From NCBI GenBank assembly GCA_022483015.1, contig JAKVOB010000001.1:372001-436000 (forward strand): a stretch of DNA of 64,000 nt, read 5' to 3'. Both the position numbers and the translations under genes were made by a program. The stretch comes from Atopobiaceae bacterium (lineage in GTDB: Bacteria > Actinomycetota > Coriobacteriia > Coriobacteriales > Atopobiaceae). Below are positions 1 to 64,000 of this stretch, piece after piece. Every line of letters begins with the position of its first letter. Positions within the stretch are counted from its first letter, which is position 1. The notes beneath the pieces were generated by a model that ran no database searches, had not been told where the DNA came from, and saw only the letters and a program-made list of their open reading frames with translations.

Positions 1-336
1 GAGGAAGATCTTGTTGTGCTCGATGTCGCGGAGCAGGAAGCGCGCACCCGTGCGTGACGTTCCGGAGGCGGTGCCGGGAAGCATGAACAGGCCGCCGTTC
101 TTGCGGTCGAGCGCCCAGTCCTTGCCGGAGCCCACATGGTCGATGAGCGAGCGATAGTTGTAGGGCATCACGACGCCGACCGTGCGGATGCCGGCGTTCA
201 CCATGTTGGAGAGCGGGAAGTCGATGAGACGATAGCGACCCAGGTACGGCAGGGACGCGACGGGGCGCGCCTCGGTGAGGGCACTCTGGCTCTTGGTGGA
301 GTAGTTCGTGGTGATGAGTCCGATTGCGCTTTCCAT
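1..336 (-). CDS. glgD: Glucose-1-phosphate adenylyltransferase subunit GlgD, 3' end missing at window edge
   Basis: The N-terminal 112 residues are visible, starting MESAIGLITTNY and reading into the left edge. The stretch LPYLGRYRLIDFPLSNMVNAG matches the nucleotidyltransferase fold of ADP-glucose pyrophosphorylases, but the G-rich triphosphate loop found in GlgC ([10 protein letters not shown]) is absent. That is typical of GlgD, the regulatory partner of GlgC in Gram-positive bacteria. The start lies 2 bp after the glgC stop, so the two are translationally coupled and probably form a GlgC/GlgD heteromer making ADP-glucose. Identity is confident. The missing part is the rest of the catalytic-type fold and the left-handed beta-helix domain. 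Confidence 0.9.
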   Translation of the reverse strand, partial: MESAIGLITTNYSTKSQSALTEARPVASLPYLGRYRLIDFPLSNMVNAGIRTVGVVMPYNYRSLIDHVGSGKDWALDRKNGGLFMLPGTASGTSRTGARFLLRDIEHNKIFL

Positions 337-338
337 GA

Positions 339-1487
339 CTATTCCTCCCCCTTCCCTACGACCACGTCATCGCCGATGACAGCCGTGTCCTTTGTCTTGT
401 CGATGCTGCCGAGACTGACGTTCTCCTCGACCGTGGAGTTCTCGCCGAGGATGGCGCGCACGACCCGCGCCCCGGCCTTGACCCGGGCGCCAGGCAGGAG
501 CACGGAGTCGATGACGGTGGCCCGCTCTCCCACGAAGGAGTCCGTCGACAGGATCGAGTGGCGGACCGTCCCCAGGACACGGCAGCCATTGGCCACCAGC
601 GCGTCATCGATCTCGCCGTCAGGACCCACATAGTGGGGTGGTCGCGGCGAGCTGTTCGACATGATGGGGAACTCCGACGAGTAGAGGTCGAAGTCGGGGT
701 GGGTCCCCAGCAGGCTCATGCTCGTCTCGTGGTAGCTCGCGATGGTGCCGACGTCACGCCAGAAGCCGTTGAACTCGTAGGTGTAGATGCGCTTGTTCTG
801 CGCGAGCATCGTGGGGATGATGTTCTTGCCGAAGTCATGCTCGGACTGGGGGTCGAGCGCATCGGCCTTGAGCGCCTCGATGAGGGGCTTGGCAGAGAAG
901 ACGTAGATGCCCATGGAGGCGAGGTTCGAGTCAGGCTTGGTGGGCTTCTCGGTGAACTTGGTCACACGGTCGTCCTCGTCCTGCGTGATGATGCCGAAGC
1001 GCGAGGCCTCCTCCCAGGCCACTGGCATGACCGAGATGGTGAGGTCGGCGTTGTTGGCGATGTGGGCATCGACCATCTTGCGATAGTCCATGCGATAGAG
1101 GTGGTCTCCGGAGAGGATCACGACATACTCGGGGTCGTTGGTCTCGATGTAGCCGATGTTCTGATAGACGGCGTCTGCCGTGCCCTCATACCATGACCCG
1201 CCGGTCTCGGTGGCATACGGGGGGAGCACCGAGATGCCGGCGCCTCGCTCGTCGAGGTTCCAGGCAGCGCCGGTACCGATGTAGGAGTGCAGGAGGTAGG
1301 GACGATACTGCGTGAGGACACCGACCGTGTCGATGCCAGAGTTCGCGCAGTTGGAAAGTGAGAAGTCGATGATGCGGAACTTGCCGCCGAACGAGACCGC
1401 CGGCTTGGCTATGTTTCTCGTCAGCGCTCCCAGCCTGCTCCCCTGCCCGCCGGCAAGAAGCATTGCTATGCATTCCCTCTTGCTCAT
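339..1487 (-). CDS. glgC: Glucose-1-phosphate adenylyltransferase (ADP-glucose pyrophosphorylase)
   Basis: GlgC makes ADP-glucose from ATP and glucose-1-phosphate, the committed step of glycogen synthesis. The 382-residue product begins [20 protein letters not shown], the nucleotide-binding loop, followed by [15 protein letters not shown]. Later motifs include [11 protein letters not shown] (metal/substrate site) and EKPTKP (sugar-phosphate site), and the C-terminus has hexapeptide-like repeats of a beta-helix. The start at 1487 is chosen because an AAGGGG ribosome site lies about 7 nt upstream; a reading frame continues 44 codons further up but overlaps the end of glgP and carries no family homology. 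Third gene of the glgB-glgP-glgC-glgD operon. Confidence 0.96.
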
Positions 1488-1519
1488 GGTGCACCCCTTC
1501 CCTTCGAAGTCCGAACCAC

Positions 1520-3949
1520 CTATGACGCGTGCCAGATCTCCTTCGCATACTCGCGAATCGTACGGTCGCTCGCAAAGTAGCCCGAGGTTGCCGTGTTGTG
1601 GAGCGCGATGCGGTTCCACCGGTGCGCGTCGGGGTAGATTGCCGTGAGCCTCTCCCAGGCGTCGACATAGGACCTGAAGTCCTTGAAGACGAGGTCTGGG
1701 TCATTACCCTGCATGAGATAGTCGTGGATGCTCTCGAAGTTGCCCGAGAGCGAGGCGAACGTACCGTCCACGAGCTCGTCGACCACGCGGCCGAGACGGT
1801 CGCGGTCGTTGTTGTACTCGTCCCACGAGAAGTACGTGCCCGCCGCACGGAGTGCCTCGACGTCTTCCACCCGAAGGCCGAAGACCTCGATGTTGTCGTC
1901 CCCCGCGAGCTGGGCGATCTCGACGTTGGCGCCGTCCATGGTGCCGAGCGTGATGGCGCCGTTCATCATGAGCTTCATGTTGGACGTGCCCGAGGCCTCC
2001 TTGCCGGCGGTCGAGATCTGCTCGGAGATCTCTGCCGCGGGGTAGATGAGCTGGGCATTCGAGACGGCGAAGTTGGGGACGAACGCGACCTTGATCGTGG
2101 AGTTCACGCGCTCGTCGGCATTGATGACGTCCGCCACGGAGTTGATGAGGCGGATGACCTCCTTGGCGAAGTCGTAGCTCTGGGCGGCCTTGCCCGAGAA
2201 GATGAACGAGGTGGGCTGGGGCCTGTAGCTCGGATCAGCGAGGAGCCGGTTATAGATGTCGAGGATCTTGAAGACGTTCAGCAGCTGGCGCTTGTAGGCG
2301 TGGAAGCGCTTGACCTGGACGTCGAAGACCGTGTCGCAGTCGAGCTCGACGCCAGTCTGGTCCTTGATGTAGGCGGCGAGGCGCTCCTTGTTGGCACGCT
2401 TCGACACGGCCATCGCATCGAGGAAGGCGGGGTCGTCCTCGAACTGCTTCAGCCTGGCGAGGTCGTCGGCGTCGTCGAGCCAGTGGTCCCCGATGTGCTC
2501 GGTGATGAGCTTGGCATAGGTAGGGTTGGACTCGGCGAGGAAGCGACGGTGCGAGACGCCGTTCGTCTTGTTGTTGAACTTCTCGGGTGTGAGGGCGTAG
2601 AACTCCTTGAGCACGTCATGCTCGAGGATGTCAGTGTGGATCTTGGCGACGCCGTTGACCGAGTGGGAGCAGATGATGGAGAGGTTCGCCATACGGACCT
2701 CGCCGTCCCAGAGGATGGCCGTCTTCTTGAGGAGCTCCTGCCAGTTGTCGGCCGTATGCGGGAAGCTCTCGCGATAACGGCGGTCGATCTCGTCGATGTA
2801 CATGTAGACACGCGGGAGCAGGGTCCTGAAGGTGTTGATGGGCCACTTCTCGAGCGCCTCGGGCATGACGGTGTGGTTCGTATAGGAGATGGAGCGCGTG
2901 ACGATGTCCCACGCGGTGTCCCAGTCGAGGCCCTCCTCGTCGACGAAGATGCGCATGAGCTCGGCTCCGCACATGGCAGGATGGGTGTCGTTGGTGTGGA
3001 TGGCCACGCGGTCGGGGAAGCGTGCCCAGTCCGAGCCGTACTCCGCGTGGTAGGTGCGCAGGATGGAGGCGAGGCCGGCAGCCACGAACAGGTACTCCTG
3101 CTTCAGACGCAGAATCTTGCCGTGCTCGCCGGAGTCGTTGGGATAGAGGATCTCCGAGATGGCCTCCACGTCCGCGCGATGCCGTGCGGCCTTGGCATAG
3201 TCGCCCTCGTTGAAGGCGTCGAGGTCGAACTCCTCCTCGACGGGCTCGGCGCTCCAGATGCGGAGCTTGTTCACCGTCTCGCCACCGTAGCCCACGATGG
3301 GCACGTCGTACGGGACGGCCTTGACCTCGTCGCCGCCCTCCCAGGTGAACCAGTACTTGCCGTCCTTCTCATGACGGACGACCTCGCCGCCGAAGCGGAC
3401 GATGACCGAGCTCTCGGGACGGCACACCTCCCACGGATAGCCTCCGGCGAGCCAGTTGTCGGTCTCCTCGACCTGACGTCCGTCCTTGATCGACTGCTTG
3501 AAGAGACCGTAGCGGTAGCGCATGCCGTTGCCATAGCCCTCTATGCCCTCGTGGGCCATCGAGTCGAGGAAGCACGCGGCAAGACGTCCCAGGCCACCAT
3601 TGCCCAGGCCGGCATCATGCTCCTGGTTGCACAGGTCCTCGAGCGACACGCCCATGTCCTTGAGGCCGTCGGCCACGATGTCGCGGACCCCGAAGTCGAG
3701 GAGGTAGTTGTCGAGCAGGCGGCCGATCAGGAACTCGAGCGAGAAGTAGTAGACCTTCTTCTTGTTGTTGGCAGCGTTGACAGGCTCGTTCGCAGCAGCG
3801 ATGTCACGCGCGTTGACCGCGATGAGCTTGACGAGGATGTCGAAACGCTCCTTGTCGGTGCAGGCATCGAAGTCCTTGCCCACCTCCGCCTTGAACATGT
3901 GCCGATAGCTCTCGACGAACTCGTTCTTGTCCTTGAAGATCTTCTGCAT
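1520..3949 (-). CDS. glgP: Glycogen/alpha-glucan phosphorylase
   Basis: The enzyme phosphorolyses alpha-1,4-glucan chains to glucose-1-phosphate, using pyridoxal phosphate. The product is 809 residues, the normal family length. The PLP-binding segment [14 protein letters not shown] is present with the Schiff-base lysine at about residue 659, and the N-terminal region has the usual [17 protein letters not shown] substrate loop. The start [11 protein letters not shown] at 3949 has AAAGGGG 7 nt upstream; an alternative ATG nine codons earlier (3976) is less typical for the family. It lies between glgB and glgC, so synthesis and breakdown of glycogen are encoded by one transcript. Confidence 0.96.
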
Positions 3950-4084
3950 GCACAAACCCCTTTTGGTCTTGGCCATGTACGCTCCATGACCTTGCCCTGT
4001 ATCGGCCTACGTACCCCACCGAGCGGCATCTGGACACCTGAACAACGAGGAATCGCCCGGCGGTGGCCTTTCATCAATATCAGT

Positions 4085-6238
4085 CTATGCCTTTGCTCCC
4101 CCTGAACGCCTGGTCGTGGTAGACGCAGCAGCCTTCTTGGCCGCGGGCTTCCTGACGGCCGCCTTTGCAGGTGCGGACTTCTTGGCAACCGGCTTCTTGG
4201 CCGTTGCCTTTGCAGGTGCGGACTTCTTGGCAACCGGCTTCTTGGCTGCCGCCTTTGCCGCAGGCTTCTTCGCAGTGGCCTTCTTCGGGGCCCGCCTCTT
4301 GGGCAGGTCCCCCGTACGCTTGAGCACGATCCCCGTGAGCCCCGGCATGCGCAGCGTGACCGACTGCTTATGGCCGTTCCAGGCCTTGGCCTCGCTCACG
4401 AGCGGCTCGGGATTGAAGACGTCGGCACCGCCGAACTCCTTGTGGTCCGAGTTGAAGACCTCCGACCACTGGCCAGGCACAGGCACGCCCACACGGTAGT
4501 CGTCATAGGTGGTCGGGTCGAAGTTGATGAGGACCACGAGGTCGTCGGCGGGCTTGTCGCCGTGGCGGATGAACGAGACGAAGGACTGCTTCGAGTCGTC
4601 GGCATCAAGCCACTCGAACCCGTCCCAGGAGTAGCCCTCCTGCCAGAGAGCCGGCTGCTCCTTGTAGAACTCGTTGAGCGCGGCGATGAAGCTCTGCTGG
4701 TTGCGATGGGTGTCGTACTCGTCGACCAGGAACCACTGGATCGACTCGTAGTAGCGCCACTCGATGAACTGGGCGATCTCGTTACCCATGAAGTTGAGCT
4801 TGGCTCCCGGATGCATCATCTGGTAGAAGGCCAGGACGCGCATCCCCGCGAACTGCCGCCACCAGTCGCCCGGCATGCGGCCGATGAGCGAGCACTTGCC
4901 ATGGACGACCTCGTCATGGCTGAGCGGGAGGATGAAGTTCTCGTTGAACGCGTACATCATCGAGAACGTGAGCAGCTTATGGTTGCCGGGACGCCACGGG
5001 AAGTCGGTCTGCATGTAGTGGAGGGTGTCGTTCATCCACCCCATGTCCCACTTGTAGTGGAAGCCGAGCCCCCCGTCCTTGGGCGGATAGGTCACGAGCG
5101 GCCACGAGGTCGACTCCTCGGCCATCGACATGACGTCCGGGAAGTAGTGCTCGATGGCGGAGTTGACGTTGCGCACGAAGTCGATCGAGGTGAAGTCCTC
5201 CTCGCCGCCCTTCGAGTTGAACTTCTTGAGCTTGGGGTCATCGACCCCGAAGTTGAGGTAGAGCATCGACGTGACGCCATCCATGCGGATGCCGTCGGCA
5301 TGGAACTGCTCGAGCCAGTAGAGGGCGTTCCCCGTGAGGAACGAGCGCACCTCCCCTCGCGAGAGGTCGAACTTGAAGGTTCCCCAGTTGGGATGCTCCT
5401 CCTTCTCGTAGAGCCGGTTGCCGTTGAACGCGACGAGGCCGTGGGCGTCCTTGCAGAACCCGCCGGGCACCCAGTCGAGGATGACCGCGATGCCCGCGGC
5501 GTGAGCCGCATCCACGAAGTGACGGAACTGGTCGGGCGACCCATAGCGCGAGGTCGGGGCATAGTAGCCCGTGACCTGATAGCCCCACGACCCGTCGAAC
5601 GGGTGCTCCATCACAGGGAGCAGCTCGATGTGCGTGTAGCCCATCTTGGAGACGTAGCCCACGAGCTCCTCGGAGAGCTCGTCGTAGGTGAGGTAGGTGC
5701 CCCCGCCGACCTCGCCCTCGGGAGGTTCGAAGCCATTGCCCTCGAGGCCGTCGTCATGACGCTTCCAGCTGCCGAGATGGACCTCATAGATGTTGAGGGG
5801 CTTGTGCATGTGGTCCCCGCGTGAGGCCATCCACCTCTGGTCGGTCCAGGTATAGGTGGACGTGGGTGCGAGGCGCGAGGCGGTGCCAGGGGGGCACTCG
5901 GCCCAGAACGCATAGGGGTCGGCCTTGTAGAGGTACTCGCCCGTCGCCGTCTCGATGAGGTACTTGTAGAGCTGGCCGGCCTTGGCCCCTGCCACGAAGC
6001 CGCACCAGACGTCGCCCGTCTCGGTGCACTCGAGCGGGGAGGCCTGCTCGTCCCAGTCGTTGAAGTCGCCGATGACACGGACGGACCTGACCCCTGGGGC
6101 CCAGACGGCGAAGTGATATCCCTTCTTGCGGTTCACGGTGATGGGATGCGCACCCATCTTGTCATAGCCCCGATACCACTCGCCCTTGCCTGCCACGTAG
6201 ACATCCGCCGGGGTAATCGCGATCTCTTTTGCGTTCAC
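4085..6238 (-). CDS. glgB: 1,4-alpha-glucan branching enzyme with a lysine/alanine-rich C-terminal tail
   Basis: GlgB introduces alpha-1,6 branches into glycogen. The 717-residue protein has an N-terminal CBM48-type module (about 25-125), a GH13 barrel with nucleophile D320 in GIRMDG, acid/base E374/E375 in MAEEST and SHDEVVHGK, then a C-terminal beta domain. Residues about 645-717 form an unusual basic tail built of AKKPVAKKSAPAK-type repeats, resembling histone H1 or HU-tail sequences. It is encoded by two identical 41-bp units with a 45-bp period (4161-4201 and 4206-4246). The start is GTG at 6238 with GGAGGA 6 nt upstream. First gene of the glg operon. Confidence 0.95.
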   Translation of the reverse strand: MNAKEIAITPADVYVAGKGEWYRGYDKMGAHPITVNRKKGYHFAVWAPGVRSVRVIGDFNDWDEQASPLECTETGDVWCGFVAGAKAGQLYKYLIETATGEYLYKADPYAFWAECPPGTASRLAPTSTYTWTDQRWMASRGDHMHKPLNIYEVHLGSWKRHDDGLEGNGFEPPEGEVGGGTYLTYDELSEELVGYVSKMGYTHIELLPVMEHPFDGSWGYQVTGYYAPTSRYGSPDQFRHFVDAAHAAGIAVILDWVPGGFCKDAHGLVAFNGNRLYEKEEHPNWGTFKFDLSRGEVRSFLTGNALYWLEQFHADGIRMDGVTSMLYLNFGVDDPKLKKFNSKGGEEDFTSIDFVRNVNSAIEHYFPDVMSMAEESTSWPLVTYPPKDGGLGFHYKWDMGWMNDTLHYMQTDFPWRPGNHKLLTFSMMYAFNENFILPLSHDEVVHGKCSLIGRMPGDWWRQFAGMRVLAFYQMMHPGAKLNFMGNEIAQFIEWRYYESIQWFLVDEYDTHRNQQSFIAALNEFYKEQPALWQEGYSWDGFEWLDADDSKQSFVSFIRHGDKPADDLVVLINFDPTTYDDYRVGVPVPGQWSEVFNSDHKEFGGADVFNPEPLVSEAKAWNGHKQSVTLRMPGLTGIVLKRTGDLPKRRAPKKATAKKPAAKAAAKKPVAKKSAPAKATAKKPVAKKSAPAKAAVRKPAAKKAAASTTTRRSGGAKA
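4161..4246. repeat. 45-bp-period tandem repeat coding the GlgB basic tail
   Basis: Two identical 41-bp copies start at 4161 and 4206 in register with codons, so each encodes the same 15-residue Lys/Ala/Pro unit. Identity at every position, including third codon positions, suggests recent duplication or gene conversion. The number of units is therefore likely to vary between strains. Confidence 0.85.
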
Positions 6239-6287
6239 GTATTCCTCCTCCGTCGGGCATGGGGAGGAGGCGTGGTCCGAACGGCCC

Positions 6288-6328
6288 GCCTGGCCACCCC
6301 GCCAGGCACTGCATATGACCAGAGTGTA
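6288..6328 (-). promoter_or_regulatory. Candidate glgB promoter and leader hairpin
   Basis: On the minus strand a -10-like TACACT lies at 6323-6328, about 85 nt before the glgB start. No good -35 is visible. Between it and the ribosome site lies a GCCTGGC/GCCAGGC hairpin (6288-6307). This is the only promoter-like sequence in the gap before the glg operon. It is a weak assignment. Confidence 0.35.
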
Positions 6329-6459
6329 CCCTGGAACTCTAAGCTAAACGAACGGCTCGGCACCCGGTCGCACCAATCCGTCTGCGGTAGCATGGTCCAG
6401 ACGAGAGGTCAGCCATGCCGCGCCCACGTCCACCGCGAGGAAGCCAGGAGGGAGCGACC

Positions 6460-7179
6460 ATGCCACGCGAATCCAAGAAGACGCGAGGTGAGCGTGCCGT
6501 CGAGGTCTGCCGACGCCTCTGCGGGCGCTATCCGGACGCCGAGTGCGCGCTGCACCATCAGACGCCGTTCCAGCTCACCATCGCGGTGCTCCTCTCGGCA
6601 CAGACCACCGACGCACAGGTCAACAAGGTGACGCCGGAGCTCTTCAGGCGCTGGCCGGACGCGGCCTCGATGTCCTGCGCGACGCCGGCAGAGGTGGGAG
6701 AGGTCATCCATAGCCTGGGGTTCTGGCGCACCAAGGCCGACCACTGCGTGGGATGCGCCCAGACGGTCATGGCCGACTTCGCGGGAGACGTCCCCCAGAC
6801 CATGGAGGAGCTCCAGACACTCCCCGGCGTAGGCAGGAAGACCGCCAACATCGTGATGAACGAGGGGTTCGGCCACGTCGCCGGCATCGCGGTCGACACC
6901 CACGTGTACCGCATCGCCACGAGGCTCGCCCTCACGAGGGCGGCCACCCCCGGCGAGGCCGAGAAGGACCTCCTCGCCTGCATACCCCAGGAGCTCTGGG
7001 GCCCGGTCAACCACACGTGGATCCTCTTCGGACGTGAGATATGCGACGCAAGGAAGCCCCTCTGCGCGGAATGCCCGCTCGCCGACCTGTGTCCCAGCGC
7101 CTTCAAACCGCCTACGAGCACCCGTCGGAGGCCATCGGGCGCGCACGGGCAGGGCAAGGGGTCCGGACGTCAGGCATGA
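6460..7179 (+). CDS. nth: Endonuclease III (DNA glycosylase/AP lyase)
   Basis: Base-excision repair enzyme that removes oxidised pyrimidines and nicks AP sites. The 239-residue product has the helix-hairpin-helix LPGVGRKTANIV with catalytic K127, and D146 in VDTHVYR. The C-terminal [4Fe-4S] cluster motif C-X6-C-X2-C-X5-C is intact (C195, C202, C205, C211). The start MPRESKKTRG is preferred because GGAGGG lies just upstream. A frame extension of 15 codons to 6415 lacks a ribosome site and homology. It is a single gene, converging on rpmE. Confidence 0.95.
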   Translation: MPRESKKTRGERAVEVCRRLCGRYPDAECALHHQTPFQLTIAVLLSAQTTDAQVNKVTPELFRRWPDAASMSCATPAEVGEVIHSLGFWRTKADHCVGCAQTVMADFAGDVPQTMEELQTLPGVGRKTANIVMNEGFGHVAGIAVDTHVYRIATRLALTRAATPGEAEKDLLACIPQELWGPVNHTWILFGREICDARKPLCAECPLADLCPSAFKPPTSTRRRPSGAHGQGKGSGRQA

Positions 7180-7208
7180 CGCCCGTCCACATCGCACCGT
7201 GAAAGAAG

Positions 7209-7236
7209 AAGGGGGCCGGCTGATGCCGACCCCCTT
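7209..7236. terminator. Bidirectional terminator between nth and rpmE
   Basis: An inverted repeat reads AAGGGGGCCGGC-TGAT-GCCGACCCCCTT with one mismatch, sitting between two convergent stop codons. It could serve both strands: on the plus strand the right arm ends in a short TTCGTT run. Confidence 0.75.
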
Positions 7237-7260
7237 CGTTCGTACGTCGTGAGTGCGGTG

Positions 7261-7737
7261 CTACTCGGCGGCCTTCTCGGTCTCGGCAGCGGCCTCGGGC
7301 GCAGGCGCGGCAGCCTCTGCAGGCGCGGCCTCCTCGGCAGGCTTGGCAGCCTCGGCGGCAGCGGCCTCCTTGGCGGCCTTCTCGGCATCGGCGGCAGCCT
7401 TCTTCTCGAACTCGGCAGCGCGCTTGGCCTTCTCGGCAGCCTTGGCCTCGATGGCGGCATGCTTGGCAGCCTGGGCCTCCTCGGCCTTCTTCTCGCGGGC
7501 AGCCTTGTCAGCAGCAGCCTTCTCGAGCTGGGCCTGGGCGGCTCCGCCGAACTTGTTGGAGAAGCGCTGGACGCGGCCGCCGGTGTCGACGAGCTTCTGC
7601 TGGCCCGTGTAGAACGGGTGGCACTTGTCGCAGAGGTCGACCGTCATCTCTGGGACGGTCGCGCGGGTGACGAACGTGTTTCCGCAGGTACAACGGACGG
7701 TGCACTCCATGTACTCGGGATGGATGCCTTGCTTCAT
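7261..7737 (-). CDS. rpmE: 50S ribosomal protein L31 (zinc type) with long Ala/Lys/Glu tail
   Basis: Residues 1-72 are a type-A (zinc-binding) L31: [19 protein letters not shown] with zinc ligands C16, C18, C36 and C39, and the family ending [13 protein letters not shown]. Ordinary L31 proteins are about 70-90 residues; this one is 158. Residues about 75-158 are a low-complexity Ala/Lys/Glu tail, first positively then negatively charged and probably a long helix. The start at 7737 is set by AAGGAG about 7 nt upstream and by homology. The gene is monocistronic and preceded by a structured leader, suggesting autoregulation. Confidence 0.93.
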
Positions 7738-7741
7738 GGCT

Positions 7742-7828
7742 AAACTCCTTGCTTCGCGCCCAGGTTTCCGACCAAGGCTTTGGATGGACCCTGATTTCCA
7801 ACCAGGGCAAACAAGCTTTTGGATTGTA
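7742..7828 (-). promoter_or_regulatory. rpmE promoter -10 and 5' leader with two YGGAA-loop hairpins
   Basis: On the minus strand a -10-like TACAAT (7823-7828) is followed by two similar hairpins. The first (7789-7807) is a 7-bp stem CCCTGGT/ATCAGGG closing the loop TGGAA. The second (7759-7777) is CC-TT-GGT/ACC-T-GG closing the loop CGGAA. The AAGGAG ribosome site (7742-7747) follows shortly after. Paired hairpins with near-identical loops directly ahead of a ribosomal protein gene fit an autogenous r-protein leader. Such leaders are known for rpmE in several bacterial groups, but I cannot match this one to a named family. Confidence 0.6.
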
Positions 7829-7936
7829 GCACAGGTGCGCTCCTGCGCCAGCGCCGAACACGAGGACTCCGCATGAGACGGCCGACGAGGGCCGGAGACC
7901 ATGTGACCCCTGCACCGCCAGCGCGGCACGGTGCCG

Positions 7937-7942
7937 TACAAT
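7937..7942 (+). promoter_or_regulatory. Candidate coaX promoter -10
   Basis: TACAAT lies 50 nt upstream of the coaX start in the divergent rpmE-coaX gap. No convincing -35 is visible, as is often the case in actinobacteria. Confidence 0.35.
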
Positions 7943-7991
7943 GCAGGCAACAGCCAGGCGGGCAGAGCCCGCAGCACCTCGGGAGGCACCC

Positions 7992-8819
7992 ATGCTCATC
8001 ACCATCGATGTCGGCAACACGCAGACGACGGTCGGCCTGTTCGACCAGAGCGACGACCAGGGCGCCGATGCCAGCCCCCACATCCAGTGGCGCATGGCGA
8101 CCGACCATACCGACACGGCCGACGAGCTGCACGAGCGCCTCTTCGGCTACTTCCAGATGCACGGCCTCGCCCTTGACGAGGTCAGCCATGCCGCCATCGC
8201 GAGCGTCGTCCCCATCCTCACCATGGGGTGGAGGGAGTTCCTCAACGACCTCCTGGAGGGGGCTCCCCTCGTCGTCGACGCCTCTCGCGACTGCGGCATC
8301 GAGGTGGCGATGCCCGACCCCCACTCCGTGGGTGCCGACCGCATCGCCAACGCCGTGGCGGCACGGGCGCGCTATGGCGCACCCGCCATCGTGGTCGACT
8401 TCGGGACCGCGACCAACATAGACGTGGTCGACGGCCGAGGCCGCTACCGCGGCGGCGTCATCGCCCCTGGCCTCATGCTCTCGGCAGGCGCGCTCTTCTC
8501 GCGAGCGGCCAAGCTGTCGAGCGTCCCGCTCGAGCGTCCCGACCGCACCTTGGGCGACACCACCGAGACGGCCGTCCAGGCGGGCATCGTGATCGGTGAG
8601 GCCGCACGCGCCGAAGGGCTCGTGGCGCGTATCAAGGAGGAGCTCGAAGCCGAGGGGGACGCGGCCCCGGTCGTGATCGCCACGGGCGGCCTGGCACGCC
8701 TGGTCTCCGAGGCGACCGACCTCTTCGACGAGGTGGACCCCGACCTCACCCTGCGCGGCATCCGCCAGATCTGGCTCCATGCCTGGGAGAAGCACAGCCA
8801 GGACCGCAGCATCCTCTAG
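7992..8819 (+). CDS. coaX: Type III pantothenate kinase
   Basis: CoaX phosphorylates pantothenate, the first step of coenzyme A synthesis. The 275-residue protein starts [17 protein letters not shown], the ASKHA phosphate-binding loop. It continues with the family motif [13 protein letters not shown] (pantothenate/dimer site) and [13 protein letters not shown] (phosphate 2 region), and ends with a normal C-terminus. The start is set by GGGAGG 6 nt upstream; 17 codons of open frame before it are unconserved. It is a single gene convergent with serS. Confidence 0.94.
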
Positions 8820-8821
8820 CA

Positions 8822-8856
8822 GCAAGGCCTGCCACCCCAAGGGTGACAGGCCTTGC
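8822..8856. terminator. Hairpin between convergent coaX and serS
   Basis: A perfect 10-bp stem GCAAGGCCTG/CAGGCCTTGC extends inward through CCAC/GTGA-type pairing around a short loop. It begins 3 bp after the coaX stop and precedes the serS stop, so it is a likely bidirectional terminator even though it has no U-run. Confidence 0.65.
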
Positions 8857-8884
8857 ACGTGCATCCTGCAGGAGGGCGCCCTCG

Positions 8885-10159
8885 CTACTCGATGACCGTC
8901 TGCCCGCCCATGTAGGGCACGAGCGCGTCGGGGATCGTGATGGTGCCGTCGGCGTTCTGGTAGTTCTCGATGATGGCTGCCATCGTGCGCCCCACGGCCA
9001 GGCCGCTCCCGTTGAGCGTGTGGACGTAACGCGTGCCCTTGAACTCGGCCGGGTCACGATAACGGATGTTGGCACGGCGCGCCTGGAAGTCCCAGCAGTT
9101 GGAGCAGCTCGAGATCTCCTTGTAGTTGTTGTAGCTGGGGAGCCAGACCTCGAGGTCGTAGCACTTGCGTGCCGAGAAGCCCAGGTCGCCCGAGCAGAGG
9201 GTGACCACGTGATAGGGCAGGCCCAGCGTCTGGAGGTTGCGCTCAGCCTCGGCGACCATGCTCTCGAGCTCGTCCATGGAGTTCTCGGGCTTCGAGAACT
9301 TGACCATCTCGACCTTCGAGAACTGGTGCACGCGGATGATGCCACGGGTGTCCCTGCCGGCGCTCCCGGCCTCCTCGCGGAAGCACGGCGTGAACGCGGT
9401 GTACTTGAGCGGGAGGTCGGCCGCGTCAAGCGTCTCGTCCCGGTGCAGGTTGGTGAGCTGGACCTCGGCCGTGGGGATGAGGTACAGGTCAGGGTTCACG
9501 TGATAGAGGTCCTCCTCGAACTTGGGCAGCTGGCCTGTGCCGTAGAGGGTGTCGTGATTGGTGATGGCAGGGACCCACCACTCCTTGAAGCCGGCCTCGC
9601 GATGCTGGTCGAGGAAGAATGAGATCAGCGCACGCTCCAGACGGGCACCGGCACCTCCCAGCACGTAGAAGCGGGCGCCCGCGAGCTTGACGCCGCGGTC
9701 GAAGTCGATGATGCCGAGGTCTGGGCCGAGGTCCCAGTGGGCCTTGGGCTCGAAGTCGAACTCGCGCGGGGTGCCCCAGCGACGGACCTCGGGGTTCTGG
9801 GTGTCGTCCTTGCCGACGGGCACGGAGGGGTCGGGGATGTTGGGGATGCGGCTCATGAGGGCCGTGAGGTCCTCCTCCACGCTGGCACGCTCGTCCTCGA
9901 GCTCGGCGATGCGCTCCTTGCTCGAGGCGACCTCGGCCTTGGCGGCCTCTGCCTCGTCGCGCCTGCCGTCGCGCATGAGCTGGCCGATGTTCTTGGAGGC
10001 GGCGTTACGTGCGGCCTGGAGCTTCTCGACCTCGGCGATGGTGGCACGGCGACGCTCGTCGAGCTCGAAGAAGCGCTCGCGATCCCAGCTGCCGTTGCGG
10101 TTCGCCATCTCAACGTCGATGGCATCGGGGTTCTCTCGCACGTACTTGATGTCGAGCAT
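8885..10159 (-). CDS. serS: Serine--tRNA ligase
   Basis: SerRS charges tRNA-Ser. The 424-residue protein has the long N-terminal antiparallel coiled-coil arm (about residues 25-100, [16 protein letters not shown]... region) that binds tRNA. It also has class II motif 2 ([14 protein letters not shown]) and motif 3 ([18 protein letters not shown]). Length and architecture are normal. No T-box is visible in the 160-bp upstream gap, only an AGTATATACT palindrome at 10247-10256 that could provide a -10 on either strand. Confidence 0.96.
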
Positions 10160-10318
10160 CTTAGGGCCTCTCTGTCTGCAGCCCGGCCACTCGGTCGGGC
10201 ACTGGTCACAAGCCGTGCGCGGCGGTCGCGTCGCGCAGACCCGTCAAGTATATACTGAGCAGCTGATGGTGACCGTCACGCGTCAAGACGCCGCACACAT
10301 ACGAGAGGACCGCATCCC

Positions 10319-10489
10319 ATGGATGTCATCAACTGGCTCTTCGGTACCCGTGAGGGCTCGCTCGCCCTCATAGGCGGCGGCATCCTCCTCTGCCTGCTCA
10401 TCGCCTTCGTCCTCGAGAGACGCACCCGCAAGGTCTACACCGAGCACCCGGCGGACCCCGACGACGAGGACGCCGACGAGGACGAGTAG
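10319..10489 (+). CDS. Small single-pass membrane protein, 56 residues
   Basis: The short frame begins MDVINWLFGTREGS. A hydrophobic helix follows (about residues 14-32, ALIGGGILLCLLIAFVLE), then a basic stop-transfer ERRTRKVY and a strongly acidic end (DPDDEDADEDE). A GAGAGGA ribosome site sits about 8 nt upstream. The positive-inside pattern, ribosome site and strong third-position GC support a real gene. No family is recognised. It is divergent from serS, with the TATACT at 10251-10256 as possible -10. Confidence 0.65.
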   Translation: MDVINWLFGTREGSLALIGGGILLCLLIAFVLERRTRKVYTEHPADPDDEDADEDE

Positions 10490-10563
10490 GCCGTCCGGCC
10501 TGTCGTTCCCCTCGGCATGCGCATGCCCCTCTGCCGTCTCGCACGAAGGGCCCCCGTGCAGAA

Positions 10564-10641
10564 AGGGCACCCCGCGCCATTGCAGACATCCCTCGGCGCC
10601 ATCATCGGCACGAGGATGTGAGCACGGACGTGGGGTGCCCT
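10564..10641. terminator. Long inverted repeat between convergent genes
   Basis: A perfect 10-bp repeat AGGGCACCCC (10564-10573) / GGGGTGCCCT (10632-10641) encloses a second imperfect stem (ACATCCCTCG at 10586-10595 against CGAGGATGT at 10611-10619). It lies between the small membrane protein and the convergent DUF2252 gene. It is probably a bidirectional terminator, although U-runs are poor. Confidence 0.5.
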
Positions 10642-10666
10642 CATGTAAGCACGAGGAACCCGCGCG

Positions 10667-12064
10667 CTAGGCCTCCTTGATGTCCTCGATGGCGATCTTC
10701 TTGAGGGCGTCCACGAAGACCTCGAAGTCGGCCTGGTTCTGGTCTGCGTAGGCGTTGGCGAAGCGCACCATGGCCTTGTCGAAGGAGGTGCCGCCGCCGA
10801 GGTAGCCGGCGATGGCGAAGCGGTCACCGGAACGGGCGTGTGCATGGGCGAGCGACCAGGCGCTCATCTGGGCGACCTTCTTGAAGCCCTCGAAGGGGAT
10901 GGTGTCGAGGTCGGGGCTCGCCTTGCCGTCCCAGAGCTGGCGCACGTAGAAGTCGCGCTCGATGCCCTTGACGTCCTTGCCGCGCGCCCAGCCCAGGAAG
11001 ACGTCGCTCGCGGACTGCACGAGGTGCTGGCCCTCGACGACGCGCTGGCCGTGGTTCTCGTAGGGGGAGTTGCCGCAAGGCTCCTCGAGCACGGACGTGC
11101 CAGCCTCCTTGACCTGCAGGACGAGCGGGTCGTTGTCGTCGCGGCCCGAGAGGACCACGATCCAGGCGCGCGTGCCGAGCGAGCCCACGCCCACGGCCTT
11201 GATGGCGACGTCGCGGATGGTGTACTGGTGCAGGAGCTGGCGCTTGTCGGCCGGAAGGCTCGCATAGTAGGTCTCGAAGATCTCCTTGAGGCACTCCATG
11301 AGGTCCTCGGGCTTGACGTGCTCGGTCATCATCGAGAGCGGGACGATGAGGGGAGGTGCGGGGTTCACGCGCAGCTGGCCGTCCTCGATGGTCGTGAGCT
11401 TCTGGACGGCACGCATGCTGTTCTTCGCAAGGGCCTTATGGACGCCGGCCTTGACCTCCTTGTTGTTCTTGATCTGGTTCTTGATGGCATTGAGGGCCGC
11501 CTCGACCTCGAAGCGCTTGTACCAGACCTCGAGGTCGCCCATCTCGGCGAACTCACGGATGTCCTGGCGATAGGCCTGGGCGCAGGACCTCGCGAGGTCA
11601 TTTGCCTGGTCCTTGGTGAAGCCGCGCTGACGCGCACCGATGACGAGGCTCGCCACCAGGCGCTTGATGTCCCACTCCCAGGGACCCGGAGCAGTCTCGT
11701 CGAAGTCGTTGACGTCCCACACGAGGCGGCGGTCGGGGCTCATGAAGGCCCCGAAGTTCGAGACGTGCGCATCGCCCACGGCCTGCACGTTGATACCCGT
11801 GACCGAGCTGTCGGCGAGGTCATGCGCCATCCCGATGGCGTTGCCGCGATAGAAGGCGAAGGCCGAGGCACCCATGCGCTCGTGGCGCACGGGGAGCAGC
11901 CAGTCGAGACGGCCCTTCTCCTGGCCCAGCACGAGCTCCGCCGGGTCGAAGCGGTCCACGGCAGGCTCATAGTCGCCGAGCGACTTGCGCGGACACGCAT
12001 CGCGAAGGGACTTGCCATAGTCATAGCCCTCTTGCGCATTCTTATGACGCGAAATATCAGCCAT
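10667..12064 (-). CDS. DUF2252 family protein
   Basis: The 465-residue protein shows the DUF2252 hallmarks: a FYRGNAIGMAHDLA segment, VGDAHVSNFG and WDVNDFDET (about residues 97-126). These resemble the metal- and nucleotide-binding motifs of kinase-like phosphotransferases, and the family is widespread in actinobacteria with no firm function. The start MADISRHKNAQEG has AGGGGAG 6 nt upstream. It appears monocistronic. The assignment to the family is confident; the biochemical role is not known. Confidence 0.85.
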   Translation of the reverse strand: MADISRHKNAQEGYDYGKSLRDACPRKSLGDYEPAVDRFDPAELVLGQEKGRLDWLLPVRHERMGASAFAFYRGNAIGMAHDLADSSVTGINVQAVGDAHVSNFGAFMSPDRRLVWDVNDFDETAPGPWEWDIKRLVASLVIGARQRGFTKDQANDLARSCAQAYRQDIREFAEMGDLEVWYKRFEVEAALNAIKNQIKNNKEVKAGVHKALAKNSMRAVQKLTTIEDGQLRVNPAPPLIVPLSMMTEHVKPEDLMECLKEIFETYYASLPADKRQLLHQYTIRDVAIKAVGVGSLGTRAWIVVLSGRDDNDPLVLQVKEAGTSVLEEPCGNSPYENHGQRVVEGQHLVQSASDVFLGWARGKDVKGIERDFYVRQLWDGKASPDLDTIPFEGFKKVAQMSAWSLAHAHARSGDRFAIAGYLGGGTSFDKAMVRFANAYADQNQADFEVFVDALKKIAIEDIKEA

Positions 12065-12106
12065 GGAGCTCCCCTAACCATAGGTTGCACACTCACTGCT
12101 CATGGG

Positions 12107-12133
12107 TTTATATCACAGGGAGCTGCACGTCAA
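12107..12133 (-). promoter_or_regulatory. Candidate promoter of the DUF2252 gene
   Basis: On the minus strand TTGACG (12128-12133) and TATAAA (12107-12112) are separated by 15 bp, about 43 nt before the start codon. The hexamers are good but the spacer is short. Confidence 0.45.
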
Positions 12134-12201
12134 GAATCGAATCTGAAAAATCGGTAGGCGCATGGGAATGCCGCCGCAGCAGGGGGCCTCGCCAAAGAGC
12201 A

Positions 12202-12237
12202 GGAGGCACCACGACCAGACCTGGTCATGGTGCCTCC
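12202..12237 (-). terminator. Terminator of tRNA-Leu
   Basis: The arms GGAGGCACCA-GACCAG and TGGTC-TGGTGCCTCC pair almost perfectly (15 bp, one mismatch) around a 3-4 nt loop just downstream of the tRNA on the minus strand. They are followed by a short T-containing stretch (GCTCTTTGG). Confidence 0.75.
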
Positions 12238-12246
12238 GGACACTCT

Positions 12247-12333
12247 TGGTGCGGGCGAAAGGACTTGAACCTTCATGGGGTTGCCCCCATACGGACCTGA
12301 ACCGTACGCGTCTGCCAATTCCGCCACGCCCGC
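12247..12333 (-). tRNA. tRNA-Leu (anticodon CAG)
   Basis: Minus-strand cloverleaf of 87 nt. It has a 7-bp acceptor stem GCGGGCG/CGCCCGC, a D-arm GGCGGAATTGGCAGACGC region, an anticodon loop TTCAGGT (anticodon CAG), the long variable arm of a class II tRNA, the T-arm GGTTCAAGTCC and an encoded CCA end. Reads CUG leucine codons. Confidence 0.95.
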
Positions 12334-12385
12334 GTGAGTTTGCATGGTAGCACGAACATGGGGTACACGACAACGTCCCACACGG

Positions 12386-12391
12386 TAGAAT
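12386..12391 (+). promoter_or_regulatory. Candidate -10 for the kinase/cell-wall operon
   Basis: TAGAAT lies 69 nt before the first kinase gene, in the gap after the divergent tRNA. No clear -35 is present. Confidence 0.35.
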
Positions 12392-12460
12392 GGACGAGAA
12401 ACACGCACGTCCCCACACCCGTGCGCCCGTACGACACACACACCAGAGACGAGACACGCC

Positions 12461-14293
12461 GTGCCCATCCACCGACCACAGCAAGGCCAGCCCAGCCCCG
12501 GCCAGGTCCGAGCAGGCGACACCACCCCCCAGCAGGCCGTATCGGCAGACGCGTCGCGACCCGAGCTGCTCCTGGACCGCTACCACGTGGTCGAGACGCG
12601 CGGCACCGGCGGCTTCGGATGCGTGCTGGTGTGCTGGGACACACGCCTCCAGCGACGCGTGGCAATCAAGCGGATGCCCCTCGCACAGCCGGACCCCTAT
12701 GCGGCATCGGCCATGCCCTCGGGTGCCTCCTCGCTCGAGGAGGTCCTCTCGGAGGCACGGACCGCATCGATGCTCTCGCATCCCAACATCGTGACCGTGC
12801 TCGACCTGGAGGTCGAGGGTTCCTTCGCCTACCTCGTGATGGAGTACGTGGACGGCATCACGCTGGCCGAGCTGCTCGGGCGCGTGGAAGGCGGCGTCCT
12901 CACCTATGACGAGTGCGCCCACGTCCTCTCCTCGCTGGCCTCCGCCCTCTCGTTCGCCCATGAGAACGGCGTGCTCCACCTCGACATCAAGCCTGCCAAC
13001 GTGTTCATTGACCGATCGGGCACGGTGAAGCTCGGCGACTTCGGCATGGCCGCGCTCGCGAGTGCGGCCGGCTTCGGCGGCGCGCGCGGCGGCACGGTGG
13101 GCTACATGCCGCCCGAGCAGCTGGCCGGGTCCACGGTGGACGAGCGCTGCGACATATACTCGCTCGCCGTGGTCTGCTATGAGGCCCTCACCGGACGCGA
13201 TCCCTTCGCGGCCCCCTCAGCCGAGGAGTCGGAGGAGCTCGAGGCCGTGGGTGCCCCTCCCCTCTCGGAGGACGAGCCCGGGCTCGAAGGCCCCGTGAGC
13301 GACGCGATCGCCTGCGCGCTCGACCCGTCCCCCCAGGGACGCATGGCGCAGGTCTCGCAGCTCGCGCGCGAGGTCGTGCCCTCCTTGGGTGACCCGGTCG
13401 CCGGCCAGTCCTCCATCGCCTCGCTCATGGCCCAGGTCACCGATGACGAGAGCTACGAGGAGGGCTGGCACGAGTTCGAGCGCGAGCCCCTCTCCGCGCG
13501 GATGCCATGGCTCCCCAAGGCCTTCTCACGCGTCATGGCGGCTGCCACCTGCGCCTGGTGCGCCTACCTCCTCACCCCCGGTCTCGGCTTCGCAGGCAGC
13601 GTCGTCCTCGGCGGCCAGGTGATACCCACCCCCCTCGTCGCCGCCCTCCTATGCGCCGTGGCCGCCGCGCTCGTGCCATGGCTGGGATGCGCCCTCGTGC
13701 TCGTGGGCCTCACGGGAGCGGTCGGCATGTCCGGCTCGCAGGCCGTCGGGTATGCCGTGGCCCTCGGGGGCGTCTGCCTCGTCTGGTGGGTCCTGGCAGG
13801 TCGCCGCCACGAGCTGGCCGGTGCCGCCGCGTTGCTCCCTGCCTGCCTGGGCGTGCCAGTGGCCGGCGTGGGCCTGGGAGGCTGGGCCCTCCCGCCCCTC
13901 GGCGCCCTTGTGACCGGGGCCTTTGGCTATCTGGTCCAGCAGGTCATGACACTCTGCACGAGCTCCGGGTTCGATGGCGCCGCCACGGCGTCCGGGCTCT
14001 CGACGTTCCTCTCGACACCGTCGAGCTGGGTCCTCGCCATCGGGTATGGCCTCTGCTCGCTCCTCGTGTCCGCCGTCTGTCGCCGTAGGACCATGACATC
14101 CGCCATCGTGGCCCAGGTGCTGGGAGGATGCGCCCTCGTCTTCGTGGGCATGGTGGCCGCTAGAGTGGAGAATGGCAGTATATGGCTGGCCCCTAGCTGG
14201 GGCTCGGTGGCAAGTGCGGTACTCTTTTCCCTACTTATGGTCATTGTGACGGTGCTCTTGGGGCCGCCTTCAATTGCGCGGGAGAGTGATTGA
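12461..14293 (+). CDS. Membrane-anchored Ser/Thr protein kinase with C-terminal multi-helix domain
   Basis: Residues about 40-310 form a Hanks-type kinase: glycine loop GTGGFGCV, VAIK lysine K70, catalytic loop HLDIKPAN (D175, N180), DFG (193-195) and MPPEQ. The HRD arginine is replaced by leucine, which often marks kinases not controlled by activation-loop phosphorylation. After a linker, residues about 345-605 contain some eight or nine hydrophobic helices, unlike PknB, which has one helix and PASTA domains. The start is GTG at 12461. It is the first gene of the fhaA-fhaB-pstP-SEDS/PBP-pknB cluster, 1 bp before fhaA, so it probably acts on the same FHA and cell-wall targets. Confidence 0.85.
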   Translation: MPIHRPQQGQPSPGQVRAGDTTPQQAVSADASRPELLLDRYHVVETRGTGGFGCVLVCWDTRLQRRVAIKRMPLAQPDPYAASAMPSGASSLEEVLSEARTASMLSHPNIVTVLDLEVEGSFAYLVMEYVDGITLAELLGRVEGGVLTYDECAHVLSSLASALSFAHENGVLHLDIKPANVFIDRSGTVKLGDFGMAALASAAGFGGARGGTVGYMPPEQLAGSTVDERCDIYSLAVVCYEALTGRDPFAAPSAEESEELEAVGAPPLSEDEPGLEGPVSDAIACALDPSPQGRMAQVSQLAREVVPSLGDPVAGQSSIASLMAQVTDDESYEEGWHEFEREPLSARMPWLPKAFSRVMAAATCAWCAYLLTPGLGFAGSVVLGGQVIPTPLVAALLCAVAAALVPWLGCALVLVGLTGAVGMSGSQAVGYAVALGGVCLVWWVLAGRRHELAGAAALLPACLGVPVAGVGLGGWALPPLGALVTGAFGYLVQQVMTLCTSSGFDGAATASGLSTFLSTPSSWVLAIGYGLCSLLVSAVCRRRTMTSAIVAQVLGGCALVFVGMVAARVENGSIWLAPSWGSVASAVLFSLLMVIVTVLLGPPSIARESD

Positions 14294-14294
14294 C

Positions 14295-15584
14295 GTGAAC
14301 TTCCTGAACGTCTTCGAAGACCGGGTCGACGGAATCTTTGGCGCCTCACCCCAGGGATATACCACGCCATTCTCGTTCAAGAAGCTCGCCAAGAAGGCTG
14401 CCCACGAGATGGAGAACGAGACGTTCGCCATCGACGGCACCGACACCGCCCCCGCCCTCTACACCATCCTCGTCTCGGCAGACGACGACATGGCCATGCG
14501 CCCGCTCTACACGCAGCTGACGCACGAGACGTCCCAGTTCATCGAGGCCCAGGCCCAGGGTCGCGGCTACTCCTTCGTGGGCGAGCCGCTCGTACGCTTC
14601 ATGGTCGACCCGTCGCTCAAGAGCGGCAAGTTCTCCGTCTTCGCCGAGAATGTCGACGTGCGGACCCTGAGCCGCCTCCGCGACGAGGAGGCCAAGTTCA
14701 TGGGCGGCGCCGACGTCGGCGGCACCGGTGGGCTCGGCGGTGCCGCAGCGCTCGCCCAGGCCGCACGTGCGGCAGCGCCCGCCTCGGTCGCGTCCGCCGC
14801 CCCCGTGATGGCCCCTGTGCCCCCCGTCGCCGGTGGCACCGATGCCGGCCTCGACGTGATGCCGGCGGACGTGGTCCTCACGGCCCAGGAGAACGCGCTC
14901 AACAACGGGTATGCGCCCATCCCCGACATCCCCGTCATGGGCAGGTCGCCCGAGCAGGCTGCCGCCACCATGGCACCCGCAGCTGAGCCACAGGCACCTG
15001 TCGCCCAGCCCGTACCCGTGATGCCGCAAGCACCTGTCGCCCAGCCCGCGCCCGTGATGCCGCAGGCACCAGCCCACGCGGCCGTGCCAGCGCCCATCGA
15101 GGTGCCGGCCCCCGTGCAGCAGGCCCAGCCGGTGCAGCAGGCCCAGCCCGTGCAGCAGGCCCAGCCGGTGCAGCAGCAGGCCCCCATGACACCCCCCACG
15201 CAGCGCCGCCCGCAGGCGAGCACGCCGCTCGTCAACCCCTATGGCGCGGCTGCCGCCGTTACCGCCCAGGCCACGCCTGCCCAGGTGGGGACGCCACAGG
15301 CGACCTGCATGCTCATCGACCGCCAGTCCGGGCGCACCTTCACCGCGGCGGCGCCCCGCACGATCATCGGCCGCGAGCGCACCACGGGGGGCATCGTCCT
15401 ACGCGACCCAAACGTGAGCCGTCGTCACGCCGAGCTCTCGTATGACGGACGCTCATGGCACATCACCGACCTCAACTCCACCAACGGGACGCTGGTGAAC
15501 AACGTGGACGTGGACGAATGCGTCCTGCGCACCGGCGACCTCGTGACGCTCGGTCTCATCAACCTCGAGTTCCGGGAGGGGTAG
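14295..15584 (+). CDS. fhaA: FHA domain protein with DUF3662 N-terminus (FhaA-like)
   Basis: The N-terminal 120 residues (NFLNVFEDRVDGIFG...FSVFAENVDV) are the DUF3662/FhaA domain. Residues about 150-330 are a low-complexity Ala/Pro/Gln linker with repeated PVQQAQ and APVAQPVPVMPQ units. Residues about 340-429 form an FHA domain with the signature IIGRERTTGGIVLRDPNVSRRHAEL and LNSTNGT. FHA domains bind phosphothreonine, so the protein is a likely substrate and adaptor of the two kinases, as FhaA is in mycobacteria. The GTG start has GGGAGAG about 8 nt upstream. The tightly packed gene order supports co-transcription. Confidence 0.92.
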   Translation: MNFLNVFEDRVDGIFGASPQGYTTPFSFKKLAKKAAHEMENETFAIDGTDTAPALYTILVSADDDMAMRPLYTQLTHETSQFIEAQAQGRGYSFVGEPLVRFMVDPSLKSGKFSVFAENVDVRTLSRLRDEEAKFMGGADVGGTGGLGGAAALAQAARAAAPASVASAAPVMAPVPPVAGGTDAGLDVMPADVVLTAQENALNNGYAPIPDIPVMGRSPEQAAATMAPAAEPQAPVAQPVPVMPQAPVAQPAPVMPQAPAHAAVPAPIEVPAPVQQAQPVQQAQPVQQAQPVQQQAPMTPPTQRRPQASTPLVNPYGAAAAVTAQATPAQVGTPQATCMLIDRQSGRTFTAAAPRTIIGRERTTGGIVLRDPNVSRRHAELSYDGRSWHITDLNSTNGTLVNNVDVDECVLRTGDLVTLGLINLEFREG

Positions 15585-15585
15585 G

Positions 15586-15999
15586 ATGATCGACCTCGTT
15601 CTCTTCGTAGGTCGAATCGTTCTTGTCGTCCTGCTCTACGCCTTCCTCTTCGCAGTCATGAAGACCGGCATCGGTCTCGTGAGGGGCCAGCGCAAGGATG
15701 CCGCCATCTGGTGCGTCGACCTCGACAAGGGGCCCCGGGGCCTTCGTGGCCTGCATGTCGACATCCTCGGGCCCGTCCTGGTGGGACGCTCGCCCTCCTC
15801 TGACATCGTCATCGACGAGCCGTTCGTCTCGGCCACGCACGCCCGCTTCACGCTCCAGGGCCCCGCGCTCGTCATCGAGGACCTCAACTCCACCAACGGG
15901 ACCCTCGTGAACGGTCACCTCGTCACCGAGCCGATCACCTTGCGCGATGCGGATGAGGTGCAGGTGGGAGATGCCGTCATGCGGGTGAGCCGCCGATGA
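15586..15999 (+). CDS. fhaB: Membrane-anchored FHA domain protein (FhaB-like)
   Basis: The 137-residue protein has one N-terminal membrane helix (about residues 4-26, LVLFVGRIVLVVLLYAFLF), a short linker and a C-terminal FHA domain. The FHA domain shows VGRSPSSDIVIDEPFVSATHARF and LNSTNGTLVNG. This architecture matches actinobacterial FhaB/FipA, which binds phosphorylated cell-division and kinase proteins at the membrane. It starts 1 bp after fhaA and its stop overlaps pstP by 4 bp. Confidence 0.92.
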   Translation: MIDLVLFVGRIVLVVLLYAFLFAVMKTGIGLVRGQRKDAAIWCVDLDKGPRGLRGLHVDILGPVLVGRSPSSDIVIDEPFVSATHARFTLQGPALVIEDLNSTNGTLVNGHLVTEPITLRDADEVQVGDAVMRVSRR

Positions 16000-17336
16000 G
16001 TGACACCCCCTCGCAATATCCCGGCACCGACCCCCAGGCGACAGGCCCCCTGCCGCAGACCGGCACCGACCCCCAGGCGACGGGCCCCATGCAGCCCCTT
16101 CGCGAGCCCGCGCTCGACGTCTCGAGCAGGATGGGCGCCAACGTCGACTCAGGCAACACCACGGACCTCTCGTGGGGCGCTCGCACCGACGTGGGCCTCG
16201 TACGCGAGCACAACGAGGACTCCTTCCTCGTACGATGCCCACTCTTCTGCGTCTGCGACGGCATGGGGGGCCATGCCGCCGGAGAGGTGGCGAGCTCCAT
16301 CGCCGTGGGCGTCATCGCCGCGCAGGCACCCTCGAGCGCCGACGACGCCCTCCTAGGGGCGGCCGTCGAGGCAGCCAACGAGGAGGTCATCAAGGGGGCA
16401 GAGGACGGTCGCGGCAAGCCGGGCATGGGATGCACCGCGACAGCCGTGCTCGTCGAGGGCCGCAAGATGGCCATCGCCCATGTGGGCGACTCCCGCGTCT
16501 ATCTGCTCCATGCCGGGACCCTCGTGCGCGTGACGCACGACCACTCCTTCGTCGAGGAGCTCGTCGACTCCGGCGAGATCACCGCTGACGAGGCCCGCAT
16601 CCATCCGTCCCGCTCGATCATCACGCGCGCGCTCGGAAGCGATCCCGACATGTATGCCGACCACTTCACGCTCGACGTCGAGCATGGGGACCGCATCATC
16701 ATCTGCTCGGACGGCCTGTCCTCCATGGTGCCCGATGCCCTCATCGAGGAGACCTGCGTCACGCAGGCCCTCCCGCAGGAGTGCGTCGACGCCCTCGTGG
16801 CCGCCGCCCTCGAGGCGGGCGGGCACGACAACATCACCGTCGTGGTGGTGGACGTCGTCGATGACGGGAGCTCGGAGGAACGACGCAAGAAGCGCCTCCA
16901 CGGCATCATCGGCTTCATAGCCGCGCTCGTCGCCGCCTGCGCCGTGGCGCTCGTCGCGGTCTCGGCCTTCGTGAGCAACTCCTGGTATGTGGGAAACAAC
17001 TATGGCACCGTGGCCATCTACCAGGGAGTCAACTCGGAGGTGCTGGGCATCAAGCTCTCGAGCCTCGCCGAGACCACGTCCATCCAGGTCTCAGACCTGC
17101 CCTCCACCACGCAGAAGCAGCTCTCCACCGGCATCGTGGTCGCATCCGATGACGTCGCCCGCTCCACCGTCGAGTCATATCGCGACCAGATCGACACCGA
17201 CAAGACCAAGGCCGTCGCCACGGCAGACGACGCCAAGGAAGGTGCCACGACGGACGCTGCCGTGACCACCGATGCCTCGACCGCGGCAACGAGTACCGAA
17301 GCCGCCGCCACGCAGCAGCAGGCAGGGGGCGAGTGA
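15996..17336 (+). CDS. pstP: PP2C-family Ser/Thr protein phosphatase
   Basis: The phosphatase reverses phosphorylation by the kinases of this cluster. The catalytic domain (about residues 55-300) has the metal-binding motifs [33 protein letters not shown] and [11 protein letters not shown]. It is followed by one membrane helix (about 310-330, [20 protein letters not shown]), an external segment and a Thr/Ala-rich C-terminus. The start overlaps the fhaB stop by 4 bp. Same arrangement as PstP of mycobacteria. Confidence 0.94.
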
Positions 17337-17337
17337 C

Positions 17338-20235
17338 ATGGCACGAGTCTCTGCCGGCACCAGGCGCAACACGGAGATGCTCCTGCTCATAGCAGGCTCC
17401 ATCCCCGTACTCCTGATCTATGCGATGTACGTCATCAACACGGGAGCCGAGCTCTCGGCCACCACGCTTGCGGTCCCCATAGGGCTCATCGTCGCCTTCG
17501 CGGCCGCCCATGTGGCCATCCGCTTCCTCGCACCGGGGGCCGACCCAGCCATCCTCCCCATCGTGTTCGTCCTCTCGGGCATAGGCATCACCTTCGTGAC
17601 CCGCCTGGCGCCCGACCTTGCCATGGGGCAGGTGCTCTGGCTCTTCGTGGGAGTCGCGGCCATGATCGCCGTGCTGGCCGTCGTACGTAACCTCGACGAC
17701 CTGGCCCGCTACAAGTACACGATCGGCATCGCGGGCGTGGCGCTCCTGCTCCTCCCCATGGTCATCGGAACCGAGCAGGGTGGCAGCAAGCTCTGGATAA
17801 CCTTCGGCGGCTTCTCGTTCCAGCCCGGCGAGATCGCGAAGATCCTCATCGTCCTGTTCCTGGCGAGCTACCTCGCGGACAACCGCGAGCTCCTCTCGGC
17901 GTCCACGCGCACCATCGGGCCCTTCTCGTTCCCGAGGCTGCGCATGCTCGCCCCGATGTTCGTCATGTGGGGGATGAGCCTGCTCGTCGTCGTCTTCGAG
18001 CGCGACCTCGGCAGCGCGCTGCTGTTCTTCACGATCTTCGTGGTCATGCTCTATGTGGCCACGGGACGCGTGAGCTACGTCCTGGTGAGCCTCGTGCTGC
18101 TCGCCATAGGCGGCGTCCTGTGCTACCACTTCTTCAATCACGTACGCGTCCGTGTGCAGATCTGGCTCGACCCGTTCGAGGATGCCTCGGGGTCGGGGCT
18201 GCAGATCGTGCAGTCGCTCTTCTCGCTTGCCGACGGCGGCCTTGTGGGGACGGGCATCGGCAAGGGCATGTGCGAGCTCATCCCCGTGGTCGAGTCCGAC
18301 TTCATCTTCTCTGCCATCGGCGAGGAGATGGGTCTGCTGGGTGCCTCGGCGGTCCTCATCCTCTATATGCTCCTCACGGTGCGCGGCCTCACCACGGCCG
18401 CCCGGGCCAAGTCGGACATGGCCGCCTTCACGGCCGTGGGCCTCACCACGTCCCTCTCGTTCCAGGCGTTCCTCATCGTGGCCGGCGTCACGAGGCTCCT
18501 CCCCCTCACGGGCGTGACCCTCCCCTTCATGAGCCAGGGCGGCAGCTCCCTGCTCTCGAGCTTCATCATCGTGGGATTGCTGCTCCGCGCTGGTGACCAG
18601 GGGACGGGCCGCTCCGCCGTGATCAGCGGCACCGGCATCGCGGCCACAAGCCCAGCCGCCGGCTCGGACGCCTCGGCGATGGCACCCTCCGCCGATGGGT
18701 CGCGCATGGTTCCCGTGGCCCATGGCGCCCACGTGCGAGGCCATTTCGGCATGAGGACGGCAGAGTCGGGCGTGCTCGGGCGCGTCGCCCTCGGACACCG
18801 CCTGACCATCCTCGTGACCTTCTTCGCGCTCCTCTTCGCGGCCCTCATCGCGAACCTGACCTACATCCAGGTGGTGAAGGCCCAGGACTACCAGGACATG
18901 CCCAACAACAACCACACCATCGCCAAGAGCTCCTACGTCCAACGCGGTGCCATCCTGACGTCTGATGGCGTCACGCTTGCCGAATCGGTCGCCCAGGCGG
19001 ACGGGACCTATATCCGCACCTATCCCGAGGGCTCGCTCGCAGCCCATGTGGTCGGCTACGTCTCGACCCAGTATGGTGCCACCGGCATCGAGGCCAGCAT
19101 GAACGACACCCTCACGGGCCATGCGGACTACTCGAGCTGGCAGGGAGCGCTCTACTCGCTCGCCGGCATCGACCAGCCTGGGTCGTCGGTGGTGCTGACC
19201 ATCAACTCGGGGATACAGCAGGCCGCCGAACAGGCGTTGGAGGGGTATACGGGCTCGATCGTGGTCCTCGACCCCAAGACAGGGGCGGTCCTTGCCGAGG
19301 CGTCATCGCCCACGTACTCCTATGACGACATCTCGACCATCATCTCGAGCGACTCGAGCGCCGGCGAGCTCGTGAACCGCGCCACACAGACGCTCTATGC
19401 CCCTGGCTCGACCTTCAAGGTGGTAACCCTCGCGGGCGCCCTCGACTCGGGGCTCGCGAGCCTCGACAGCACCTACTCGGCACCTGCGAGCATGGACATA
19501 GGCAATGCGGCCGTCACCAACGACCACAACAAGGACTACGGCACCATCAGCCTCTCCGAGGCCCTCGCCGTCTCATCCAACACGGCCTTTGGCCAGCTCG
19601 CCGACAAGCTCGGCTCCGACAAGCTCGTGAGCTACGCGAAGGCCTTCGGGTATGGCACGAGCCTCGGGCAGGACTTCTCGTGCCTCTCGTCACTCATGCC
19701 GACCGCCAGCGAGATGACCGAGTGGGAGACCGCCTGGGCAGGCTGCGGGCAGCCCGTGGGCGAGCACAAGAGTGCCGCGGGCCCACAGACCACCGTCATG
19801 CAGAACGCCGTGGTGGCTGCCGCCATCGCGAACGGTGGGACCGTGATGGACCCCTACGTGGTGGACCACGTGCTCTCCGCCTCGGGAGCGACCACCCAGA
19901 CCACCTCGTCCCGCTCGCTCGGCCAGGCGTGCTCCAGCTCGACCGCCGCCTCGGTCAAGGAGGCCATGCTCGGCGTCGTGCAGTCGGGCACCGGGACGGC
20001 CGCACAGGTCTCGGGTGTGAAGGTCGCCGGCAAGACCGGCACGGCACAGGTGTCGAACGGGAACATGAACTCGCTCTTCATCGGCTTCGCGCCCTATGAC
20101 TCACCCACCCTCGCGATCTCGATATGCGTCGAGGGTTCCAACAGCGAGAACATCGAGGGCCTCGCAGCCCAGCTTGCGGGACAGGTCCTCTCGCAGTCCC
20201 TGAGCATCCAGTCGAAGGGGTCGACGACGTCATGA
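17338..20235 (+). CDS. Natural fusion of a SEDS glycosyltransferase (RodA/FtsW) and a class B penicillin-binding protein
   Basis: Residues about 20-420 are a multi-helix SEDS peptidoglycan polymerase, with conserved [12 protein letters not shown] (D223) and the C-terminal region [20 protein letters not shown] 65-residue low-complexity linker follows. A membrane helix (about 489-513) then leads into a class B PBP with transpeptidase motifs S691-TFK, S746-S747-N748 and K899-T900-G901. The two activities normally sit on separate interacting proteins encoded by neighbouring rodA and pbpA. Here they share one 965-residue chain with no stop or frameshift. The ATG at 17338 follows pstP by 1 bp with a G-rich ribosome site. 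Confidence 0.93.
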
Positions 20236-20352
20236 CACACAGGGACACATGCGCAGCGCAGGTGGAGGAGACCCCGCCTCGATGCAGACCGGCACGACTA
20301 CCAGGTACAGTTAAGGACGCAGCGCCTTCGCTCGGCGAGATGGGAGCACGAC

Positions 20353-22170
20353 ATGGCAGGTAGGGTACTCGGCGGACGCTACACCGTCCAAGACAAGGTC
20401 GGCATCGGTGGCATGGCCACCGTCTATCGCGGCCTCGACAACGTGCTCGGGCGGACCGTCGCCATCAAGACGATGCTGCCGCAGTACGCGGCGGACCCGT
20501 CGTTCGCGGCCCGCTTCAAGCAGGAGGCACAGGCTGCCGCCGCGCTCCAGAGCCCGTACATCGTGGGCGTCTACGACTGGGGCAAGGACGGCGAGACGTA
20601 CTACATCATCATGGAGTACCTCCGTGGCACCGACCTCAAGAGCGGCATCCGCAAGCACGGGGCCCTCGACTGCAAGAAGGTCGCGCAGATCGGCAGCCAG
20701 ATCTGCCAGGCGCTCGCCGTGGCCCACCGCCATGACATCATCCACCGCGACATCAAGCCGCAGAACATCATGGTGCAGCCGGATGGCAACATCAAGGTGA
20801 TGGACTTCGGCATCGCCCGCGCAAAGAACTCGCACCTCACGGCCGACAACTCGGTGCTGGGCACGGCCCACTACGTGAGCCCCGAGCAGACGCAGGGCAA
20901 GGAGCTCGGCCCCACTTCGGACCTCTACTCCCTTGGCATCGTGATGTACGAGGCCGCCACGGGACGCGTCCCCTTCGATGGCGACGATGCCATCGCCGTG
21001 GCCCTGAAGCAGGTCAACGAGCAGCCCGTTCCCCCCAGCCAGATCAACCCCAACGTCGACGCCGCGCTCGAGAGCATCATCCTGAAGTGCATGCAGAAGA
21101 ACCCCGCCGACCGCTTCCAGACGGCCGACGAGCTACGCCATGCCCTCACCGACTACCTCTCCGGCCGCATGGTGAGCCTGGGCGAGGCCACCTCGATGCT
21201 CTCGGCCACGCCCACCTCGCAGCTCAACCGCAACTCCGCAGGCTCGACGAGCGCCATGCCGAGGGCCGGCTCGCCGATCTCCACGAGCAGCACTGGCTCC
21301 ACAGGCCGCTCTGCCACGGAGGAGGCCGCCGAGGCCAAGAAGAAGCACAAGAAGCACGTCATCATCGGTGTGGTCTGCGCCATCCTGGCCGTCGCGGCGA
21401 TCGCTGCCGCGGCCTATGCGCTGCTCAACCAGAGCTCGGCCACCGAGACGGTCCCCAACCTGCTTGGCCTCACCAAGGACAGTGCCATCAGCCAGATCGA
21501 GAGCACCGACTTCTTCACGGAGGGCACGGTCAAGGAGGAGTACTCCTCCACCGTCGACTCCGGCAAGGTGATCGACCAGGACCCCGACTCCGGCAAGACC
21601 GCGACCAAGGGCACCAAGATCAACCTCGTGATATCCAAGGGCCCCGAGCCCGCGGCAGACGTGACGGTCCCCGACCTCAGCAACATGACGCCGTCCGAGG
21701 CGGAGGCCGCCCTCACGAAGCTCGGCCTCAAGGGCCAGGCTGGTGACTCGGTCTTCTCCGACACGATCGAGTCCGGCCACGTGGCCACCCAGGACCAGGC
21801 CGCCAACCAGACGGCGAAGGCTGGGGACACCATCACCTACCACCTCTCGAAGGGCGTCGAGTCAGTGAGCGTCCCGAGCGTGGTGGGCAAGAGCCAGAGC
21901 TCGGCCACCTCGACGCTCCAGAACTCGGGCTTCACCGTGGACGTCGAGACCGACTACAGCGACAGCTATGACTCGGGTACCGTCATGTCGCAGAGCCCCT
22001 CGTCGGGCTCCTCGGCCTCGAAGGGTGCGACCGTGACCATCACGGTCTCGAAGGGCTCCAAGCCCGCGCCCTCGCCGACGTCGGTCACCTCCCCCACCAC
22101 CACCTCGGCTGCCACCACCTCGGCTGCCACGACCTCGGCTGCCACGAGCGCTGCGACGACGAGCAACTAG
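20353..22170 (+). CDS. pknB: Ser/Thr protein kinase PknB with three PASTA domains
   Basis: Kinase domain residues about 10-270: glycine loop GIGGMATVY, K39, HRD 131-133 with N138, and DFG 151-153. A basic juxtamembrane region and a single membrane helix (335-358) lead to three extracellular PASTA repeats starting near residues 366, 434 and 503. PASTA domains bind peptidoglycan fragments. The tail is Thr/Ala/Ser rich. The start has GGGAG upstream. It lies 117 bp after the SEDS-PBP gene and probably shares the operon, with a possible internal promoter in that gap. Confidence 0.96.
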   Translation: MAGRVLGGRYTVQDKVGIGGMATVYRGLDNVLGRTVAIKTMLPQYAADPSFAARFKQEAQAAAALQSPYIVGVYDWGKDGETYYIIMEYLRGTDLKSGIRKHGALDCKKVAQIGSQICQALAVAHRHDIIHRDIKPQNIMVQPDGNIKVMDFGIARAKNSHLTADNSVLGTAHYVSPEQTQGKELGPTSDLYSLGIVMYEAATGRVPFDGDDAIAVALKQVNEQPVPPSQINPNVDAALESIILKCMQKNPADRFQTADELRHALTDYLSGRMVSLGEATSMLSATPTSQLNRNSAGSTSAMPRAGSPISTSSTGSTGRSATEEAAEAKKKHKKHVIIGVVCAILAVAAIAAAAYALLNQSSATETVPNLLGLTKDSAISQIESTDFFTEGTVKEEYSSTVDSGKVIDQDPDSGKTATKGTKINLVISKGPEPAADVTVPDLSNMTPSEAEAALTKLGLKGQAGDSVFSDTIESGHVATQDQAANQTAKAGDTITYHLSKGVESVSVPSVVGKSQSSATSTLQNSGFTVDVETDYSDSYDSGTVMSQSPSSGSSASKGATVTITVSKGSKPAPSPTSVTSPTTTSAATTSAATTSAATSAATTSN

Positions 22171-22178
22171 TCCCGAGC

Positions 22179-23717
22179 ATGCAGGACGTGCCCGACACAC
22201 GACGACCCAGCTCCTCTGCGACCCACAGGCTGCAGGAGCTGGGTCGTTCCCTTGACTGGCGCGCCTGCGTCCTCGTGGCCTCGGTGGCCGCCTGTCTGGC
22301 GATGGGTGCCTTCCATGAGCCGTGGGCGGACGAGGCCCAGGCATGGCTCCTCGCACGTGACCAGTCGTGGGCCAGCCTCCTCGCGAACATACGGTACGAG
22401 GGGACGCCACCGGGCTGGCACTGCCTGCTGAAGTTCCTCATCACGCTAGGCCTTCCATATAGAGCGCTGTTCCTGGTACCATGCGCCGCCGTGACATGGG
22501 GCACCTGGCTCCTGCTCTATCGCGTCGAGGCGCCCCGGTGGACCAAGCTGCTGCTGCCCTTCTCGTACTTCGTGCTCTATCAGGGCGGCGTCATCGCCCG
22601 GAGCTACTCCCTGGTCTATCCGCTGCTGATGCTCGTCGTCGCATTCTGGTCCTCCCGCGGGAGACATCCCTGGCGCCTGGCCGCGACCCTCGTCGCGCTG
22701 GCGCTCGCGTGCGCGCAGTCGATGATCGTGTCCGGCTCGCTCTGGCTCATCTGGGGGACCGAGACGCTCCTGTCGTCGCGTCGCACCCGCAAGGAGACTG
22801 GCGAGAAGGACGCCCCGCGCCACGCCATAGGACAGCTTGCGCCCCTGGCGATCGTTGCCTGCTGCTACCTGGGAATCGTCGTCCTCGTGCACACGCCGTC
22901 CGACGCCATCACCGCCGCCGGTGTGACCGACGACGTCGCGAACGGGCTCGGCTCCATGCTCTCATGGGTGTTCGGGGCCTGCGTGGTGCTTCTCGGCGAC
23001 GTAAGCGCGGCACGGATGGGCGGGGCCCTGCTCATAGGGCTGGCCTGCGTCTGCTACGCACGCGGCAGACGCACGAACGGCATCAGGTTCGCCGTGTGCG
23101 TGCTGCCGCTCCTTGCCTTCCTGGGACTCGTGGTCTGCAAGCCTTGGCACCTGGCGGTGCTGTTCTATGCCATCGCAGCCGGCCTCCTGCTGTTCCCGCC
23201 ATTCGGCTCCAGGACGGACGACGAGCGCTCGGACGCCCTCGTACGAGCGGATGCCCCGCTGCTGAGGCGCACGGGAACCGTGACCTGCGCAGCGCTCCTC
23301 TCGCTCGCCGTCGTCGCGACCGGTTGCGCGGGCATCTACGACATCGGCAGCCGCTATGCAGCCGGTTCCGATGTGGCCGCGTTCCTCCAGGACGAGGGCC
23401 TCGCGGACCAGACGGTATGCGGGTTGTGGTACAACGCCGTGGACGTGGAGCCCTACTTCGACGGGGCGCTCCTGGCCAACCTTGGTGGACGCTCGGGCTT
23501 CCTCTGGTCCACCTCGAACGGCAGCTGGTCGATGGGACAGATCGAGCAGAGCGACCCAGCCGCCGTCGTGGTGGACCACGACACGGCCGGGTCATGGGCT
23601 GACCTCACGGACTGGCTCGTGGCGCATGGCTACGTAGCCCACGAGTTCGAAGCCCACACGTACTTCCAGTTCGGGACGTCGGGCGACTCGGGCTACACGG
23701 TCTACGTGCGGCCGTAG
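22179..23717 (+). CDS. GT-C-type multi-pass membrane protein, probable glycosyltransferase
   Basis: The 512-residue protein has about ten hydrophobic helices. An early external motif, EPWADEAQAWLLARD, resembles the acidic first-loop site of GT-C (ArnT/PMT-like) lipid-phosphate-sugar transferases. A TPPGWHCLLKF segment follows, also typical of that group, and the C-terminal part after the last helix (from about residue 400) is soluble. Substrate is unknown. The start is uncertain: a terminator-like hairpin (22202-22247) falls inside the first 23 codons and no good ribosome site precedes the ATG. A start near 22275 (GTG) is possible. Confidence 0.7.
   Translation: MQDVPDTRRPSSSATHRLQELGRSLDWRACVLVASVAACLAMGAFHEPWADEAQAWLLARDQSWASLLANIRYEGTPPGWHCLLKFLITLGLPYRALFLVPCAAVTWGTWLLLYRVEAPRWTKLLLPFSYFVLYQGGVIARSYSLVYPLLMLVVAFWSSRGRHPWRLAATLVALALACAQSMIVSGSLWLIWGTETLLSSRRTRKETGEKDAPRHAIGQLAPLAIVACCYLGIVVLVHTPSDAITAAGVTDDVANGLGSMLSWVFGACVVLLGDVSAARMGGALLIGLACVCYARGRRTNGIRFAVCVLPLLAFLGLVVCKPWHLAVLFYAIAAGLLLFPPFGSRTDDERSDALVRADAPLLRRTGTVTCAALLSLAVVATGCAGIYDIGSRYAAGSDVAAFLQDEGLADQTVCGLWYNAVDVEPYFDGALLANLGGRSGFLWSTSNGSWSMGQIEQSDPAAVVVDHDTAGSWADLTDWLVAHGYVAHEFEAHTYFQFGTSGDSGYTVYVRP
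22202..22247 (+). terminator. Strong hairpin after pknB, overlapping the 5' end of the next frame
   Basis: A perfect 14-bp inverted repeat (22202-22215 with 22234-22247, ACGACCCAGCTCCT and its complement) encloses an 18-nt loop and is followed by TTCCCTTG. It is well placed as the terminator of the pknB operon. Confidence 0.65.
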
Positions 23718-23758
23718 CGACAAGGGTCCGTCCAGGTCCTCGTCAGGCGCCGAGCACC

Positions 23759-24817
23759 CTATACCGGCAGGATGCGGAAGCCCCTACCGGCACGCACGTG
23801 CTCGAGGAACGGTAGGTCCTCCCCTATCACCTGACCGATGACGTTCACCCTGGGCTCGCAGGCAAGGTCGCGTCGGGCTATCTCGAGCTCGCCCGCATAC
23901 CGCGCGTATCCGACGTTGCCGACCGAGATGCTGCCGAAGGGACGGGGACTGGGCGGGAGTGCCTCGTAGGCATGCCCGCCCGCGGCGGCATAGCCCCGAG
24001 ACTCCTGTGAGCGAATCACGTACTCGGACGAGTCGGGCCTGTCATGGTGGAGGCCGGCCACGGCATCCTCCCAACCGGCGTCCACACTCGCCCGAAGCAC
24101 CAGCTCGTCGGCTGACAGCTGTGCCATGCGGTTCCATGTCTCCCCCGCCAGGTCAGGATCACCGACCAGCACGACATCGGTGTCGGCGTCGGCGAGCTCC
24201 AATGCGGCCAGCGCGATCGCGTCGCCCGTGGCGCCACGATGCGCCTCGACCGTGGGCAGGCCCTCATGCAAGGGGCCGCGCAAGGTCCCGTCACCCGGCA
24301 CGAAGGCCATCGTGGTGAGCCCGAGGTCCGCGAGCCATCGGTTGGTCCGGGCCACCGCCGGGAGGGCAAGGCCCGTGAGCGGCTTGGGATAGAAGTTATG
24401 GCAGGCATCGAAGCGGGCGAGGTCCGCACCTGCGGACCTCCACGAGCGCACGACGTCGCGCGTGATCGTGGACGCGTTGAAGACCACGCGGAAGTCCTGC
24501 GACAGCTCGACGACCTGGGCAGGGGTGAAGCCGTAGTCAAGCCGTATGTGGTCGACCCCGAGGCCGATCAGGTCATGCATCGTGTCGCACCCGAGAAGGG
24601 CCAGCGTCTTGGGGGAGACGTCGGCCACGAGCGGGAGCCCGGCCTCATGGCAGAGCCCCAGCAGCTGATGCACCTCACGAGCGTGGTCGATGCCCTCCTC
24701 CTCGGGAATCTGCAGCGACGTGAAGGCAAGGCTGGCACCCACGCTGACCGCCCTCGACACAATCGCGGCATTGTCGTCGGCACCCGTCGACAGGTACAAG
24801 GAGATTCCCGTCCTCAT
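23759..24817 (-). CDS. mupG: DUF871 protein, probable 6-phospho-N-acetylmuramidase (MupG-like)
   Basis: The 352-residue protein starts MRTGISLYLSTGADD and contains the DUF871 hallmarks: GVDHIRLDYGF near the catalytic face of a TIM barrel, ARFDACHNFYPKPLTGL, and a C-terminal small domain (FGSISVGNVGYARYAGELEIA). In S. aureus the DUF871 protein MupG hydrolyses MurNAc-6-phosphate-GlcNAc made by the MurP transporter. The gene lies 119 bp downstream of the murP-like gene on the same strand, which supports that role. A hairpin in the gap may reduce read-through. Confidence 0.82.
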   Translation of the reverse strand: MRTGISLYLSTGADDNAAIVSRAVSVGASLAFTSLQIPEEEGIDHAREVHQLLGLCHEAGLPLVADVSPKTLALLGCDTMHDLIGLGVDHIRLDYGFTPAQVVELSQDFRVVFNASTITRDVVRSWRSAGADLARFDACHNFYPKPLTGLALPAVARTNRWLADLGLTTMAFVPGDGTLRGPLHEGLPTVEAHRGATGDAIALAALELADADTDVVLVGDPDLAGETWNRMAQLSADELVLRASVDAGWEDAVAGLHHDRPDSSEYVIRSQESRGYAAAGGHAYEALPPSPRPFGSISVGNVGYARYAGELEIARRDLACEPRVNVIGQVIGEDLPFLEHVRAGRGFRILPV

Positions 24818-24885
24818 ATGACCACCTGACCCTCCCGGCCGCCCAAGCGACCACATCCGAGACCATACCCCGTCACGAGCACAGA

Positions 24886-24917
24886 GGGGAGGTGCCATGG
24901 CCACATAGCACCTCCCC
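24886..24917 (-). terminator. Intercistronic hairpin between murP and mupG
   Basis: GGGGAGGTGC (24886-24895) and GCACCTCCCC (24908-24917) form a perfect 10-bp stem with a 12-nt loop. It may be a partial terminator or mRNA stabiliser within the MurNAc operon. Confidence 0.55.
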
Positions 24918-24936
24918 AAGAGACGACCCGGTGCCA

Positions 24937-26418
24937 CTACTCCCCGTAGACGTCGTTGATGCGCTTCTCGTCCACGCCGAAGAACCAGGTGAGCACGAAG
25001 CCGGCGGCATAGGCGACGAGCATCGCGATGACATAGAGCCACTGGGTGCCTGGCACCACGATGAGCAGGCCGAAGAGACCAGACACACCTTGGCTCACGG
25101 TCCCGAGGTGGAACAGCCACGCAAGCACGCCTCCGAAGCCGGCACCCAGGCAGGCGGTCACGAAGGGCTTGCCGAGAGGCAGGGTCACGGCATACATGAG
25201 GGGCTCGCCGATGCCGAGGATACCCACGGGCAGCGACTCGCGGATGTACTTCCGGGCCTTCTGGTTCTTGGTCTTGAGATAGAGGGCGAAGCCTGCACCC
25301 ACCTGGCCGCCGCCCGCCATCATGAGGATGGGCAGCAGGTAGTTGACGCCAGCCGTGGGCCCGTTCGGGTCGTTGAGCATGGCATGGATCGGCGTGAGCG
25401 CCTGGTGCAGCCCGACCGACACGAGCGGCAGGAAGGAGGCGGACAGGATGTAGCCACCCACGGCACCGAACGAGCTATAGACGAACTGCAGCGCGAAGAA
25501 GATGCCCTGGGTGAGGAAGGCGCCGATCGGCTGGAGCACGATGACGGCCACGATGCTGCCGATGCAGACCGTGAGCAGCGGCGTCAGGAACGTATCGAGG
25601 ATGTTGGGCACGACCTTGTGGAACCAACGCTCGAGGACCGCGAAGAAGATGCCGCAGATGAGCGCCGCGAGCAGGCCGCCGGCCGCAGGGTTGTAGGTGG
25701 TCGAGTAGGTGATGGCGATCGTACCCGTCGTCTGCGAGAAGGCCGGCGTGGGCATCGCGAAGGGCAGCGACACGAGCGACGAGGCACCGTCAGCGGCCTT
25801 CTTGAGCAGCGGCATGGCCGTGTTGGAGATGGACAGGGCGCCGGCCATGGCACCCAGGACGCCCGAGCCTCCCCACTCCTTGCATGCGTTGATGCCTACG
25901 AGAATCGGCAGATAGAGGAAGAGCGCCCAGCCCATCGTGCTGATGCAGGCGTACCACCACTCGCCTGCGAGGGCATTGCCCGTCGAGACGTTGATGACGT
26001 TGGTGATGCCGTTGATGAGGCCAGCAGAGATGATGCCGGGGAGCAGCGGCACGAAGATGTTTCCGATGCGCTTGAGGAAGCGCTGTACGGGCTTGTCGTG
26101 CTTGGCCTTCTGGGCCGCCTTGTTCTCGGCCGCGGCCTCTCCCACGCTCACCTCCTGGTCGCCGGCATGGATATGGGTGAGCTTCACGAACTCGGCGAGC
26201 ACCTTGTTGACCACGCCTGGCCCGAAGACGACCTCGAGCCGATCGCCGTCGCTCACGACGGAGAGCACCCCCTCGATGGCCTTGAGCCCCTCGAGGTCGA
26301 CCTTCGTCGCATCTGCCACCTTGAGACGCAGGCGCGTCATGCAGGCGGCATTTCCGAGGACGTTCGGCACACCCCCGACATGCTCGGCAACATCGGCCGC
26401 GACCTTTGCATAGTCCAT
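24937..26418 (-). CDS. murP: PTS EIIBC transporter, probable MurNAc or MurNAc-GlcNAc permease
   Basis: The 493-residue protein has an N-terminal EIIB domain of the glucose/sucrose family, with phosphocysteine C26 in NAACMTRLRLKV. A linker leads to a ten-helix EIIC domain with the GIGEPLMYAVTLPLGKPF signature. No EIIA domain is fused, so an EIIA from elsewhere is required. The neighbours murR, murQ and a DUF871 gene point to N-acetylmuramic acid or its disaccharide rather than sucrose or trehalose. The start MDYAKVAADVAEHV has AAGGAAG upstream. Confidence 0.88.
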   Translation of the reverse strand: MDYAKVAADVAEHVGGVPNVLGNAACMTRLRLKVADATKVDLEGLKAIEGVLSVVSDGDRLEVVFGPGVVNKVLAEFVKLTHIHAGDQEVSVGEAAAENKAAQKAKHDKPVQRFLKRIGNIFVPLLPGIISAGLINGITNVINVSTGNALAGEWWYACISTMGWALFLYLPILVGINACKEWGGSGVLGAMAGALSISNTAMPLLKKAADGASSLVSLPFAMPTPAFSQTTGTIAITYSTTYNPAAGGLLAALICGIFFAVLERWFHKVVPNILDTFLTPLLTVCIGSIVAVIVLQPIGAFLTQGIFFALQFVYSSFGAVGGYILSASFLPLVSVGLHQALTPIHAMLNDPNGPTAGVNYLLPILMMAGGGQVGAGFALYLKTKNQKARKYIRESLPVGILGIGEPLMYAVTLPLGKPFVTACLGAGFGGVLAWLFHLGTVSQGVSGLFGLLIVVPGTQWLYVIAMLVAYAAGFVLTWFFGVDEKRINDVYGE

Positions 26419-26455
26419 GATGTCTTCCTTTCCTTCTGATGTGCCTGGACCCGGC

Positions 26456-27373
26456 CTAGCCGATGGCCCTCCTGATATGACCCGATGCAACCTCGAGACG
26501 AGCGCGTGCCTCGCAGACGTCGACCCCCGCAAGGATCATGACGATGGCGCACTTGACGTCGCCGTCGGCTGACGAGAGGGCCGAGGAGGCCTCCTCTCGC
26601 GAGCACCCACAGGCATCCATCGTGATGTTGAGGGCACGCGACACGAGCTTCTCGTTGGTCTGCTGCACGTCGACCATGAGGTTCTGGTAGACCTTGCCGA
26701 TGCCGACCATGGCACCGGTCGAGATCATGTTGAGGACCATCTTCTGTGCCGTGCCCGCCTTGAGACGCGTGGAGCCCGTGAGGACCTCGGGACCGGTGAC
26801 CGGCTCTATCGCAAGGTCGGCGACCTTCCCTATCTCGGAGTCCCTGTTGCAGGAGAGCGCCACGGTCCTGCACCCCACCCGCCTCGCATAGGCCAGGCCG
26901 CCCAGAACGTAGGGGGTCCGTCCGCTTGCGGCGACGCCGATGGCGAGGTCGTGCGGAGCCAGGTCGATTCCGGCCATCTCCTCTGCACAGAGGGTGTCGC
27001 TGTCCTCGGCGCCCTCGGCAGCGCGGACGAAGGCGGAGTCGCCGCCGGCGATCATGCCCACCACGACATCGGGAGAGACCCCGAAGGTGGGTGGGCACTC
27101 CACCGCGTCGAGCACGCCGAGACGTCCCGACGTCCCCGCACCGAAGTAGATGATCCTGCCACCATCGGAGAGGCTGGAGGTCGCCCATTCGATGGCCTGT
27201 GCCACCTGAGGTATCACCTCACGGACGGCCGCCACGACCTTCTCGTCCTCTCGGTTCATGGCGCGGGCGACCTCGAGCGGGCTCATCTCGTCCAGATGGG
27301 ACGTGTCCGGGTTCCTCTCCTCGGTGGTGAGGTGGGAGAGGTCCACCACCGGTTGCTCATTCGTCGTCTTCAC
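26456..27373 (-). CDS. murQ: N-acetylmuramic acid 6-phosphate etherase
   Basis: MurQ cleaves the D-lactyl ether of MurNAc-6-phosphate, giving GlcNAc-6-phosphate. The 305-residue protein has the SIS-domain motifs IIYFGAGTSGRLGVLDAVECPPTFG and GVAASGRTPYVLGGL. It carries the two expected glutamates in AVECPP and AAEGAEDS and the family segment GSTRLKAGTAQKMVLNM, and ends with a UBA-like helical domain. The GTG start lies 1 bp after the murR stop with GGGGGAG about 8 nt upstream, so it is coupled to murR. Confidence 0.95.
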   Translation of the reverse strand: MKTTNEQPVVDLSHLTTEERNPDTSHLDEMSPLEVARAMNREDEKVVAAVREVIPQVAQAIEWATSSLSDGGRIIYFGAGTSGRLGVLDAVECPPTFGVSPDVVVGMIAGGDSAFVRAAEGAEDSDTLCAEEMAGIDLAPHDLAIGVAASGRTPYVLGGLAYARRVGCRTVALSCNRDSEIGKVADLAIEPVTGPEVLTGSTRLKAGTAQKMVLNMISTGAMVGIGKVYQNLMVDVQQTNEKLVSRALNITMDACGCSREEASSALSSADGDVKCAIVMILAGVDVCEARARLEVASGHIRRAIG

Positions 27374-27374
27374 T

Positions 27375-28235
27375 TCAGTACTCCCCCTTCTCCTTGTTGA
27401 TGTAATTCCGCATGAAGCCCTTGGTGCAGGCCTCATAGTTTCGGCTGACGTAGGTCGCGTACAGGATGTCGACCACGTTGAGCTGAGAGATGCGCGACGA
27501 GCTCGCGCCGCTTCTCACCAGGAGCTCCGTGGCTGCCACGTCGAGCACGATGTCCGACTCGGCCACGAGCGGCGACGAGAAGCCCCCTCTCGTGATGGCG
27601 ACCACCTTGGCCCCACGTCCGCGAGCGACCTTGGCACAGCACACCATCTCCTTCGTGAGGCCCGAGTAGCTGATCACGACGGCCAGGTCGTCAGGCACCA
27701 TGTTCTTGGCATAGAGCAGCTGGCTGTTCCAGTCGTCACACAGGTTGCAGGGTCGGCTCACGCGAAGGAGCTTGAGCTGGAAGTCCTTGGCCACCAGCAG
27801 GGACGCCCCCACACCGAAGAGGTTCACGGTGCGGCAGCCGCCTATCATGTCGACCACCCGGTCGATGGCCGTGGGGCTCAGGAGCTGACCGGTGTTCTCG
27901 AGCGAGGTGACGTTCTTGCGTGTCACCTTGCGCATGATCTCATCGGTCGTGTCGCTGGGCTTGATCTCGCTGAAGGCGGTGTCCTTGCTCCTCTGGTTCA
28001 CTGCCAGCACGTAGATGAGGCTGCGTTGGAAGTCCTTGTAGCCCGCGCACCCCAGCTCGCGGCAGAAGCGCACGATGGTCGACGGCGAGGTGAACGTGGC
28101 TTCCGCAAGCTCGTGGATGCTCTTCCCGGCAGCCTCGTCAGGATGGGCGAGCACGTACTCGACGATGTTCGACTGGGCCTCGCTGGCCGTCGGACGCATC
28201 TCCTCGATGCGGAGCATGATGTCGATCGTCTCCAT
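27375..28235 (-). CDS. murR: RpiR/MurR-family transcriptional regulator
   Basis: The 286-residue regulator has an N-terminal HTH of the RpiR type (residues about 1-77, SIHELAEATFTSPSTIVRFCRELGCAGYKDF). Its C-terminal SIS sugar-phosphate-binding domain contains NLFGVGASLLVAKDF and AVVISYSGLTKEMV. As first gene of the murR-murQ-murP-mupG unit, it is expected to respond to MurNAc-6-phosphate. The start METIDIMLRIEEM at 28235 is chosen for GAGAGAGG 6 nt upstream; the frame extends 27 codons further but without homology. Confidence 0.88.
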   Translation of the reverse strand: METIDIMLRIEEMRPTASEAQSNIVEYVLAHPDEAAGKSIHELAEATFTSPSTIVRFCRELGCAGYKDFQRSLIYVLAVNQRSKDTAFSEIKPSDTTDEIMRKVTRKNVTSLENTGQLLSPTAIDRVVDMIGGCRTVNLFGVGASLLVAKDFQLKLLRVSRPCNLCDDWNSQLLYAKNMVPDDLAVVISYSGLTKEMVCCAKVARGRGAKVVAITRGGFSSPLVAESDIVLDVAATELLVRSGASSSRISQLNVVDILYATYVSRNYEACTKGFMRNYINKEKGEY

Positions 28236-28728
28236 CTCGTACCTCTCTCGCAGCCGCCCCCGGGGACGGCGTCGTCTCATCGCTTCACTGGTCTCCTGCA
28301 GGATGCTGGAATGCATGGCCTTCCATGTGACCTATGCGGGGCGCGCCTTGGGACACAAGATACATTTTGCTCAGAGACTCCACTAGATTATGAAATTTTA
28401 TGCCACAGCGCGACAGAAGGAGCCTTCTAGGCGCTACCGCTTGGAAGGGAGAAGCTACCTTTCGGGGCCATCGCCGCCGGAAGAAGTACCACACACGACC
28501 CATGGAGGACCCCGCTGGGCCGTTGACAGCCAATAGCAGGCCGTTCGTATGGATATTCGCAGGTAGGGGATGCCATACCCTATGCATGGCGCACGGGGAC
28601 GACATATGGCGAAGGGCCATCGATGCAAGTCGACGGCCCTTCGGGACACAAGGCCCTAGGCGGCATCGGGACGCCGAGGCGCCCGCCGACCCCCTCGGAC
28701 CCGAGAAGACGAGCTCGTGGCCTAGGAC
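28236..28728. other. Intergenic gap upstream of murR: AT-rich promoter region and hairpin
   Basis: No convincing gene is seen. An AT-rich island at about 28366-28404 contains ATGAAATTTTAT and is the likely murR promoter/operator region. RpiR proteins often bind TGAAA/TTTCA-type dyads, but here only one half is convincing. Further on, CGAAGGGCC (28610-28618) pairs with GGCCCTTCG (28635-28643). That is a 9-bp hairpin suited as terminator of the minus-strand thioredoxin-like gene. A TTGACA at 28523-28528 has no good -10. Confidence 0.5.
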
Positions 28729-28980
28729 CTACTCGGCCTGCTCGAGGAGCTTCCTGACGCCCTTGGCGTCAAGCACCCGACCGGTTGACACGACGCTGCC
28801 ATCCACCACGAGGGCTGGCATGGACATGATGCCCTTGGATGACGCCTCCACCACGTCAGTGACATAGCCCACCTCGACGTCAAGCCCCATGTCGGAGACG
28901 GCCTCCTTGCTGGCGTCGAGGAGCGCCTGGCACCTCTTGCATCCCGACCCATACACCGTTACCTCGTTGATTGCTGCCAT
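28729..28980 (-). CDS. Small thioredoxin-fold protein with CKRC motif
   Basis: The 83-residue protein is about the size of the MTH895/TM0996-type redox-active disulfide proteins. It has a CKRC active site after the first strand (VTVYGSGCKRCQAL) and the cis-proline region GIMSMPALVVDG. These small thioredoxin-like proteins commonly sit beside ArsP/DUF318 permeases, as here. It is probably a redox or metalloid-handling partner of the permease, which is 50 bp upstream on the same strand. Confidence 0.85.
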   Translation of the reverse strand: MAAINEVTVYGSGCKRCQALLDASKEAVSDMGLDVEVGYVTDVVEASSKGIMSMPALVVDGSVVSTGRVLDAKGVRKLLEQAE

Positions 28981-29030
28981 GTTCTTCTCCCGTCCGTATC
29001 GAATCGGTCATCCCCGCCCAAGGCATCCCC

Positions 29031-30050
29031 TCACACGAGGAACGCCCCGAAGGCATTGAGCGCGTACCCGCATATGATCACGCCGGCGATGACGATGCCG
29101 ACGAAGATGCCCATGAGCTTGCCCGACACGACCCTCTTGAGCATGAGCAGCGACGGGATCGAGAGCACCGTCACGCTCATCATGAACGAGACGACCGTGC
29201 CGACGCCCACGCCCTTGGCCACGAGGGCCTCGGCGATGGGAAGCGTGCCGAAGATGTCGGCGTAGACGGGGGCGCCGAGGAGGGCGGCGAGCACCACCGA
29301 GAACGGGTTCTGGTCGCCCAGGACGGACTCTATGACCTCCTGGGGGATCCAGTTGTGGATGAGGGCCCCGACGCCGACGCCCACGAGCACGTAAGGCCAG
29401 ACCTTCCCCACCACCTCCTTGACCTGCGACCAGGCATAGGAGACGCGGTCCTTGTGGGTGAGGGTGGTCTCCTCTTCCTCGTCGTTCGCCGCGACCCCCT
29501 CGCGCGCGAAGGCGGGAATCTCCCCCTCGAGGCCCATGTGGTCCATGAGCGTGCCACCCACCACGGCCACCACGAGGCCGAGTACGACATATGCGATCGC
29601 GATCCTCCAGTTGAAGACGCTCGCAAGCAGGATCAGGGAGGCAAGGTCGACCATGGGGCTCGAGATGAGGAACGAGAAGGTCACGCCGATGGGAAGGCCG
29701 GCCTTGGTGAAGCCGATGAACAACGGGATCGACGAGCAGGCACAGAAGGGCGTGATGGTCCCCATGAGGGCACCCACGACGTTCGCCCATATGCCATGGA
29801 GGTGACCGAGGAGCCTCTTGGTACGCTCGGGCGGGAAGTAGCTCTGGATGTAGCTGATGACGAAGATGACCACCACGAGCAGGATGGCGATCTTCACCGT
29901 GTCATAGCAGAAGAAGAGCACGCTCGCACCAACCTGCGAGGTCGTGTCGAGACCCATGCTCGTGAGGGCCGCAGCAATCAGCTGTTTCAACCAGGTCATC
30001 TTGAAGAGCGCGTCATTGATGATGTCGAACAACCCCTTGGCCCCTCTCAT
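29031..30050 (-). CDS. ArsP/DUF318-family permease
   Basis: The 339-residue protein has two sets of about four helices with the repeated family motifs GTITPFCACSSIPLFIGF and GAPVYADIFGTLPIAEALV. In ArsP, cysteines in the first motif bind trivalent organoarsenicals for efflux. Here the first repeat keeps the CACSS cysteines. A charged cytosolic loop (ANDEEEETTLTHKD) separates the halves. With an ArsR regulator upstream and a thioredoxin-like partner downstream, a metalloid export role is likely. The exact substrate is unknown. Confidence 0.85.
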   Translation of the reverse strand: MRGAKGLFDIINDALFKMTWLKQLIAAALTSMGLDTTSQVGASVLFFCYDTVKIAILLVVVIFVISYIQSYFPPERTKRLLGHLHGIWANVVGALMGTITPFCACSSIPLFIGFTKAGLPIGVTFSFLISSPMVDLASLILLASVFNWRIAIAYVVLGLVVAVVGGTLMDHMGLEGEIPAFAREGVAANDEEEETTLTHKDRVSYAWSQVKEVVGKVWPYVLVGVGVGALIHNWIPQEVIESVLGDQNPFSVVLAALLGAPVYADIFGTLPIAEALVAKGVGVGTVVSFMMSVTVLSIPSLLMLKRVVSGKLMGIFVGIVIAGVIICGYALNAFGAFLV

Positions 30051-30113
30051 GTCGACCTGCTCCGGTTGGTGCGTCCGATTCGTGCAATCCGTCGAGAAGA
30101 ACCAGGTCCCGGG

Positions 30114-30464
30114 CTATCCTGAGCAGTCACATGGGCCGTCTGGGGCATCAGGGCCGGAGCCCTCCTCCAGGCACGCGCCATCCAGGGATGCCCCCATGAA
30201 CGCGTCGAGCAGCCCACGCGCCCGCGCCGCACCCGCGCCGCTGATGGAGTAGTGGGTCCACTTCCCCTCCTGACGCGCCACGACGATTCCCGAGGCGCAG
30301 AGGACCTTCATGTGGTGGGAAAGGGTCGACTGGCTGATGTCGAGATGCTCCTGCAGGTCGCAGGCGCACTTCTCGCCGGTGCTCAGACGCTCCAGGATCT
30401 GCAGGCGGTACTCGTTGCAGAAGGCCTTGAACACGGCGGCGTCCCGCTGGTACCTGTCGCCCAT
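30114..30464 (-). CDS. arsR: ArsR-family metalloregulator
   Basis: The 116-residue winged-helix protein carries the classic sensing helix EKCACDLQEHLDISQSTLSHHMKVL, where the CxCDL cysteines match the ArsR arsenic site. A cysteine-containing C-terminus (CLEE...CDCSG) could add further metal ligands. The start MGDRYQRDAAVF at 30464 has GGGGG about 7 nt upstream; upstream codons overlap the operator. It probably represses its own operon with the permease and thioredoxin-like genes. Confidence 0.92.
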   Translation of the reverse strand: MGDRYQRDAAVFKAFCNEYRLQILERLSTGEKCACDLQEHLDISQSTLSHHMKVLCASGIVVARQEGKWTHYSISGAGAARARGLLDAFMGASLDGACLEEGSGPDAPDGPCDCSG

Positions 30465-30479
30465 GCCGTACCCCCAGAC

Positions 30480-30506
30480 ATCATATCTACTTTTCTCGAT
30501 ATGATA
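30480..30506 (-). promoter_or_regulatory. ArsR operator overlapping promoter
   Basis: Perfect inverted repeat ATCATATC (30480-30487) / GATATGAT (30498-30505) with a 10-bp spacer, just upstream of arsR. A minus-strand TATCAT (30501-30506) inside the distal arm could be the -10, so repressor binding would block polymerase. Confidence 0.7.
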
Positions 30507-30556
30507 GCACCGAATGGGGCCGATGCACCTGCGCCGCCGTGCCCGGCCAAGAAGAA

Positions 30557-30580
30557 GGCCGCCGGCTCTCGCCGACGGCC
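30557..30580 (-). terminator. Ancestral terminator of tRNA-Arg, now separated by the insertion
   Basis: GGCCGCCGGC (30557-30566) pairs with GCCGACGGCC (30571-30580) around TCTC. On the minus strand it is followed by TTCTTCTT. It sits immediately beyond the left att repeat, where the 3' flank of the intact tRNA-Arg would have been before integration. Confidence 0.75.
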
Positions 30581-30585
30581 TGGTA

Positions 30586-30635
30586 TTACGTGGTGCCCTC
30601 GGGCGGATTCGAACCGCCGACACCAGGTTTAGGAA
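30586..30635. repeat. Left attachment site (attL), 50-bp repeat of the tRNA-Arg 3' end
   Basis: The 50 bp are identical to 37050-37099 and cover the CCA end, acceptor, T-arm and part of the anticodon arm of tRNA-Arg(CCT). The rest of the tRNA is missing here, so this copy is the displaced host fragment. Confidence 0.93.
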
Positions 30636-30765
30636 TTTTGTTCTCTTGGTTTTCGCAGACTTTTGTATGTTTCTACGACTTAGATTTTCCAATACGTCTA
30701 CCAGGTGTTACACGTCAGAATATGTAACCTTGTGTCTGTGTGTGTTAGAATGTTAGCGGTAAAAG

Positions 30766-30787
30766 TATGGCACGGATATGGCACAGG
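30766..30787. repeat. Left candidate integrase arm site
   Basis: Two copies of TATGGCAC, 11 bp apart (30766-30773 and 30777-30784), repeated in the same order near the right end at 36966-36987 with a single mismatch over 22 bp. They lie about 130 bp inside attL and just upstream of the integrase start. Confidence 0.6.
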
Positions 30788-30802
30788 ATGGAGGCGGCCA
30801 GG

Positions 30803-32161
30803 ATGTATGAGTACAGCTCCGGGAGTCTCAAACGCGGCAGGCCCTCGAAGTCCTTCAAGCGTGGGAGGTGGCGCGCGACGATCTGCTACCAGTCCGACGA
30901 CGGGGACGGAAGGGGACGCCGCCAGCACCAGATATCGAAGCTCCTCGAGTCCGAGGTGACTGGTGCAGCCAACGAGGGACGCCCGAAGGCAAAGAAGGAG
31001 CTCGAGAGTTGGCGCAGTGACATCATCGAGGCCAACACACGATGCGACGGCGTGGTCTCTAGGTTCACTGCCGATGCGGACGAACAGGGAATGAGGGGAT
31101 GGCCAGATCAGGACGACGTGGACGCGAGCGCGATGGTGCCCGACTATGTGGCCGACTTCATACGTGGGCTAAGCGGCACGGTATCTCCGACCACGCAGGA
31201 CAGCTACCGGGTAAGCAACATCTACATAAGGAACGGGCTCGGAGGGATCCACCTTGGGGACCTCACCATGAAGCAGGTCGAACGATGGAGGAAGGATCTT
31301 TCACGCCATGGTCGCAAGGATGGCGGGCCACTATCCGCTAGCAGCGTCACGAAGTCCCTCACGTTGCTCTCCGAGACCTGCAAGCACGCCGTCAAGCTCG
31401 GAGACATACCCTCCAACCCGTGCGACGGAGTTGGACGCCCGAAGAAGAAGCAGCCGGACCCGAACGCCTTGAGCGAGGACGACGTGGCAAGGCTGAACTC
31501 CGAGCTATCGAAGATGGGTCCGACACCTCTAGCCGTTGGGGCTTCGATAGCCCTCATGACCGGGATGCGCGAGGGCGAGGTGTGCGGACTCAGGTGGGAG
31601 GACGTAGACCTCACCGGCCGAACGCTTCAGGTGAGGAAGAGCGTCGGGCGCGCGAACGGAACGACCTACCTCAAGGAACCGAAGTCCAAGGCAAGCAGGC
31701 GCAAGCTCCCGATAGGGAAGACGTTGTTATCCGTTCTCGAGTCGCGCAGGGCGAGGATGCAGGCCGATTGCATGGCTGCCGGGATACCGTTCACCGGCGA
31801 GCTATACGTGATCGGATACAGGGACGGCAGATACCTCACTCCGCACACGCTCGGGGAGTACTGGGCACGGTTCGCAGCAGGAAATGAGGACCGGGAACCG
31901 TTCGTAGGGTCAAAGCACCGGGTCTGCACCTTCCATGACCTACGGCACACGTTCGCTACGAGGTCGATAGCGTCCAAGGTTGACGTGAAGACGGTATCGA
32001 GCTTCTTGGGACACCAGGACACCTCTATAACCCTCAACGTCTACGCAAGCTCAGACGACGACGCCAAACGCCGGGCGGCCGACATGATGGACGGCATCCT
32101 AGGTGCGACTGCGACCGAGGCAGACGTGATGCAACTCAGGACGGGCACGACGGGCGAGTAG
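30803..32161 (+). CDS. int: Tyrosine recombinase (integrase) of the tRNA-Arg element
   Basis: The 452-residue phage-type integrase has an N-terminal arm-binding region (residues about 1-60), a SAM-like core-binding domain (about 112-205) and a catalytic domain. The active-site residues are R256, H378, R381, H404 and Y414 in GMREGEVCGLRWED, FHDLRHTFAT, FLGHQD and LNVY. All are present, so it should be active. The start MYEYSSGSLKRGR at 30803 has GGAGGCGG about 7 nt upstream. In-frame ATGs at 30767 and 30788 are possible but lie in the repeated arm-site sequence. Confidence 0.95.
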   Translation: MYEYSSGSLKRGRPSKSFKRGRWRATICYQSDDGDGRGRRQHQISKLLESEVTGAANEGRPKAKKELESWRSDIIEANTRCDGVVSRFTADADEQGMRGWPDQDDVDASAMVPDYVADFIRGLSGTVSPTTQDSYRVSNIYIRNGLGGIHLGDLTMKQVERWRKDLSRHGRKDGGPLSASSVTKSLTLLSETCKHAVKLGDIPSNPCDGVGRPKKKQPDPNALSEDDVARLNSELSKMGPTPLAVGASIALMTGMREGEVCGLRWEDVDLTGRTLQVRKSVGRANGTTYLKEPKSKASRRKLPIGKTLLSVLESRRARMQADCMAAGIPFTGELYVIGYRDGRYLTPHTLGEYWARFAAGNEDREPFVGSKHRVCTFHDLRHTFATRSIASKVDVKTVSSFLGHQDTSITLNVYASSDDDAKRRAADMMDGILGATATEADVMQLRTGTTGE

Positions 32162-32255
32162 GCCCGAGGACATAGGAAGGGCCACCCTCTCAGCTTGGAC
32201 GGCGCGAGGATGGCCCACAGAGGCCCCAAGGGGCCACGAGAGAGAGGTTATCACC

Positions 32256-32702
32256 ATGAGCGGAACGACAGGAACCACGACGGTCGGCATGGACATGCGC
32301 GAGTTCGAACGGCAGCTCCAACACGTCCGGGACGCGGCAGCGACGTTAGGCGTCTTTGCCGTCTCCGAGGGAATTGATGGGGTGTATCCCGGATTCGGGA
32401 TGGTCCTGGAGGGGATGGCCGGGTCGCTCCTCGACACGACGAGGGCCATAGACGCGGCAGGATGGCAGCACGTGCCGAAGCGTCCTGTGCAGGATACGCA
32501 AGACGCCACGCAAGTTGACTTCAAGGCCCACGAGGAGGCACGGCACCGGGTCGAAGGTGCAACGAACATGTTGTTCGGGATGGCCGAGTCTGGGTTAGCC
32601 ATGCAACCAGAAACGGCAGCCGGCCTACAGGATATCGCCGAGATCCTATCTAACGCGACGTGCGACATGTACGGCGCTTGCCATGCGCCCGATGAGATTT
32701 GA
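32256..32702 (+). CDS. Hypothetical protein of the integrated element, 148 residues
   Basis: No family is recognised. The protein is soluble, mildly acidic and predicted mostly helical, with no clear motif. A good AGAGAGG ribosome site precedes MSGTTGTTT; the same GAGAGG-TATCACC-ATG arrangement precedes the gene at 35734, so the two may share a translation signal. It follows the integrase by 94 bp and is followed by a terminator at 32768-32814. Confidence 0.7.
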   Translation: MSGTTGTTTVGMDMREFERQLQHVRDAAATLGVFAVSEGIDGVYPGFGMVLEGMAGSLLDTTRAIDAAGWQHVPKRPVQDTQDATQVDFKAHEEARHRVEGATNMLFGMAESGLAMQPETAAGLQDIAEILSNATCDMYGACHAPDEI

Positions 32703-32767
32703 GGCCACAGAATCGCTTCTAAGGCCCTATCTTTCATGGCATCGACTGAGTGCCCACCATTAGCAAG

Positions 32768-32814
32768 GGAACGCCCACCGGTGGGCCGTGGCAGGCTGAG
32801 GCGGTGGGCGTTTC
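32768..32814 (+). terminator. Terminator after the integrase segment of the element
   Basis: AACGCCCACCG (32770-32780) pairs perfectly with CGGTGGGCGTT (32802-32812), extended by G-T and G-C pairs outward, and ends in TTTC. It separates the integrase unit from the repressor-like gene. Confidence 0.7.
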
Positions 32815-32860
32815 ACATATCATTGTACCCGTTGGGTCGGACGTGTTTGGGGTGGTGGCC

Positions 32861-33592
32861 GTGGCAGGCAAACAGGATGATGAGGCGTCACGCGACCCGC
32901 GCGAGGTGGCCGGACTCTGCAAGGCCATACCGAAGCATAACCTAGGGAAGCTGCTTCACAGACGGCGCGGCATGGTTGCCGAGTTCGCTGACGCCATGGG
33001 CGTTAACAGCAAGTACCCGAGCAAGTGGGTTAGTGGAGATAAGCGCATGACCAACGAACAGGTTGCGAAAGCGTCATGGCTTCTCGGGGTGCATCCCCTC
33101 TACCTTCTCGACATGAGGGAAGAGGAAGACCCGGCGATATGTTATATCCCATATGAGGATGAGGGATTATTGGTACCACGTGAAAGCATGATTGAAGCTG
33201 TAGGTTTCCTATCAATCCCAGCAATCGGGAAATACGATGAGCGATCACAAAGGTGGGAAACGCTCTATGGATTCACGGGCGGACCTACAGAGTGTGAATC
33301 GATGTGCGTCAATCCCGACATAGGCTTTGAGAGAAGTACGGAATACGTTCCGATGAGTACCGAGGAGGCCGAGAGCTTGCGCAAGGAGGCCATACGTTCT
33401 CTAGTAGCAATAGATGGAGACTTTAGAAACCCATCTGGAGTCATGTTTGCAATGCTAGAAATACTCCTATCAACTGCCGGCGGCAGCAACTGTGTTTTTG
33501 TATTTGACGACCTAGAAAAGCTATTCGTAGAGTCGGCCTACTCAAATGATGATGCCATGTGCACGGCCAGGGCGCGCCTTGCGAGTGATTAG
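32861..33592 (+). CDS. HTH protein, candidate repressor of the integrated element
   Basis: A lambda-repressor-like HTH lies near the N-terminus: LGKLLHRRRGMVAEFADAMGVNSKYPSKWVSGDKRMTNEQVAKASWLLGVHPLYLLD, about residues 28-84. The rest (about 160 residues) is not recognised. Composition falls to clearly lower GC after about 33100, unlike its neighbours, suggesting a separate origin. The start is uncertain. The frame is open back to 32750 but that stretch contains a terminator hairpin; GTG at 32861 with GGGGTGG upstream is preferred. It lies just before two operator-like dyads and is the obvious candidate to bind them. Confidence 0.7.
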   Translation: MAGKQDDEASRDPREVAGLCKAIPKHNLGKLLHRRRGMVAEFADAMGVNSKYPSKWVSGDKRMTNEQVAKASWLLGVHPLYLLDMREEEDPAICYIPYEDEGLLVPRESMIEAVGFLSIPAIGKYDERSQRWETLYGFTGGPTECESMCVNPDIGFERSTEYVPMSTEEAESLRKEAIRSLVAIDGDFRNPSGVMFAMLEILLSTAGGSNCVFVFDDLEKLFVESAYSNDDAMCTARARLASD

Positions 33593-33639
33593 CAACCGGC
33601 CGTGAACGGCATCCAAAGATTCTCGTGAAAAACTTTCGC

Positions 33640-33720
33640 GTGACCTTGTTAACGATGCAAGGTCACGCTTTCGTTTGATATAGCTAATTCCATGTGACCT
33701 CATGTGGTGGAGAAGGTCAC
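33640..33720. promoter_or_regulatory. Pair of identical-geometry operator dyads
   Basis: GTGACCT-N13-AGGTCAC occurs twice, at 33640-33666 and 33694-33720, with centres exactly 54 bp apart (about five helical turns). The first dyad extends to an 11-bp perfect arm (33638-33648 with 33658-33668). The dyads occupy the only large gap within the element, upstream of the Xis-like and replication genes. They are probably repressor operators. Confidence 0.75.
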
Positions 33721-33820
33721 GTTTCACATCATAACACCAGGTAGACAGCTTATTACCCCGTGTTAGTCTCTTGTTGTCTGCAGACGCGAACATAAATCTG
33801 ACAACGGAAAGGGGCACACG

Positions 33821-34042
33821 ATGACATACCCAACCATGACATTAGAAGAGTTCAATGAACTCGCGGCACTATGCACCCCAAAGCACGTGTCGGAGATGAG
33901 CGGGCTATCACTCCACACGGTTCAATGCATGGCCCACGACGGCGATCTCCCCACTGCTTGCAAGGTCGGGGGGAAGTGGCGATTCAACACGCAGGAGATG
34001 GGCCGCCTGTTCGGCATCATCACCGATTCGAGCACCGACTAG
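33821..34042 (+). CDS. Excisionase-like HTH protein
   Basis: The 73-residue protein has the compact MerR-like/HTH_17 fold of excisionases: CTPKHVSEMSGLSLHTVQCMAHDGDLPTACKVGGKWRFNTQEMGRLFG, with the characteristic wing GGKWRF. It may act as Xis for the integrase or as activator of the downstream replication genes. A GGAAAGGGG ribosome site lies upstream. The next gene starts 1 bp after its stop. Confidence 0.8.
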   Translation: MTYPTMTLEEFNELAALCTPKHVSEMSGLSLHTVQCMAHDGDLPTACKVGGKWRFNTQEMGRLFGIITDSSTD

Positions 34043-34043
34043 G

Positions 34044-34784
34044 ATGGCCGGATCTAGGGCCGTGGCTCCGACTGACGGCAGCGGATGGCCGGGAGACGGC
34101 ATCGAGCCGACTATCGAAGGTCACTATTCGAAGCTTGACGACGATTTGGCAGCGTGGCTCTCGTGCTGGACGTCATGGACGCGCCGCAACTTCAGGAGGG
34201 GGTGCGGGTCACGTCTCGAGCTCCTGCCGTTCGCAGCCTACAGGACGGAGGCCCACGACTCTATACGCGGCGAGAGGTTCACGTCCTTCTCGCAGTCGCA
34301 GGCCGCCGAGTGGATCGGATGCACGAAGCGTAACGCGGTCAACGTCATAGGCGACATGAGCACCGACGACCCCAACGAGAGGCCGGCCCCGCTCACTGTC
34401 GCAGCGAAACCGCCACGCGGGAACAACTCATGGAGCACCTGTTACACGTTCACCGATGCATCCTTCTCAGATGAAGCGAACGCCGTTTCAGGTTCACCTG
34501 ATGGAACAGAACCAGATGAAGCCATTCACGGTTTCGGTTCACCTGTAGCACCCCATGCCTCAGGTGAACTCTCGTGTACCTCAGGTGAACTCTCGTGCAC
34601 GTCAGGTGAACCGAGCAAACAGGTAATGCCTGGTAGAAGCATTGCCGATGTTCCCCCTATATCTCCTATAACTCCTACACCACCCACAGAACAAGACAGC
34701 CATGGACCCGCTGCAAGTAGTAGCGATGTCACTGGCCTATTAGGGGAGGGTTGCTCTGATGAGTTTGAGGAATATGACGAGTGA
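34044..34784 (+). CDS. Initiator-like protein with iterons inside its coding sequence
   Basis: Residues about 25-135 look like a winged-helix DNA-binding domain, with FTSFSQSQAAEWIGCTKRNAVNVIGDM as the HTH. Residues about 140-190 consist of repeated units (two 15-residue DEA...GSP copies, then SGELSCT copies) encoded by the DNA repeats at 34468-34611. The acidic C-terminus (DEFEEYDE) could contact the loader. The layout of N-terminal DNA-binding domain, repeat-coded linker and C-terminal partner region, followed by a DnaC-like gene, parallels lambda O. No homologue is named with confidence. The start is coupled to the preceding stop; there is no strong ribosome site. Confidence 0.65.
   Translation: MAGSRAVAPTDGSGWPGDGIEPTIEGHYSKLDDDLAAWLSCWTSWTRRNFRRGCGSRLELLPFAAYRTEAHDSIRGERFTSFSQSQAAEWIGCTKRNAVNVIGDMSTDDPNERPAPLTVAAKPPRGNNSWSTCYTFTDASFSDEANAVSGSPDGTEPDEAIHGFGSPVAPHASGELSCTSGELSCTSGEPSKQVMPGRSIADVPPISPITPTPPTEQDSHGPAASSSDVTGLLGEGCSDEFEEYDE
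34468..34611. repeat. Iteron array, candidate replication origin
   Basis: Five copies of the core CAGGTGAAC. Two are inverted (GTTCACCTG at 34492 and 34537), inside a 45-bp-period direct repeat that begins with CAGATGAAGC at 34468 and 34513. Three are direct (TCAGGTGAAC at 34560, 34581 and 34602) with an exact 21-bp period. An AT-richer stretch with repeated CTCCTATA-like units follows at about 34655-34685. Helically phased iterons next to such a stretch inside an initiator-like gene suggest an origin. Confidence 0.7.
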
Positions 34785-35664
34785 TGAGGCGAGGGCCAAG
34801 GCCGAGCAGCGGTCGGAGCTCGCGGCGAGGTGCGGCATCGAGTACGGGACCAACACCGACTCCCCGACCGATCCCGACGGGATATTTGCGTACATCACGA
34901 CAGAGGGAGGAGGCCCAGACATGACGGAGCTCGAGCGCGAGAAGGTCGAACTCATAATGAGTCACGGATTCCAAGGCAGCGTCGAAGCCGCCTTGGAGAT
35001 GGCCGCTGCCTATGATGCGTGGCCGAACCAGGCTTCTGGTTGGTACCTCGACAGGTTCGGGGTGAGGGCCGACGAGGAGGAGCCGGAAGCGATCCGGGCG
35101 GCGGCAGGCGTCCCTAACGCCCTCATGGGTGCCATGGACTCCTACGAACCGACCGAGGACATGGTGGCCTATGCCTTCGAGCTATCCGGGAACGCGACAC
35201 GCGGCGCATGGCTGGTTGGCAGCGACTACGCGACCATGGCGGCCGCATGGGTCTCAGGCATGGCACACGGCAGCCGCTACGTTGACGTGCCCGAGCTGTT
35301 GGCGGACTTCGAGGCCATGTCCCGCTTCGGGCCAGAGGGCGCGAGGAACAGGGCGAACGCCATGAGGGGGCCGTCCGTGTTGGTCCTGAATGCCATTGAC
35401 GGCGCTCAATGGACCCGGCAATCCGTGGCACTTGTGGCACCGGTGATCAGGTATCGGCGTATGGCATCGCTGCCAACGGTGGTGACGGCAACCACGAGGG
35501 TTTCGGGCGTCGCGTCCCACCTCATGCAGACCATAAGCGGTGACGATGCGCGCAAGCAGGCTAACGACATGCTTCGAGACCTCCTCGCGGGAATGGGCCG
35601 CACGAAGGAGGAGCGCAGGTCCCACTTCATAGAGTGCGGCGCGGGCGGTGATGCGGTGGCATGA
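34759..35664 (+). CDS. DnaC-like helicase-loader homologue with degenerate ATPase motifs
   Basis: Residues about 117-260 align by eye with DnaC/IstB-type AAA+ loaders: a GVPNALMGAMDSYE entry segment, TRGAWLVGS at the P-loop strand, SRYVDVPELLADFE, GPSVLVLNAIDG at Walker B, VIRYRR and LPTVVTATTRVSG at sensor 1. The P-loop GxxGxGKT is replaced by GSDYATMAA (154-162), and the Walker B acidic pair is NA. It is thus probably unable to hydrolyse ATP. The start has GGGGAGGG about 8 nt upstream and overlaps the initiator gene by 26 bp, showing translational coupling. Confidence 0.65.
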   Translation: MSLRNMTSDEARAKAEQRSELAARCGIEYGTNTDSPTDPDGIFAYITTEGGGPDMTELEREKVELIMSHGFQGSVEAALEMAAAYDAWPNQASGWYLDRFGVRADEEEPEAIRAAAGVPNALMGAMDSYEPTEDMVAYAFELSGNATRGAWLVGSDYATMAAAWVSGMAHGSRYVDVPELLADFEAMSRFGPEGARNRANAMRGPSVLVLNAIDGAQWTRQSVALVAPVIRYRRMASLPTVVTATTRVSGVASHLMQTISGDDARKQANDMLRDLLAGMGRTKEERRSHFIECGAGGDAVA

Positions 35665-35677
35665 GACCTAGGAAGAC

Positions 35678-35699
35678 CTACCAGGTCGCATCCTGGTAG
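35678..35699 (+). other. Small hairpin downstream of the loader gene
   Basis: CTACCAG (35678-35684) and CTGGTAG (35693-35699) form a perfect 7-bp stem 14 bp after the stop. It may weakly terminate or protect the replication transcript. Confidence 0.4.
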
Positions 35700-35733
35700 C
35701 TGGTAGATGTTGACCGACAGAGAGGATATCACC

Positions 35734-35976
35734 ATGAATGGCACAACGACCCATGAGACGTGGCGGACGGAGATCAGGAACGGGAGGGACGCCTACAGGG
35801 CGGCGATCAGGTACGTGGTCAACGAGCTCCGAGCGACCGACTTCTCAGACACGGACGAGGCCGACGAGACCCTGGGTGACGTGTATTCGATCCTGGAGAG
35901 CGTCGTGAGCACGGAGAGGTTCGATACCGGGACCATGACGCACGAAGGTCACGACGCCGTATTCGTTCTCCGTTAG
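35734..35976 (+). CDS. Small hypothetical protein of the element, 80 residues
   Basis: An acidic, helical-looking protein (RNGRDAYRAAIRYVVNELRATDF...DEADETLGDVYSILESVV) with no recognised family. The start is set by AGAGAGG upstream in the same ribosome-site context as the gene at 32256. It is the first of three small genes at the right end of the element, where satellites and islands often keep accessory functions. Confidence 0.65.
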   Translation: MNGTTTHETWRTEIRNGRDAYRAAIRYVVNELRATDFSDTDEADETLGDVYSILESVVSTERFDTGTMTHEGHDAVFVLR

Positions 35977-36007
35977 GTAGCAGTCCACATCAACGAGAGG
36001 TATGAGC

Positions 36008-36496
36008 ATGAAGTATCTGAAGAGGTCTCACCCGGACGGCAGCGGATCAATCGGAAGGTGGGACGAGGTCAGCAAGAAGGAGTTCAAGGCCGCATACGGC
36101 AGGAAGATGGCGTCGGTATGCTCCGACGAGGACAACTCCGACGTGTCTGTCAGCTCCGACGAGGAGCAGGACTACATGAGGTACGTCTCATGGAGGATGG
36201 GTCACAAGTACGATCTCATGCCGGACGCCCTCACGCAGCCTGGTAAGGACCTCGCATGGGACCCGAGGCCACTGTCGGAGGCCGAAACCTCCCTCGAGGC
36301 GTACCAGAAGTACGCGGCCGAGTGCGACTCGGAGGCCGAGGCCGACGAGCTGATGGCACAGTCGAAGCGTGAGGAGGCCGAGAGGTGGCGGAACAAGGTG
36401 GGGCCGACGAGGGACAGCGTCGCAAGGCTCACGTCAGAGCGTGACAGGCTGTGGTCAAAGTACGAGTCTACGGTGTTCGGGGACGAGGAGGTCTAG
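36008..36496 (+). CDS. Hypothetical protein of the element, 162 residues
   Basis: No family is recognised. The protein is hydrophilic and charged, with a Ser/Asp-rich segment (CSDEDNSDVSVSSDEEQD) near the N-terminal third and a likely helical C-terminus (EAEADELMAQSKREEAERWRNKV). GAGAGG lies about 7 nt before the ATG at 36008; an ATG two codons earlier (36002) is too close to the ribosome site. It is followed 2 bp later by the next gene, so the two are coupled. Confidence 0.65.
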   Translation: MKYLKRSHPDGSGSIGRWDEVSKKEFKAAYGRKMASVCSDEDNSDVSVSSDEEQDYMRYVSWRMGHKYDLMPDALTQPGKDLAWDPRPLSEAETSLEAYQKYAAECDSEAEADELMAQSKREEAERWRNKVGPTRDSVARLTSERDRLWSKYESTVFGDEEV

Positions 36497-36498
36497 GT

Positions 36499-36822
36499 AT
36501 GGAGCTTATCGACGAGAACAAGGTCAGGGATCTCGAGAAGAGAGCTAAGGCCCTGCGATACGAAGCGGACTCATACGACGAGAAGGCACGGGCACACGCT
36601 GCCAAGGCAAGGTCGCTCGAGCGCTCGAAGGAGTCTGTCGAATGGCTCGAGGGACGTATCTCCGAGCACGAGAAGAGGGAGAAGGAGTGCCGCGCTTCGG
36701 CCAAGGCGTCACGTTCCGAGCTTGCCAAGGTCTCGAAGATGCTCGAGCGCGAGAAGGGACGGCCGTCAAACTACGACGACGCCCTCATGGGAATGATCGA
36801 CGAGGCGGACGACCCGAGATGA
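36499..36822 (+). CDS. Small coiled-coil protein of the element, 107 residues
   Basis: Almost the whole protein is charged heptad-like sequence (KVRDLEKRAKALRYEADSYDEKARAHAAKARSLERSKE...), a long coiled coil ending in a short acidic tail. GGAGG lies 8 nt before the start. Its role is unknown. Short coiled-coil proteins at element ends can be structural, partition-like or regulatory, and nothing in the sequence decides between these. Confidence 0.65.
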   Translation: MELIDENKVRDLEKRAKALRYEADSYDEKARAHAAKARSLERSKESVEWLEGRISEHEKREKECRASAKASRSELAKVSKMLEREKGRPSNYDDALMGMIDEADDPR

Positions 36823-36965
36823 GAGTCGGGTGGGGGTACTTTATTTGCGGGCCGTGGCATGACTCCCGCCGCTAGTCATAGTTTCCCCCCGCCCAGGAGT
36901 AATTAGTGGGTAGTGTCAATTTCCCAAGGCGTAAATCAGCGAGATTCGCCAAATTATCGTGAATG

Positions 36966-36987
36966 TATGGCACAGATATGGCACAGG
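36966..36987. repeat. Right candidate integrase arm site
   Basis: Two TATGGCAC copies 11 bp apart (36966-36973 and 36977-36984), matching the left copy at 30766-30787 in the same orientation. It lies 62 bp inside attR in otherwise non-coding sequence (36823-37049). Confidence 0.6.
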
Positions 36988-37013
36988 CCGTATTTCACGG
37001 TTCGAAAGAAATT

Positions 37014-37046
37014 AGCAGGCCAGCGGTTTTTACCCGTTGACCTGCT
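37014..37046 (-). terminator. Element-borne terminator for the interrupted tRNA-Arg
   Basis: AGCAGG (37014-37019) and CCTGCT (37041-37046), with an inner partly paired segment, form a hairpin 8 bp beyond the CCA end of tRNA-Arg. On the minus strand it is followed by TAATTTCTTTC. It replaces the original terminator now stranded at 30557-30580. Confidence 0.6.
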
Positions 37047-37049
37047 ATT

Positions 37050-37099
37050 TTACGTGGTGCCCTCGGGCGGATTCGAACCGCCGACACCAGGTTTAGGAA
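37050..37099. repeat. Right attachment site (attR) within intact tRNA-Arg
   Basis: This is the second copy of the 50-bp att repeat. Here it is continuous with the 5' half of the tRNA, so integration restored a complete gene whose 3' half comes from the element. Confidence 0.93.
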
Positions 37100-37130
37100 A
37101 CCTGTGCTCTATCCCCTGAGCTACGAGGGC
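37055..37130 (-). tRNA. tRNA-Arg (anticodon CCT)
   Basis: Minus-strand cloverleaf of 76 nt: acceptor GCCCTCG/CGAGGGC, D-arm GCTCAGGGGATAGAGC, anticodon stem CAGGT/ACCTG with loop TTCCTAA (anticodon CCT), T-arm GGCGGTTCGAATCCGCC and encoded CCA. It reads AGG arginine codons and is the integration site of the neighbouring element. Confidence 0.96.
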
Positions 37131-37296
37131 GTTACGGCCATCCTGCGACCGCGGATGTCATGATACCTCAGACCTGCAGACGATGGGACCTGCGAGGAAT
37201 GACGACCCCACAGCTCGACACCAGGTTCAGGAGACCGGGCCCCGGGAACCTCACCAACTTGCAGGGTAAGGTCCTTGGAGTCCACTCGCCCAGACC

Positions 37297-37968
37297 CTAC
37301 TTGGCGTCCTTCTCGGCATCGTCGGAGACCGCAGCGACGTCGACGTCCTTCTTGCCGAAGGGCCCCTTCTTGCTGCCCTTCTTGGCCGCACGACGCTCCT
37401 CGCGCTCGATGTAGTCGTCGTCGATGATCTCCTGCTGCTTCTTGGCCGTCATGCCCGCGGCCTTGGCGTCCGCGGCCTTGCGGAACTTGCGAAGCACGGC
37501 GAAGTCATAGATGAACGCACCGATGATGAAGACGTAGGCACCAATGAGCGAGCCCATCGCCAGGTAGAAGCCGATGCTGCCGTTGTTGGTGGTGGCATCG
37601 GGGATGAGCGTCATGAGCACCCAGGACAGGGCCGTCATGGCAAGTCCTAGGATGAGGAGGAGCCACCACGTGCGGCGCTTCTTCTTGTAGTCGTCGCTCC
37701 TGGTCACCAGGATGTTCGAGACGGACGTGGTGCGGTCCTGCTCGTCACGCTCGACGCGGCGCGCCTCCTTCTTCTCGTCCTTCGACATGGTGGCGTAGTT
37801 CGCCTGGCGACCGGCGCCGGCACCCGAGGCCTTGTGCTTCTTCGCAGGCGCCGCCCGCACCGTCTGGGCGGCGTCGCGGGCGGGCTTGGCGCGGGCCGCG
37901 CTCTTCTTGGCCATGCCGGTGCCTGAGGGATTGGTGGTACGTGAGTTGGTGGCGCTGCGCTGGGTCAT
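37297..37968 (-). CDS. Hypothetical two-helix membrane protein with basic termini
   Basis: The 223-residue protein has a long Lys/Ala-rich N-terminal region (AARAKPARDAAQTVRAAPAKKHK), two membrane helices (about residues 100-122 and 132-158) and a charged C-terminal region (EREERRAAKKGSKKGPFGKK). No family is recognised. AAGGAG lies 6 nt before the ATG. It stands alone between tRNA-Arg and purC, and its stop is about 165 bp from the tRNA. Confidence 0.75.
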   Translation of the reverse strand: MTQRSATNSRTTNPSGTGMAKKSAARAKPARDAAQTVRAAPAKKHKASGAGAGRQANYATMSKDEKKEARRVERDEQDRTTSVSNILVTRSDDYKKKRRTWWLLLILGLAMTALSWVLMTLIPDATTNNGSIGFYLAMGSLIGAYVFIIGAFIYDFAVLRKFRKAADAKAAGMTAKKQQEIIDDDYIEREERRAAKKGSKKGPFGKKDVDVAAVSDDAEKDAK

Positions 37969-38028
37969 CGTTCTCCTTCAACATGGATACATACGGTCGT
38001 GCGCTTGCGAGCCGCGGGAGAGGTCCCG

Positions 38029-38910
38029 TTAGCCTCGCATGGGCGAGAAGGGCTTGCCACAGATCATCTGGTAGGCCTCCTCATAGCGGTCGGACGTGCC
38101 CTTGATGACCTCGGCAGGAAGATGCGGGGCCTCGCCGGTCATGTCCCAGTTGGCCTTGAGCCAGTTGCGGACGTACTGCTTGTCATAGCTGGGCTGCACG
38201 CGACCCGGCTCATAGCCCTCCGCAGGCCAGAAGCGACTGGAGTCGGGCGTGAGGCACTCGTCGATGAGGGTGACCTCGCCGTCGATGATGCCGAACTCGA
38301 ACTTGGTGTCGGCCACGATGATGCCACGCGTGGCGGCGTAGTCAGCGGCTGCCTGGTAGATGCCGAGCGACAGGTCGCGGATCTTCTCGGCGACGTCGGT
38401 ACCCACGATCTGGCAGCAGCGCTCGTACGAGATGTTCTCGTCGTGGTCGCCCAGGGCCGCCTTGGTGGACGGGGTGAAGAGGGGCTCAGGCAGCTTGGAA
38501 GCCTCGACGAGACCCGCCGGCAGCTTGATGCCGCACACGGTGCCGTTCTCGTCGTAGCTCTTCTTGCCGCTTCCCGTGAGGTAGCCGCGCACGATGCACT
38601 CGATGGGGATGGTCTTGGCCTTGCGCACGATCATGGTACGTCCGGCCAGGTAGTCGGCGTAGGGCTGATAGTCCTCGGGGAGGTCCGCAGGGTCGATCGA
38701 GACCATGTGGTTGGGCACGAGGTCGGCAAAGCGGTCGAACCAGAAGGCCGAGACACGCGTGAGGACCTCGCCCTTGTGGGCGATCTCGTCGGGCAGGATG
38801 AAGTCGAACGCGCTGATGCGGTCCGACGCGACCATGAGCAGCGTGTCGCCGCAGTCATAGATGTCGCGGACCTTGCCCTTGGAGTCAGGCCTCTTGTTCA
38901 TGCTCTCCAC
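38029..38910 (-). CDS. purC: SAICAR synthase
   Basis: PurC joins aspartate to CAIR in purine synthesis. Motifs include SKGKVRDIYDCGDTLLMVASDRISAFDFILPDEI at the N-terminus, then IECIVRGYLTGSGKKSYDENG and DTKFEFGIIDGEVTLIDECLTPDSSRFW. The length (293) matches the longer yeast-like PurC form. GTG at 38910 is preferred as start because AGGGGG lies 6 nt upstream; the ATG three codons later (38901) would have poor spacing. It is near the two-component genes but probably separately regulated. Confidence 0.94.
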   Translation of the reverse strand: MESMNKRPDSKGKVRDIYDCGDTLLMVASDRISAFDFILPDEIAHKGEVLTRVSAFWFDRFADLVPNHMVSIDPADLPEDYQPYADYLAGRTMIVRKAKTIPIECIVRGYLTGSGKKSYDENGTVCGIKLPAGLVEASKLPEPLFTPSTKAALGDHDENISYERCCQIVGTDVAEKIRDLSLGIYQAAADYAATRGIIVADTKFEFGIIDGEVTLIDECLTPDSSRFWPAEGYEPGRVQPSYDKQYVRNWLKANWDMTGEAPHLPAEVIKGTSDRYEEAYQMICGKPFSPMRG

Positions 38911-38979
38911 GCTATGCCCCCTGTGTGTTGCTGCCAGATGCGTGCACGACGGCATGCCAGGCGATGCTGGCCGCAGCCG

Positions 38980-40557
38980 TCAGTCCTCCATTGTAGAGGA
39001 ACCGGCGGCCGAGGCGGAGGCCACCGCCTTGGTGTGGTGCTCGCGAGGGAGATGCAGCATGAAGGTGGTGCCACGCCCCAGCTCGGACTCCACGGAGATG
39101 TAGCCATGGTGACGGTCGACGATCTCCTTGGTGACGGCAAGGCCGACGCCCAGCCCGCCGCTCACGCGCTCCCGGCTCGCATCGCTTCTCCAGAAGCGGC
39201 TGAACACGCGGGAGAGGTCCTCCTTTGCGATGCCGATTCCCGTGTCAGACACGGTCACGAGCACGTCGGCGCGGTCCTGGCCCACCGTGACCACGACCCA
39301 GCCGTCCTCGGGGGTGTAGCGCATGGCGTTGCTCATGAGGTTGATCACGGCCTGACGGATCATGTCGCGGTCGACATCGCAGTAGCACTCCTTGTGGGGG
39401 GCCTCGTTGGCGAAGCGCAGCCGCAGGCCCTGGTCGGCGAAGAGCTGCTCCTGGGCCGAGACGATGCCGCGCACCAGGGCGACCATGTCGGTCCTGACGG
39501 GCTCGAAGGCCGTGGTGCCGTTCTCGAGGCGCGAGAGGCGCAGCATGGCGTCGACCAGGCGCGAGAGGCGCCTGACCTCGCTCGCGACGGTCTCGAGATG
39601 TTCCTCGTCGGTGGGCAGGACCCCGTCCTGCATCGCCTCGACGGTGGCCTGCATGGCCATGAGGGGCGTGCGGAGCTCGTGGGCGACGTCGCTCGTGAGG
39701 CGGTGCTCGAGCTTGAGGTCCTTCTCGATGGTGGTGGCCATGTCGTCGAAGGTCTCGCCGAGCTGGCCCATCTCGTCCTCGCCCGTCACGCCGGTACGCG
39801 CCGTGAGGTCACCATTCCTGATCTGGCCGGCACAGCTGGTGATGCGGTGGATGGGACGGGACAGCGAGCGCGACACGATGAGGCCGATGATGCAGGCAAG
39901 GATGACCGCGATGGCGGCAGCGACCGCGATGGCCCCATAGGAGTTGGTTCGGAACGCCGCATCGGACTTGGTGAGGAGGGCGTCCGAGCCGAAGGCCCAC
40001 ACGCGGACCGTGCCCACCTCCTCGCCCGAGGGAAGGGTGACCTGCGTCGAGACGAACGCATCCGACACCGTGGGGGCGAGCGAGGCGCGCGGCTTGGCCG
40101 CGGCAGAGGAGCTGGACGTCGACGCCGACGTGGCCTCGGAGGTGGCCCAGGTGTCGTCGTAGATGACCTGGCCGCTCCCGTCGAGGACCTGGATGCCCAC
40201 GTCCGACGACGACATGGAGGCCGCCTCGGCACGGGCGAGGACCTTCTCGGTCCATGAGCCCTCGGCATCATAGGACTCGGCAAGGCTCGTGGCGGTGGAG
40301 TCGGCGAGGCGCTCCATGTTGGAGCGCGTATAGCTCTGGAACTGGCCCTCCCACACGACGGCGAGCACCAGGACCAGCACCACGACCGTCATGATCGAGG
40401 TGAGCGCGAACGAGAGGGACATGCGGCTCGCGTAGGTCATGCCGTGGCGCGGGGACGTGCGCGAGGTCTTCCAGGAGGCCTTGGACGAGTCCGACGTGTC
40501 GGCGGTGGCATCGCGCGGCTGGCGCTTGCCTATGACGAATCGGTTCTTGCCAGCCAT
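38980..40557 (-). CDS. Sensor histidine kinase
   Basis: The 525-residue kinase has two membrane helices (about 50-70 and 208-228) around an extracytoplasmic sensor region rich in Ser/Ala. They are followed by a HAMP domain (229-281), a dimerisation helix with phospho-acceptor H293 in SDVAHELRTPL, and an HATPase domain (NLMSNAMRYTPEDG, DTGIGIAKEDLSRVFSRFWR, GLGVGLAVTKEIV). It starts 6 bp after the response regulator stop. The signal is not evident. Confidence 0.93.
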   Translation of the reverse strand: MAGKNRFVIGKRQPRDATADTSDSSKASWKTSRTSPRHGMTYASRMSLSFALTSIMTVVVLVLVLAVVWEGQFQSYTRSNMERLADSTATSLAESYDAEGSWTEKVLARAEAASMSSSDVGIQVLDGSGQVIYDDTWATSEATSASTSSSSAAAKPRASLAPTVSDAFVSTQVTLPSGEEVGTVRVWAFGSDALLTKSDAAFRTNSYGAIAVAAAIAVILACIIGLIVSRSLSRPIHRITSCAGQIRNGDLTARTGVTGEDEMGQLGETFDDMATTIEKDLKLEHRLTSDVAHELRTPLMAMQATVEAMQDGVLPTDEEHLETVASEVRRLSRLVDAMLRLSRLENGTTAFEPVRTDMVALVRGIVSAQEQLFADQGLRLRFANEAPHKECYCDVDRDMIRQAVINLMSNAMRYTPEDGWVVVTVGQDRADVLVTVSDTGIGIAKEDLSRVFSRFWRSDASRERVSGGLGVGLAVTKEIVDRHHGYISVESELGRGTTFMLHLPREHHTKAVASASAAGSSTMED

Positions 40558-40563
40558 CGCAGG

Positions 40564-41295
40564 TTACTTGTCCTCGGGAGCGGCCTCGGCGTCGGTCTTC
40601 TCGGGAGCCTCGAAGCGATAGCCCACGCCGTGGACGGTATAGAGCCAGGTGGGGTTGCGGGGGTCGTCGCCGAGCTTGGCGCGGAGGTTCTTGACGTGGG
40701 AGTCGATGGTGCGCTCGTAGCCCTCGAAGTCGTAGCCGAGGACCTTCTCGACGAGCTCCATGCGGGTGTAGACACGACCCGGGTAGCGCGCGAGGGTGGT
40801 GAGCAGCTTGAACTCGGAGGCCGTGAGGTCGACCTCCTCGCCGCCCACGGTGACCTTGTGGCCCGAGATGTCGATGACGAGGTCGCCGAAGTCGAGGACC
40901 TCGAGCTGGGGCTCCGACTCGGTGCGCACGCGGCGCAGCAGGGCACGGACGCGCGCCACGAGCTCGCGGGGCGAGAAGGGCTTGATGAGGTAGTCGTCCG
41001 CACCGAGCTCGAGGCCGATGATGCGGTCCTCGACCTCCCCCTTCGCGGTCAGCATGATGATGGGGACGTCGGAGGTGTCACGGATGGCGCGGCAGACGCG
41101 CTCACCCGAGAGCTTGGGCAGCATGAGGTCGAGGATCACCAGGTCGAACGTGTGCTTCTCGAACTCCTCGACGGCGGACTGGCCGTCACCGACGCTGCGG
41201 ACCCAGTATCCCTCACGCTCGAGATAGGCCGCGACCGCATCGCGAATAGCCTTCTCGTCCTCTACCAGCAGAATCTTCTTTGCATCCGAAGCCAT
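40564..41295 (-). CDS. OmpR-family response regulator
   Basis: Receiver domain residues 1-120 with phospho-acceptor D56 in DLVILDLMLP, the acidic pair ED(12-13) and KPFSP. The C-terminal winged-helix domain contains LTASEFKLLTTLARYPGRVYTRMELVEKV and RTIDSHVKNLRAKLG. It forms a two-gene operon with the histidine kinase downstream. AGGAGG sits just before the ATG. A possible -10 (TAGACT, minus strand) lies at 41348-41353. Confidence 0.95.
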   Translation of the reverse strand: MASDAKKILLVEDEKAIRDAVAAYLEREGYWVRSVGDGQSAVEEFEKHTFDLVILDLMLPKLSGERVCRAIRDTSDVPIIMLTAKGEVEDRIIGLELGADDYLIKPFSPRELVARVRALLRRVRTESEPQLEVLDFGDLVIDISGHKVTVGGEEVDLTASEFKLLTTLARYPGRVYTRMELVEKVLGYDFEGYERTIDSHVKNLRAKLGDDPRNPTWLYTVHGVGYRFEAPEKTDAEAAPEDK

Positions 41296-41367
41296 GGGGG
41301 CCTCCTTGTGTTTTGTTCATGCGAATATTGTGACGTCCATCCCCACTAGTCTACCCCACATAGCTGA

Positions 41368-42585
41368 TTACAGCCCGAAGGTCCTCACCACAACCGCGGA
41401 CGGGTAGCCCGTCTCGGCCTCCTTGACGGTCGTATACGTCACGAAGTCGTCGACGGTACCTGCGCACGCCGGGTACTCACCATAGTCGAGCGAGCGGTTG
41501 TAGGCCGTGAGCACCGTGTAGGTCTGGTCGGCGACATCGGCCACGAAGTAGGATGCACGGCTCTTGATGATGAAGAGGTCGCCCTTGCCCGCGACGCACG
41601 CGAAGGGTTCGCGCGAGAGGGTCACGAAGGGCCCGCCGCTCTCTCCGATGTAGGTGCCCATCCCGGCGAGCAGGCCGCCGGTGCTGTAGTTGGCCTCCAC
41701 CGAGAAGGCGAAGCGGTCCCCCATGCGTACCGCGTTGAACGGCTTCACGGTCTGGGGCATGACGAGCTGGTCGACCGTGCTCGAGAAGTCGCCCGAGAGG
41801 TCATAGGCCGTGATGCCGTAGTAGGTCCCACTGCTCGCGTTGACGCGGGGGACCAGCGTCACGATGCCCTGGGAGATGGTGGGCGCGCACGCGAAGCGCC
41901 CCGGCGAGTCGACGACCTCGTCCGCCGACGAGTCGCCCACCTTCCAGAGGTAGCAGCCCGAGTGCTGCGCGGTCTTGCTGCCGGACGAGGAGGGCATCAC
42001 AAGCCAGAGGACCTTGGAGCCGGAGCAGGCGAGCGCCGGCGGGTCCCAGTCGGAGTCCGACTCCCAGAGCGTTGTGGTGGCGCCAGAGAGCTCCCCTCCC
42101 GAGAAGGACGAGGCGTAGAGCTTCCAGCTCCGGTCGAGGAGGTTGAGCTCGGACCAGGCATAGACGGAGTCCGAGCAACGGGCGTCATAGATGACCCAGT
42201 TGGCCCCATCCGTGTGCGGCTTCGCGACGACAGTGACGTCCGTGCCGCCCTTGATCGAAAGCGCGTCCGCGGTGGTCATGACCGAGGCGGACGAGGACGT
42301 CGCGACCACAGGCAGCCAGGTGCCCTCCGCCTCGTGGGGCACGAGCCCCAGCGCGAGCTGGAAGGTCTGGCCCTCGGTGAGCGGCGAGGTCACGCCATCG
42401 GTGGTGAAGGAGTCGGTGATCGAGGTCGCCGAGCTGGAGTCGACGACCGTGGGCTGCGTCGTCTGGGAGGTGCTCTGCGAGGAGCAGCCCGATGCGCCCG
42501 CGGCGACCGCCGTGGCAGCGATCCCCACGGCCGCCCCCTTGAGGGCGGTGCGGCGCGTGACGCTCCTGTCGAGCAGGCCTGACAT
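41368..42585 (-). CDS. Tat-exported lipoprotein, probable beta-propeller
   Basis: The N-terminus has a twin-arginine motif (TRRTALKG), a hydrophobic stretch and a lipobox GASGC near residue 34, so it is a Tat-type lipoprotein. A Ser/Thr-rich spacer is followed by about 330 residues with repeated short strands and tryptophan-containing segments (WVIYDAR, YAWSELNLLDRSWKLYA, YLWKVGDSS). These fit a beta-propeller. The function is unknown. Its stop is 72 bp before the response regulator start on the same strand, so the two-component system may lie in the same transcript or have its own promoter. Confidence 0.8.
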   Translation of the reverse strand: MSGLLDRSVTRRTALKGAAVGIAATAVAAGASGCSSQSTSQTTQPTVVDSSSATSITDSFTTDGVTSPLTEGQTFQLALGLVPHEAEGTWLPVVATSSSASVMTTADALSIKGGTDVTVVAKPHTDGANWVIYDARCSDSVYAWSELNLLDRSWKLYASSFSGGELSGATTTLWESDSDWDPPALACSGSKVLWLVMPSSSGSKTAQHSGCYLWKVGDSSADEVVDSPGRFACAPTISQGIVTLVPRVNASSGTYYGITAYDLSGDFSSTVDQLVMPQTVKPFNAVRMGDRFAFSVEANYSTGGLLAGMGTYIGESGGPFVTLSREPFACVAGKGDLFIIKSRASYFVADVADQTYTVLTAYNRSLDYGEYPACAGTVDDFVTYTTVKEAETGYPSAVVVRTFGL

Positions 42586-42594
42586 GCGACTCCC

Positions 42595-42873
42595 CTACTC
42601 CGCGGCCTCGCCGCGGGCGAGGCGCTGGGCCTCGAGGAGGCCCTTGGTCATCTGGTCGGCACAGCTCGTCCGGCGAGGCCCGCAGGTGTTGCCGGCGAGG
42701 AGCGCGACCACGTCGTCGACGGGCTGGCCGCAGACGAGCTTCGAGACAGCCTTGAGGTTGCCGTTGCAGCCCCCGTCGAACGACATCCCCTCGATGGTGG
42801 AGCCGTCATCGGAGAGCTGGATGTGGATCATGCGCGAGCAGACCCCGCGCGGCTTGAAGTCCAAGGACCGCAT
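42595..42873 (-). CDS. TSCPD domain protein
   Basis: The 92-residue protein matches the short stand-alone TSCPD domain family: GVCSRMIHIQLSDDGSTIEGMSFDGGCNGNL and a C-terminal CGPRRTSCADQ. It keeps the conserved cysteines of the family (C12, C36, C48, C64, C71 approximately), which probably bind metal. The same domain occurs at the C-terminus of some B12-dependent ribonucleotide reductases. The precise role is unknown. It lies 18 bp after purB and 9 bp before the lipoprotein gene, so all three may be co-transcribed. Confidence 0.85.
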   Translation of the reverse strand: MRSLDFKPRGVCSRMIHIQLSDDGSTIEGMSFDGGCNGNLKAVSKLVCGQPVDDVVALLAGNTCGPRRTSCADQMTKGLLEAQRLARGEAAE

Positions 42874-42891
42874 GCGTCATCACCTTCCTGG

Positions 42892-44238
<1,347 letters not shown>

Positions 44239-44292
44239 GTGCGATCCTTTCGGTGGATGCTATGCAGGTCGATGCGGGCGGGCGCGGTGCGC

Positions 44293-44526
44293 CTAGGCGC
44301 TGTGCCTGGGCGTGCCGGAGTCAGAGGGGCCGCCGTTGGCAGGACCCGACCCCGGGCCCTTGGGCGTGCCACCGTCATCCTTGTCCTTGCGACGACGCAG
44401 CACGATGGCCACGATGATGATCACCGCCGCGGCCCCGATGATGAAGGGCAGGGCGCCCCAGAGCCAGGCGAGGATGTCACTCGTGCCCGGCGTTGTGGCG
44501 GAACCGATGACGGATACGGTGTTCAT
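44293..44526 (-). CDS. Small single-pass membrane protein, 77 residues
   Basis: The protein has an N-terminal segment MNTVSVIGSATTPG, one membrane helix (about residues 19-43, LWGALPFIIGAAAVIIIVAIVL), a basic stop RRRKDKDD and a Gly/Pro/Ser-rich tail. No family is recognised. The start at 44526 is chosen for GGAG 6 nt upstream; 13 further codons of open frame are not conserved in character. It lies between ftsH and purB. Confidence 0.65.
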   Translation of the reverse strand: MNTVSVIGSATTPGTSDILAWLWGALPFIIGAAAVIIIVAIVLRRRKDKDDGGTPKGPGSGPANGGPSDSGTPRHSA

Positions 44527-44585
44527 GGGGTTCTCCTTTGGTTGAGTCTGCTCCCATTCTGCCACGAAGCACCCGTGAGTGGGCG

Positions 44586-46706
44586 TCAGCGCCCTGCGGC
44601 GGACGTACCGTCCCCTCCGGTGGCGGCATCGTCAGCAGCGGTGCCCGCATCCGCGGCGTCATCGTCATCGTCAGCGGTGGCATCGGTCGCATCCGGGGCC
44701 GTGACATCGTCGGTGGCCGCCTCGTCGTCGGCTCCGGCAGAGGGCTCGACCTTGCCCGCCTCGGCGTCCTTCTCGGCCTCGGCCTCCTCGGGATGCTCGG
44801 CCAGGTACTCGTCCCACCTGTCGTCGAGCAGGGCCGTGACGGCCTTGCCCTCCACGGTCTCGCGGGCGAGAAGCACCTTGGCCATGAGGTCGAGCTGGTC
44901 ATGTCGGGCCGAGAGCACGTCGGTCGCGCGCTTGTGGGCCTCGCGCATGATGCGCTCGACCTCGTCATCGATGCGCTTGGCGGTCTCGGGCGAGTAGTCC
45001 TGGTGGTCGGCATAGTCGCGGCCGAGGAACACCTGGTGCTGCGCCTCGCCGAAGACCTGGGTGCCCAGCGCCTCGCTCATGCCGTAGCGCGTGACCATCT
45101 CGCGGGCCATCTTGGTGGCGCGCTCGAGGTCGTTGCTGGCACCTGTGGTGATGTCATCGCAGCACAGCTCCTCGGACGTGCGCCCGGCCAGCAGGACCGC
45201 GATCTCGTCGGTCATGCGGTCGCGGCTCTCGAGGAAGTGGTCCTCGGTGGGGAGCTGCATGGTGTAGCCCAGGGCCTGGCCACGGCTGATGATCGAGATC
45301 TTGTGGACCGGGTCGGAGTTCTCGAGGATATGTCCCACGAGGGCATGGCCGCTCTCGTGGTAGGCGATGACGTTGCGCTCCTTCTCGCTCATGACGCGAC
45401 CCTTGCGCTCGGGGCCGGCGATCACGCGCTCCATGGCCTCCTCGATCTCGGGCATGTCGATCTGGGTCTTGTTGCGGCGGGCGGCCAGCAGGGCCGACTC
45501 GTTCATGAGGTTCATGAGGTCGGCACCGGTGAAGCCCGGCGTGAGCTTGGCGAGCTTGTCGAACGGCACGTCGTCTGCGATGGGCTTGCCCTTGGCATGG
45601 ACCTTGAGGATGTGCTCGCGGCCCTTGACGTCGGGACGGTCCACCGTGACCTGGCGGTCGAAGCGGCCCGGGCGCAGCAGCGCCGGGTCGAGGATGTCGG
45701 GACGGTTGGTGGCAGCGATGAGGATGACGGCGTCGTTCTGCTCGAAGCCATCCATCTCCACCAGCAGCTGGTTCAGGGTCTGCTCGCGCTCGTCGTGGCC
45801 GCCGCCCAGGCCGGCGCCACGCTGACGGCCTACGGCGTCGATCTCGTCGATGAAGATGATGGAGGGGCTGGCAGCCTTGGCCTGCTTGAACAGGTCACGC
45901 ACGCGGCTCGCGCCCACGCCCACGAACATCTCGACGAAGTCGGAGCCAGAGATCGAGAAGAACGGCACGCCCGCCTCGCCGGCCACTGCCTTGGCGAGGA
46001 GCGTCTTGCCCGTGCCCGGGGGGCCCACCAGCAGCACGCCGCGTGGGATCTTGGCGCCCATCTTCTGGAAGCGTTCGGGCTCCGCCAGGAAGTCACGGAC
46101 CTCCTTGAGCTCCTCGACGGCCTCGTCGATGCCGGCGACGTCAGAGAACTTGGTCTTGGGGCGGGTCTCCTCGGTGGTCTTTGCCTTGGTCTTGCCGAAC
46201 GACATGGCCTGGCCGTTCTGGCCCTGCATCTGTCGCATGAAGTAGATGATGACGGCGATGAGCAGCACCGTGGGCACCACTGAGACGAGGATCGTCTCCC
46301 ACATGTCAGAGGAGGTCATGTCCACCTTGTAGACCACGTTGGGGTGGTCGGCCATGAGGTCGGCCAGGGAGTCGGAGCCCACGTAGGTCGACGTGTACTT
46401 GACCGCCTTGGACTCGTCGCCCTTGTCGGACTTGTCACGCCAGTAGGTGCCCGAGAGGCTCCCGTCGCTCGTCTTGTACGTGGCGGTGTCGACGCGCTCC
46501 TCCTTGACGGCGGTCACGTACTCGCTCGTCGCGAGCGTGTCCACCTGGGGCTGCCCGCTGACGCTGCCGCCGAGCGACCACGCGAGGTAGGCGCCGCAGG
46601 CTATCGCGAGCAGGGCATAGAGCAGGCCGAAGCGGTTGTTGTGCCCCGAGGGGTCTGGGGTGGGCAGGCCGAGCCCGCCGCCGTTGGAATCGTTCTTGTC
46701 TGTCAC
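44586..46706 (-). CDS. ftsH: ATP-dependent zinc metalloprotease FtsH
   Basis: This membrane AAA+ protease degrades misfolded membrane and regulatory proteins. The 706-residue protein has two membrane helices (about 25-45 and 135-158), Walker A GPPGTGKT (228-235), Walker B IIFIDEID (283-290) and [20 protein letters not shown]. It also has the zinc site HESGH (450-454) and a long Asp/Ala-rich C-terminal tail (about 640-706). The GTG start has AAGGAG about 8 nt upstream. It follows hpt, in the common tilS-hpt-ftsH order. Confidence 0.96.
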
Positions 46707-46749
46707 CGGGTGACTCCTTGTCTGGGGCCGCCCGTGCGGCCCCGGTGGA

Positions 46750-47298
46750 TCAGTCGTATACGTCGGGCTTGAGGATCCCGATGTACGGAAGGTTACGATA
46801 GCGCTCCGCATAGTCCAGACCATACCCAACGATGAAGGCGTCAGGCACGTGGGCGCCCACATAGCGCGGGTCGACCGCGGGAGACTTGCCGGGGATGTCC
46901 TTCACGAGGAACGCCGCCACCGACAGCGAGCGGGGGCCGCGTGAGTTGAGGTTGCGCATGAGGTAGCTGAGCGTGAGGCCCGAGTCGAGGATGTCCTCGA
47001 CGATGAGGACGTCGCGGTCCTCGATCTTGGTGTCGAGGTCCTTCACGATGCGGACCACGCCCGAGCTCTTGACGCCGTTGCCATAGCTCGAGACGGCCAT
47101 GAAGTCGATGCCGAGCGGGCAGTCGATGTGCCGCATGAGATCGCCCATGAAGACCACCGCGCCACGCAGCACTGCGATGAGCAGGGGGTTCTTATCCTTG
47201 TAGTCAGCGGAGATCTCACGACCCATCCGCACCACGATGTTCTGGATGTCCTCCTCCGAGAGGACGACGCTCTCGATGTCCGGATGCATGGTCTCCAT
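46750..47298 (-). CDS. hpt: Hypoxanthine phosphoribosyltransferase
   Basis: Purine-salvage enzyme joining hypoxanthine or guanine to PRPP. The 182-residue protein has the PRPP loop [13 protein letters not shown] (97-109), the flexible loop region [14 protein letters not shown] and the C-terminal [20 protein letters not shown]. The start [11 protein letters not shown] at 47298 has GGAGAGG 6 nt upstream. The longer open frame reaches back over the tilS stop and is not used. Second gene of tilS-hpt-ftsH. Confidence 0.95.
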
Positions 47299-47378
47299 TG
47301 CGTTCCTCTCCGTGGCCTTCCGGGCCACAAGCATCTCGCGCTCCATCGCGCCGTGGGGCGGTCCCGCCCCACGAACGG

Positions 47379-48959
47379 TCATGCAGAACAGATACGTAAT
47401 TCTAGCAGTACCTTCGTGGCGGGGGTACACCGGGCTCGCTCGTCAGGTCGAATGCCGGCAATCCACACGACGGCCCCGGTAGGGGCCGTGCGCACCACCC
47501 GCACCTGGGGACGGTCGGGCGCAGGGACCTTCTCGTCGATGAGGAGGTCCGAGAGCTTCTTGGACTGTCCGTGCATGCCCAACGGGCAGCAGACGTCGCC
47601 CGGCTGCGGACCGTCGACCCACACGCGACCACCTTCGGGGGCGACGCCGCAGGCAGCGGCGTCGAGCAGCACCGCCTCGCCGTCCCACTCGCGCGCCACG
47701 GCACGGGCACCCACCGTGGGGTCGACCCCCGGCTCGGCCGCGACGAGGCGCGCCGTCATGGTGAGGCCACCGCCTAGGTCGAGCGCGGCTCGGGCGCCAG
47801 GGGCCGTGACCTCGGACGAGGGCGAGAGGGACACGGCGCCGGCGAGGCCCGGGACGTCGAGCCATCCCGAGACGGGCTCGTCGGCCGAGGCACGCGTCCG
47901 GACGAAGAGCAGGCCGTACTCCACGCTCACGTCGACCCCCATGGGCACGGTGCAGGACCCCTCGCCCGCGGCCACGGCCTCGAGGACGGCGGCCACATGG
48001 CGCGCCTCGAGGCGGCAGGCAGGGCAGGCCAGGCGGATCGCATCGCGGACCACGCGGCGGGCGATGGCCACGTCGGTCGCCGCAAGGCGCGCGGCGTCGA
48101 GCACCTCGAGGCCCTCCTCGCGCCTGCGCTCGAGGTCACGCAGGGCACGCGAGGCGACCTGCGTGAGATAGGCGTCCTCATCCGAGAGGATGTCACAGGT
48201 CGAGGCCATGGCATCGACGAGACGGGGGTTCCTCGCCTTGGCCGGCGGCATGATCTGGTGACGCACGAAGGAGCGCAGGTAATGGGTGTCGGCGTTGGTG
48301 GCGTCCTCGCGCCAGACGACGCCCGCCATGCGCAGCAGCTCGCAGAGCTCGTCGTGCGTGCGGTCGAGCAGGGGACGCACGATGCGGTTCCGGCGGCGGG
48401 GGATCGACGAGAGGCCGGCCGGCCCCGTGCCCTTGATGGCGTTCATGAAGAAGGTCTCGGCGCGGTCGTCGGCCGTGTGGGCCGTGAGGATGCGCGCGGC
48501 CGAGCGAGGGGTGCCCATCTGGCCCGAGAGCTCGTTGGCGAGGCGCGCAGCCGAGGCATAGCGCAGCTCGCGGCCGGCGTTCTCGACGTTTCCCGCCGAG
48601 GCGCCGCCTGCGGCCGCCTGTCCGCGGGCGATGCCGGCCACGTCGGCCGCGACCACCGTGCAGGGGATGCCGTACGAGGCCGACAGCTCGCGGACGAACT
48701 CCTCGTCCTCCTCGGCGTCGAGGCCACGGAGCTTGTGGTTCACATGCAGCACGTGCAGGCGCTCGCGAGCGATGTGACCAAGGCCGCGGCCGTCCTCGAT
48801 GTCGAGGCGCGACGTGGCGGCAAGCACCAGCAGCGCCGTGGAGTCCGCGCCTCCCGAGACCATGAGCACCACGGGGGCGCGCCCGGCCGGGTCGGCAGCG
48901 CCCGACGAGCGCTCGAACGGCCCCGAGGGTTTCGCGTACCTCCTTGAGACTGATGTCAT
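47379..48959 (-). CDS. tilS: tRNA(Ile)-lysidine synthase
   Basis: TilS converts C34 of the minor tRNA-Ile to lysidine so that it reads AUA. The 526-residue protein has the PP-loop SGGADST (35-41), then LHVNHKLRG, ILTAHTADDRAETFFMN and the substrate-binding domain. The C-terminal TilS domain follows. The start has GGAGG 6 nt upstream. It precedes hpt and ftsH in the conserved order and is divergent from the MBL gene. Confidence 0.94.
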   Translation of the reverse strand: MTSVSRRYAKPSGPFERSSGAADPAGRAPVVLMVSGGADSTALLVLAATSRLDIEDGRGLGHIARERLHVLHVNHKLRGLDAEEDEEFVRELSASYGIPCTVVAADVAGIARGQAAAGGASAGNVENAGRELRYASAARLANELSGQMGTPRSAARILTAHTADDRAETFFMNAIKGTGPAGLSSIPRRRNRIVRPLLDRTHDELCELLRMAGVVWREDATNADTHYLRSFVRHQIMPPAKARNPRLVDAMASTCDILSDEDAYLTQVASRALRDLERRREEGLEVLDAARLAATDVAIARRVVRDAIRLACPACRLEARHVAAVLEAVAAGEGSCTVPMGVDVSVEYGLLFVRTRASADEPVSGWLDVPGLAGAVSLSPSSEVTAPGARAALDLGGGLTMTARLVAAEPGVDPTVGARAVAREWDGEAVLLDAAACGVAPEGGRVWVDGPQPGDVCCPLGMHGQSKKLSDLLIDEKVPAPDRPQVRVVRTAPTGAVVWIAGIRPDERARCTPATKVLLELRICSA

Positions 48960-49286
48960 GGGCGACCTCCTCGGGTCCTGGGCGGCCGACGGCGGACGAT
49001 GCGTCGGCGCGGCTTACGTGGCCTCAGGATACCGCAGGTCCTTCTCAGCCGCCCGACGTCCCTCGTCGTCTGTCGATGCATCCCCTAGCGTTTTCGACCA
49101 CTTAGCGGAGCGATTTCCACTAGGAAACGCATCGACAAATGAAAGGCGGCTCGAGGCGGAGGATGCCAGGAGGCATGGCGACGCGGCGTCAGGCAGCACG
49201 GGTCATATGCGTCCCCGGCTACGGCTAGACTCATATGAGACAGACGGCATCCAGCCCACGTGACGCGTTTCGACCGAGAGGAACCC
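48960..49286. other. Divergent promoter gap between tilS and the MBL gene
   Basis: No gene is seen. It contains an 8-bp inverted repeat, GTCGATGC (49072-49079) and GCATCGAC (49129-49136), flanking an AT-richer stretch with CTAGCGTTTTCG. A -10-like TAGACT (49226-49231) lies about 55 nt before the plus-strand MBL gene. The functions are guesses. Confidence 0.4.
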
Positions 49287-50108
49287 ATGACCCCGCTGAT
49301 CCACCTTCACATACTCGCGAGCGGCTCGAAGGGCAACGCCGCCGTGGTCGAGGGGCCGCACGGATCGGTGCTCGTGGACTGCGGCATCTCGCGCAAGCGC
49401 CTGCTCGAGCGCGCCGCGACGCTCGGGGTGGACATGGACCAGGTGAGCGCGGTGCTGCTCACCCACGAGCACTCCGACCACACCGCCGGCCTCACGGTCT
49501 TCTGCAACCACTTCGAGGGCGAGCTCGTGACCACCGCCGGCACGGCCGCGAGCAGACCGTACCTGTCGAGCCTGCCCTTCACCCTCGTGAGCCACGACGA
49601 CGAGGTCGAACTGGCCGGCATGGTCGTACGTACCTTCCCGACCTCGCATGACGTGGCGGACCCCATGGGATTCCGTTTCACGGCCGAGGGGGCGGACGGC
49701 ACCACGGACGCCCTGGGCTACTGCACCGACACCGGACACCTCACCACGCTCGCGACGCGTGCCCTCACGGGATGCCGCATCCTGGCGCTCGAGTCGAACC
49801 ATGACGAGCACATGCTCCGGATCGGGCCCTACCCGGGGTACCTCAAGGAGCGCATCGCATCTGACTCCGGGCACCTCTCGAACGCGCAGGCGGCTCTCGC
49901 CCTCGCCGACCTCGTGAGCGATGACACCCAGGCGGTCATCGCCATGCACCTCTCGCAGGAGAACAACCGCCCGTCGACGGCGGTGCGGACGCTCTCGCAT
50001 GCGGTCGATGCCGAGCAGGCCAACACCACCTTCACCGAGGCCCGCACACCGGACGGCCTGCTCACGGTGATGGCCGCCGGCCAGGAGAAGCCCGTCAGCA
50101 TCTGGTAG
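49287..50108 (+). CDS. Metallo-beta-lactamase fold hydrolase, WalJ/YycJ-like
   Basis: The 273-residue protein begins LIHLHILASGSKGNAAVVEGPHGSVLVDCG, the hallmark start of the YycJ/WalJ group. It has the metal motif T-H60-E-H62-S-D64-H65, a further H in SHDVADPMGF, and SGHLSNAQAAL near the C-terminus. YycJ proteins are predicted nucleases or phosphodiesterases linked to cell division and DNA repair. Here there is no WalRK gene beside it. The start has GAGAGGA about 6 nt upstream. Confidence 0.88.
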   Translation: MTPLIHLHILASGSKGNAAVVEGPHGSVLVDCGISRKRLLERAATLGVDMDQVSAVLLTHEHSDHTAGLTVFCNHFEGELVTTAGTAASRPYLSSLPFTLVSHDDEVELAGMVVRTFPTSHDVADPMGFRFTAEGADGTTDALGYCTDTGHLTTLATRALTGCRILALESNHDEHMLRIGPYPGYLKERIASDSGHLSNAQAALALADLVSDDTQAVIAMHLSQENNRPSTAVRTLSHAVDAEQANTTFTEARTPDGLLTVMAAGQEKPVSIW

Positions 50109-50175
50109 CGGGTGCCTCGCTCAGGACGAGGGCCCCGCCTGGCGAGCATGGGGAGCAGGCAGCAGGTGCTTCTCG

Positions 50176-50231
50176 GTCACTATGGGCAGGCAACGGAACC
50201 GAGCATGCATGTTGCCTGCCCATAGTGACCC
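50176..50231. repeat. Perfect 20-bp inverted repeat (hairpin unit 1)
   Basis: Arms 50176-50195 and 50212-50231 are exactly complementary (GGTCACTATGGGCAGGCAAC and its reverse complement) with a 16-nt loop. It lies between convergent genes and may terminate both, but it is longer than usual terminators and is followed by a related second unit. Confidence 0.85.
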
Positions 50232-50258
50232 TGGAAGCGGCAGGATGGGCGCCTTATG

Positions 50259-50314
50259 GTCACTCTTGCCAGGCAACGCAGCCGAAGCCGCACGTTGCCT
50301 GGCCAAAGGAACCC
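50259..50314. repeat. Related imperfect inverted repeat (hairpin unit 2)
   Basis: Arms 50259-50279 and 50294-50314 contain an 11-bp perfect inner stem GCCAGGCAACG/CGTTGCCTGGC and a partly paired outer stem GGT-CT/AG-ACC. The sequence is clearly related to unit 1 (shared GGTCACT and AGGCAAC blocks), so the two form a tandem pair of diverged copies. Confidence 0.8.
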
Positions 50315-50368
50315 TGAGGGCCGGCCCGCACGCCCTCGCGGGTCGATTCCGTCGTGCGACCCCGACCC

Positions 50369-51535
50369 TTAGACGCGCACCAACTCGTAGCGGCGCGTGC
50401 CCATCCCGATCCTCTCGGCATGCTCCACGCACGTGCGCCAGTCCGTGTCGGGATGCACCATGTGGAAGTGATCGGAGCGCAACGGGTCTTCCGCCAGGTC
50501 CTCGTCGGCCTCTGCGTCGGCAAGGTCCGTGTGCGGCATCGTCGGCGCGGCGTTCACGGCATCGGCGCAGGCCTGGTCCAGGGCCACCGGGTCGAGGCTC
50601 GCGAACATGCCGATGTCCGGCACGATGGGCGTGTCGTTCTCGTCATGGCAGTCGCAGTTGGGGCTCACGTCGATGGCGAGCGCCACGTGGAAGCACTGCC
50701 TACCATCGCACACGGCCTTGGCGTACTCGGCGATCTTGCAGTTGAGCACGTCGGCCGCCGCGTCGTAGTCGGGGCTGATGGCATGCTGGTTGCACACGGC
50801 GATGCACCGACCGCACCCCACGCAACGGTCGTGGTCGATGAAGGCGCGCTCACGCCCGCTTGCGGCCTCGCCGCCACGACCGTCGAACGAGATGGCGCCG
50901 TGGGCACAGATCTTGGCACACTGCCGGCAGCCGATGCAGCGGTCAGCCTCCACGCTGGGCTTGCCGGCCGCGTGCTGCTCCATCTTGCCGGCGCGGCTGC
51001 CACCGCCCATGCCGATGTTCTTGAGCGCCCCGCCGAACCCCGCCTGCTCGTGGCCCTTGAAGTGCGTGAGCGAGACGAGCACGTCGGCGTCCATGAGCGC
51101 ACGCCCGATCTTGGCCTCGTGCACGTACTCGCCGCCCACCACGGGGACCTCGACCTCGTCGAGTCCCTTGAGGCCGTCGGCGATGATGGTGTGGCAGCCC
51201 GTCTGGAACGGGTTGAAGCCATTGGCGTAGGCCGAGTCGAGATGGTCGAGCGCGTTGCTGCGCCCGCCCACATAGAGGGTGTTGCAGTCGGTGATGAAGG
51301 GGCGCCCGCCCCGCGCCTTGACCTCGTCCACGATCACGCGCGCATAGTTGGGACGCAGGTAGGCGAGCCCTCCCGGCTCGCCCAGGTGCATCTTGATGGC
51401 GACATACTGGTTGGCGAGGTCGAGGTCGTCGAAGCCGGCAGCGCGGATGAGGTGCCGCAGCTTGTCGGGCAGGTTGGTACGCCCATGGGTACGCATGTCG
51501 CAGAAGTAGACCTTGGCTGGTTGGGACGTAGGCAT
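50369..51535 (-). CDS. DUF362 protein with two 4Fe-4S clusters
   Basis: The 388-residue protein has the DUF362 domain over residues about 1-190 (KMHLGEPGGLAYLRPNYARVIVDEV, SLTHFKGHEQAGFGGALKNIGMGGGSRAGK). Two ferredoxin cluster motifs follow: C200-X2-C-X2-C-X3-C210 and C238-X2-C-X2-C-X3-C248. The DUF362 part continues to the C-terminus. It is probably a cytosolic iron-sulfur electron carrier or oxidoreductase of anaerobes; no substrate is established. AAGGGG lies 5 nt before the ATG. Confidence 0.88.
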   Translation of the reverse strand: MPTSQPAKVYFCDMRTHGRTNLPDKLRHLIRAAGFDDLDLANQYVAIKMHLGEPGGLAYLRPNYARVIVDEVKARGGRPFITDCNTLYVGGRSNALDHLDSAYANGFNPFQTGCHTIIADGLKGLDEVEVPVVGGEYVHEAKIGRALMDADVLVSLTHFKGHEQAGFGGALKNIGMGGGSRAGKMEQHAAGKPSVEADRCIGCRQCAKICAHGAISFDGRGGEAASGRERAFIDHDRCVGCGRCIAVCNQHAISPDYDAAADVLNCKIAEYAKAVCDGRQCFHVALAIDVSPNCDCHDENDTPIVPDIGMFASLDPVALDQACADAVNAAPTMPHTDLADAEADEDLAEDPLRSDHFHMVHPDTDWRTCVEHAERIGMGTRRYELVRV

Positions 51536-51654
51536 GGGAACCCCTTAGCTCGAGGACGACGAGAAGAACATCTGGCCTATACCCGCATGGGGAGGGTGGT
51601 TGGCACGTGGCAGTCGAGCGGATGCCGAATCGACCGAAGACAGGCACCATGCGC

Positions 51655-51708
51655 GACTTCACGCAACATGTCACATGTGTGAAGTCGTATGAGATGTCGT
51701 GTGAAGTC
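51655..51708. promoter_or_regulatory. GACTTCAC/GTGAAGTC repeats downstream of the AlbA_2 gene
   Basis: GACTTCAC (51655-51662) is followed by GTGAAGTC at 51679-51686 and again at 51701-51708 (22 bp apart), with ACATGTCACATGT between. The pair CTTCAC...ACATGTCAC also occurs in the promoter region of the gene at 53269-53285, so these may be binding sites of its own HTH. Alternatively they form a terminator. Confidence 0.45.
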
Positions 51709-51720
51709 CCGGCGGCGCCC

Positions 51721-53208
51721 CTATCGCTTGAGGCGGTAACGTTGCTTGGGACTCCTGCCCGGATACATATGCTCCAATATGCCGCCATCCACGAGCCGGT
51801 TGACATAGCGCATGACACCACCTCGCGAGAGCCCCGACATCTCCATGAGCTCGCGCGCGCTCACCGAGCCACTTTCCTCGACGGCAGCAAGGATTGCCTT
51901 CTCCATCCCACCTGCAGGGAGCGTACCGTGCTCCTCCTTGCTTAGACGGCGTTTCTCGAAGGTGAGGGAGAAGTAGGAAGCCGTTGATTTGGCAACGGGC
52001 GATGGCATGAGGTTCTCGGCCAACTCCGAGACGATGCGCTGGTAACCGGTACCGCGATTCTCTGCCACGAATCCACCATCAGGATAGGGAGTCTCCTCGA
52101 GGAGAAGCGAAAGATGCTGGTTCCTCGTAGCCGAGAAGCCCGGCGCGCCCAACATGTCGAGCGTCAACGTTCCATAGAGGCCACCAGGATTTGTGATCTC
52201 GAGCCTATCCTCATACATGTTGACCTGCACCTGCATGCCCCTGGCCACGGCAGAGTAGTCACGATGCATCAATGCGTTCGTCACGGCCTCCCTCACGGCG
52301 ACCAAAGGATAGTCCGGCAGGTCCTTCCTGAAGGCACCATCGATGAGTCCCCCCGTCCGCATGTTTCGGCGCACTGCTCCCAACGTATCAGCCACCAGGG
52401 CGGGAATGGGTCCGACCAGGGTCTCCGAGTCGAGGAGTGACGGAACGCCTCCGCCATCGGACTTGGTCCTCCCCGGGAACGAGGCGAATGTGACCGCAAG
52501 CCGCGGATAATACTTCTGCGGATATCTACCGAGCGCAAGCAGACCAGCGATCGTCGGTCGCAGCACGGCATCCTCATCAGGCGCAAGTGCGCGCAGGTTC
52601 TGGAGAATAACCTCATCGGCAAGGGAGCCGGACACACGAGGATGAACGGCCCTCTCCCTTGCTATCAGTCCGGCTACGAGAGCATCGTCAAGGTCGTCGA
52701 CAGAAGCGTCCCCCACGAGCTCGGCATCGTGCTGCGGCTGCTCATGCTCTTCGAGAAGACGGTCGATCTCGTAGTCCGTCATGTGGCGATCGCCATCGCC
52801 CGTCCTGATGAAGGAACCCTGTCGAAGCCCGCGCTTCTTCACATAACAGGGTTTGTCGCGTGGCGGGAGTTCCGCAACACGCGCCATGACTACGGGAGCA
52901 CCGCCGAGCTCAGCCAAGGTGATCATGGGCCGCAGCGGGGGCTCCATCCCCTCGGCGCAGAGGTTGGACAGCGCGTCCTGAATCCTGTTGGCCTGAAAAT
53001 GGGGGGCAGGAGAGAAACCGTCCCTCTCGGAGACGCCGAGGAGGACGTCTCCGCCAGTCCCATTCGCAAAAGCCGAAAGGGTCTCCCCCATGCTCTTGGG
53101 GAGGTGGTTGACCGACTCCTTGACCTCGATCTCTTGAAGGTCTGTACCGAAGAGGCGCAGCCTCCCTATGGTGCGGTCGAGATATGACTGTCCTCTATCT
53201 GCGTTCAT
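51721..53208 (-). CDS. AlbA_2 (Schlafen-type) domain protein with GHKL-like ATPase region and C-terminal HTH
   Basis: Residues about 20-140 form an AlbA_2 domain (EIEVKESVNHLPKSMGETLSAFANGTGGDVLLGVSERDG). Residues about 280-400 are the associated HATPase_c_4-type region (AVREAVTNALMHRDYS, NRGTGYQRIVSEL). Residues about 430-495 hold a winged helix (SVSARELMEMSGLSRGGVMRYVNRLVDGG). Such proteins are usually called RecG-like ATP-binding or transcriptional regulators, often in accessory regions, and some take part in defence or stress. The flanking CTTCAC/ACATGTCAC motifs suggest autoregulation. No mobile-element genes are adjacent. Confidence 0.82.
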   Translation of the reverse strand: MNADRGQSYLDRTIGRLRLFGTDLQEIEVKESVNHLPKSMGETLSAFANGTGGDVLLGVSERDGFSPAPHFQANRIQDALSNLCAEGMEPPLRPMITLAELGGAPVVMARVAELPPRDKPCYVKKRGLRQGSFIRTGDGDRHMTDYEIDRLLEEHEQPQHDAELVGDASVDDLDDALVAGLIARERAVHPRVSGSLADEVILQNLRALAPDEDAVLRPTIAGLLALGRYPQKYYPRLAVTFASFPGRTKSDGGGVPSLLDSETLVGPIPALVADTLGAVRRNMRTGGLIDGAFRKDLPDYPLVAVREAVTNALMHRDYSAVARGMQVQVNMYEDRLEITNPGGLYGTLTLDMLGAPGFSATRNQHLSLLLEETPYPDGGFVAENRGTGYQRIVSELAENLMPSPVAKSTASYFSLTFEKRRLSKEEHGTLPAGGMEKAILAAVEESGSVSARELMEMSGLSRGGVMRYVNRLVDGGILEHMYPGRSPKQRYRLKR

Positions 53209-53268
53209 AGCCGTTCCCCCCCCCTGATGTGTCCGATCTTGCTATAGCTTATCATCTATTGTCATTTA

Positions 53269-53306
53269 CTTCACACACATGTCACGAAACATATCACACA
53301 TATCAT
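53269..53306 (-). promoter_or_regulatory. Promoter region of the AlbA_2 gene with repeated CATRTCAY motif
   Basis: Three direct copies of CATRTCAY start at 53278, 53290 and 53299, preceded by CTTCAC at 53269. This AT-rich stretch is the only promoter candidate for the minus-strand gene starting at 53208. Motif sharing with 51655-51708 suggests operator sites. Confidence 0.45.
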
Positions 53307-53346
53307 CGAGCTTCCCACACATAGCACACGTGTGGGAAGCTCGATG
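53304..53346 (-). terminator. Terminator-like hairpin after the flavodiiron gene
   Basis: A perfect 17-bp stem (53304-53320 with 53330-53346, core ATCGAGCTTCCCACAC) encloses a 9-nt loop 40 bp beyond the fprA stop on the minus strand. A U-run is lacking. Confidence 0.6.
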
Positions 53347-53386
53347 TGAAGCTCTGGATATGCCATGGCCTCTCGGCGTCAGACGA

Positions 53387-54574
53387 CTACTTGGCGGCCT
53401 CGATCATGCTGCGCACCGTGCCCTGGAGCCCGTCGAGGACCTCCTGGCTGGGAATCCAGTTGACGGCCTGGGTCTCCACGGGAAGCTGGAAGCCGGCCTC
53501 CTCGAGGACCTTGCCGACGTTCTTGGGACCGAGCGGCGCCCACCCATAGCTGCCGAAGGCCAGGCCCACGCGGGCCGCGTTCCTCGGTGAGAGCCCACGC
53601 ATGTAGGTGAGGAAGCCACTCACGTTCGCCAGCATCTGGCTGTTGAGCGTAGGCGAGCCCACGCAGACGTAACGGCTGTCGAGGAACTCGGTCATGACGT
53701 CGGACGGGTGGTTGACCTTGAGGTCGAACAGGTGCGCCTCGACGCCCTCCTCGACGAAGGCCTCGCAGACGGCCTTGGCCATGGTCGCCGTCGAGTTCCA
53801 CATGGAGTCGTAGACGACCACGGCCTTCTCGGCCAGCTGGGTCGTGGTCCAGGACTCGTAGGCGGTGAGGATGTCATCGATGTGCTCGGTCCAGATGATG
53901 CCGTGCGACGGCGCGATCATGTCGACGTCGAGCCCACGCACGGCCGCGACGGCCTTGCCTGCCTGCATGCCATAGGGCTGCACGATGTTGGCGTAGTACT
54001 TCTTGGCCTGGTGCATGACCTCGGCCATGTCGTTCTCGACGTCGAAGTGCTTCGAGCTGGCGAAGTGCTGGCCGAAGGCATCGTTCGAGAAGAGCAGCTT
54101 GTCGGCCGCGTCATAGGTGACCATGTTGTCGGGCCAGTGGACCATGGGGGTCTGCACGAAGGTGAGCGTGCGCTTGCCGATCGCGAGGGTGTCGCCGGTC
54201 TTGACGCCCCGGTAGGTGTAGGCATCGCCGTAGTGGGCCTTGAGGCCGGCGAGTCCTGCCGGGTCGCTCGTCACGATGGTGGCGTTGGGGGCCAGCTCCA
54301 TGATCTTCGGGATCGAGCCGGAGTGGTCCATCTCGACGTGGTTCGAGACGACGTAGTCGATGCGAGAGGGGTCCACGACCTGCGAGATGCGCTGGACAAG
54401 CTCGTCCGCGAAGCAGGCCTTGGTGGTGTCGACCAGCGTGACCTTCTCGTCCATGATGAGGTAGGCGTTGTAGGTGATGCCGCGCTCGGTGGTGTAGCCG
54501 TGGAAGCTGCGGGCGTTCCAGTCGATGCCGCCGACCCACCAGACGTCGGGCTTGATCTCTTGTGCCGTGAGCAT
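53387..54574 (-). CDS. fprA: Flavodiiron protein (A-type flavoprotein), O2/NO reductase
   Basis: Residues about 1-250 are a metallo-beta-lactamase-like diiron domain with H79-X-E81-X-D83-H84, a later histidine in VHWPDNM and H in APSHGIIW. Residues about 255-395 are a flavodoxin domain (VVVYDSMWNSTATMAKAV, GSPTLNSQM, AFGSYGW). This two-domain layout without a fused rubredoxin is class A. In anaerobes these enzymes reduce oxygen to water, or NO to N2O. AGGAG lies just before the start. A -10-like TATACT (minus strand) is at 54625-54630. Confidence 0.95.
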   Translation of the reverse strand: MLTAQEIKPDVWWVGGIDWNARSFHGYTTERGITYNAYLIMDEKVTLVDTTKACFADELVQRISQVVDPSRIDYVVSNHVEMDHSGSIPKIMELAPNATIVTSDPAGLAGLKAHYGDAYTYRGVKTGDTLAIGKRTLTFVQTPMVHWPDNMVTYDAADKLLFSNDAFGQHFASSKHFDVENDMAEVMHQAKKYYANIVQPYGMQAGKAVAAVRGLDVDMIAPSHGIIWTEHIDDILTAYESWTTTQLAEKAVVVYDSMWNSTATMAKAVCEAFVEEGVEAHLFDLKVNHPSDVMTEFLDSRYVCVGSPTLNSQMLANVSGFLTYMRGLSPRNAARVGLAFGSYGWAPLGPKNVGKVLEEAGFQLPVETQAVNWIPSQEVLDGLQGTVRSMIEAAK

Positions 54575-54904
54575 GTGCTCTCCTTCGTATGGCCCGCATG
54601 CGACGGGCGTTATATGTTATCTGCAGTATATCGTTTTGTGCCGTCCACGGTTACCTCTTACCCGCTACGGGGCGCACGTTGCTCCCTCATGGGCCCGTTC
54701 GCGAGAAGACATGCGAACGGGCCCATGGCGCCACCCGTCCTGCTGGGTTTTTCGTGGTCGACGTCCTAATCGGCTACAGTGGGTATGCCCCGTTTCCAGA
54801 GAATGGCTCTTGGTCGGGACAGGCAGACGGTCGTTGCGACGGCTCGGCTGCCATACGCAGCAAGCCACGACACGCGCTCCGGCGCCAGACAGGATCATCA
54901 CCAC
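54575..54904. other. Divergent gap between fprA and the helicase gene, with a 14-bp hairpin
   Basis: A perfect inverted repeat (ATGGGCCCGTTCGC at 54689-54702 with its complement at 54713-54726) has a 10-nt loop and is followed after about 17 nt by GGGTTTTTCG. It may be a leader structure or attenuator of the plus-strand DEAD-box gene, or a terminator of minor transcripts. Minus-strand TATACT (54625-54630) may serve fprA. No gene is evident. Confidence 0.5.
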
Positions 54905-56542
54905 ATGCAGATAACCGATACCACCCAGACGTCCTCGACCGAGGACGCTACCGCCATGTCATTCAACGACCTGGGGCTCTCCGCCACCATGCTCGAAGCC
55001 GTGCACGACCTCGGCTACACCGAGCCCACGCCCGTCCAGGCCGAGGCCATCCCCGCCGTGCTCGCCGGCAACGACGTCATGGCCGCAGCACAGACCGGCA
55101 CGGGGAAGACCGCGGCCTTCCTCCTGCCCGTCATGGACCAGCTCGACCACACGCGCCACGGCCAGGGCCCGCACCTCCTCGTGGTGACCCCCACCCGCGA
55201 GCTCGCCCAGCAGATCGACGACGTGGCCCGTGCCATCGCCAAGCGCACGCACCACTCGGCGGTCACCGTGGTGGGAGGCGTCGGCTACGAGCCTCAGAAG
55301 TCGGCGCTCCGCCGCGGCGTCGACATCCTCGTGGCCACGCCGGGACGCCTCGTCGACCTCATCGACCAGGGCTGCTGCGACCTCAGCCAGGTCGACACCC
55401 TCGTCATCGACGAGGCTGACCGCATGCTCGACATGGGCTTCCTGCCCTCCATGCGCAAGATCGTCGAGCGCACCCCGGACTCCCGTCAGACCCTGCTCTT
55501 CTCGGCCACGCTCGACGACTCCGCCATCGCCGGCATCTCGGACCTCACCCACGATGCCGTCCGCATCGAGATCGCACACAAGGGCACCGTCGCCGACACG
55601 ATCGACCAGTACTGCCTGCCCGTCTCGCTCGAGGCGAAGAACGGCCTGCTCGCCGACGTGCTCACCGCGGAGGGCCCCAGCCACGTCATCGTGTTCTGCC
55701 GCACCAAGCACCGCGCCGACGCCTGCTGCCGCCGCCTCCGCCGCGCTAACATCACCTGCGCGCCCATCCATGGCAACCGCAGCCAGAACCAGCGCGAGCA
55801 CGCCCTCACCGACTTCCGCGACTCGAAGGTAGACGTGCTCGTGGCCACCGACGTGCTGGCCCGCGGCATCGACGTGTCGGACGTGCGCTACGTCGTGAAC
55901 TTCGACGTGCCCTCAGACCCCGAGGACTACATCCACCGCATCGGCCGCACGGGCCGAGCCGGCGAGACGGGCTGGGCGCTCACCTTCGTGACGACCGACG
56001 ACATCGACGACCTGTATGGGATCGAGCGCCTCATGCAGCAGGTCGTGCCCCTCTATATGCCTTCCGCCAAGATCGACCGCGGAGAGGAACCGCCCGCCCT
56101 CGACCCCAACCGCGTCCCCGCGCGCCCCGGCAAGGGTGGCAGGCCCGGCGGCAGCCACAAGCATGGCGGCAAGAACAAGCGTCGCGGGAGCCGTGGGCAG
56201 AACGGCGGCGGCTCCTCCGCATCGAGGCAGGGCACGGACCGCTCGCAGGCCAAGCCCCGCGGTAACGGCAGCGAGGCCGGTAGGAACGGAAGCTCGAACC
56301 GTGGGAACGGCCAGGGCAACGGTGGCACCCATGGATCAAACGGAGGCCGCGGACAGAACGGCGGCCGTGGCAACGGTGGCTCAGGCAACGGCCGTGGCAG
56401 TCGTGGGAATGGCGGCCGCCGTGGCAACGGCGGTTCCGGCTCGCACGACGGTGGCCGTCAGGGCGACGGTCGCGCACGCACCCAGCAGGCGCCGCACACC
56501 ACCCACACGCGCAGGCCAGGCGACCATGGCGGCCGCAACTAG
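54905..56542 (+). CDS. DEAD-box RNA helicase with Gly/Asn/Arg-rich tail
   Basis: The helicase core (residues about 18-400) has the Q-motif FNDLGLSATMLEAVHDLGYTEPTPVQ, AQTGTGKT, PTRELAQQ, VIDEADRML, SATLDD, VFCRTKHRAD, ATDVLARGID and HRIGRTGRAG. The C-terminal about 140 residues are a low-complexity tail rich in Gly, Asn, Arg and Ser (RGNGGSGNGRGSRG-type repeats) that probably binds RNA. It is RhlE-like in core sequence. Start choice is uncertain between 54905 (MQITDTTQ) and 54956 (MSFNDLGL); frame remains open further upstream. Confidence 0.92.
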   Translation: MQITDTTQTSSTEDATAMSFNDLGLSATMLEAVHDLGYTEPTPVQAEAIPAVLAGNDVMAAAQTGTGKTAAFLLPVMDQLDHTRHGQGPHLLVVTPTRELAQQIDDVARAIAKRTHHSAVTVVGGVGYEPQKSALRRGVDILVATPGRLVDLIDQGCCDLSQVDTLVIDEADRMLDMGFLPSMRKIVERTPDSRQTLLFSATLDDSAIAGISDLTHDAVRIEIAHKGTVADTIDQYCLPVSLEAKNGLLADVLTAEGPSHVIVFCRTKHRADACCRRLRRANITCAPIHGNRSQNQREHALTDFRDSKVDVLVATDVLARGIDVSDVRYVVNFDVPSDPEDYIHRIGRTGRAGETGWALTFVTTDDIDDLYGIERLMQQVVPLYMPSAKIDRGEEPPALDPNRVPARPGKGGRPGGSHKHGGKNKRRGSRGQNGGGSSASRQGTDRSQAKPRGNGSEAGRNGSSNRGNGQGNGGTHGSNGGRGQNGGRGNGGSGNGRGSRGNGGRRGNGGSGSHDGGRQGDGRARTQQAPHTTHTRRPGDHGGRN

Positions 56543-56648
56543 CGGCCTCGCCGCTCACGTGACCCAGGTCGCCGGGGCGCGTCCGCTGCGATAGAATCAG
56601 ACGCGCACGCACCACTCGCACGTCTCGCCGACCTACCCCGGAGGTCTC

Positions 56649-57203
56649 ATGACAGACACCACCGACACCGACTCCCTGGACACCTCGCAGGAGGAGCCCC
56701 TCTTCACCGTGAGGTACCTCGTCAGCTCGAGCACGCTCAAGCAGGCTGCGAGCGTGCTCGCCGGCCCGCAGGCCAGGAACCCCGGCTATGTCTTCTCGGC
56801 AGTGCTCCTCGCCATCATGGTCTTCGTGCTCGTCACCAACAACGCCACCGACCGCCAGCTCACCTTCGGCATCTGCGTGGCGGTCCTGGCGGCCATCTTC
56901 TGGGCCATCGGGTCGAAGTGGCAGGACATCCAGCTCAAGCGCCTTCGCAACCATGGGTTCGCCACGGTGGACACCAAGGGCACGACCAAGCGCCAGCTCG
57001 TGGTCTTTGACGACAAGCTCGTCTCGACCGACCCGGAGGGCACCGAGTCCCGCTACCTCACGTCCGAGGTCAAGCGCGTCCGCTCCGACAGCCAGACCTG
57101 TGTGGTCCAGCTCGCCGACAAGGGCTTCCTCGTGCTCCCGCGCGAGGACATGACCGACTCTCGCTATACCAGCCTCATCGCGTTCCTGGAGGGGCTGAGG
57201 TAG
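56649..57203 (+). CDS. YcxB-like membrane protein, first of three
   Basis: The 184-residue protein has a short N-terminal cytosolic segment, two adjacent membrane helices (about residues 47-63 and 72-90) and a C-terminal soluble domain of about 90 residues (TTKRQLVVFDDKLVSTDPEGTESRYLTSEVKRVRSDSQTCVVQL). This looks like the YcxB-like domain. Function is unknown. GGAGG lies just before the ATG. The next gene starts immediately at its stop. Confidence 0.75.
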   Translation: MTDTTDTDSLDTSQEEPLFTVRYLVSSSTLKQAASVLAGPQARNPGYVFSAVLLAIMVFVLVTNNATDRQLTFGICVAVLAAIFWAIGSKWQDIQLKRLRNHGFATVDTKGTTKRQLVVFDDKLVSTDPEGTESRYLTSEVKRVRSDSQTCVVQLADKGFLVLPREDMTDSRYTSLIAFLEGLR

Positions 57204-57854
57204 ATGGCAGACCACGCGTCCCAGACGCCCGCCGGCAAGGCCGTCTCGGCCGAGGGCCCCGAGCCCAGGAGGCCCAAGGCCAGCCGCGCGCAGCTCCGTG
57301 CCCTCGGCGTGCCCGACGATGCCCCCTACGTCTGCGAGTTCGACCTCGACATCGACATGCTGGTCCGCAGCGCCCGGCTCACCCTCAACAAGAAGATCGA
57401 CACCCTCTGCCGCGTCGTCGGCATCATGGTCATCGTGGCAGGCGTGGCCTACTGGCTCCTGCTCCACGGCGACCCCCTCATCATGGCCGTGGTCGTGCTG
57501 CTGGGGGTCCTGCTCATCATGCAGCGCTCGCGCCTCACGCGCACGGCGGCCGCCGAGACCGACAAGCAGCTCGAGGACGCGGGCAAGGATGCGCGCCACC
57601 GCCTCTACTGGTTCTGCGACGACCACCTCTGCGTCAAGATCCCCGGCTGCAAGCTGCAGACGTTCCGCTATGACGACCTCTCGGGCTTCCTGGCCGACAA
57701 GGTCATCTACGTCCTCACGCTCAAGACGGACGGCAGCGCGCTCGTGGTCGCCCACCGCGGCTTCCAGCGCGGCGACGCCGACAAGTTCGCAGGCTATGTG
57801 GGCACGCGCCTCTCGGCCGAGTCGTGCGGCGCGACCGCGACCGACAAGGACTGA
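57204..57854 (+). CDS. YcxB-like membrane protein, second of three
   Basis: The 216-residue protein has the same architecture as its neighbour: an N-terminal segment FDLDIDMLVRSARLTLNKK, two close membrane helices (about 69-103) and a soluble C-terminal domain (LYWFCDDHLCVKIPGCKLQTFRYDDLSGFLADKVIYVL). The sequence has diverged strongly but motif order is conserved, pointing to tandem duplication. Its start abuts the previous stop and the third copy begins 4 bp later, so all three are one operon. Confidence 0.72.
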   Translation: MADHASQTPAGKAVSAEGPEPRRPKASRAQLRALGVPDDAPYVCEFDLDIDMLVRSARLTLNKKIDTLCRVVGIMVIVAGVAYWLLLHGDPLIMAVVVLLGVLLIMQRSRLTRTAAAETDKQLEDAGKDARHRLYWFCDDHLCVKIPGCKLQTFRYDDLSGFLADKVIYVLTLKTDGSALVVAHRGFQRGDADKFAGYVGTRLSAESCGATATDKD

Positions 57855-57857
57855 CCC

Positions 57858-58511
57858 ATGGCGACGAGCAAGCACATCAGCTCGACCTTCTCGTTCGACG
57901 AGGCCTGCTTCGAGGAGTACTACGACGCACGCGAGCGCTCGCTCACCAAGCGCGACTCCATGTTCTACGCCATCGTCCTGGCCGTGGTCAGCATCATCTG
58001 GTATGCCTGCATGCTCATCGTGGGCATCAGCACGCCCCTGGGCATGGTGCTGAGCATCGTCCTGCCGGCCCTCTGCGCCTGGCAGGTCTACGAGGCCGTC
58101 ACCGGTCGGACCATCTTCTGGCCGCGCAGGGCCTGGGCCAAGACCTTCCAGCGCTTCTTCTGCCGCCATGGCGTGGAGGCATCTGCCGAGCGCCCCTGGT
58201 CATTCACCTGCAAGACCACCGCCACGTCCGACGGCGTGCGCATCTCGGTGGTCCACGACGGCGAGGAGACCTCGACCGTCAGGAAGCCGTACAAGGAGTT
58301 CACCCACATCGAGGTCACCGAGCACCTGGTGATCCTCGTCGCGGGCAACGAGGTCGAGCCGGTCTGGAAGAGCCTCACCTCGCGCGACTATGCCGATGCC
58401 CTCGCCGCCCACGACGAGGTCGAGGACGCGGTCTTCTCGAAGGCCGACCTCGAGGGCGTCGACGTCAAGGGGCTTCTCACGTTCCTGCGCCGCAAGGTCC
58501 GGGTACAGTAG
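57858..58511 (+). CDS. YcxB-like membrane protein, third of three
   Basis: The 217-residue protein repeats the pattern: N-terminal FSFDEACFEEYYDARERSLTKRDS, two membrane helices (about 36-80) and a C-terminal domain (TTATSDGVRISVVHDGEETSTVRKPYKEFTHIEVTEHLVILV). The C-terminal part resembles YcxB domains most clearly of the three. It is followed 51 bp later by the AmmeMemoRadiSam genes on the same strand, possibly in the same transcript. Confidence 0.75.
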   Translation: MATSKHISSTFSFDEACFEEYYDARERSLTKRDSMFYAIVLAVVSIIWYACMLIVGISTPLGMVLSIVLPALCAWQVYEAVTGRTIFWPRRAWAKTFQRFFCRHGVEASAERPWSFTCKTTATSDGVRISVVHDGEETSTVRKPYKEFTHIEVTEHLVILVAGNEVEPVWKSLTSRDYADALAAHDEVEDAVFSKADLEGVDVKGLLTFLRRKVRVQ

Positions 58512-58562
58512 GCGATAGGGGCCGCGCTCCTGCGACCTCGCGCATACCGGGAGGTCCTTGCC

Positions 58563-59975
58563 ATGGCCATCGTAGCCGGCTTTGCCGTGCCCCATCCGCC
58601 CCTCATCGTCCCCGCCGTCGGTCACGGACGGGAGCGCCAGATCGCTGCGACCGTCGCCGCCTACGAGGAGGTCGCGCGCCGCATCGCCACGTTGGCCCCT
58701 GACACCATCGTCATCTCGAGCCCCCACGCCGAGCTCTACTACGACTACCTCCATGTGGCCAGAGGCGCACATGCCTCGGGCAGCATGGCGCAGTTCGACG
58801 CCCCCGAGGAGCACACGAGCGTCGACTATGACGAGGAGCTCGTGGACCTCGCCTGCGAGAAGGGCAACGTGGCAGGCGTCGCCTGTGGGACCGAGGGCGA
58901 GCGCGATGCCGGCCTGGACCATGCCAGCATGGTCCCGCTCCACTTCATCCAGAAGAGGTATCGCGACTTCCGCCTGCTGCGCTGCGGCCTCACCTGCCAG
59001 GGCCCCCTTGCCAACTACCGCTTCGGGCAGGCCGTCGCGGCTGCCGCCGACGAGCTGGGACGGCGCGTGGTGTGGGTAGCCTCGGGAGACCTCTCGCACA
59101 AGACCCGCGAGGAGGGCCCGTACGGCTACGCCCCCGAGGGGCCGGAGTTCGACAGGAGGATCTGCGAGGCGTTCCGCACCGGTGACTTCCTCGCGCTGCT
59201 CACGTTCGACCCAGGCTTCTGCGAGCGCGCGGCCGAATGTGGGCTCAGGAGCTTCCAGATGATGGCCGGCGCCCTCGACCGGACGCCCGTCTCGGCGGAG
59301 CTCCTCTCCTTCGAGGACCCCTTCGGCGTGGGCTACGGGACCGCCGCCTTCACGCCCACGGGCCCTGCCGGCAGCGACGCCTCCCGCGACTTCGCCGAGC
59401 GCTACGAGACCTGGCACACGCGTGACATGGCCGCCCGGAAGGCCGCGGAGGACCCCTACGTCTCGCTCGCGAGGGCCTCGCTCGAGACCTGGGTCACCGA
59501 GCGCCGTCGCATCCGGCCGACCGACGTCCTGGCTCCCGATGCCCCCGCCGAGCTCACGCAGGGCAGGGCAGGCGCGTTCGTCTCGCTCAAGGTCGCTGGC
59601 GAGCTGCGCGGCTGCATCGGCACCACCGGCCCCACCTGCCCGACGCTCGCCGAGGAGGTCTGCGCCAACGCCATCTCGGCAGGCACGCGCGACCCACGCT
59701 TCCCAGCGGTCACGGCTGGCGAGCTCCCCGAGCTGGTCTACGACGTGGACGTGCTGGGCGAGCCGGAGCCCGTGGAAGGTCCCGAAGAGCTCGATCCCGC
59801 ACGCTACGGCGTCATCGTGAGCGCATTCGACGGCAGGAGGGGGCTGCTCCTCCCCGACCTCGACGGCGTGGACACGGTCGAGGAACAGGTGGGCATCGCC
59901 GCACGCAAGGGCGGCATCGACCCCGACCATGAGGACGTCTCGCTCGAGCGCTTCCAGGTGGTGAGGCACGTATGA
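58563..59975 (+). CDS. AmmeMemoRadiSam system fusion protein: Memo/LigB-like + AMMECR1
   Basis: Residues about 1-270 form a class III extradiol dioxygenase-like (Memo/LigB) domain with VPHPPLIVPAVG, SPHAELYYDY and ASGDLSHKTREEGPYGYAPEG. Residues about 300-470 form an AMMECR1 domain with the core LRGCIGTTGP and AISAGTRDPRFPAVTAGELP. The fused Memo-AMMECR1 protein with an adjacent radical-SAM gene is the widely conserved AmmeMemoRadiSam unit. Its biochemical product remains poorly understood. The stop overlaps the next gene by 4 bp. Confidence 0.93.
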   Translation: MAIVAGFAVPHPPLIVPAVGHGRERQIAATVAAYEEVARRIATLAPDTIVISSPHAELYYDYLHVARGAHASGSMAQFDAPEEHTSVDYDEELVDLACEKGNVAGVACGTEGERDAGLDHASMVPLHFIQKRYRDFRLLRCGLTCQGPLANYRFGQAVAAAADELGRRVVWVASGDLSHKTREEGPYGYAPEGPEFDRRICEAFRTGDFLALLTFDPGFCERAAECGLRSFQMMAGALDRTPVSAELLSFEDPFGVGYGTAAFTPTGPAGSDASRDFAERYETWHTRDMAARKAAEDPYVSLARASLETWVTERRRIRPTDVLAPDAPAELTQGRAGAFVSLKVAGELRGCIGTTGPTCPTLAEEVCANAISAGTRDPRFPAVTAGELPELVYDVDVLGEPEPVEGPEELDPARYGVIVSAFDGRRGLLLPDLDGVDTVEEQVGIAARKGGIDPDHEDVSLERFQVVRHV

Positions 59976-60883
59976 GCACCTACCTCGAAGGCCTGGCCGC
60001 ACGTCAGGAGGCGGAACGCACAGAGGCGCACCGCCGCGCCGGCCTGGTGGCACGCTGCCCGGTCTGCCCCCGCCACTGCACGCTCGACCTGGATGCCCTG
60101 GGTGCCTGCCACGCGCGACGCAACGTGGGGGGCGAGGTCGTCTGCGACAGCTACAGCCGTGTGACCTCGCTCGCCATCGACCCGATCGAGAAGAAGCCGC
60201 TCGCGACCTTCATGCCGGGAACACGCGTGCTGTCGTTGGGGAGCTATGGCTGCAACCTCCGATGCCCCTTCTGCCAGAACCACGAGATCTCGCAGGTAGG
60301 AGCCGACGAGGTGCCTTGGCGCCAGATGACGCCTGGCCAGGTCGCCGACGTGGCGAGCGCCCAGGCCCAGATCGACCCCGGCATGGTGGGCGTCGCCTAC
60401 ACCTACAACGAGCCCTTGGTCGGGTGGGAGTGGGTACGCGACTGCGCCCGCCTGGTCCACGACGCCGGGCTCGTGAACGTGCTGGTCTCGAACGGCTGCG
60501 CCGAGAGCGGCATCATCCGGGAGCTCATGCCCCTCATCGACGCGGCGAACATCGACCTGAAGTCCTTCTCGGCAGACTTCTACCAGGGATGCGGCGGTGA
60601 CCTCGACTGCGTCAAGGGGACCATCCGGCTGCTGGCAGGCTACCCCGGCTGCCACCTCGAGGTGACGACGCTCGTGATCCCCGGCGCGAACGACTCCGAC
60701 GCCGAGATGGACGCGCTCGCTGCCTGGATCGCGAGCCTCGACCCCGTCATCACCCTGCACGTAACGCGGTTCTTCCCGCGCTGGAAGATGCACGATGCCG
60801 AGCCCACGCCCGAGGCCACGCTGTATCACCTGGCCGAGGTCGCGCGTCGGCACCTCGAGAACGTCTTCGTCGGGAACGTGTAG
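59972..60883 (+). CDS. AmmeMemoRadiSam system radical SAM enzyme
   Basis: The 303-residue protein carries the radical-SAM motif C94-NLR-C98-PF-C101 in SYGCNLRCPFCQN. Before it lies an N-terminal cysteine cluster (C29, C32, C36, C46) that may bind zinc or a second cluster. Further landmarks are AYTYNEPLVGWEW, NIDLKSFSADFY and LHVTRFFPRWKM, all typical of this family, which is related to pyruvate formate-lyase activases. It overlaps the Memo-AMMECR1 gene by 4 bp, so they are translated together and probably act on the same substrate. Confidence 0.93.
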   Translation: MSTYLEGLAARQEAERTEAHRRAGLVARCPVCPRHCTLDLDALGACHARRNVGGEVVCDSYSRVTSLAIDPIEKKPLATFMPGTRVLSLGSYGCNLRCPFCQNHEISQVGADEVPWRQMTPGQVADVASAQAQIDPGMVGVAYTYNEPLVGWEWVRDCARLVHDAGLVNVLVSNGCAESGIIRELMPLIDAANIDLKSFSADFYQGCGGDLDCVKGTIRLLAGYPGCHLEVTTLVIPGANDSDAEMDALAAWIASLDPVITLHVTRFFPRWKMHDAEPTPEATLYHLAEVARRHLENVFVGNV

Positions 60884-60915
60884 CCCGTGGTCCTCGCATG
60901 TCGCACGTCATGGAC

Positions 60916-60947
60916 GACGGCCGCCCACCCGAAGGCAGACGGCCGTC
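60916..60947. terminator. Hairpin between convergent radical-SAM and aquaporin genes
   Basis: GACGGCCG (60916-60923) and CGGCCGTC (60940-60947) form an 8-bp stem with a 16-nt loop between the two stop codons. It is a possible bidirectional terminator. Confidence 0.5.
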
Positions 60948-60978
60948 ATGCGTGCGTCGGTTCGACGAGAGGGACCCG

Positions 60979-61656
60979 CTAGGCCGCGGCCTTCTCCTTG
61001 CCGAGGAAGTTCCAGACCACGGCAGCGAGCGCGCCGCCGGCGAACGGGGCCACGATGAAGACCCAGAGGTTCGAGAGCGCCGCACCACCCGCGAACAGGG
61101 CGGGGCCGATCGAACGCGCGGGGTTCACCGAGGTGCCCGTGAAGTGGATGCCCAGAATGTGCACGAGCGTGAGCGTGAGGCCGATGACGAGACCGGCCAC
61201 ATGGGCGTTGTCGGTCTTGGAGGTGACGCCCAGGATCGCGAGCACGAAGATGAAGGTGAGGAGGACCTCGACGAGCAGCGAGATGCCCACGTTGTTCTCG
61301 TACAGCCCGTTCGCACCGTAGCCACAGGTGGGCCCGAGGATGACGCCGATGACGGCGGCACCAAGGATGGCGCCCAGCACCTGAGCGATGACATAGCCCA
61401 CGAAGTCCTTGACGGACATGCCGCCGGTGAGCAGGACCCCCAGCGAGACGGCAGGGTTCACGTGGCAGCCGCTGACGTTGCCGATGGAATAGGCCATGGC
61501 GACGATCGAGAGGCCGAAGGCCAGTGCCGTGGCGATGTAGGCCGCGTCGATGCTCGAGCCCTTGCATCCCAGCGCCGCAGCCGTCCCGCAGCCCATGAGC
61601 ACGAGCACGAACGTGCCGATGAACTCGGCCACGTACTTCTTGATGGAGTCCTGCAT
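60979..61656 (-). CDS. aqpZ: Aquaporin Z-type water channel
   Basis: The 225-residue protein has six membrane helices and both NPA motifs (67-69 and 178-180). The selectivity-filter residues match AqpZ: F47 in ALAFGLS, H166 in LTLVH, T175 and R181 in TSVNPARS. This indicates a water channel rather than a glycerol facilitator. The start MQDSIKKYVAEF at 61656 has GGGGAGGG 5 nt upstream; 38 codons of open frame before it are not conserved. It appears monocistronic. Confidence 0.93.
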   Translation of the reverse strand: MQDSIKKYVAEFIGTFVLVLMGCGTAAALGCKGSSIDAAYIATALAFGLSIVAMAYSIGNVSGCHVNPAVSLGVLLTGGMSVKDFVGYVIAQVLGAILGAAVIGVILGPTCGYGANGLYENNVGISLLVEVLLTFIFVLAILGVTSKTDNAHVAGLVIGLTLTLVHILGIHFTGTSVNPARSIGPALFAGGAALSNLWVFIVAPFAGGALAAVVWNFLGKEKAAA

Positions 61657-61800
61657 ATGACCCTCCCCTTCACGGTTCCTACATATCTGCATCAGCGTAC
61701 CACGCACGCCTGCCGAGAGGGACCTCGGGCGGCCGTGCGGTACGAATCGAGTTCCGAGGGGGAACGGCACGAGCCCGCGGCCCCTCGGGCGCGAGACAGG

Positions 61801-63498
<1,698 letters not shown>

Positions 63499-63572
63499 GT
63501 GCTCTCCTCTTTCGTCTACGTCATAGAAGTTCAGACAGGGTTAGCATACGACAACACCGCCCGGCCCAAGCC

Positions 63573-64000
63573 CTAGAAGGGCTCCCCGAGGGGCCTGACC
63601 TGCTTCAGACGGGCCCACATGAGCTGCTTGGCAGGCTTGTCGGCCAGCGCGGCCTCGAAGCCGCCGAGACCCATCATCCGCATGCCTGCCACCTGGGCCA
63701 CCACGCCGGGAGCCAGCATGGCCGCCTGCAGGTCGGGAAGCGCCACGAGCTCGGGGCCGTATGCCTCGCGCAGGGCCCCGGCCGCGGCGTCGTCGAGCGC
63801 GATGACGGTCGCAGGGTCGAGGGCGGTCACGGCCAGCCGCAGGGTCTGGGAGTCGAGCGCCGTGCCGTCGGCATCGCAGGTCGCGAGGCCCACCCAGTCC
63901 TCCGGGGCATATCCCAGTGCCGCGAGCGCCGCCCTCAAGGCCTCCCCGTCGGCCCCGGCAAGGAGGCGCTCGGGCAGCTCCCCTGCATCAGGCTGTCCCT
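63573..64000 (-). CDS. Unidentified protein, 5' end beyond window edge
   Basis: The C-terminal 141 residues are visible in a frame open to the right edge (PDAGELPERLLAGADGEALRAALAALGYAPEDWVGLATCDADG...). The content is Ala/Leu rich and soluble, with segments LRLAVTALDPATVIALDDAAAGAL and PGVVAQVAGMRMMGLGGFEAALADKPAKQLMWARLKQV. No family is recognised. An internal TTG at 63938 is not a convincing start. The stop is 74 bp upstream of pgi on the same strand. Confidence 0.7.
   Translation of the reverse strand, partial: GQPDAGELPERLLAGADGEALRAALAALGYAPEDWVGLATCDADGTALDSQTLRLAVTALDPATVIALDDAAAGALREAYGPELVALPDLQAAMLAPGVVAQVAGMRMMGLGGFEAALADKPAKQLMWARLKQVRPLGEPF

Follow-up and report, generated by a model that had tools for sequence, protein, structure and literature searches.

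Organization of the element

The window, i.e. the whole 64,000-nucleotide stretch analysed here, comes from an actinobacterium and harbors a 6.5 kb element (30586 to 37099) inserted into a tRNA gene. An exact 50-bp direct repeat is observed at both ends, 30586 to 30635 being identical to 37050 to 37099. ARAGORN calls a tRNA-Arg(CCT) gene at the right end; the right repeat copy thus corresponds to the 3' part of this tRNA and the left copy to a displaced fragment. Together, the exact repeat and the tRNA call confirm the att repeats in tRNA-Arg(CCT) described by the original prediction. The nine genes between the repeats are all on the plus strand, and the interior is 84% coding without broken frames. 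The G+C content of the element is 58.9%, compared to 66.3% in the remainder of the window. A 24-bp stretch of the element also occurs in the chromosome at 702 kb; the gene around this second copy is apparently unrelated, and the match was attributed to chance. The features of the element are as follows.

30586 to 30635: left att copy, displaced 3' part of the original tRNA-Arg (50-bp exact direct repeat)
30766 to 30784: left paired arm-type Int site, TATGGCAC-GGA-TATGGCAC, recurring at 36966
30803 to 32161, plus strand: tyrosine recombinase (integrase, Int), 452 aa; PF00589 at 1.5e-21; start corrected from 30767
32256 to 32702, plus strand: 148-aa protein of no recognised function, downstream of int; no family
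32870 to 33592, plus strand: probable repressor of HTH type; the reading frame is open from 32750 and its start is uncertain
33639 to 33721: palindromic GTGACCTT/AAGGTCAC sites before xis; inverted repeats, probable operators
33821 to 34042, plus strand: Xis-like HTH_17 protein, 73 aa; PF12728 at 5.2e-9, PHROG Cox-like (Cox/Xis) at 1.8e-5
34044 to 34784, plus strand: probable replication initiator (Rep), 246 aa, from its position, the iterons and a weak similarity to the Rep of locus L258
34492 to 34611: five iterons CAGGTGAAC inside rep, two inverted and three direct; probable origin
34759 to 35664, plus strand: DnaC/DnaI-fold helicase-loader homologue, 301 aa, from profile and predicted fold; Walker A and B motifs lost
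35734 to 35976, plus strand: 80-aa protein of no recognised function; no family
36008 to 36496, plus strand: charged 162-aa protein of no recognised function; no family
36499 to 36822, plus strand: charged, probably helical 107-aa protein of no recognised function
36966 to 36984: right paired arm-type Int site, second occurrence of TATGGCAC-GGA-TATGGCAC
37050 to 37099: right att copy (50-bp exact direct repeat)
37055 to 37130, minus strand: tRNA-Arg(CCT), rebuilt by insertion (ARAGORN)

Integration, excision and probable repression

The PF00589 match and the presence of all catalytic residues (R, HxxR, H and Y) agree with the description of the recombinase as intact. Because the ATG at 30767 falls inside the arm-type paired repeat, int probably starts at 30803, behind a GGAGG. 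The Xis-like protein, also foreseen by the original prediction, is recognised by both PF12728 and the PHROG Cox/Xis family, and is homologous to the xis products of other elements of the class described below. A repressor-like gene had likewise been proposed, and the HTH protein is indeed of phage type, but its matches to PHROG repressor families are weak (about 1e-3). It has a relative in locus L048 (1e-5), and no convincing relatives were detected in 396 Coriobacteriia genomes.

Replication module

The 246-aa protein has no family match and no detectable sequence relation to O-like families. Its gene contains five copies of CAGGTGAAC within 120 bp, a number reached by none of 200 codon shuffles. 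Five copies of a different 9-mer are found inside the rep gene of L258. In lambda-type initiators, the origin lies within the initiator gene. The protein is probably the replication initiator; its identity stays at that level because the Rep proteins of the two elements are only weakly alike and the predicted structure (pLDDT 33) is uninformative.

The following gene encodes a protein with an AAA+ domain of DnaC/DnaI type, as indicated by both profile and predicted fold. The single sequence matches DnaI weakly, and the family alignment compared with a solved DnaI gives 3e-29. In the predicted fold, the AAA+ domain has a pLDDT mostly above 90 and its best Foldseek matches are DnaI-type loaders. 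The Walker A position reads GSDYATMAA where most relatives have GxxGxGKT, and the Walker B position reads LVLNAI where most relatives have LVLDDL, so that Walker A is without its lysine and Walker B without its aspartate. The protein is thus probably ATPase-dead. Its closest relative is found in L258 (5e-34). The Walker A signature is also absent from the relatives in L258 and L030 and is kept in that of L152; its loss is therefore a property of several elements and not damage peculiar to one copy. The replication module of the original prediction stands as regards the iterons in rep and the DnaC/DnaI family of the second protein, but the name of loader fits poorly a protein lacking both Walker motifs.

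Orphan genes and search for packaging or transfer functions

The four remaining genes had been described as having no recognised function, and none of them gives a convincing family. The 148-aa and 162-aa proteins have marginal matches only, with no convincing relative in the 396 Coriobacteriia genomes. The matches of the 107-aa protein are of the low-complexity type only, to long coiled-coil families. Among the nine proteins of the element, there is no match to a terminase, portal, capsid, relaxase or FtsK translocase, as expected from the claimed absence of packaging, relaxase and DNA-transfer genes. The data thus support an integrative element that replicates and has no genes for virions or conjugation. 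No cos or pac site could be identified in the element. The motif CTCTGACCTGC, common to the right ends of the elements, was considered as a packaging site, but was instead assigned to the terminator of the target tRNA.

A class of tRNA mini-elements in Coriobacteriia

We fetched relatives of the integrase together with their flanks, a search that favours elements having this integrase. This analysis revealed 18 further loci in which an exact repeat of 28 to 68 bp occurs once on the int side and once at the 3' end of a tRNA gene, with 5.0 to 9.2 kb between the two copies. Their hosts are Atopobiaceae, Coriobacteriaceae, Eggerthellaceae and other families of Coriobacteriia, and the target tRNAs are those for Arg, Thr, Lys, Val, Pro, Phe, Met, Gly and Ala. 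The element in the window fits this class by its integrase family, its exact repeat at the 3' end of a tRNA and its length, within the 5 to 9 kb range. A 7-mer paired at 11 to 12 bp, the same at both ends, is present in 15 of the 17 elements tested, including that of the window, and in 3 of 4,831 random stretch pairs from the same loci. Its sequence differs for each element or close pair, and the paired 7-mers resemble arm-type integrase sites.

The usual order, for sibling genes called by a simple script that may be wrong for small genes, is int, HTH, xis, replication genes, small genes and tRNA. The element follows this order, and some siblings have cargo between these genes. The search for the same gene order across Coriobacteriia thus finds it in the siblings, mostly conserved. 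This conserved order and the arm sites of the siblings place the element in a modular class that is conserved across Coriobacteriia, and not among decayed prophages. Its small size, its orphan genes and the loss of both Walker motifs from the DnaC-like protein would also suit an immobile remnant of a prophage or an ICE. This origin is very improbable, as the att repeats are exact, and the arm sites, the catalytic residues of the integrase, the iteron array and a largely coding interior free of broken frames are all kept. Moreover, the compact architecture is common to the 18 other elements, two of which (L258 and L030) share the Walker A loss, and no larger prophage parent, the sign of decay named by the original prediction, was seen.

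The replication genes vary within the class. A DnaC-like module is found in the element and in L258, L030 and L152, a DnaB-like helicase module in L031, L034, L041 and L045, and a Prim-Pol/D5-type primase module in L032. Judging from these sequences, replication modules are exchanged among class members. L031, from a sister species, occupies the same tRNA-Arg(CCT), its adjoining chromosomal genes are colinear with those of the window, and its Int is the closest to that of the element in the tree (98/97); the replication genes of the two differ. L035 and L036 have int genes 93% identical in DNA, occupy the same tRNA-Pro, and their Ints lie among ICE Ints in the tree. A possible NikA/MobC-like RHH protein is found in both (a weak match, 0.033). 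Their cargo differs: one holds a PIF1-helicase/exonuclease/DUF3800 set, the other has an MmeI-type IIG restriction enzyme.

TerS-like genes and virome relatives

A TerS-like protein is present in L033 and L276, which are complete, and in L277, whose locus is partly masked in the data. The matches to PHROG small-terminase families are 3e-5, 9.5e-7 and 3.7e-8, respectively. A protein from L045 resembles this group by eye only and was not retained as a TerS. The 212-aa protein that follows TerS in the three loci was compared with the right-end proteins of L031, L152 and the virome contigs, and a resemblance seen by eye was rejected on account of profile E-values of 0.36 to 4.6.

In the phage collection, the relatives of these TerS proteins are two unannotated faecal contigs from Mexico, MT836267 and MT837364. 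MT836267 is 11.5 kb long with a 124-bp terminal repeat. It carries the TerS relative directly followed by TerL (1.3e-48), as well as integrase, HTH and Xis-like genes and a primase, and no capsid gene was recognised in it. In MT837364, the TerS relative lies upstream of a tape-measure gene. A Mexican childhood study, in which virus-like particles were prepared by filtration, chloroform and DNase (PMC8361208), is a candidate source of these two contigs. Among IMG/VR viral contigs, no match was found with the loader homologue, and the integrase profile gave distant relatives only. Since the sibling TerS has a virome relative beside TerL, some members of the class are very probably phage satellites.

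These observations also bear on an autonomous integrative plasmid with no dedicated horizontal route, spread by transformation or generalised transduction only. Such a plasmid would account for complete integration and replication modules accompanied by orphan genes. It is nevertheless improbable: the class spans several Coriobacteriia families and many tRNA sites, and some members have TerS-like genes, which suggests a regular transfer route.

Phages and ICEs in the host genome

Neither a phage portal nor an HK97-type capsid was detected in the host genome. The TerL profile phrog_2 gives a weak match (9e-6), but the same profile also matches 11 of the 14 control genomes, and the hit was not taken for a phage. 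Two ICEs are present, with coupling protein, VirB4-like ATPase and relaxase, and their integrases belong to the same family as the Int of the element.

These ICEs point to an oriT-only integrative mobilizable element that would excise, replicate as a plasmid and depend for its transfer on a co-resident ICE, which would supply the relaxase and type IV secretion system. The possible NikA/MobC-like protein of L035 and L036, and the place of their Ints among ICE Ints, are in line with this reading. On the other hand, the element has neither a relaxase nor a MobC-like gene, its DNA matches to the resident ICEs are confined to int, in a comparison that could miss short oriT sites, and its Int groups with that of L031 and not with the ICE Ints. 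We regard ICE mobilisation as rather unlikely, although it is the main rival to a satellite.

The original prediction had put forward, next to an integrating plasmid, a phage satellite that borrows capsids. It gains support from the TerS of the siblings, which is of the kind that adjoins TerL, but the window has no TerS or other recognised packaging gene, and the genome has two ICEs but no detected portal, HK97 capsid or resident helper phage. The status of the element itself is thus one that we infer from kinship. On balance, a satellite is favoured, and it is somewhat probable that this is an apparently intact, helper-dependent replicating integrative element of the modular Coriobacteriia class, most likely a minimal phage satellite.

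Discussion

The gene content of the element recalls several known systems. PICIs have a tRNA or similar att site, an integrase, a repressor, Xis and a replication module, many of them with a TerS, and are laid out with a divergent int/repressor side against a xis/replication/packaging side. The element shares the tRNA att site, integrase, repressor, Xis and replication module of PICIs and SaPIs, and TerS-like genes occur in L033 and L276. However, its nine genes face one way with no divergent int/repressor side, and no terminase, capsid-redirection or interference gene is recognised in it. As in the lambda replication module, iterons inside the initiator gene are directly followed by a helicase-loader-type gene, but Rep has no detectable relation to the O-like families and the second protein is a DnaC/DnaI homologue without Walker motifs.

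The closest known kind in design are the PICMIs, which are about 6 kb long and carry an integrase, an AlpA/HTH_17-type excision regulator and a replication gene, do not need capsid-remodelling or terminase genes, and may hold defence cargo (PMC10803314). PICMIs sit at fis and need a DUF3987/DUF5906 primase (PMC10803314), whereas the element sits at tRNA-Arg(CCT), gives no match to this primase and has an iteron-bearing Rep with a DnaC-like protein instead. AICEs of the pSAM2 type, which belong to Actinomycetota, are likewise small, integrate in tRNA genes, replicate and have an integrase and Xis, but their definition requires an FtsK/SpoIIIE transfer protein (PMC3218068), and the element has no FtsK/SpoIIIE-type protein, RepSA, RepAM or Prim-Pol. 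Like iOriT elements (PMC11389934), it integrates, lacks a relaxase and has a possible conjugative helper within its host genome, but none of its DNA outside int was found to resemble the resident ICEs.

For a minimal satellite, the following cycle may be proposed. The repressor would silence xis and the rep genes via the palindromic sites. Once repression is relieved, Int and Xis would excise the circle. Rep would then bind the five iterons within its own gene and recruit the host helicase via the DnaC-like protein, which, being without ATPase motifs, would act as a lambda-P-like adaptor. Finally, the replicated DNA would be packaged in the particles of an incoming helper phage. This last step is the least certain, and the terminase of the helper itself is invoked because no terminase gene was found in the element.

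A narrow open-access literature search, which is no proof that none has been described, found no paper on phage satellites in Coriobacteriia. A more speculative and rather doubtful proposal is that the elements form an undescribed class of minimal Coriobacteriia phage satellites whose TerS, defence and replication modules can be swapped, and in which the branch studied here has no terminase, an in-gene iteron origin and an ATPase-dead DnaC homologue. The latter may also compete with the helicase loader of the helper or of the host. Gene content varies across the class: TerS-like genes are found in some members, a type IIG restriction enzyme or other cargo of defence-like type in others, and still others have neither. 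Set against the siblings with TerS, the NikA/MobC-like gene and ICE-type Ints of L035 and L036 suggest that the same chassis may use different carriers.

Coriobacteriia are common gut bacteria, and at least 19 mini-elements from several of their families are marked by the same integrase family. This set poses the question of whether an ATPase-dead loader can still start replication. It is also a defined set for asking how a single small chassis has come to be carried by phages or by ICEs.

Terminase-linked genes and a possible larger satellite from a virome

The faecal virus record MT836267.1 (L282; 11458 bases), deposited without annotation, has a 124-bp terminal repeat and carries genes for both terminase subunits (TerS and TerL), an integrase, an HTH protein and a primase, together with an Xis-like gene. 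No capsid gene was recognised in this record, which looks like a larger satellite. In two tRNA-integrated siblings of the window element, L033 and L276, and in the partly masked locus L277, a conserved 212-aa protein (57-78% identity) is encoded directly 3' of the TerS-like gene. Searches of PHROGs, of Pfam and of phage sequences gave no match for it. The position of its gene is that expected of packaging or capsid-related genes.

Shared leader and cargo exchange

Within the window element, the 148-aa and 80-aa genes have a 33-bp leader and start region in common (82%), and may be co-regulated or paralogous:

32237-32269, copy at the 148-aa gene
35715-35747, copy at the 80-aa gene

Cargo varies among the siblings. 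Two of them share an att at tRNA-Pro and a nearly identical integrase, whereas their cargo is swapped:

L035, 2777-12006, att at tRNA-Pro, cargo PIF1 helicase/exonuclease/BRCT/DUF3800
L036, 2718-10203, att at tRNA-Pro, cargo an MmeI-type IIG restriction enzyme

Judged by sequence alone, unusual cargo is also present in L162 (12425-16447), a 1340-aa protein that looks secreted, and in another sibling, L159 (8130-8690), whose predicted product resembles a serine resolvase.

Left-flanking segment and related mobile elements

Nothing in the sister species corresponds to the approximately 8.4 kb to the left of the window element (22150-30585); there, the conserved chromosome picks up again about 1.5 kb past the att site. 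This segment is possibly a second insertion, or was possibly lost from the sister species. The host genome carries two closely similar ICEs (on G000:C1):

about 944-974 kb, ICE 1 (loci L050, L043)
about 1970-2000 kb, ICE 2 (loci L038, L049, L268)

Both encode a T4CP, a VirB4-like ATPase, a MobA-type relaxase and an adhesin-like surface protein, and their integrases belong to the same family as that of the window element. An integrase of this family is also found in an 11.3-kb element at tRNA-Phe in genome G003:

L046, oriented 4121-15442, reverse strand, AICE-like element

It encodes an FtsK/SpoIIIE protein, together with a Rep of the rolling-circle type. This AICE-like element stands in contrast to a 2011 survey, which reported Coriobacteridae to be devoid of AICEs (PMC3218068).

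Follow-up and report, generated by a model that had tools for sequence, protein, structure and literature searches.

The location of a replication origin inside the gene of its own initiator is established for lambda and the Stx phages (PMC7466680). The same arrangement is found in SPP1, where oriL lies inside gene 38 (PMC6316719), and in the lactococcal phages TP901-1 and Tuc2009, which carry the origin inside the initiator gene, r1t being provided with a DnaC-like loader (PMC8965321). We have found a comparable organization in the window, by which we mean the whole 64-kb stretch of Atopobiaceae DNA that was analyzed. The region 34044–35664 is, with good confidence, the replication module of an element integrated in a tRNA-Arg gene, in which the initiator would bind iterons contained in its own gene, open a weak stretch of DNA and recruit the host helicase with the help of a loader. 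The first-pass annotation had taken this layout as new for such elements. Actually it is already present in the phages named above, and many loci of Coriobacteriia are similar. The element is a good new example of a known layout, not a new kind of system.

The element measures 6.46 kb and is flanked by 61-bp direct repeats. The left attachment repeat (30586..30646) is 93% identical to the right one (37050..37110), and the latter overlaps the intact tRNA-Arg gene with anticodon CCT (37055..37130, − strand) that is the integration target. All the genes of the element are on the + strand: a tyrosine integrase (30767..32161; Pfam PF00589, E=1.5e-21), an ORF of 148 aa (32256..32702) with no family match in Pfam or PHROG, a probable repressor with a helix-turn-helix region (32750..33592; weak matches to PHROG transcriptional regulators, best E=9.6e-4), an excisionase-like protein of the HTH_17 type (33821..34042; Pfam PF12728, E=5.2e-9, and a Cox-like excisionase in PHROG), the replication initiator (34044..34784), a helicase-loader-like protein of the DnaI/DnaC family (34759..35664), whose gene shares 26 bp with that of the initiator, and three small ORFs of 89, 164 and 123 aa (35707..35976, 36002..36496 and 36451..36822), the last probably a coiled coil, without Pfam or PHROG matches. 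Between the repressor and excisionase genes (33638..33721) there are two AAGGTCACG dyads that are probable operators; one extra copy of AAGGTCACG was detected at 35945. Near both ends of the element we found a 29-nt direct repeat (90%) around TATGGCACRGATATGGCACAGG (30759–30787 and 36959–36987), which probably corresponds to integrase arm-type sites. The view that no other phage genes accompany the initiator does not hold, with an integrase, a repressor, an excisionase and a helicase-loader-like gene present; it is structural phage genes that the element lacks. Pfam and PHROG searches of its ORFs gave no structural phage, primase or transfer gene families, and the HK97-type capsid and portal families searched had no match in the genome. 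The element may be a phage satellite, as the small PICMIs are, but also an integrative plasmid or a degenerate prophage.

Inside the initiator ORF, between 34492 and 34611, there are five exact copies of CAGGTGAAC, two of them inverted, on the − strand (34492–34500 and 34537–34545), and three direct, on the + strand (34561–34569, 34582–34590 and 34603–34611), the direct ones spaced by exactly 21 bp. This is precisely what the first-pass annotation had claimed, except that it made the repeats begin at 34468 and the exact copies start at 34492. Its 45-bp-period repeat exists as two 33-nt copies at 34468 and 34513, each including one inverted iteron, but there are only these two and they are 76% identical. 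By chance 0.44 copies of CAGGTGAAC would be expected across the whole window (the maximum in 100 shuffles was 3), and the sole further copy in the window is found at 3342. Genome-wide (2.28 Mb) there are 27 copies, five of which are in the initiator gene. We permuted the codons of this gene keeping the protein and the codon usage unchanged, and none of the 2000 synonymous shuffles reached five copies or equalled the number of repeat pairs. The neighboring genes of the loader and integrase showed no such repeat excess in the same test. The inverted copies encode GSP and the direct ones SGE, so that the repeated unit is a DNA word and not a peptide. Selection on the CAGGTGAAC repeats thus acts at the DNA level. 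Starting 35 bp past the last iteron, the 50 bp of lowest stability in the gene (34647–34696) are a candidate unwinding element. The A+T-richer stretch noticed before at about 34655–34685 is real but modest, as it reaches 54% A+T and is not the least stable part of the whole element. Only one near match to a DnaA box was detected, at 33624, outside the initiator gene. We also found 12 viral contigs with two CAGGTGAAC copies at 21-bp spacing; none of the 12 had a third copy nearby and they were taken as chance occurrences.

The initiator, of 246 aa, comprises an N-terminal domain, the linker encoded by the iterons and an acidic and aromatic C-terminal tail. It gave no match in Pfam, PHROG or NCBIfam and no sequence match in the PDB, and nothing in its sequence relates it to lambda O; descent from lambda O or from a known phage initiator family is therefore not supported by sequence. 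The AlphaFold model (pLDDT 33) was too poor for fold comparison, its only order being helix-helix-helix-helix-strand-strand, with an HTH-like order of helices. Single-sequence searches with the initiator or the loader retrieved nothing from viral contigs, phages or plasmids, and a scan of the genome contigs with the initiator was equally negative. The matches to it in other genomes of the family (L012–L015) looked like chance matches and were not retained. Its C-terminal tail contains EFEEYDE (34761..34781, + strand), a candidate partner-contact motif. Many of the initiators located beside loader genes in Coriobacteriia (L020–L047) end in aromatic-x-x-aromatic, for example YSEYD, YAQYD, YAAYD or FEEYD. 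An aromatic/acidic tail was present in 9 of 17 initiator tails (a partly hand-picked set) against 12 of 164 ORF tails. As a guess, this tail may contact the loader or the helicase.

The protein encoded downstream, searched as a single sequence, matched DnaI in NCBIfam (E=1.7e-4), and a two-member loader profile retrieved from the PDB the DnaI-type helicase loaders 2qgz, 5he8 and 2w58 (E values from 8e-4 to 3e-3). The best structure matches of its AlphaFold model were DnaI and DnaC, a fold resemblance that is only supporting since the model is of low confidence (pLDDT 41). The region from Walker B to the sensor is kept and matches DnaI. The Walker A motif GxxxxGK[ST] is missing in the loader-like proteins of both the window and a related element of Olsenella, and LVGSDYATMAAAW is found in its place. 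Another relative (L020) has a nearly canonical GNGTKKST. The alignment of the window and Olsenella loaders found nothing in viral contigs and, among the genome contigs, only the Olsenella element.

This second element, from Olsenella uli An733, is located in a tRNA-Lys between identical 68-bp repeats that indicate an att duplication. The gene order is that of the window, int-repressor-xis-initiator-loader, with an overlap between the excisionase and the beginning of the initiator ORF, and the loaders are 34–36% identical. The initiator gene has the same place and layout as that of the window, and its linker contains AGTTAGGGCAACTCTG seven times, allowing up to two mismatches. The copies occur in the two orientations, fall in each of the three reading frames and are followed by the least stable 50 bp of that gene, with 66% A+T. 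These iterons are unrelated to CAGGTGAAC. The Olsenella element has TCGGTACC repeats close to its att sites at either end (L018:7866–7900 and 13508–13553), and these are probably integrase arm-type sites. The two initiators are barely alike (BLASTP E=0.25), and the kinship proposed for them relies mostly on their location in the element, on the WPG...LD.D.A.W motif and on the relatedness of the loaders. A profile of their N-terminal domains gave only marginal further matches in the order.

A third case was found in a sister species, another species of the genus to which the window belongs. There the same tRNA-Arg is occupied by a different element of 6.9 kb (L071, G001:C2:173500-185500) with an integrase, xis and initiator followed by a DnaB_C helicase gene where the window has the loader. 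This tRNA-Arg is therefore an integration hotspot at which the replication cassette is exchanged. The integrase of the window is 39% identical to that of the sister-species element and 35% to that of the other relative. The sister-species initiator had a sub-threshold HTH_36 match, and profile comparison gave no significant match between it and the window/Olsenella pair, so that its descent from a common initiator is not supported. Its gene contains four copies of TCGATANGNCCCATTANCGA at nt 369–482, the third with four mismatches, and the repeat pairs again exceeded those of synonymous shuffles. The TCGATANGNCCCATTANCGA iterons are unrelated to those of the other two elements. The repeats of the three elements thus have a position in common and differ in sequence, which agrees with what would be expected of initiators that each recognize a set of sites of their own.

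Searching Coriobacteriia with the loader profile, we detected many IstB/DnaC-type loaders. Nearly all the distinct ones that were tested were immediately preceded by a gene of the same strand, and most of these upstream genes had more short DNA repeats than their own synonymous shuffles. This prevalence is approximate, as the frame or start assigned to some of the upstream genes was uncertain. Initiator genes rich in repeats and adjoining a loader gene are common in this class.

These data very probably reflect an origin contained in the gene of its initiator, with a helicase-loading gene at its side. This reading is strongly supported by the anatomy of the locus and by the two related elements, whose iterons are unrelated in sequence but located alike. 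We consider this comparison the decisive evidence for the embedded origin. The proposal builds on features read directly from the DNA (the repeats and their selection, the gene order, the att sites, the relationship of the loaders and the layout repeated in both relatives). Upon release from the repressor and excision, the excisionase, the initiator (34044–34784) and the loader would be produced jointly. The initiator would then bind the five CAGGTGAAC iterons in the part of its gene that encodes a flexible linker, melt the weak stretch at about 34647–34696 and, together with the loader-like protein (34759–35664), recruit the host replicative helicase, leading to theta replication of the excised circle. 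The repressor would have a regulatory role. Points that count against are the barely alike initiators, the initiator model with pLDDT 33, the modest A+T stretch and the loader without Walker A.

The repeats could have other explanations. If they were a low-complexity protein linker grown by slippage, without DNA function, the tandem peptide SGELSCT encoded by the 21-bp steps would be accounted for, but they would not vanish on synonymous shuffling (0/2000), the same 9-mer would not appear inverted encoding other residues and the Olsenella iterons would not run through all three reading frames; hardly any likelihood is left to this idea. The sites might also be operators, the ORF product being a DNA-binding regulator that acts through intragenic sites on the loader gene or on its own operon, which would agree with the HTH-like helix order of the poor model and with the other operator-like dyads of the element. 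We regard this as improbable, given that the sites are well past the gene start, number five to seven, are phased and are followed by an unstable stretch, that related elements have them as well, inside initiator genes adjoining one for a loader or a helicase, and that the element already has a separate repressor with its probable operators. Shuffling, frame, position and recurrence led us to reject both interpretations.

A former origin, belonging to a decaying prophage remnant that no longer replicates, is unlikely but deserves more credit. The missing structural genes, extended to the HK97-type capsid and portal in the genome as a whole, and a loader deprived of Walker A are what would be expected from decay. 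On the other side, the core genes are all open, the att repeats are present and the iterons exact, and both the small gene set and the missing Walker A are found again in an element from a different genus. This explanation overlaps with that of the embedded origin, and the likelihoods that we assign to the two are not meant to add up to one.

The embedded origin makes the module a defined, cloneable candidate replicon of 1.6 kb for Coriobacteriia, for which we know of few replicating vectors. The three sets of initiator and iterons should allow study of the predicted joint change of a protein and the binding sites in its own gene, and the Walker A loss poses a testable question, that of ATP-independent helicase loading. 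More speculatively, and with less than even chances, Atopobiaceae may have an undescribed family of minimal integrated replicons of 6–7 kb, possibly phage satellites, with a fixed int-repressor-xis frame, a swappable replication cassette, an own iteron set for each initiator and some loaders that, having lost Walker A, work without binding ATP.

Among small mobile elements, PICIs (PMC6092414) and PICMIs (PMC10803314) are similar in being site-specific, with an integrase, a regulator or excision factor and their own replication genes, and in lacking virion genes. PICIs are transcribed divergently and have the ori after a primase/rep gene, whereas here all genes are on the + strand, with no divergence of int/repressor from xis/rep and no primase family match, and the layout is not that of a PICI. 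PICMIs differ in having a primase, of which none was found here, where the genes run one way and the putative ori is inside the initiator gene. The gene content is not that of an AICE either, as the nine main ORFs of the element had no RepSA/prim-pol or FtsK-like Pfam match. The similarity with SPP1 (PMC6316719) is that the origin repeats are within the gene of the origin-binding protein gp38 (oriL) and the gene of the loader gp39 adjoins; unlike the window, SPP1 contains another origin and encodes a DnaB-type helicase of its own, a gene that here appears only in the sister-species element. With lambda O/P (PMC7466680), whose ori-lambda is in gene O, the locus shares an initiator gene whose central part contains iterons and an A+T-rich tract, and a gene for a helicase-loading protein directly after it. 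The lambda O-like origin suggested by the first-pass annotation is sustained by the anatomy and the two related elements, but not by sequence: the iterons are different and of mixed orientation, nothing matches O, the C-terminal part seems to consist largely of a tail for which no structure is predicted and the loader is DnaI/DnaC-like, not recognizably lambda P. The lactococcal replisome organizers TP901-1 ORF13, Tuc2009 Rep2009 and r1t ORF11/ORF12 (PMC8965321) also belong to a Gram-positive host and bind repeats of their own gene as the phage origin, as we propose for this initiator, and r1t has in addition the gene of a DnaC-like helicase loader. Those proteins are from full phages, while here no phage initiator family matches, some iterons are inverted and the loader has no Walker A. 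The anatomical features of the lambda O and TP901-1 type are found here: several iterons in the initiator coding sequence past the N-terminal domain, an easily melted stretch adjacent to them in the window (modest) and in Olsenella, and an adjacent loader or helicase gene (DnaI/DnaC-like, or DnaB_C in the sister species). By analogy, the best reading is that this module would work like those of lambda O-P and of TP901-1, Tuc2009 and r1t.

Follow-up and report, generated by a model that had tools for sequence, protein, structure and literature searches.

Sequence comparison confirms that the gene at positions 34759-35664 of the window (the whole 64,000-nucleotide stretch of DNA that was analysed) encodes an AAA+ protein of the DnaC/DnaI type whose ATPase site is no longer usable. 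Its probable role is that of a nucleotide-independent (pseudo-ATPase) loader, retained in the P-like role alongside an O-like initiator and delivering host DnaB to the origin of a small mobile element integrated in the genome of a gut-type actinobacterium. Because in vitro loading is not strictly ATP-dependent, the purpose of the DnaC-type ATP cycle is an old point of debate, and a lineage in which the ATPase has been erased, with near relatives that retain it, makes this question testable on natural pairs. A search of the open literature found no report of a natural DnaC family without ATPase.

Organization of the element and its putative replication module

Computational analysis places the loader gene in a 6464-bp unit that is enclosed by 61-bp direct repeats at 30586 and 37050 and ends at the 3' end of tRNA-Arg(CCT). 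The order within it is integrase, 148-aa open reading frame (ORF), repressor-like gene, HTH_17 gene, putative initiator, loader and small ORFs:

30586-30646, no strand: left attachment repeat of 61 bp (93% identity with the right one)
30767-32161, + strand: tyrosine integrase, 464 aa (PF00589)
32256-32702, + strand: 148-aa ORF, no assigned function
32750-33592, + strand: regulator of 280 aa resembling repressors (matches to PHROG transcriptional repressors are weak)
33821-34042, + strand: HTH_17 excisionase-like protein, 73 aa
34044-34784, + strand: putative replication initiator, 246 aa (position and iterons; no Pfam or PHROG match)
34492-34611, + strand: five iterons [T/A]CAGGTGAAC, two inverted and three direct at 21-bp spacing; putative origin
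34743-34750, + strand: ribosome-binding site GGGGAGGG of the loader, within the initiator ORF
34759-35664, + strand: degenerate DnaC/DnaI-type loader, 301 aa (ATG at 34759, stop ends at 35664)
35707-35976, + strand: 89-aa ORF, cargo downstream of the loader, no assigned function
36002-36822, + strand: a pair of short ORFs (164 and 123 aa) that overlap each other, no assigned function
37050-37110, no strand: right attachment repeat, within tRNA-Arg(CCT)
37055-37130, - strand: tRNA-Arg(CCT), containing the right attachment repeat

No relaxase, capsid or primase family was recognized in the element, and neither a second loader nor a transposase was seen in it. Sister elements of 5.5-6.5 kb follow the same plan, have homologous integrases and sit at tRNA ends: G157 (5909 bp, tRNA-Lys), G176 (6356 bp, tRNA-Thr), G039 (6279 bp, tRNA-Thr) and G273 (5544 bp, tRNA-Met), the last with an intact loader. 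Just inside the attachment sites lies a 29-bp direct repeat (90%; 30759-30787 and 36959-36987) that holds a doubled ATGGCAC, and a comparable repeat pair, ATGCACCAAA, occurs in G273; the 29-bp repeats are probably integrase arm-binding sites. The interval between the repressor-like and excisionase-like genes holds CAAGGTCACG motifs, repeated and in inverted orientation (33638-33724), which are possibly operator sites.

The initiator takes its name solely from its gene position and the five iterons (TCAGGTGAAC), which are packed into 120 bp of its gene. As a control, a 9-mer with three copies in 300 bp was absent from most mononucleotide shuffles. Different iterons are found in the initiator gene or just behind it in G157, G176 and G163 (5, 6 and 6 copies, respectively), and no clear array was seen in G039, G273 and G198. 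By analogy, the set of initiator, iterons and loader resembles a lambda O/P-like replication module.

The original prediction described the loader gene as intact and coupled to the initiator gene, and both points hold: the 301-aa frame is open, the GGGGAGGG site precedes it, and its ORF overlaps that of the initiator by 26 nt. GC content by codon position is 0.62/0.52/0.79 and neighbouring genes are alike. This coding-type third position, together with frames of about 300 aa and protein-level similarity in four genomes, also bears out the view that the gene is no pseudogene. The loss of every catalytic residue would fit a relic, a replication gene without function in an element under decay, but the same frames, similarity and codon signature, the good ribosome-binding site and the intact state of integrase, attachment repeats and iterons all speak against it, and we regard it as very improbable.

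Homologues, fold and catalytic motifs

Among 395 genomes of the order, one clear homologue of the window protein was found (L002; 36% identity over residues 78-294, E 2.7e-32), and its locus was recovered a second time as L060 in Olsenella uli strain An733. A profile of the window protein and L002 led to L032, and L032 in turn to L070, L071, L072 and L073. Three of these, L002, L032 and L070, are degenerate as the window protein is, and they lie in sister elements of other genomes of the order. The four degenerate homologues, each of about 300 aa and from four genomes, have the gene order HTH_17, initiator, loader throughout; L071, L072 and L073 have intact motifs, with gene neighbours as in the degenerate loci. 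An exhaustive family search in 140 genomes gave five members at E < 1e-80 (the window protein, L002, L032, L070 and L071), with generic intact DnaC-like proteins starting at E ~1e-28; identity between the window protein and generic intact loaders is below 25%. No further family member was found at E 1e-20 in 396 genomes drawn from the phylum.

The window protein matched no Pfam or PHROG family, even at an E cut-off of 10, and on its own it gave no match in phage (tblastn), viral contigs or genome contigs; tblastn against plasmids returned a single weak DnaI match (E 0.04). Viral scans with L002, L032 and L070 as queries were empty, and the A1 query had no match in viral contigs. MT837445.1, a human faecal contig of 6.9 kb with a match to L032, was weighed as a packaged relative and ruled out: its DnaC is an ordinary phage-type one with a zinc domain, and a large recombination-type ORF is also present.

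A DnaC/IstB-type AAA+ fold had been proposed from the strand order and flanking segments, and profile comparison and structure prediction both agree with it. A phmmer search of the PDB with the window protein aligned its residues 143-269 with DnaI 2w58 (E 0.0036) and with the helicase loader 5he8 (E 0.012). With a profile built from three degenerate members only, the ten best PDB matches were DnaI, DnaC and IstB chains, the top five being 2qgz, 2w58 (DnaI), 4m4w (DnaI), 5he8 and 6qel (E. coli DnaC) at E values from 8e-6 to 9e-4; this profile is the least biased evidence of homology. An AlphaFold model from the 33-row alignment reached pLDDT 81 and pTM 0.67 with a core above 90, and leans on the intact DnaC relatives that its input alignment includes. 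A family-only model (pLDDT 47) was too poor for use, though it places helices and strands in the same succession as the later model. In VIA-align comparisons the model matched 5he8 (Z 17.9, rmsd 2.4, 155 aligned), DnaI 2w58 (Z 17.8, rmsd 2.6, 170 aligned) and E. coli DnaC 6qem (Z 15.1, rmsd 4.2, 167 aligned), with further fold matches to IstB (Z 16.2), Aquifex DnaC (Z 15.3) and 3ecc. Neither lambda P nor DciA was among the fold matches listed, in a search that barely covered the N-terminal part.

The N-terminal region is the least conserved part of the loader (21% between window protein and L002). It lacks the zinc cluster CxxC...CxC found in many intact relatives (for example, L005, L036 and L049) and has one cysteine only, C26. 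Of the ssDNA-binding tetrad of DnaC, only the Phe146-like aromatic (F190) is recognizable, at a position of uncertain register where the other degenerate members have F or Y. Two near-identical intact DnaC-like genes of 300 aa with a zinc N terminus (L124, 5353-6255; L125, 6155-7057) were also seen, in two copies of one conjugation-type element in the same genome.

Catalytic motifs were compared in a 33-sequence alignment that sets the four degenerate proteins against 29 intact DnaC-like ones from this bacterial order. It places the former motifs of the window protein as follows:

35218-35244, + strand: former Walker A GSDYATMAA, residues 154-162
35389-35394, + strand: N211-A212 of LVLNAID, where relatives have the Walker B acidic pair
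35488-35493, + strand: former sensor 1, A244-T245 (relatives: T-S-N/Q)
35563-35568, + strand: former arginine-finger position, N269-D270 (relatives: S-R)

All 29 intact proteins have G-x-x-G-x-x-K-T/S at the P-loop and R at the finger position, and nearly all keep the Walker B D-D, mostly as LVLDDLG (L072 has DG). In all four degenerate proteins Walker A is gone, as are the finger arginine and the second acid of Walker B. Their P-loops read GGGDRAS in L002, GGSDTERT in L032 and GGNELERT in L070, with R in place of the P-loop K in the last two; the intact ones read GGTGAGKT in L071 and L072 and GGSGAGKS in L073. The loss of both Walker motifs that the original prediction reported for the window protein (GSDYATMAA; LVLNAID, with both acids gone) is thus confirmed, and it extends further, to sensor 1 (TAT where relatives have TSN or TSQ), to the arginine finger and to a P-loop two residues shorter than the GGTGAGKT or GGSGAGKS of intact relatives. 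Sequencing error as the source of the loss is ruled out, because the nearest homologues share it; intact ATPase motifs are confined to more distant ones. Neither outcome that would have overturned the original prediction, a non-AAA+ fold or intact motifs in close homologues, was thus seen. In the DnaC-like proteins L005, L037 and L003 the P-loops read GDNGTLKT, GPNGTYKT and GGNGTKKS, with the glycine preceding K replaced, possibly an intermediate stage.

The same losses bear on whether the protein might act as a dominant-negative regulator that joins intact DnaC-like proteins from competing elements in mixed assemblies and poisons their loading. Potential partners exist, in that the window's assembly has two intact DnaC-like genes (G000:C1:945604 and 1998283) beside TraG/VirD4-like ORFs. 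Matching subunit interfaces are unlikely, however, because the catalytic and arginine-finger sides are both lost; the low identity to generic intact loaders and the position of the gene, which is that of a replication loader, add to the case against this reading, and we consider it very unlikely.

Relaxed constraint and the number of losses

Identity between the window protein and L002 is 32% in the catalytic columns and 36% in the rest of the core, and between L032 and L070 it is 44% and 35%, respectively. In seven intact pairs the corresponding percentages are 56/27, 71/23, 53/23, 76/50, 94/59, 71/38 and 85/67. Relaxation is specific to the catalytic columns: degenerate pairs are little or no better conserved there than elsewhere, whereas intact pairs are far better conserved.

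A tree of the loaders, in which branches are long, requires two changes, and a single clade of all four degenerate members is not rejected (AU p 0.158). The tree favours two ATPase losses, and one loss is also compatible with the data. The similarly degenerate relatives suggest that ATP-free loading evolved in these elements, perhaps twice. The broader proposal, that AAA+ loaders turned into nucleotide-independent loaders at least twice independently in one order while still serving the iteron origins of small tRNA-integrated elements, is tentative, and we put it at a little under an even chance.

Proposed loader function and comparison with known systems

A loader without ATPase is mechanistically possible, because E. 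coli DnaC opens DnaB and loads it in vitro without ATP binding or the ATPase domain; its Walker A mutant K112R loads as well as wild type, with ATP turnover raising efficiency and activation (PMC8213410). Of the two functions that the original prediction offered, loader and decoy, we favour the former for the window protein because ATPase-dead DnaC loads DnaB in vitro (PMC8213410) and because the rest of the module (initiator, iteron origin and coupling) is intact and conserved. Against it count several E. coli DnaC ATPase mutants with poorer loading or weak DnaB activation (PMC8213410). In such a cycle, integrase and excisionase would free the element from the tRNA gene, and the initiator would then open the origin by binding to the five iterons that its gene contains. 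With the presumed helicase-binding region at its N terminus, the loader, translated from the overlapping frame, would hold host DnaB and open it; transfer of DnaB to the exposed single strand would need no ATP cycle, and the loader would leave through DnaB translocation or primase rather than hydrolysis. A loader of this kind would suggest a route from AAA+ loaders to ATP-free loaders, and would offer Coriobacteriia-type bacteria, for which genetic tools are few, a compact module of initiator, loader and origin.

The protein might instead be a decoy or inhibitor: by binding up host DnaB, or the loader of DnaB, it would block or slow the replication of host or phage, which would benefit the element. 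Trapping of DnaB is conceivable for an AAA+ scaffold that lacks ATPase; DnaC keeps the DnaB ring open, and phage 77 ORF104 hijacks the same step (PMC4887207). Such a role would leave the element without a loader of its own, and the gene overlaps the initiator behind the iteron origin, where module relatives carry an intact loader. We therefore judge this unlikely; a decoy would be a new mode of replication interference. It is also rather improbable that the former AAA+ domain is an architectural bridge, merely linking initiator, DNA, DnaB or a resident loader with no ring opening. The poorly conserved N-terminal region is no proof of a ring-opening domain, and DciA (PF05258) was not detected in the window's assembly, with one of 41 family genomes and seven control genomes giving a match; a divergent DciA in the host is possible, and the only intact DnaC-like genes found in this assembly adjoin conjugation-type genes. 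DnaC-type opening is independent of the ATPase, though, so that ATPase loss is no sign of lost opening (PMC8213410).

Read as a loader, the window protein can be set beside several known systems. With DnaC and DnaI (6qel/6qem; Bacillus/Geobacillus 4m4w/2w58) it shares the AAA+ core, the order of strands and helices, the linker motif AGVP and an initiator-adjacent position in mobile elements, but it lacks Walker A, Walker B, sensor 1, the arginine finger and the zinc-type N-terminal domain. DnaC K112R and helicase-binding-domain constructs (PMC8213410) are likewise loaders without ATP turnover, and the P-loop K to R change of K112R occurs naturally in L032 and L070; unlike these laboratory constructs, the window protein is natural, with all motifs lost and long evolutionary retention. 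IstB, the IS21 transposition ATPase, belongs to the same AAA+ branch, and its family PF01695 matches L032 weakly, L071 just above the cut-off and L072 clearly. The window protein differs from IstB in having no PF01695 match, no adjacent IstA, a replication context and a lost ATPase. DciA is similar in concept as an ATP-independent loader, but it is KH-like and not AAA+; the window protein has no PF05258 match at E up to 10, and a divergent domain is possible.

In lambda, the iterons lie within the O gene and the P gene follows directly behind, with P lacking an AAA+ ATPase domain. The likeness of the element to O/P lies in the iterons inside the initiator gene and the loader directly downstream. 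Lambda P has no sequence or structural kinship to DnaC (PMC6391071), whereas the window protein is an AAA+ derivative; if repeated conversion to nucleotide-independent loaders did occur, these proteins would form a natural class of ATP-free DnaC descendants, in their logic midway between DnaC and lambda P.
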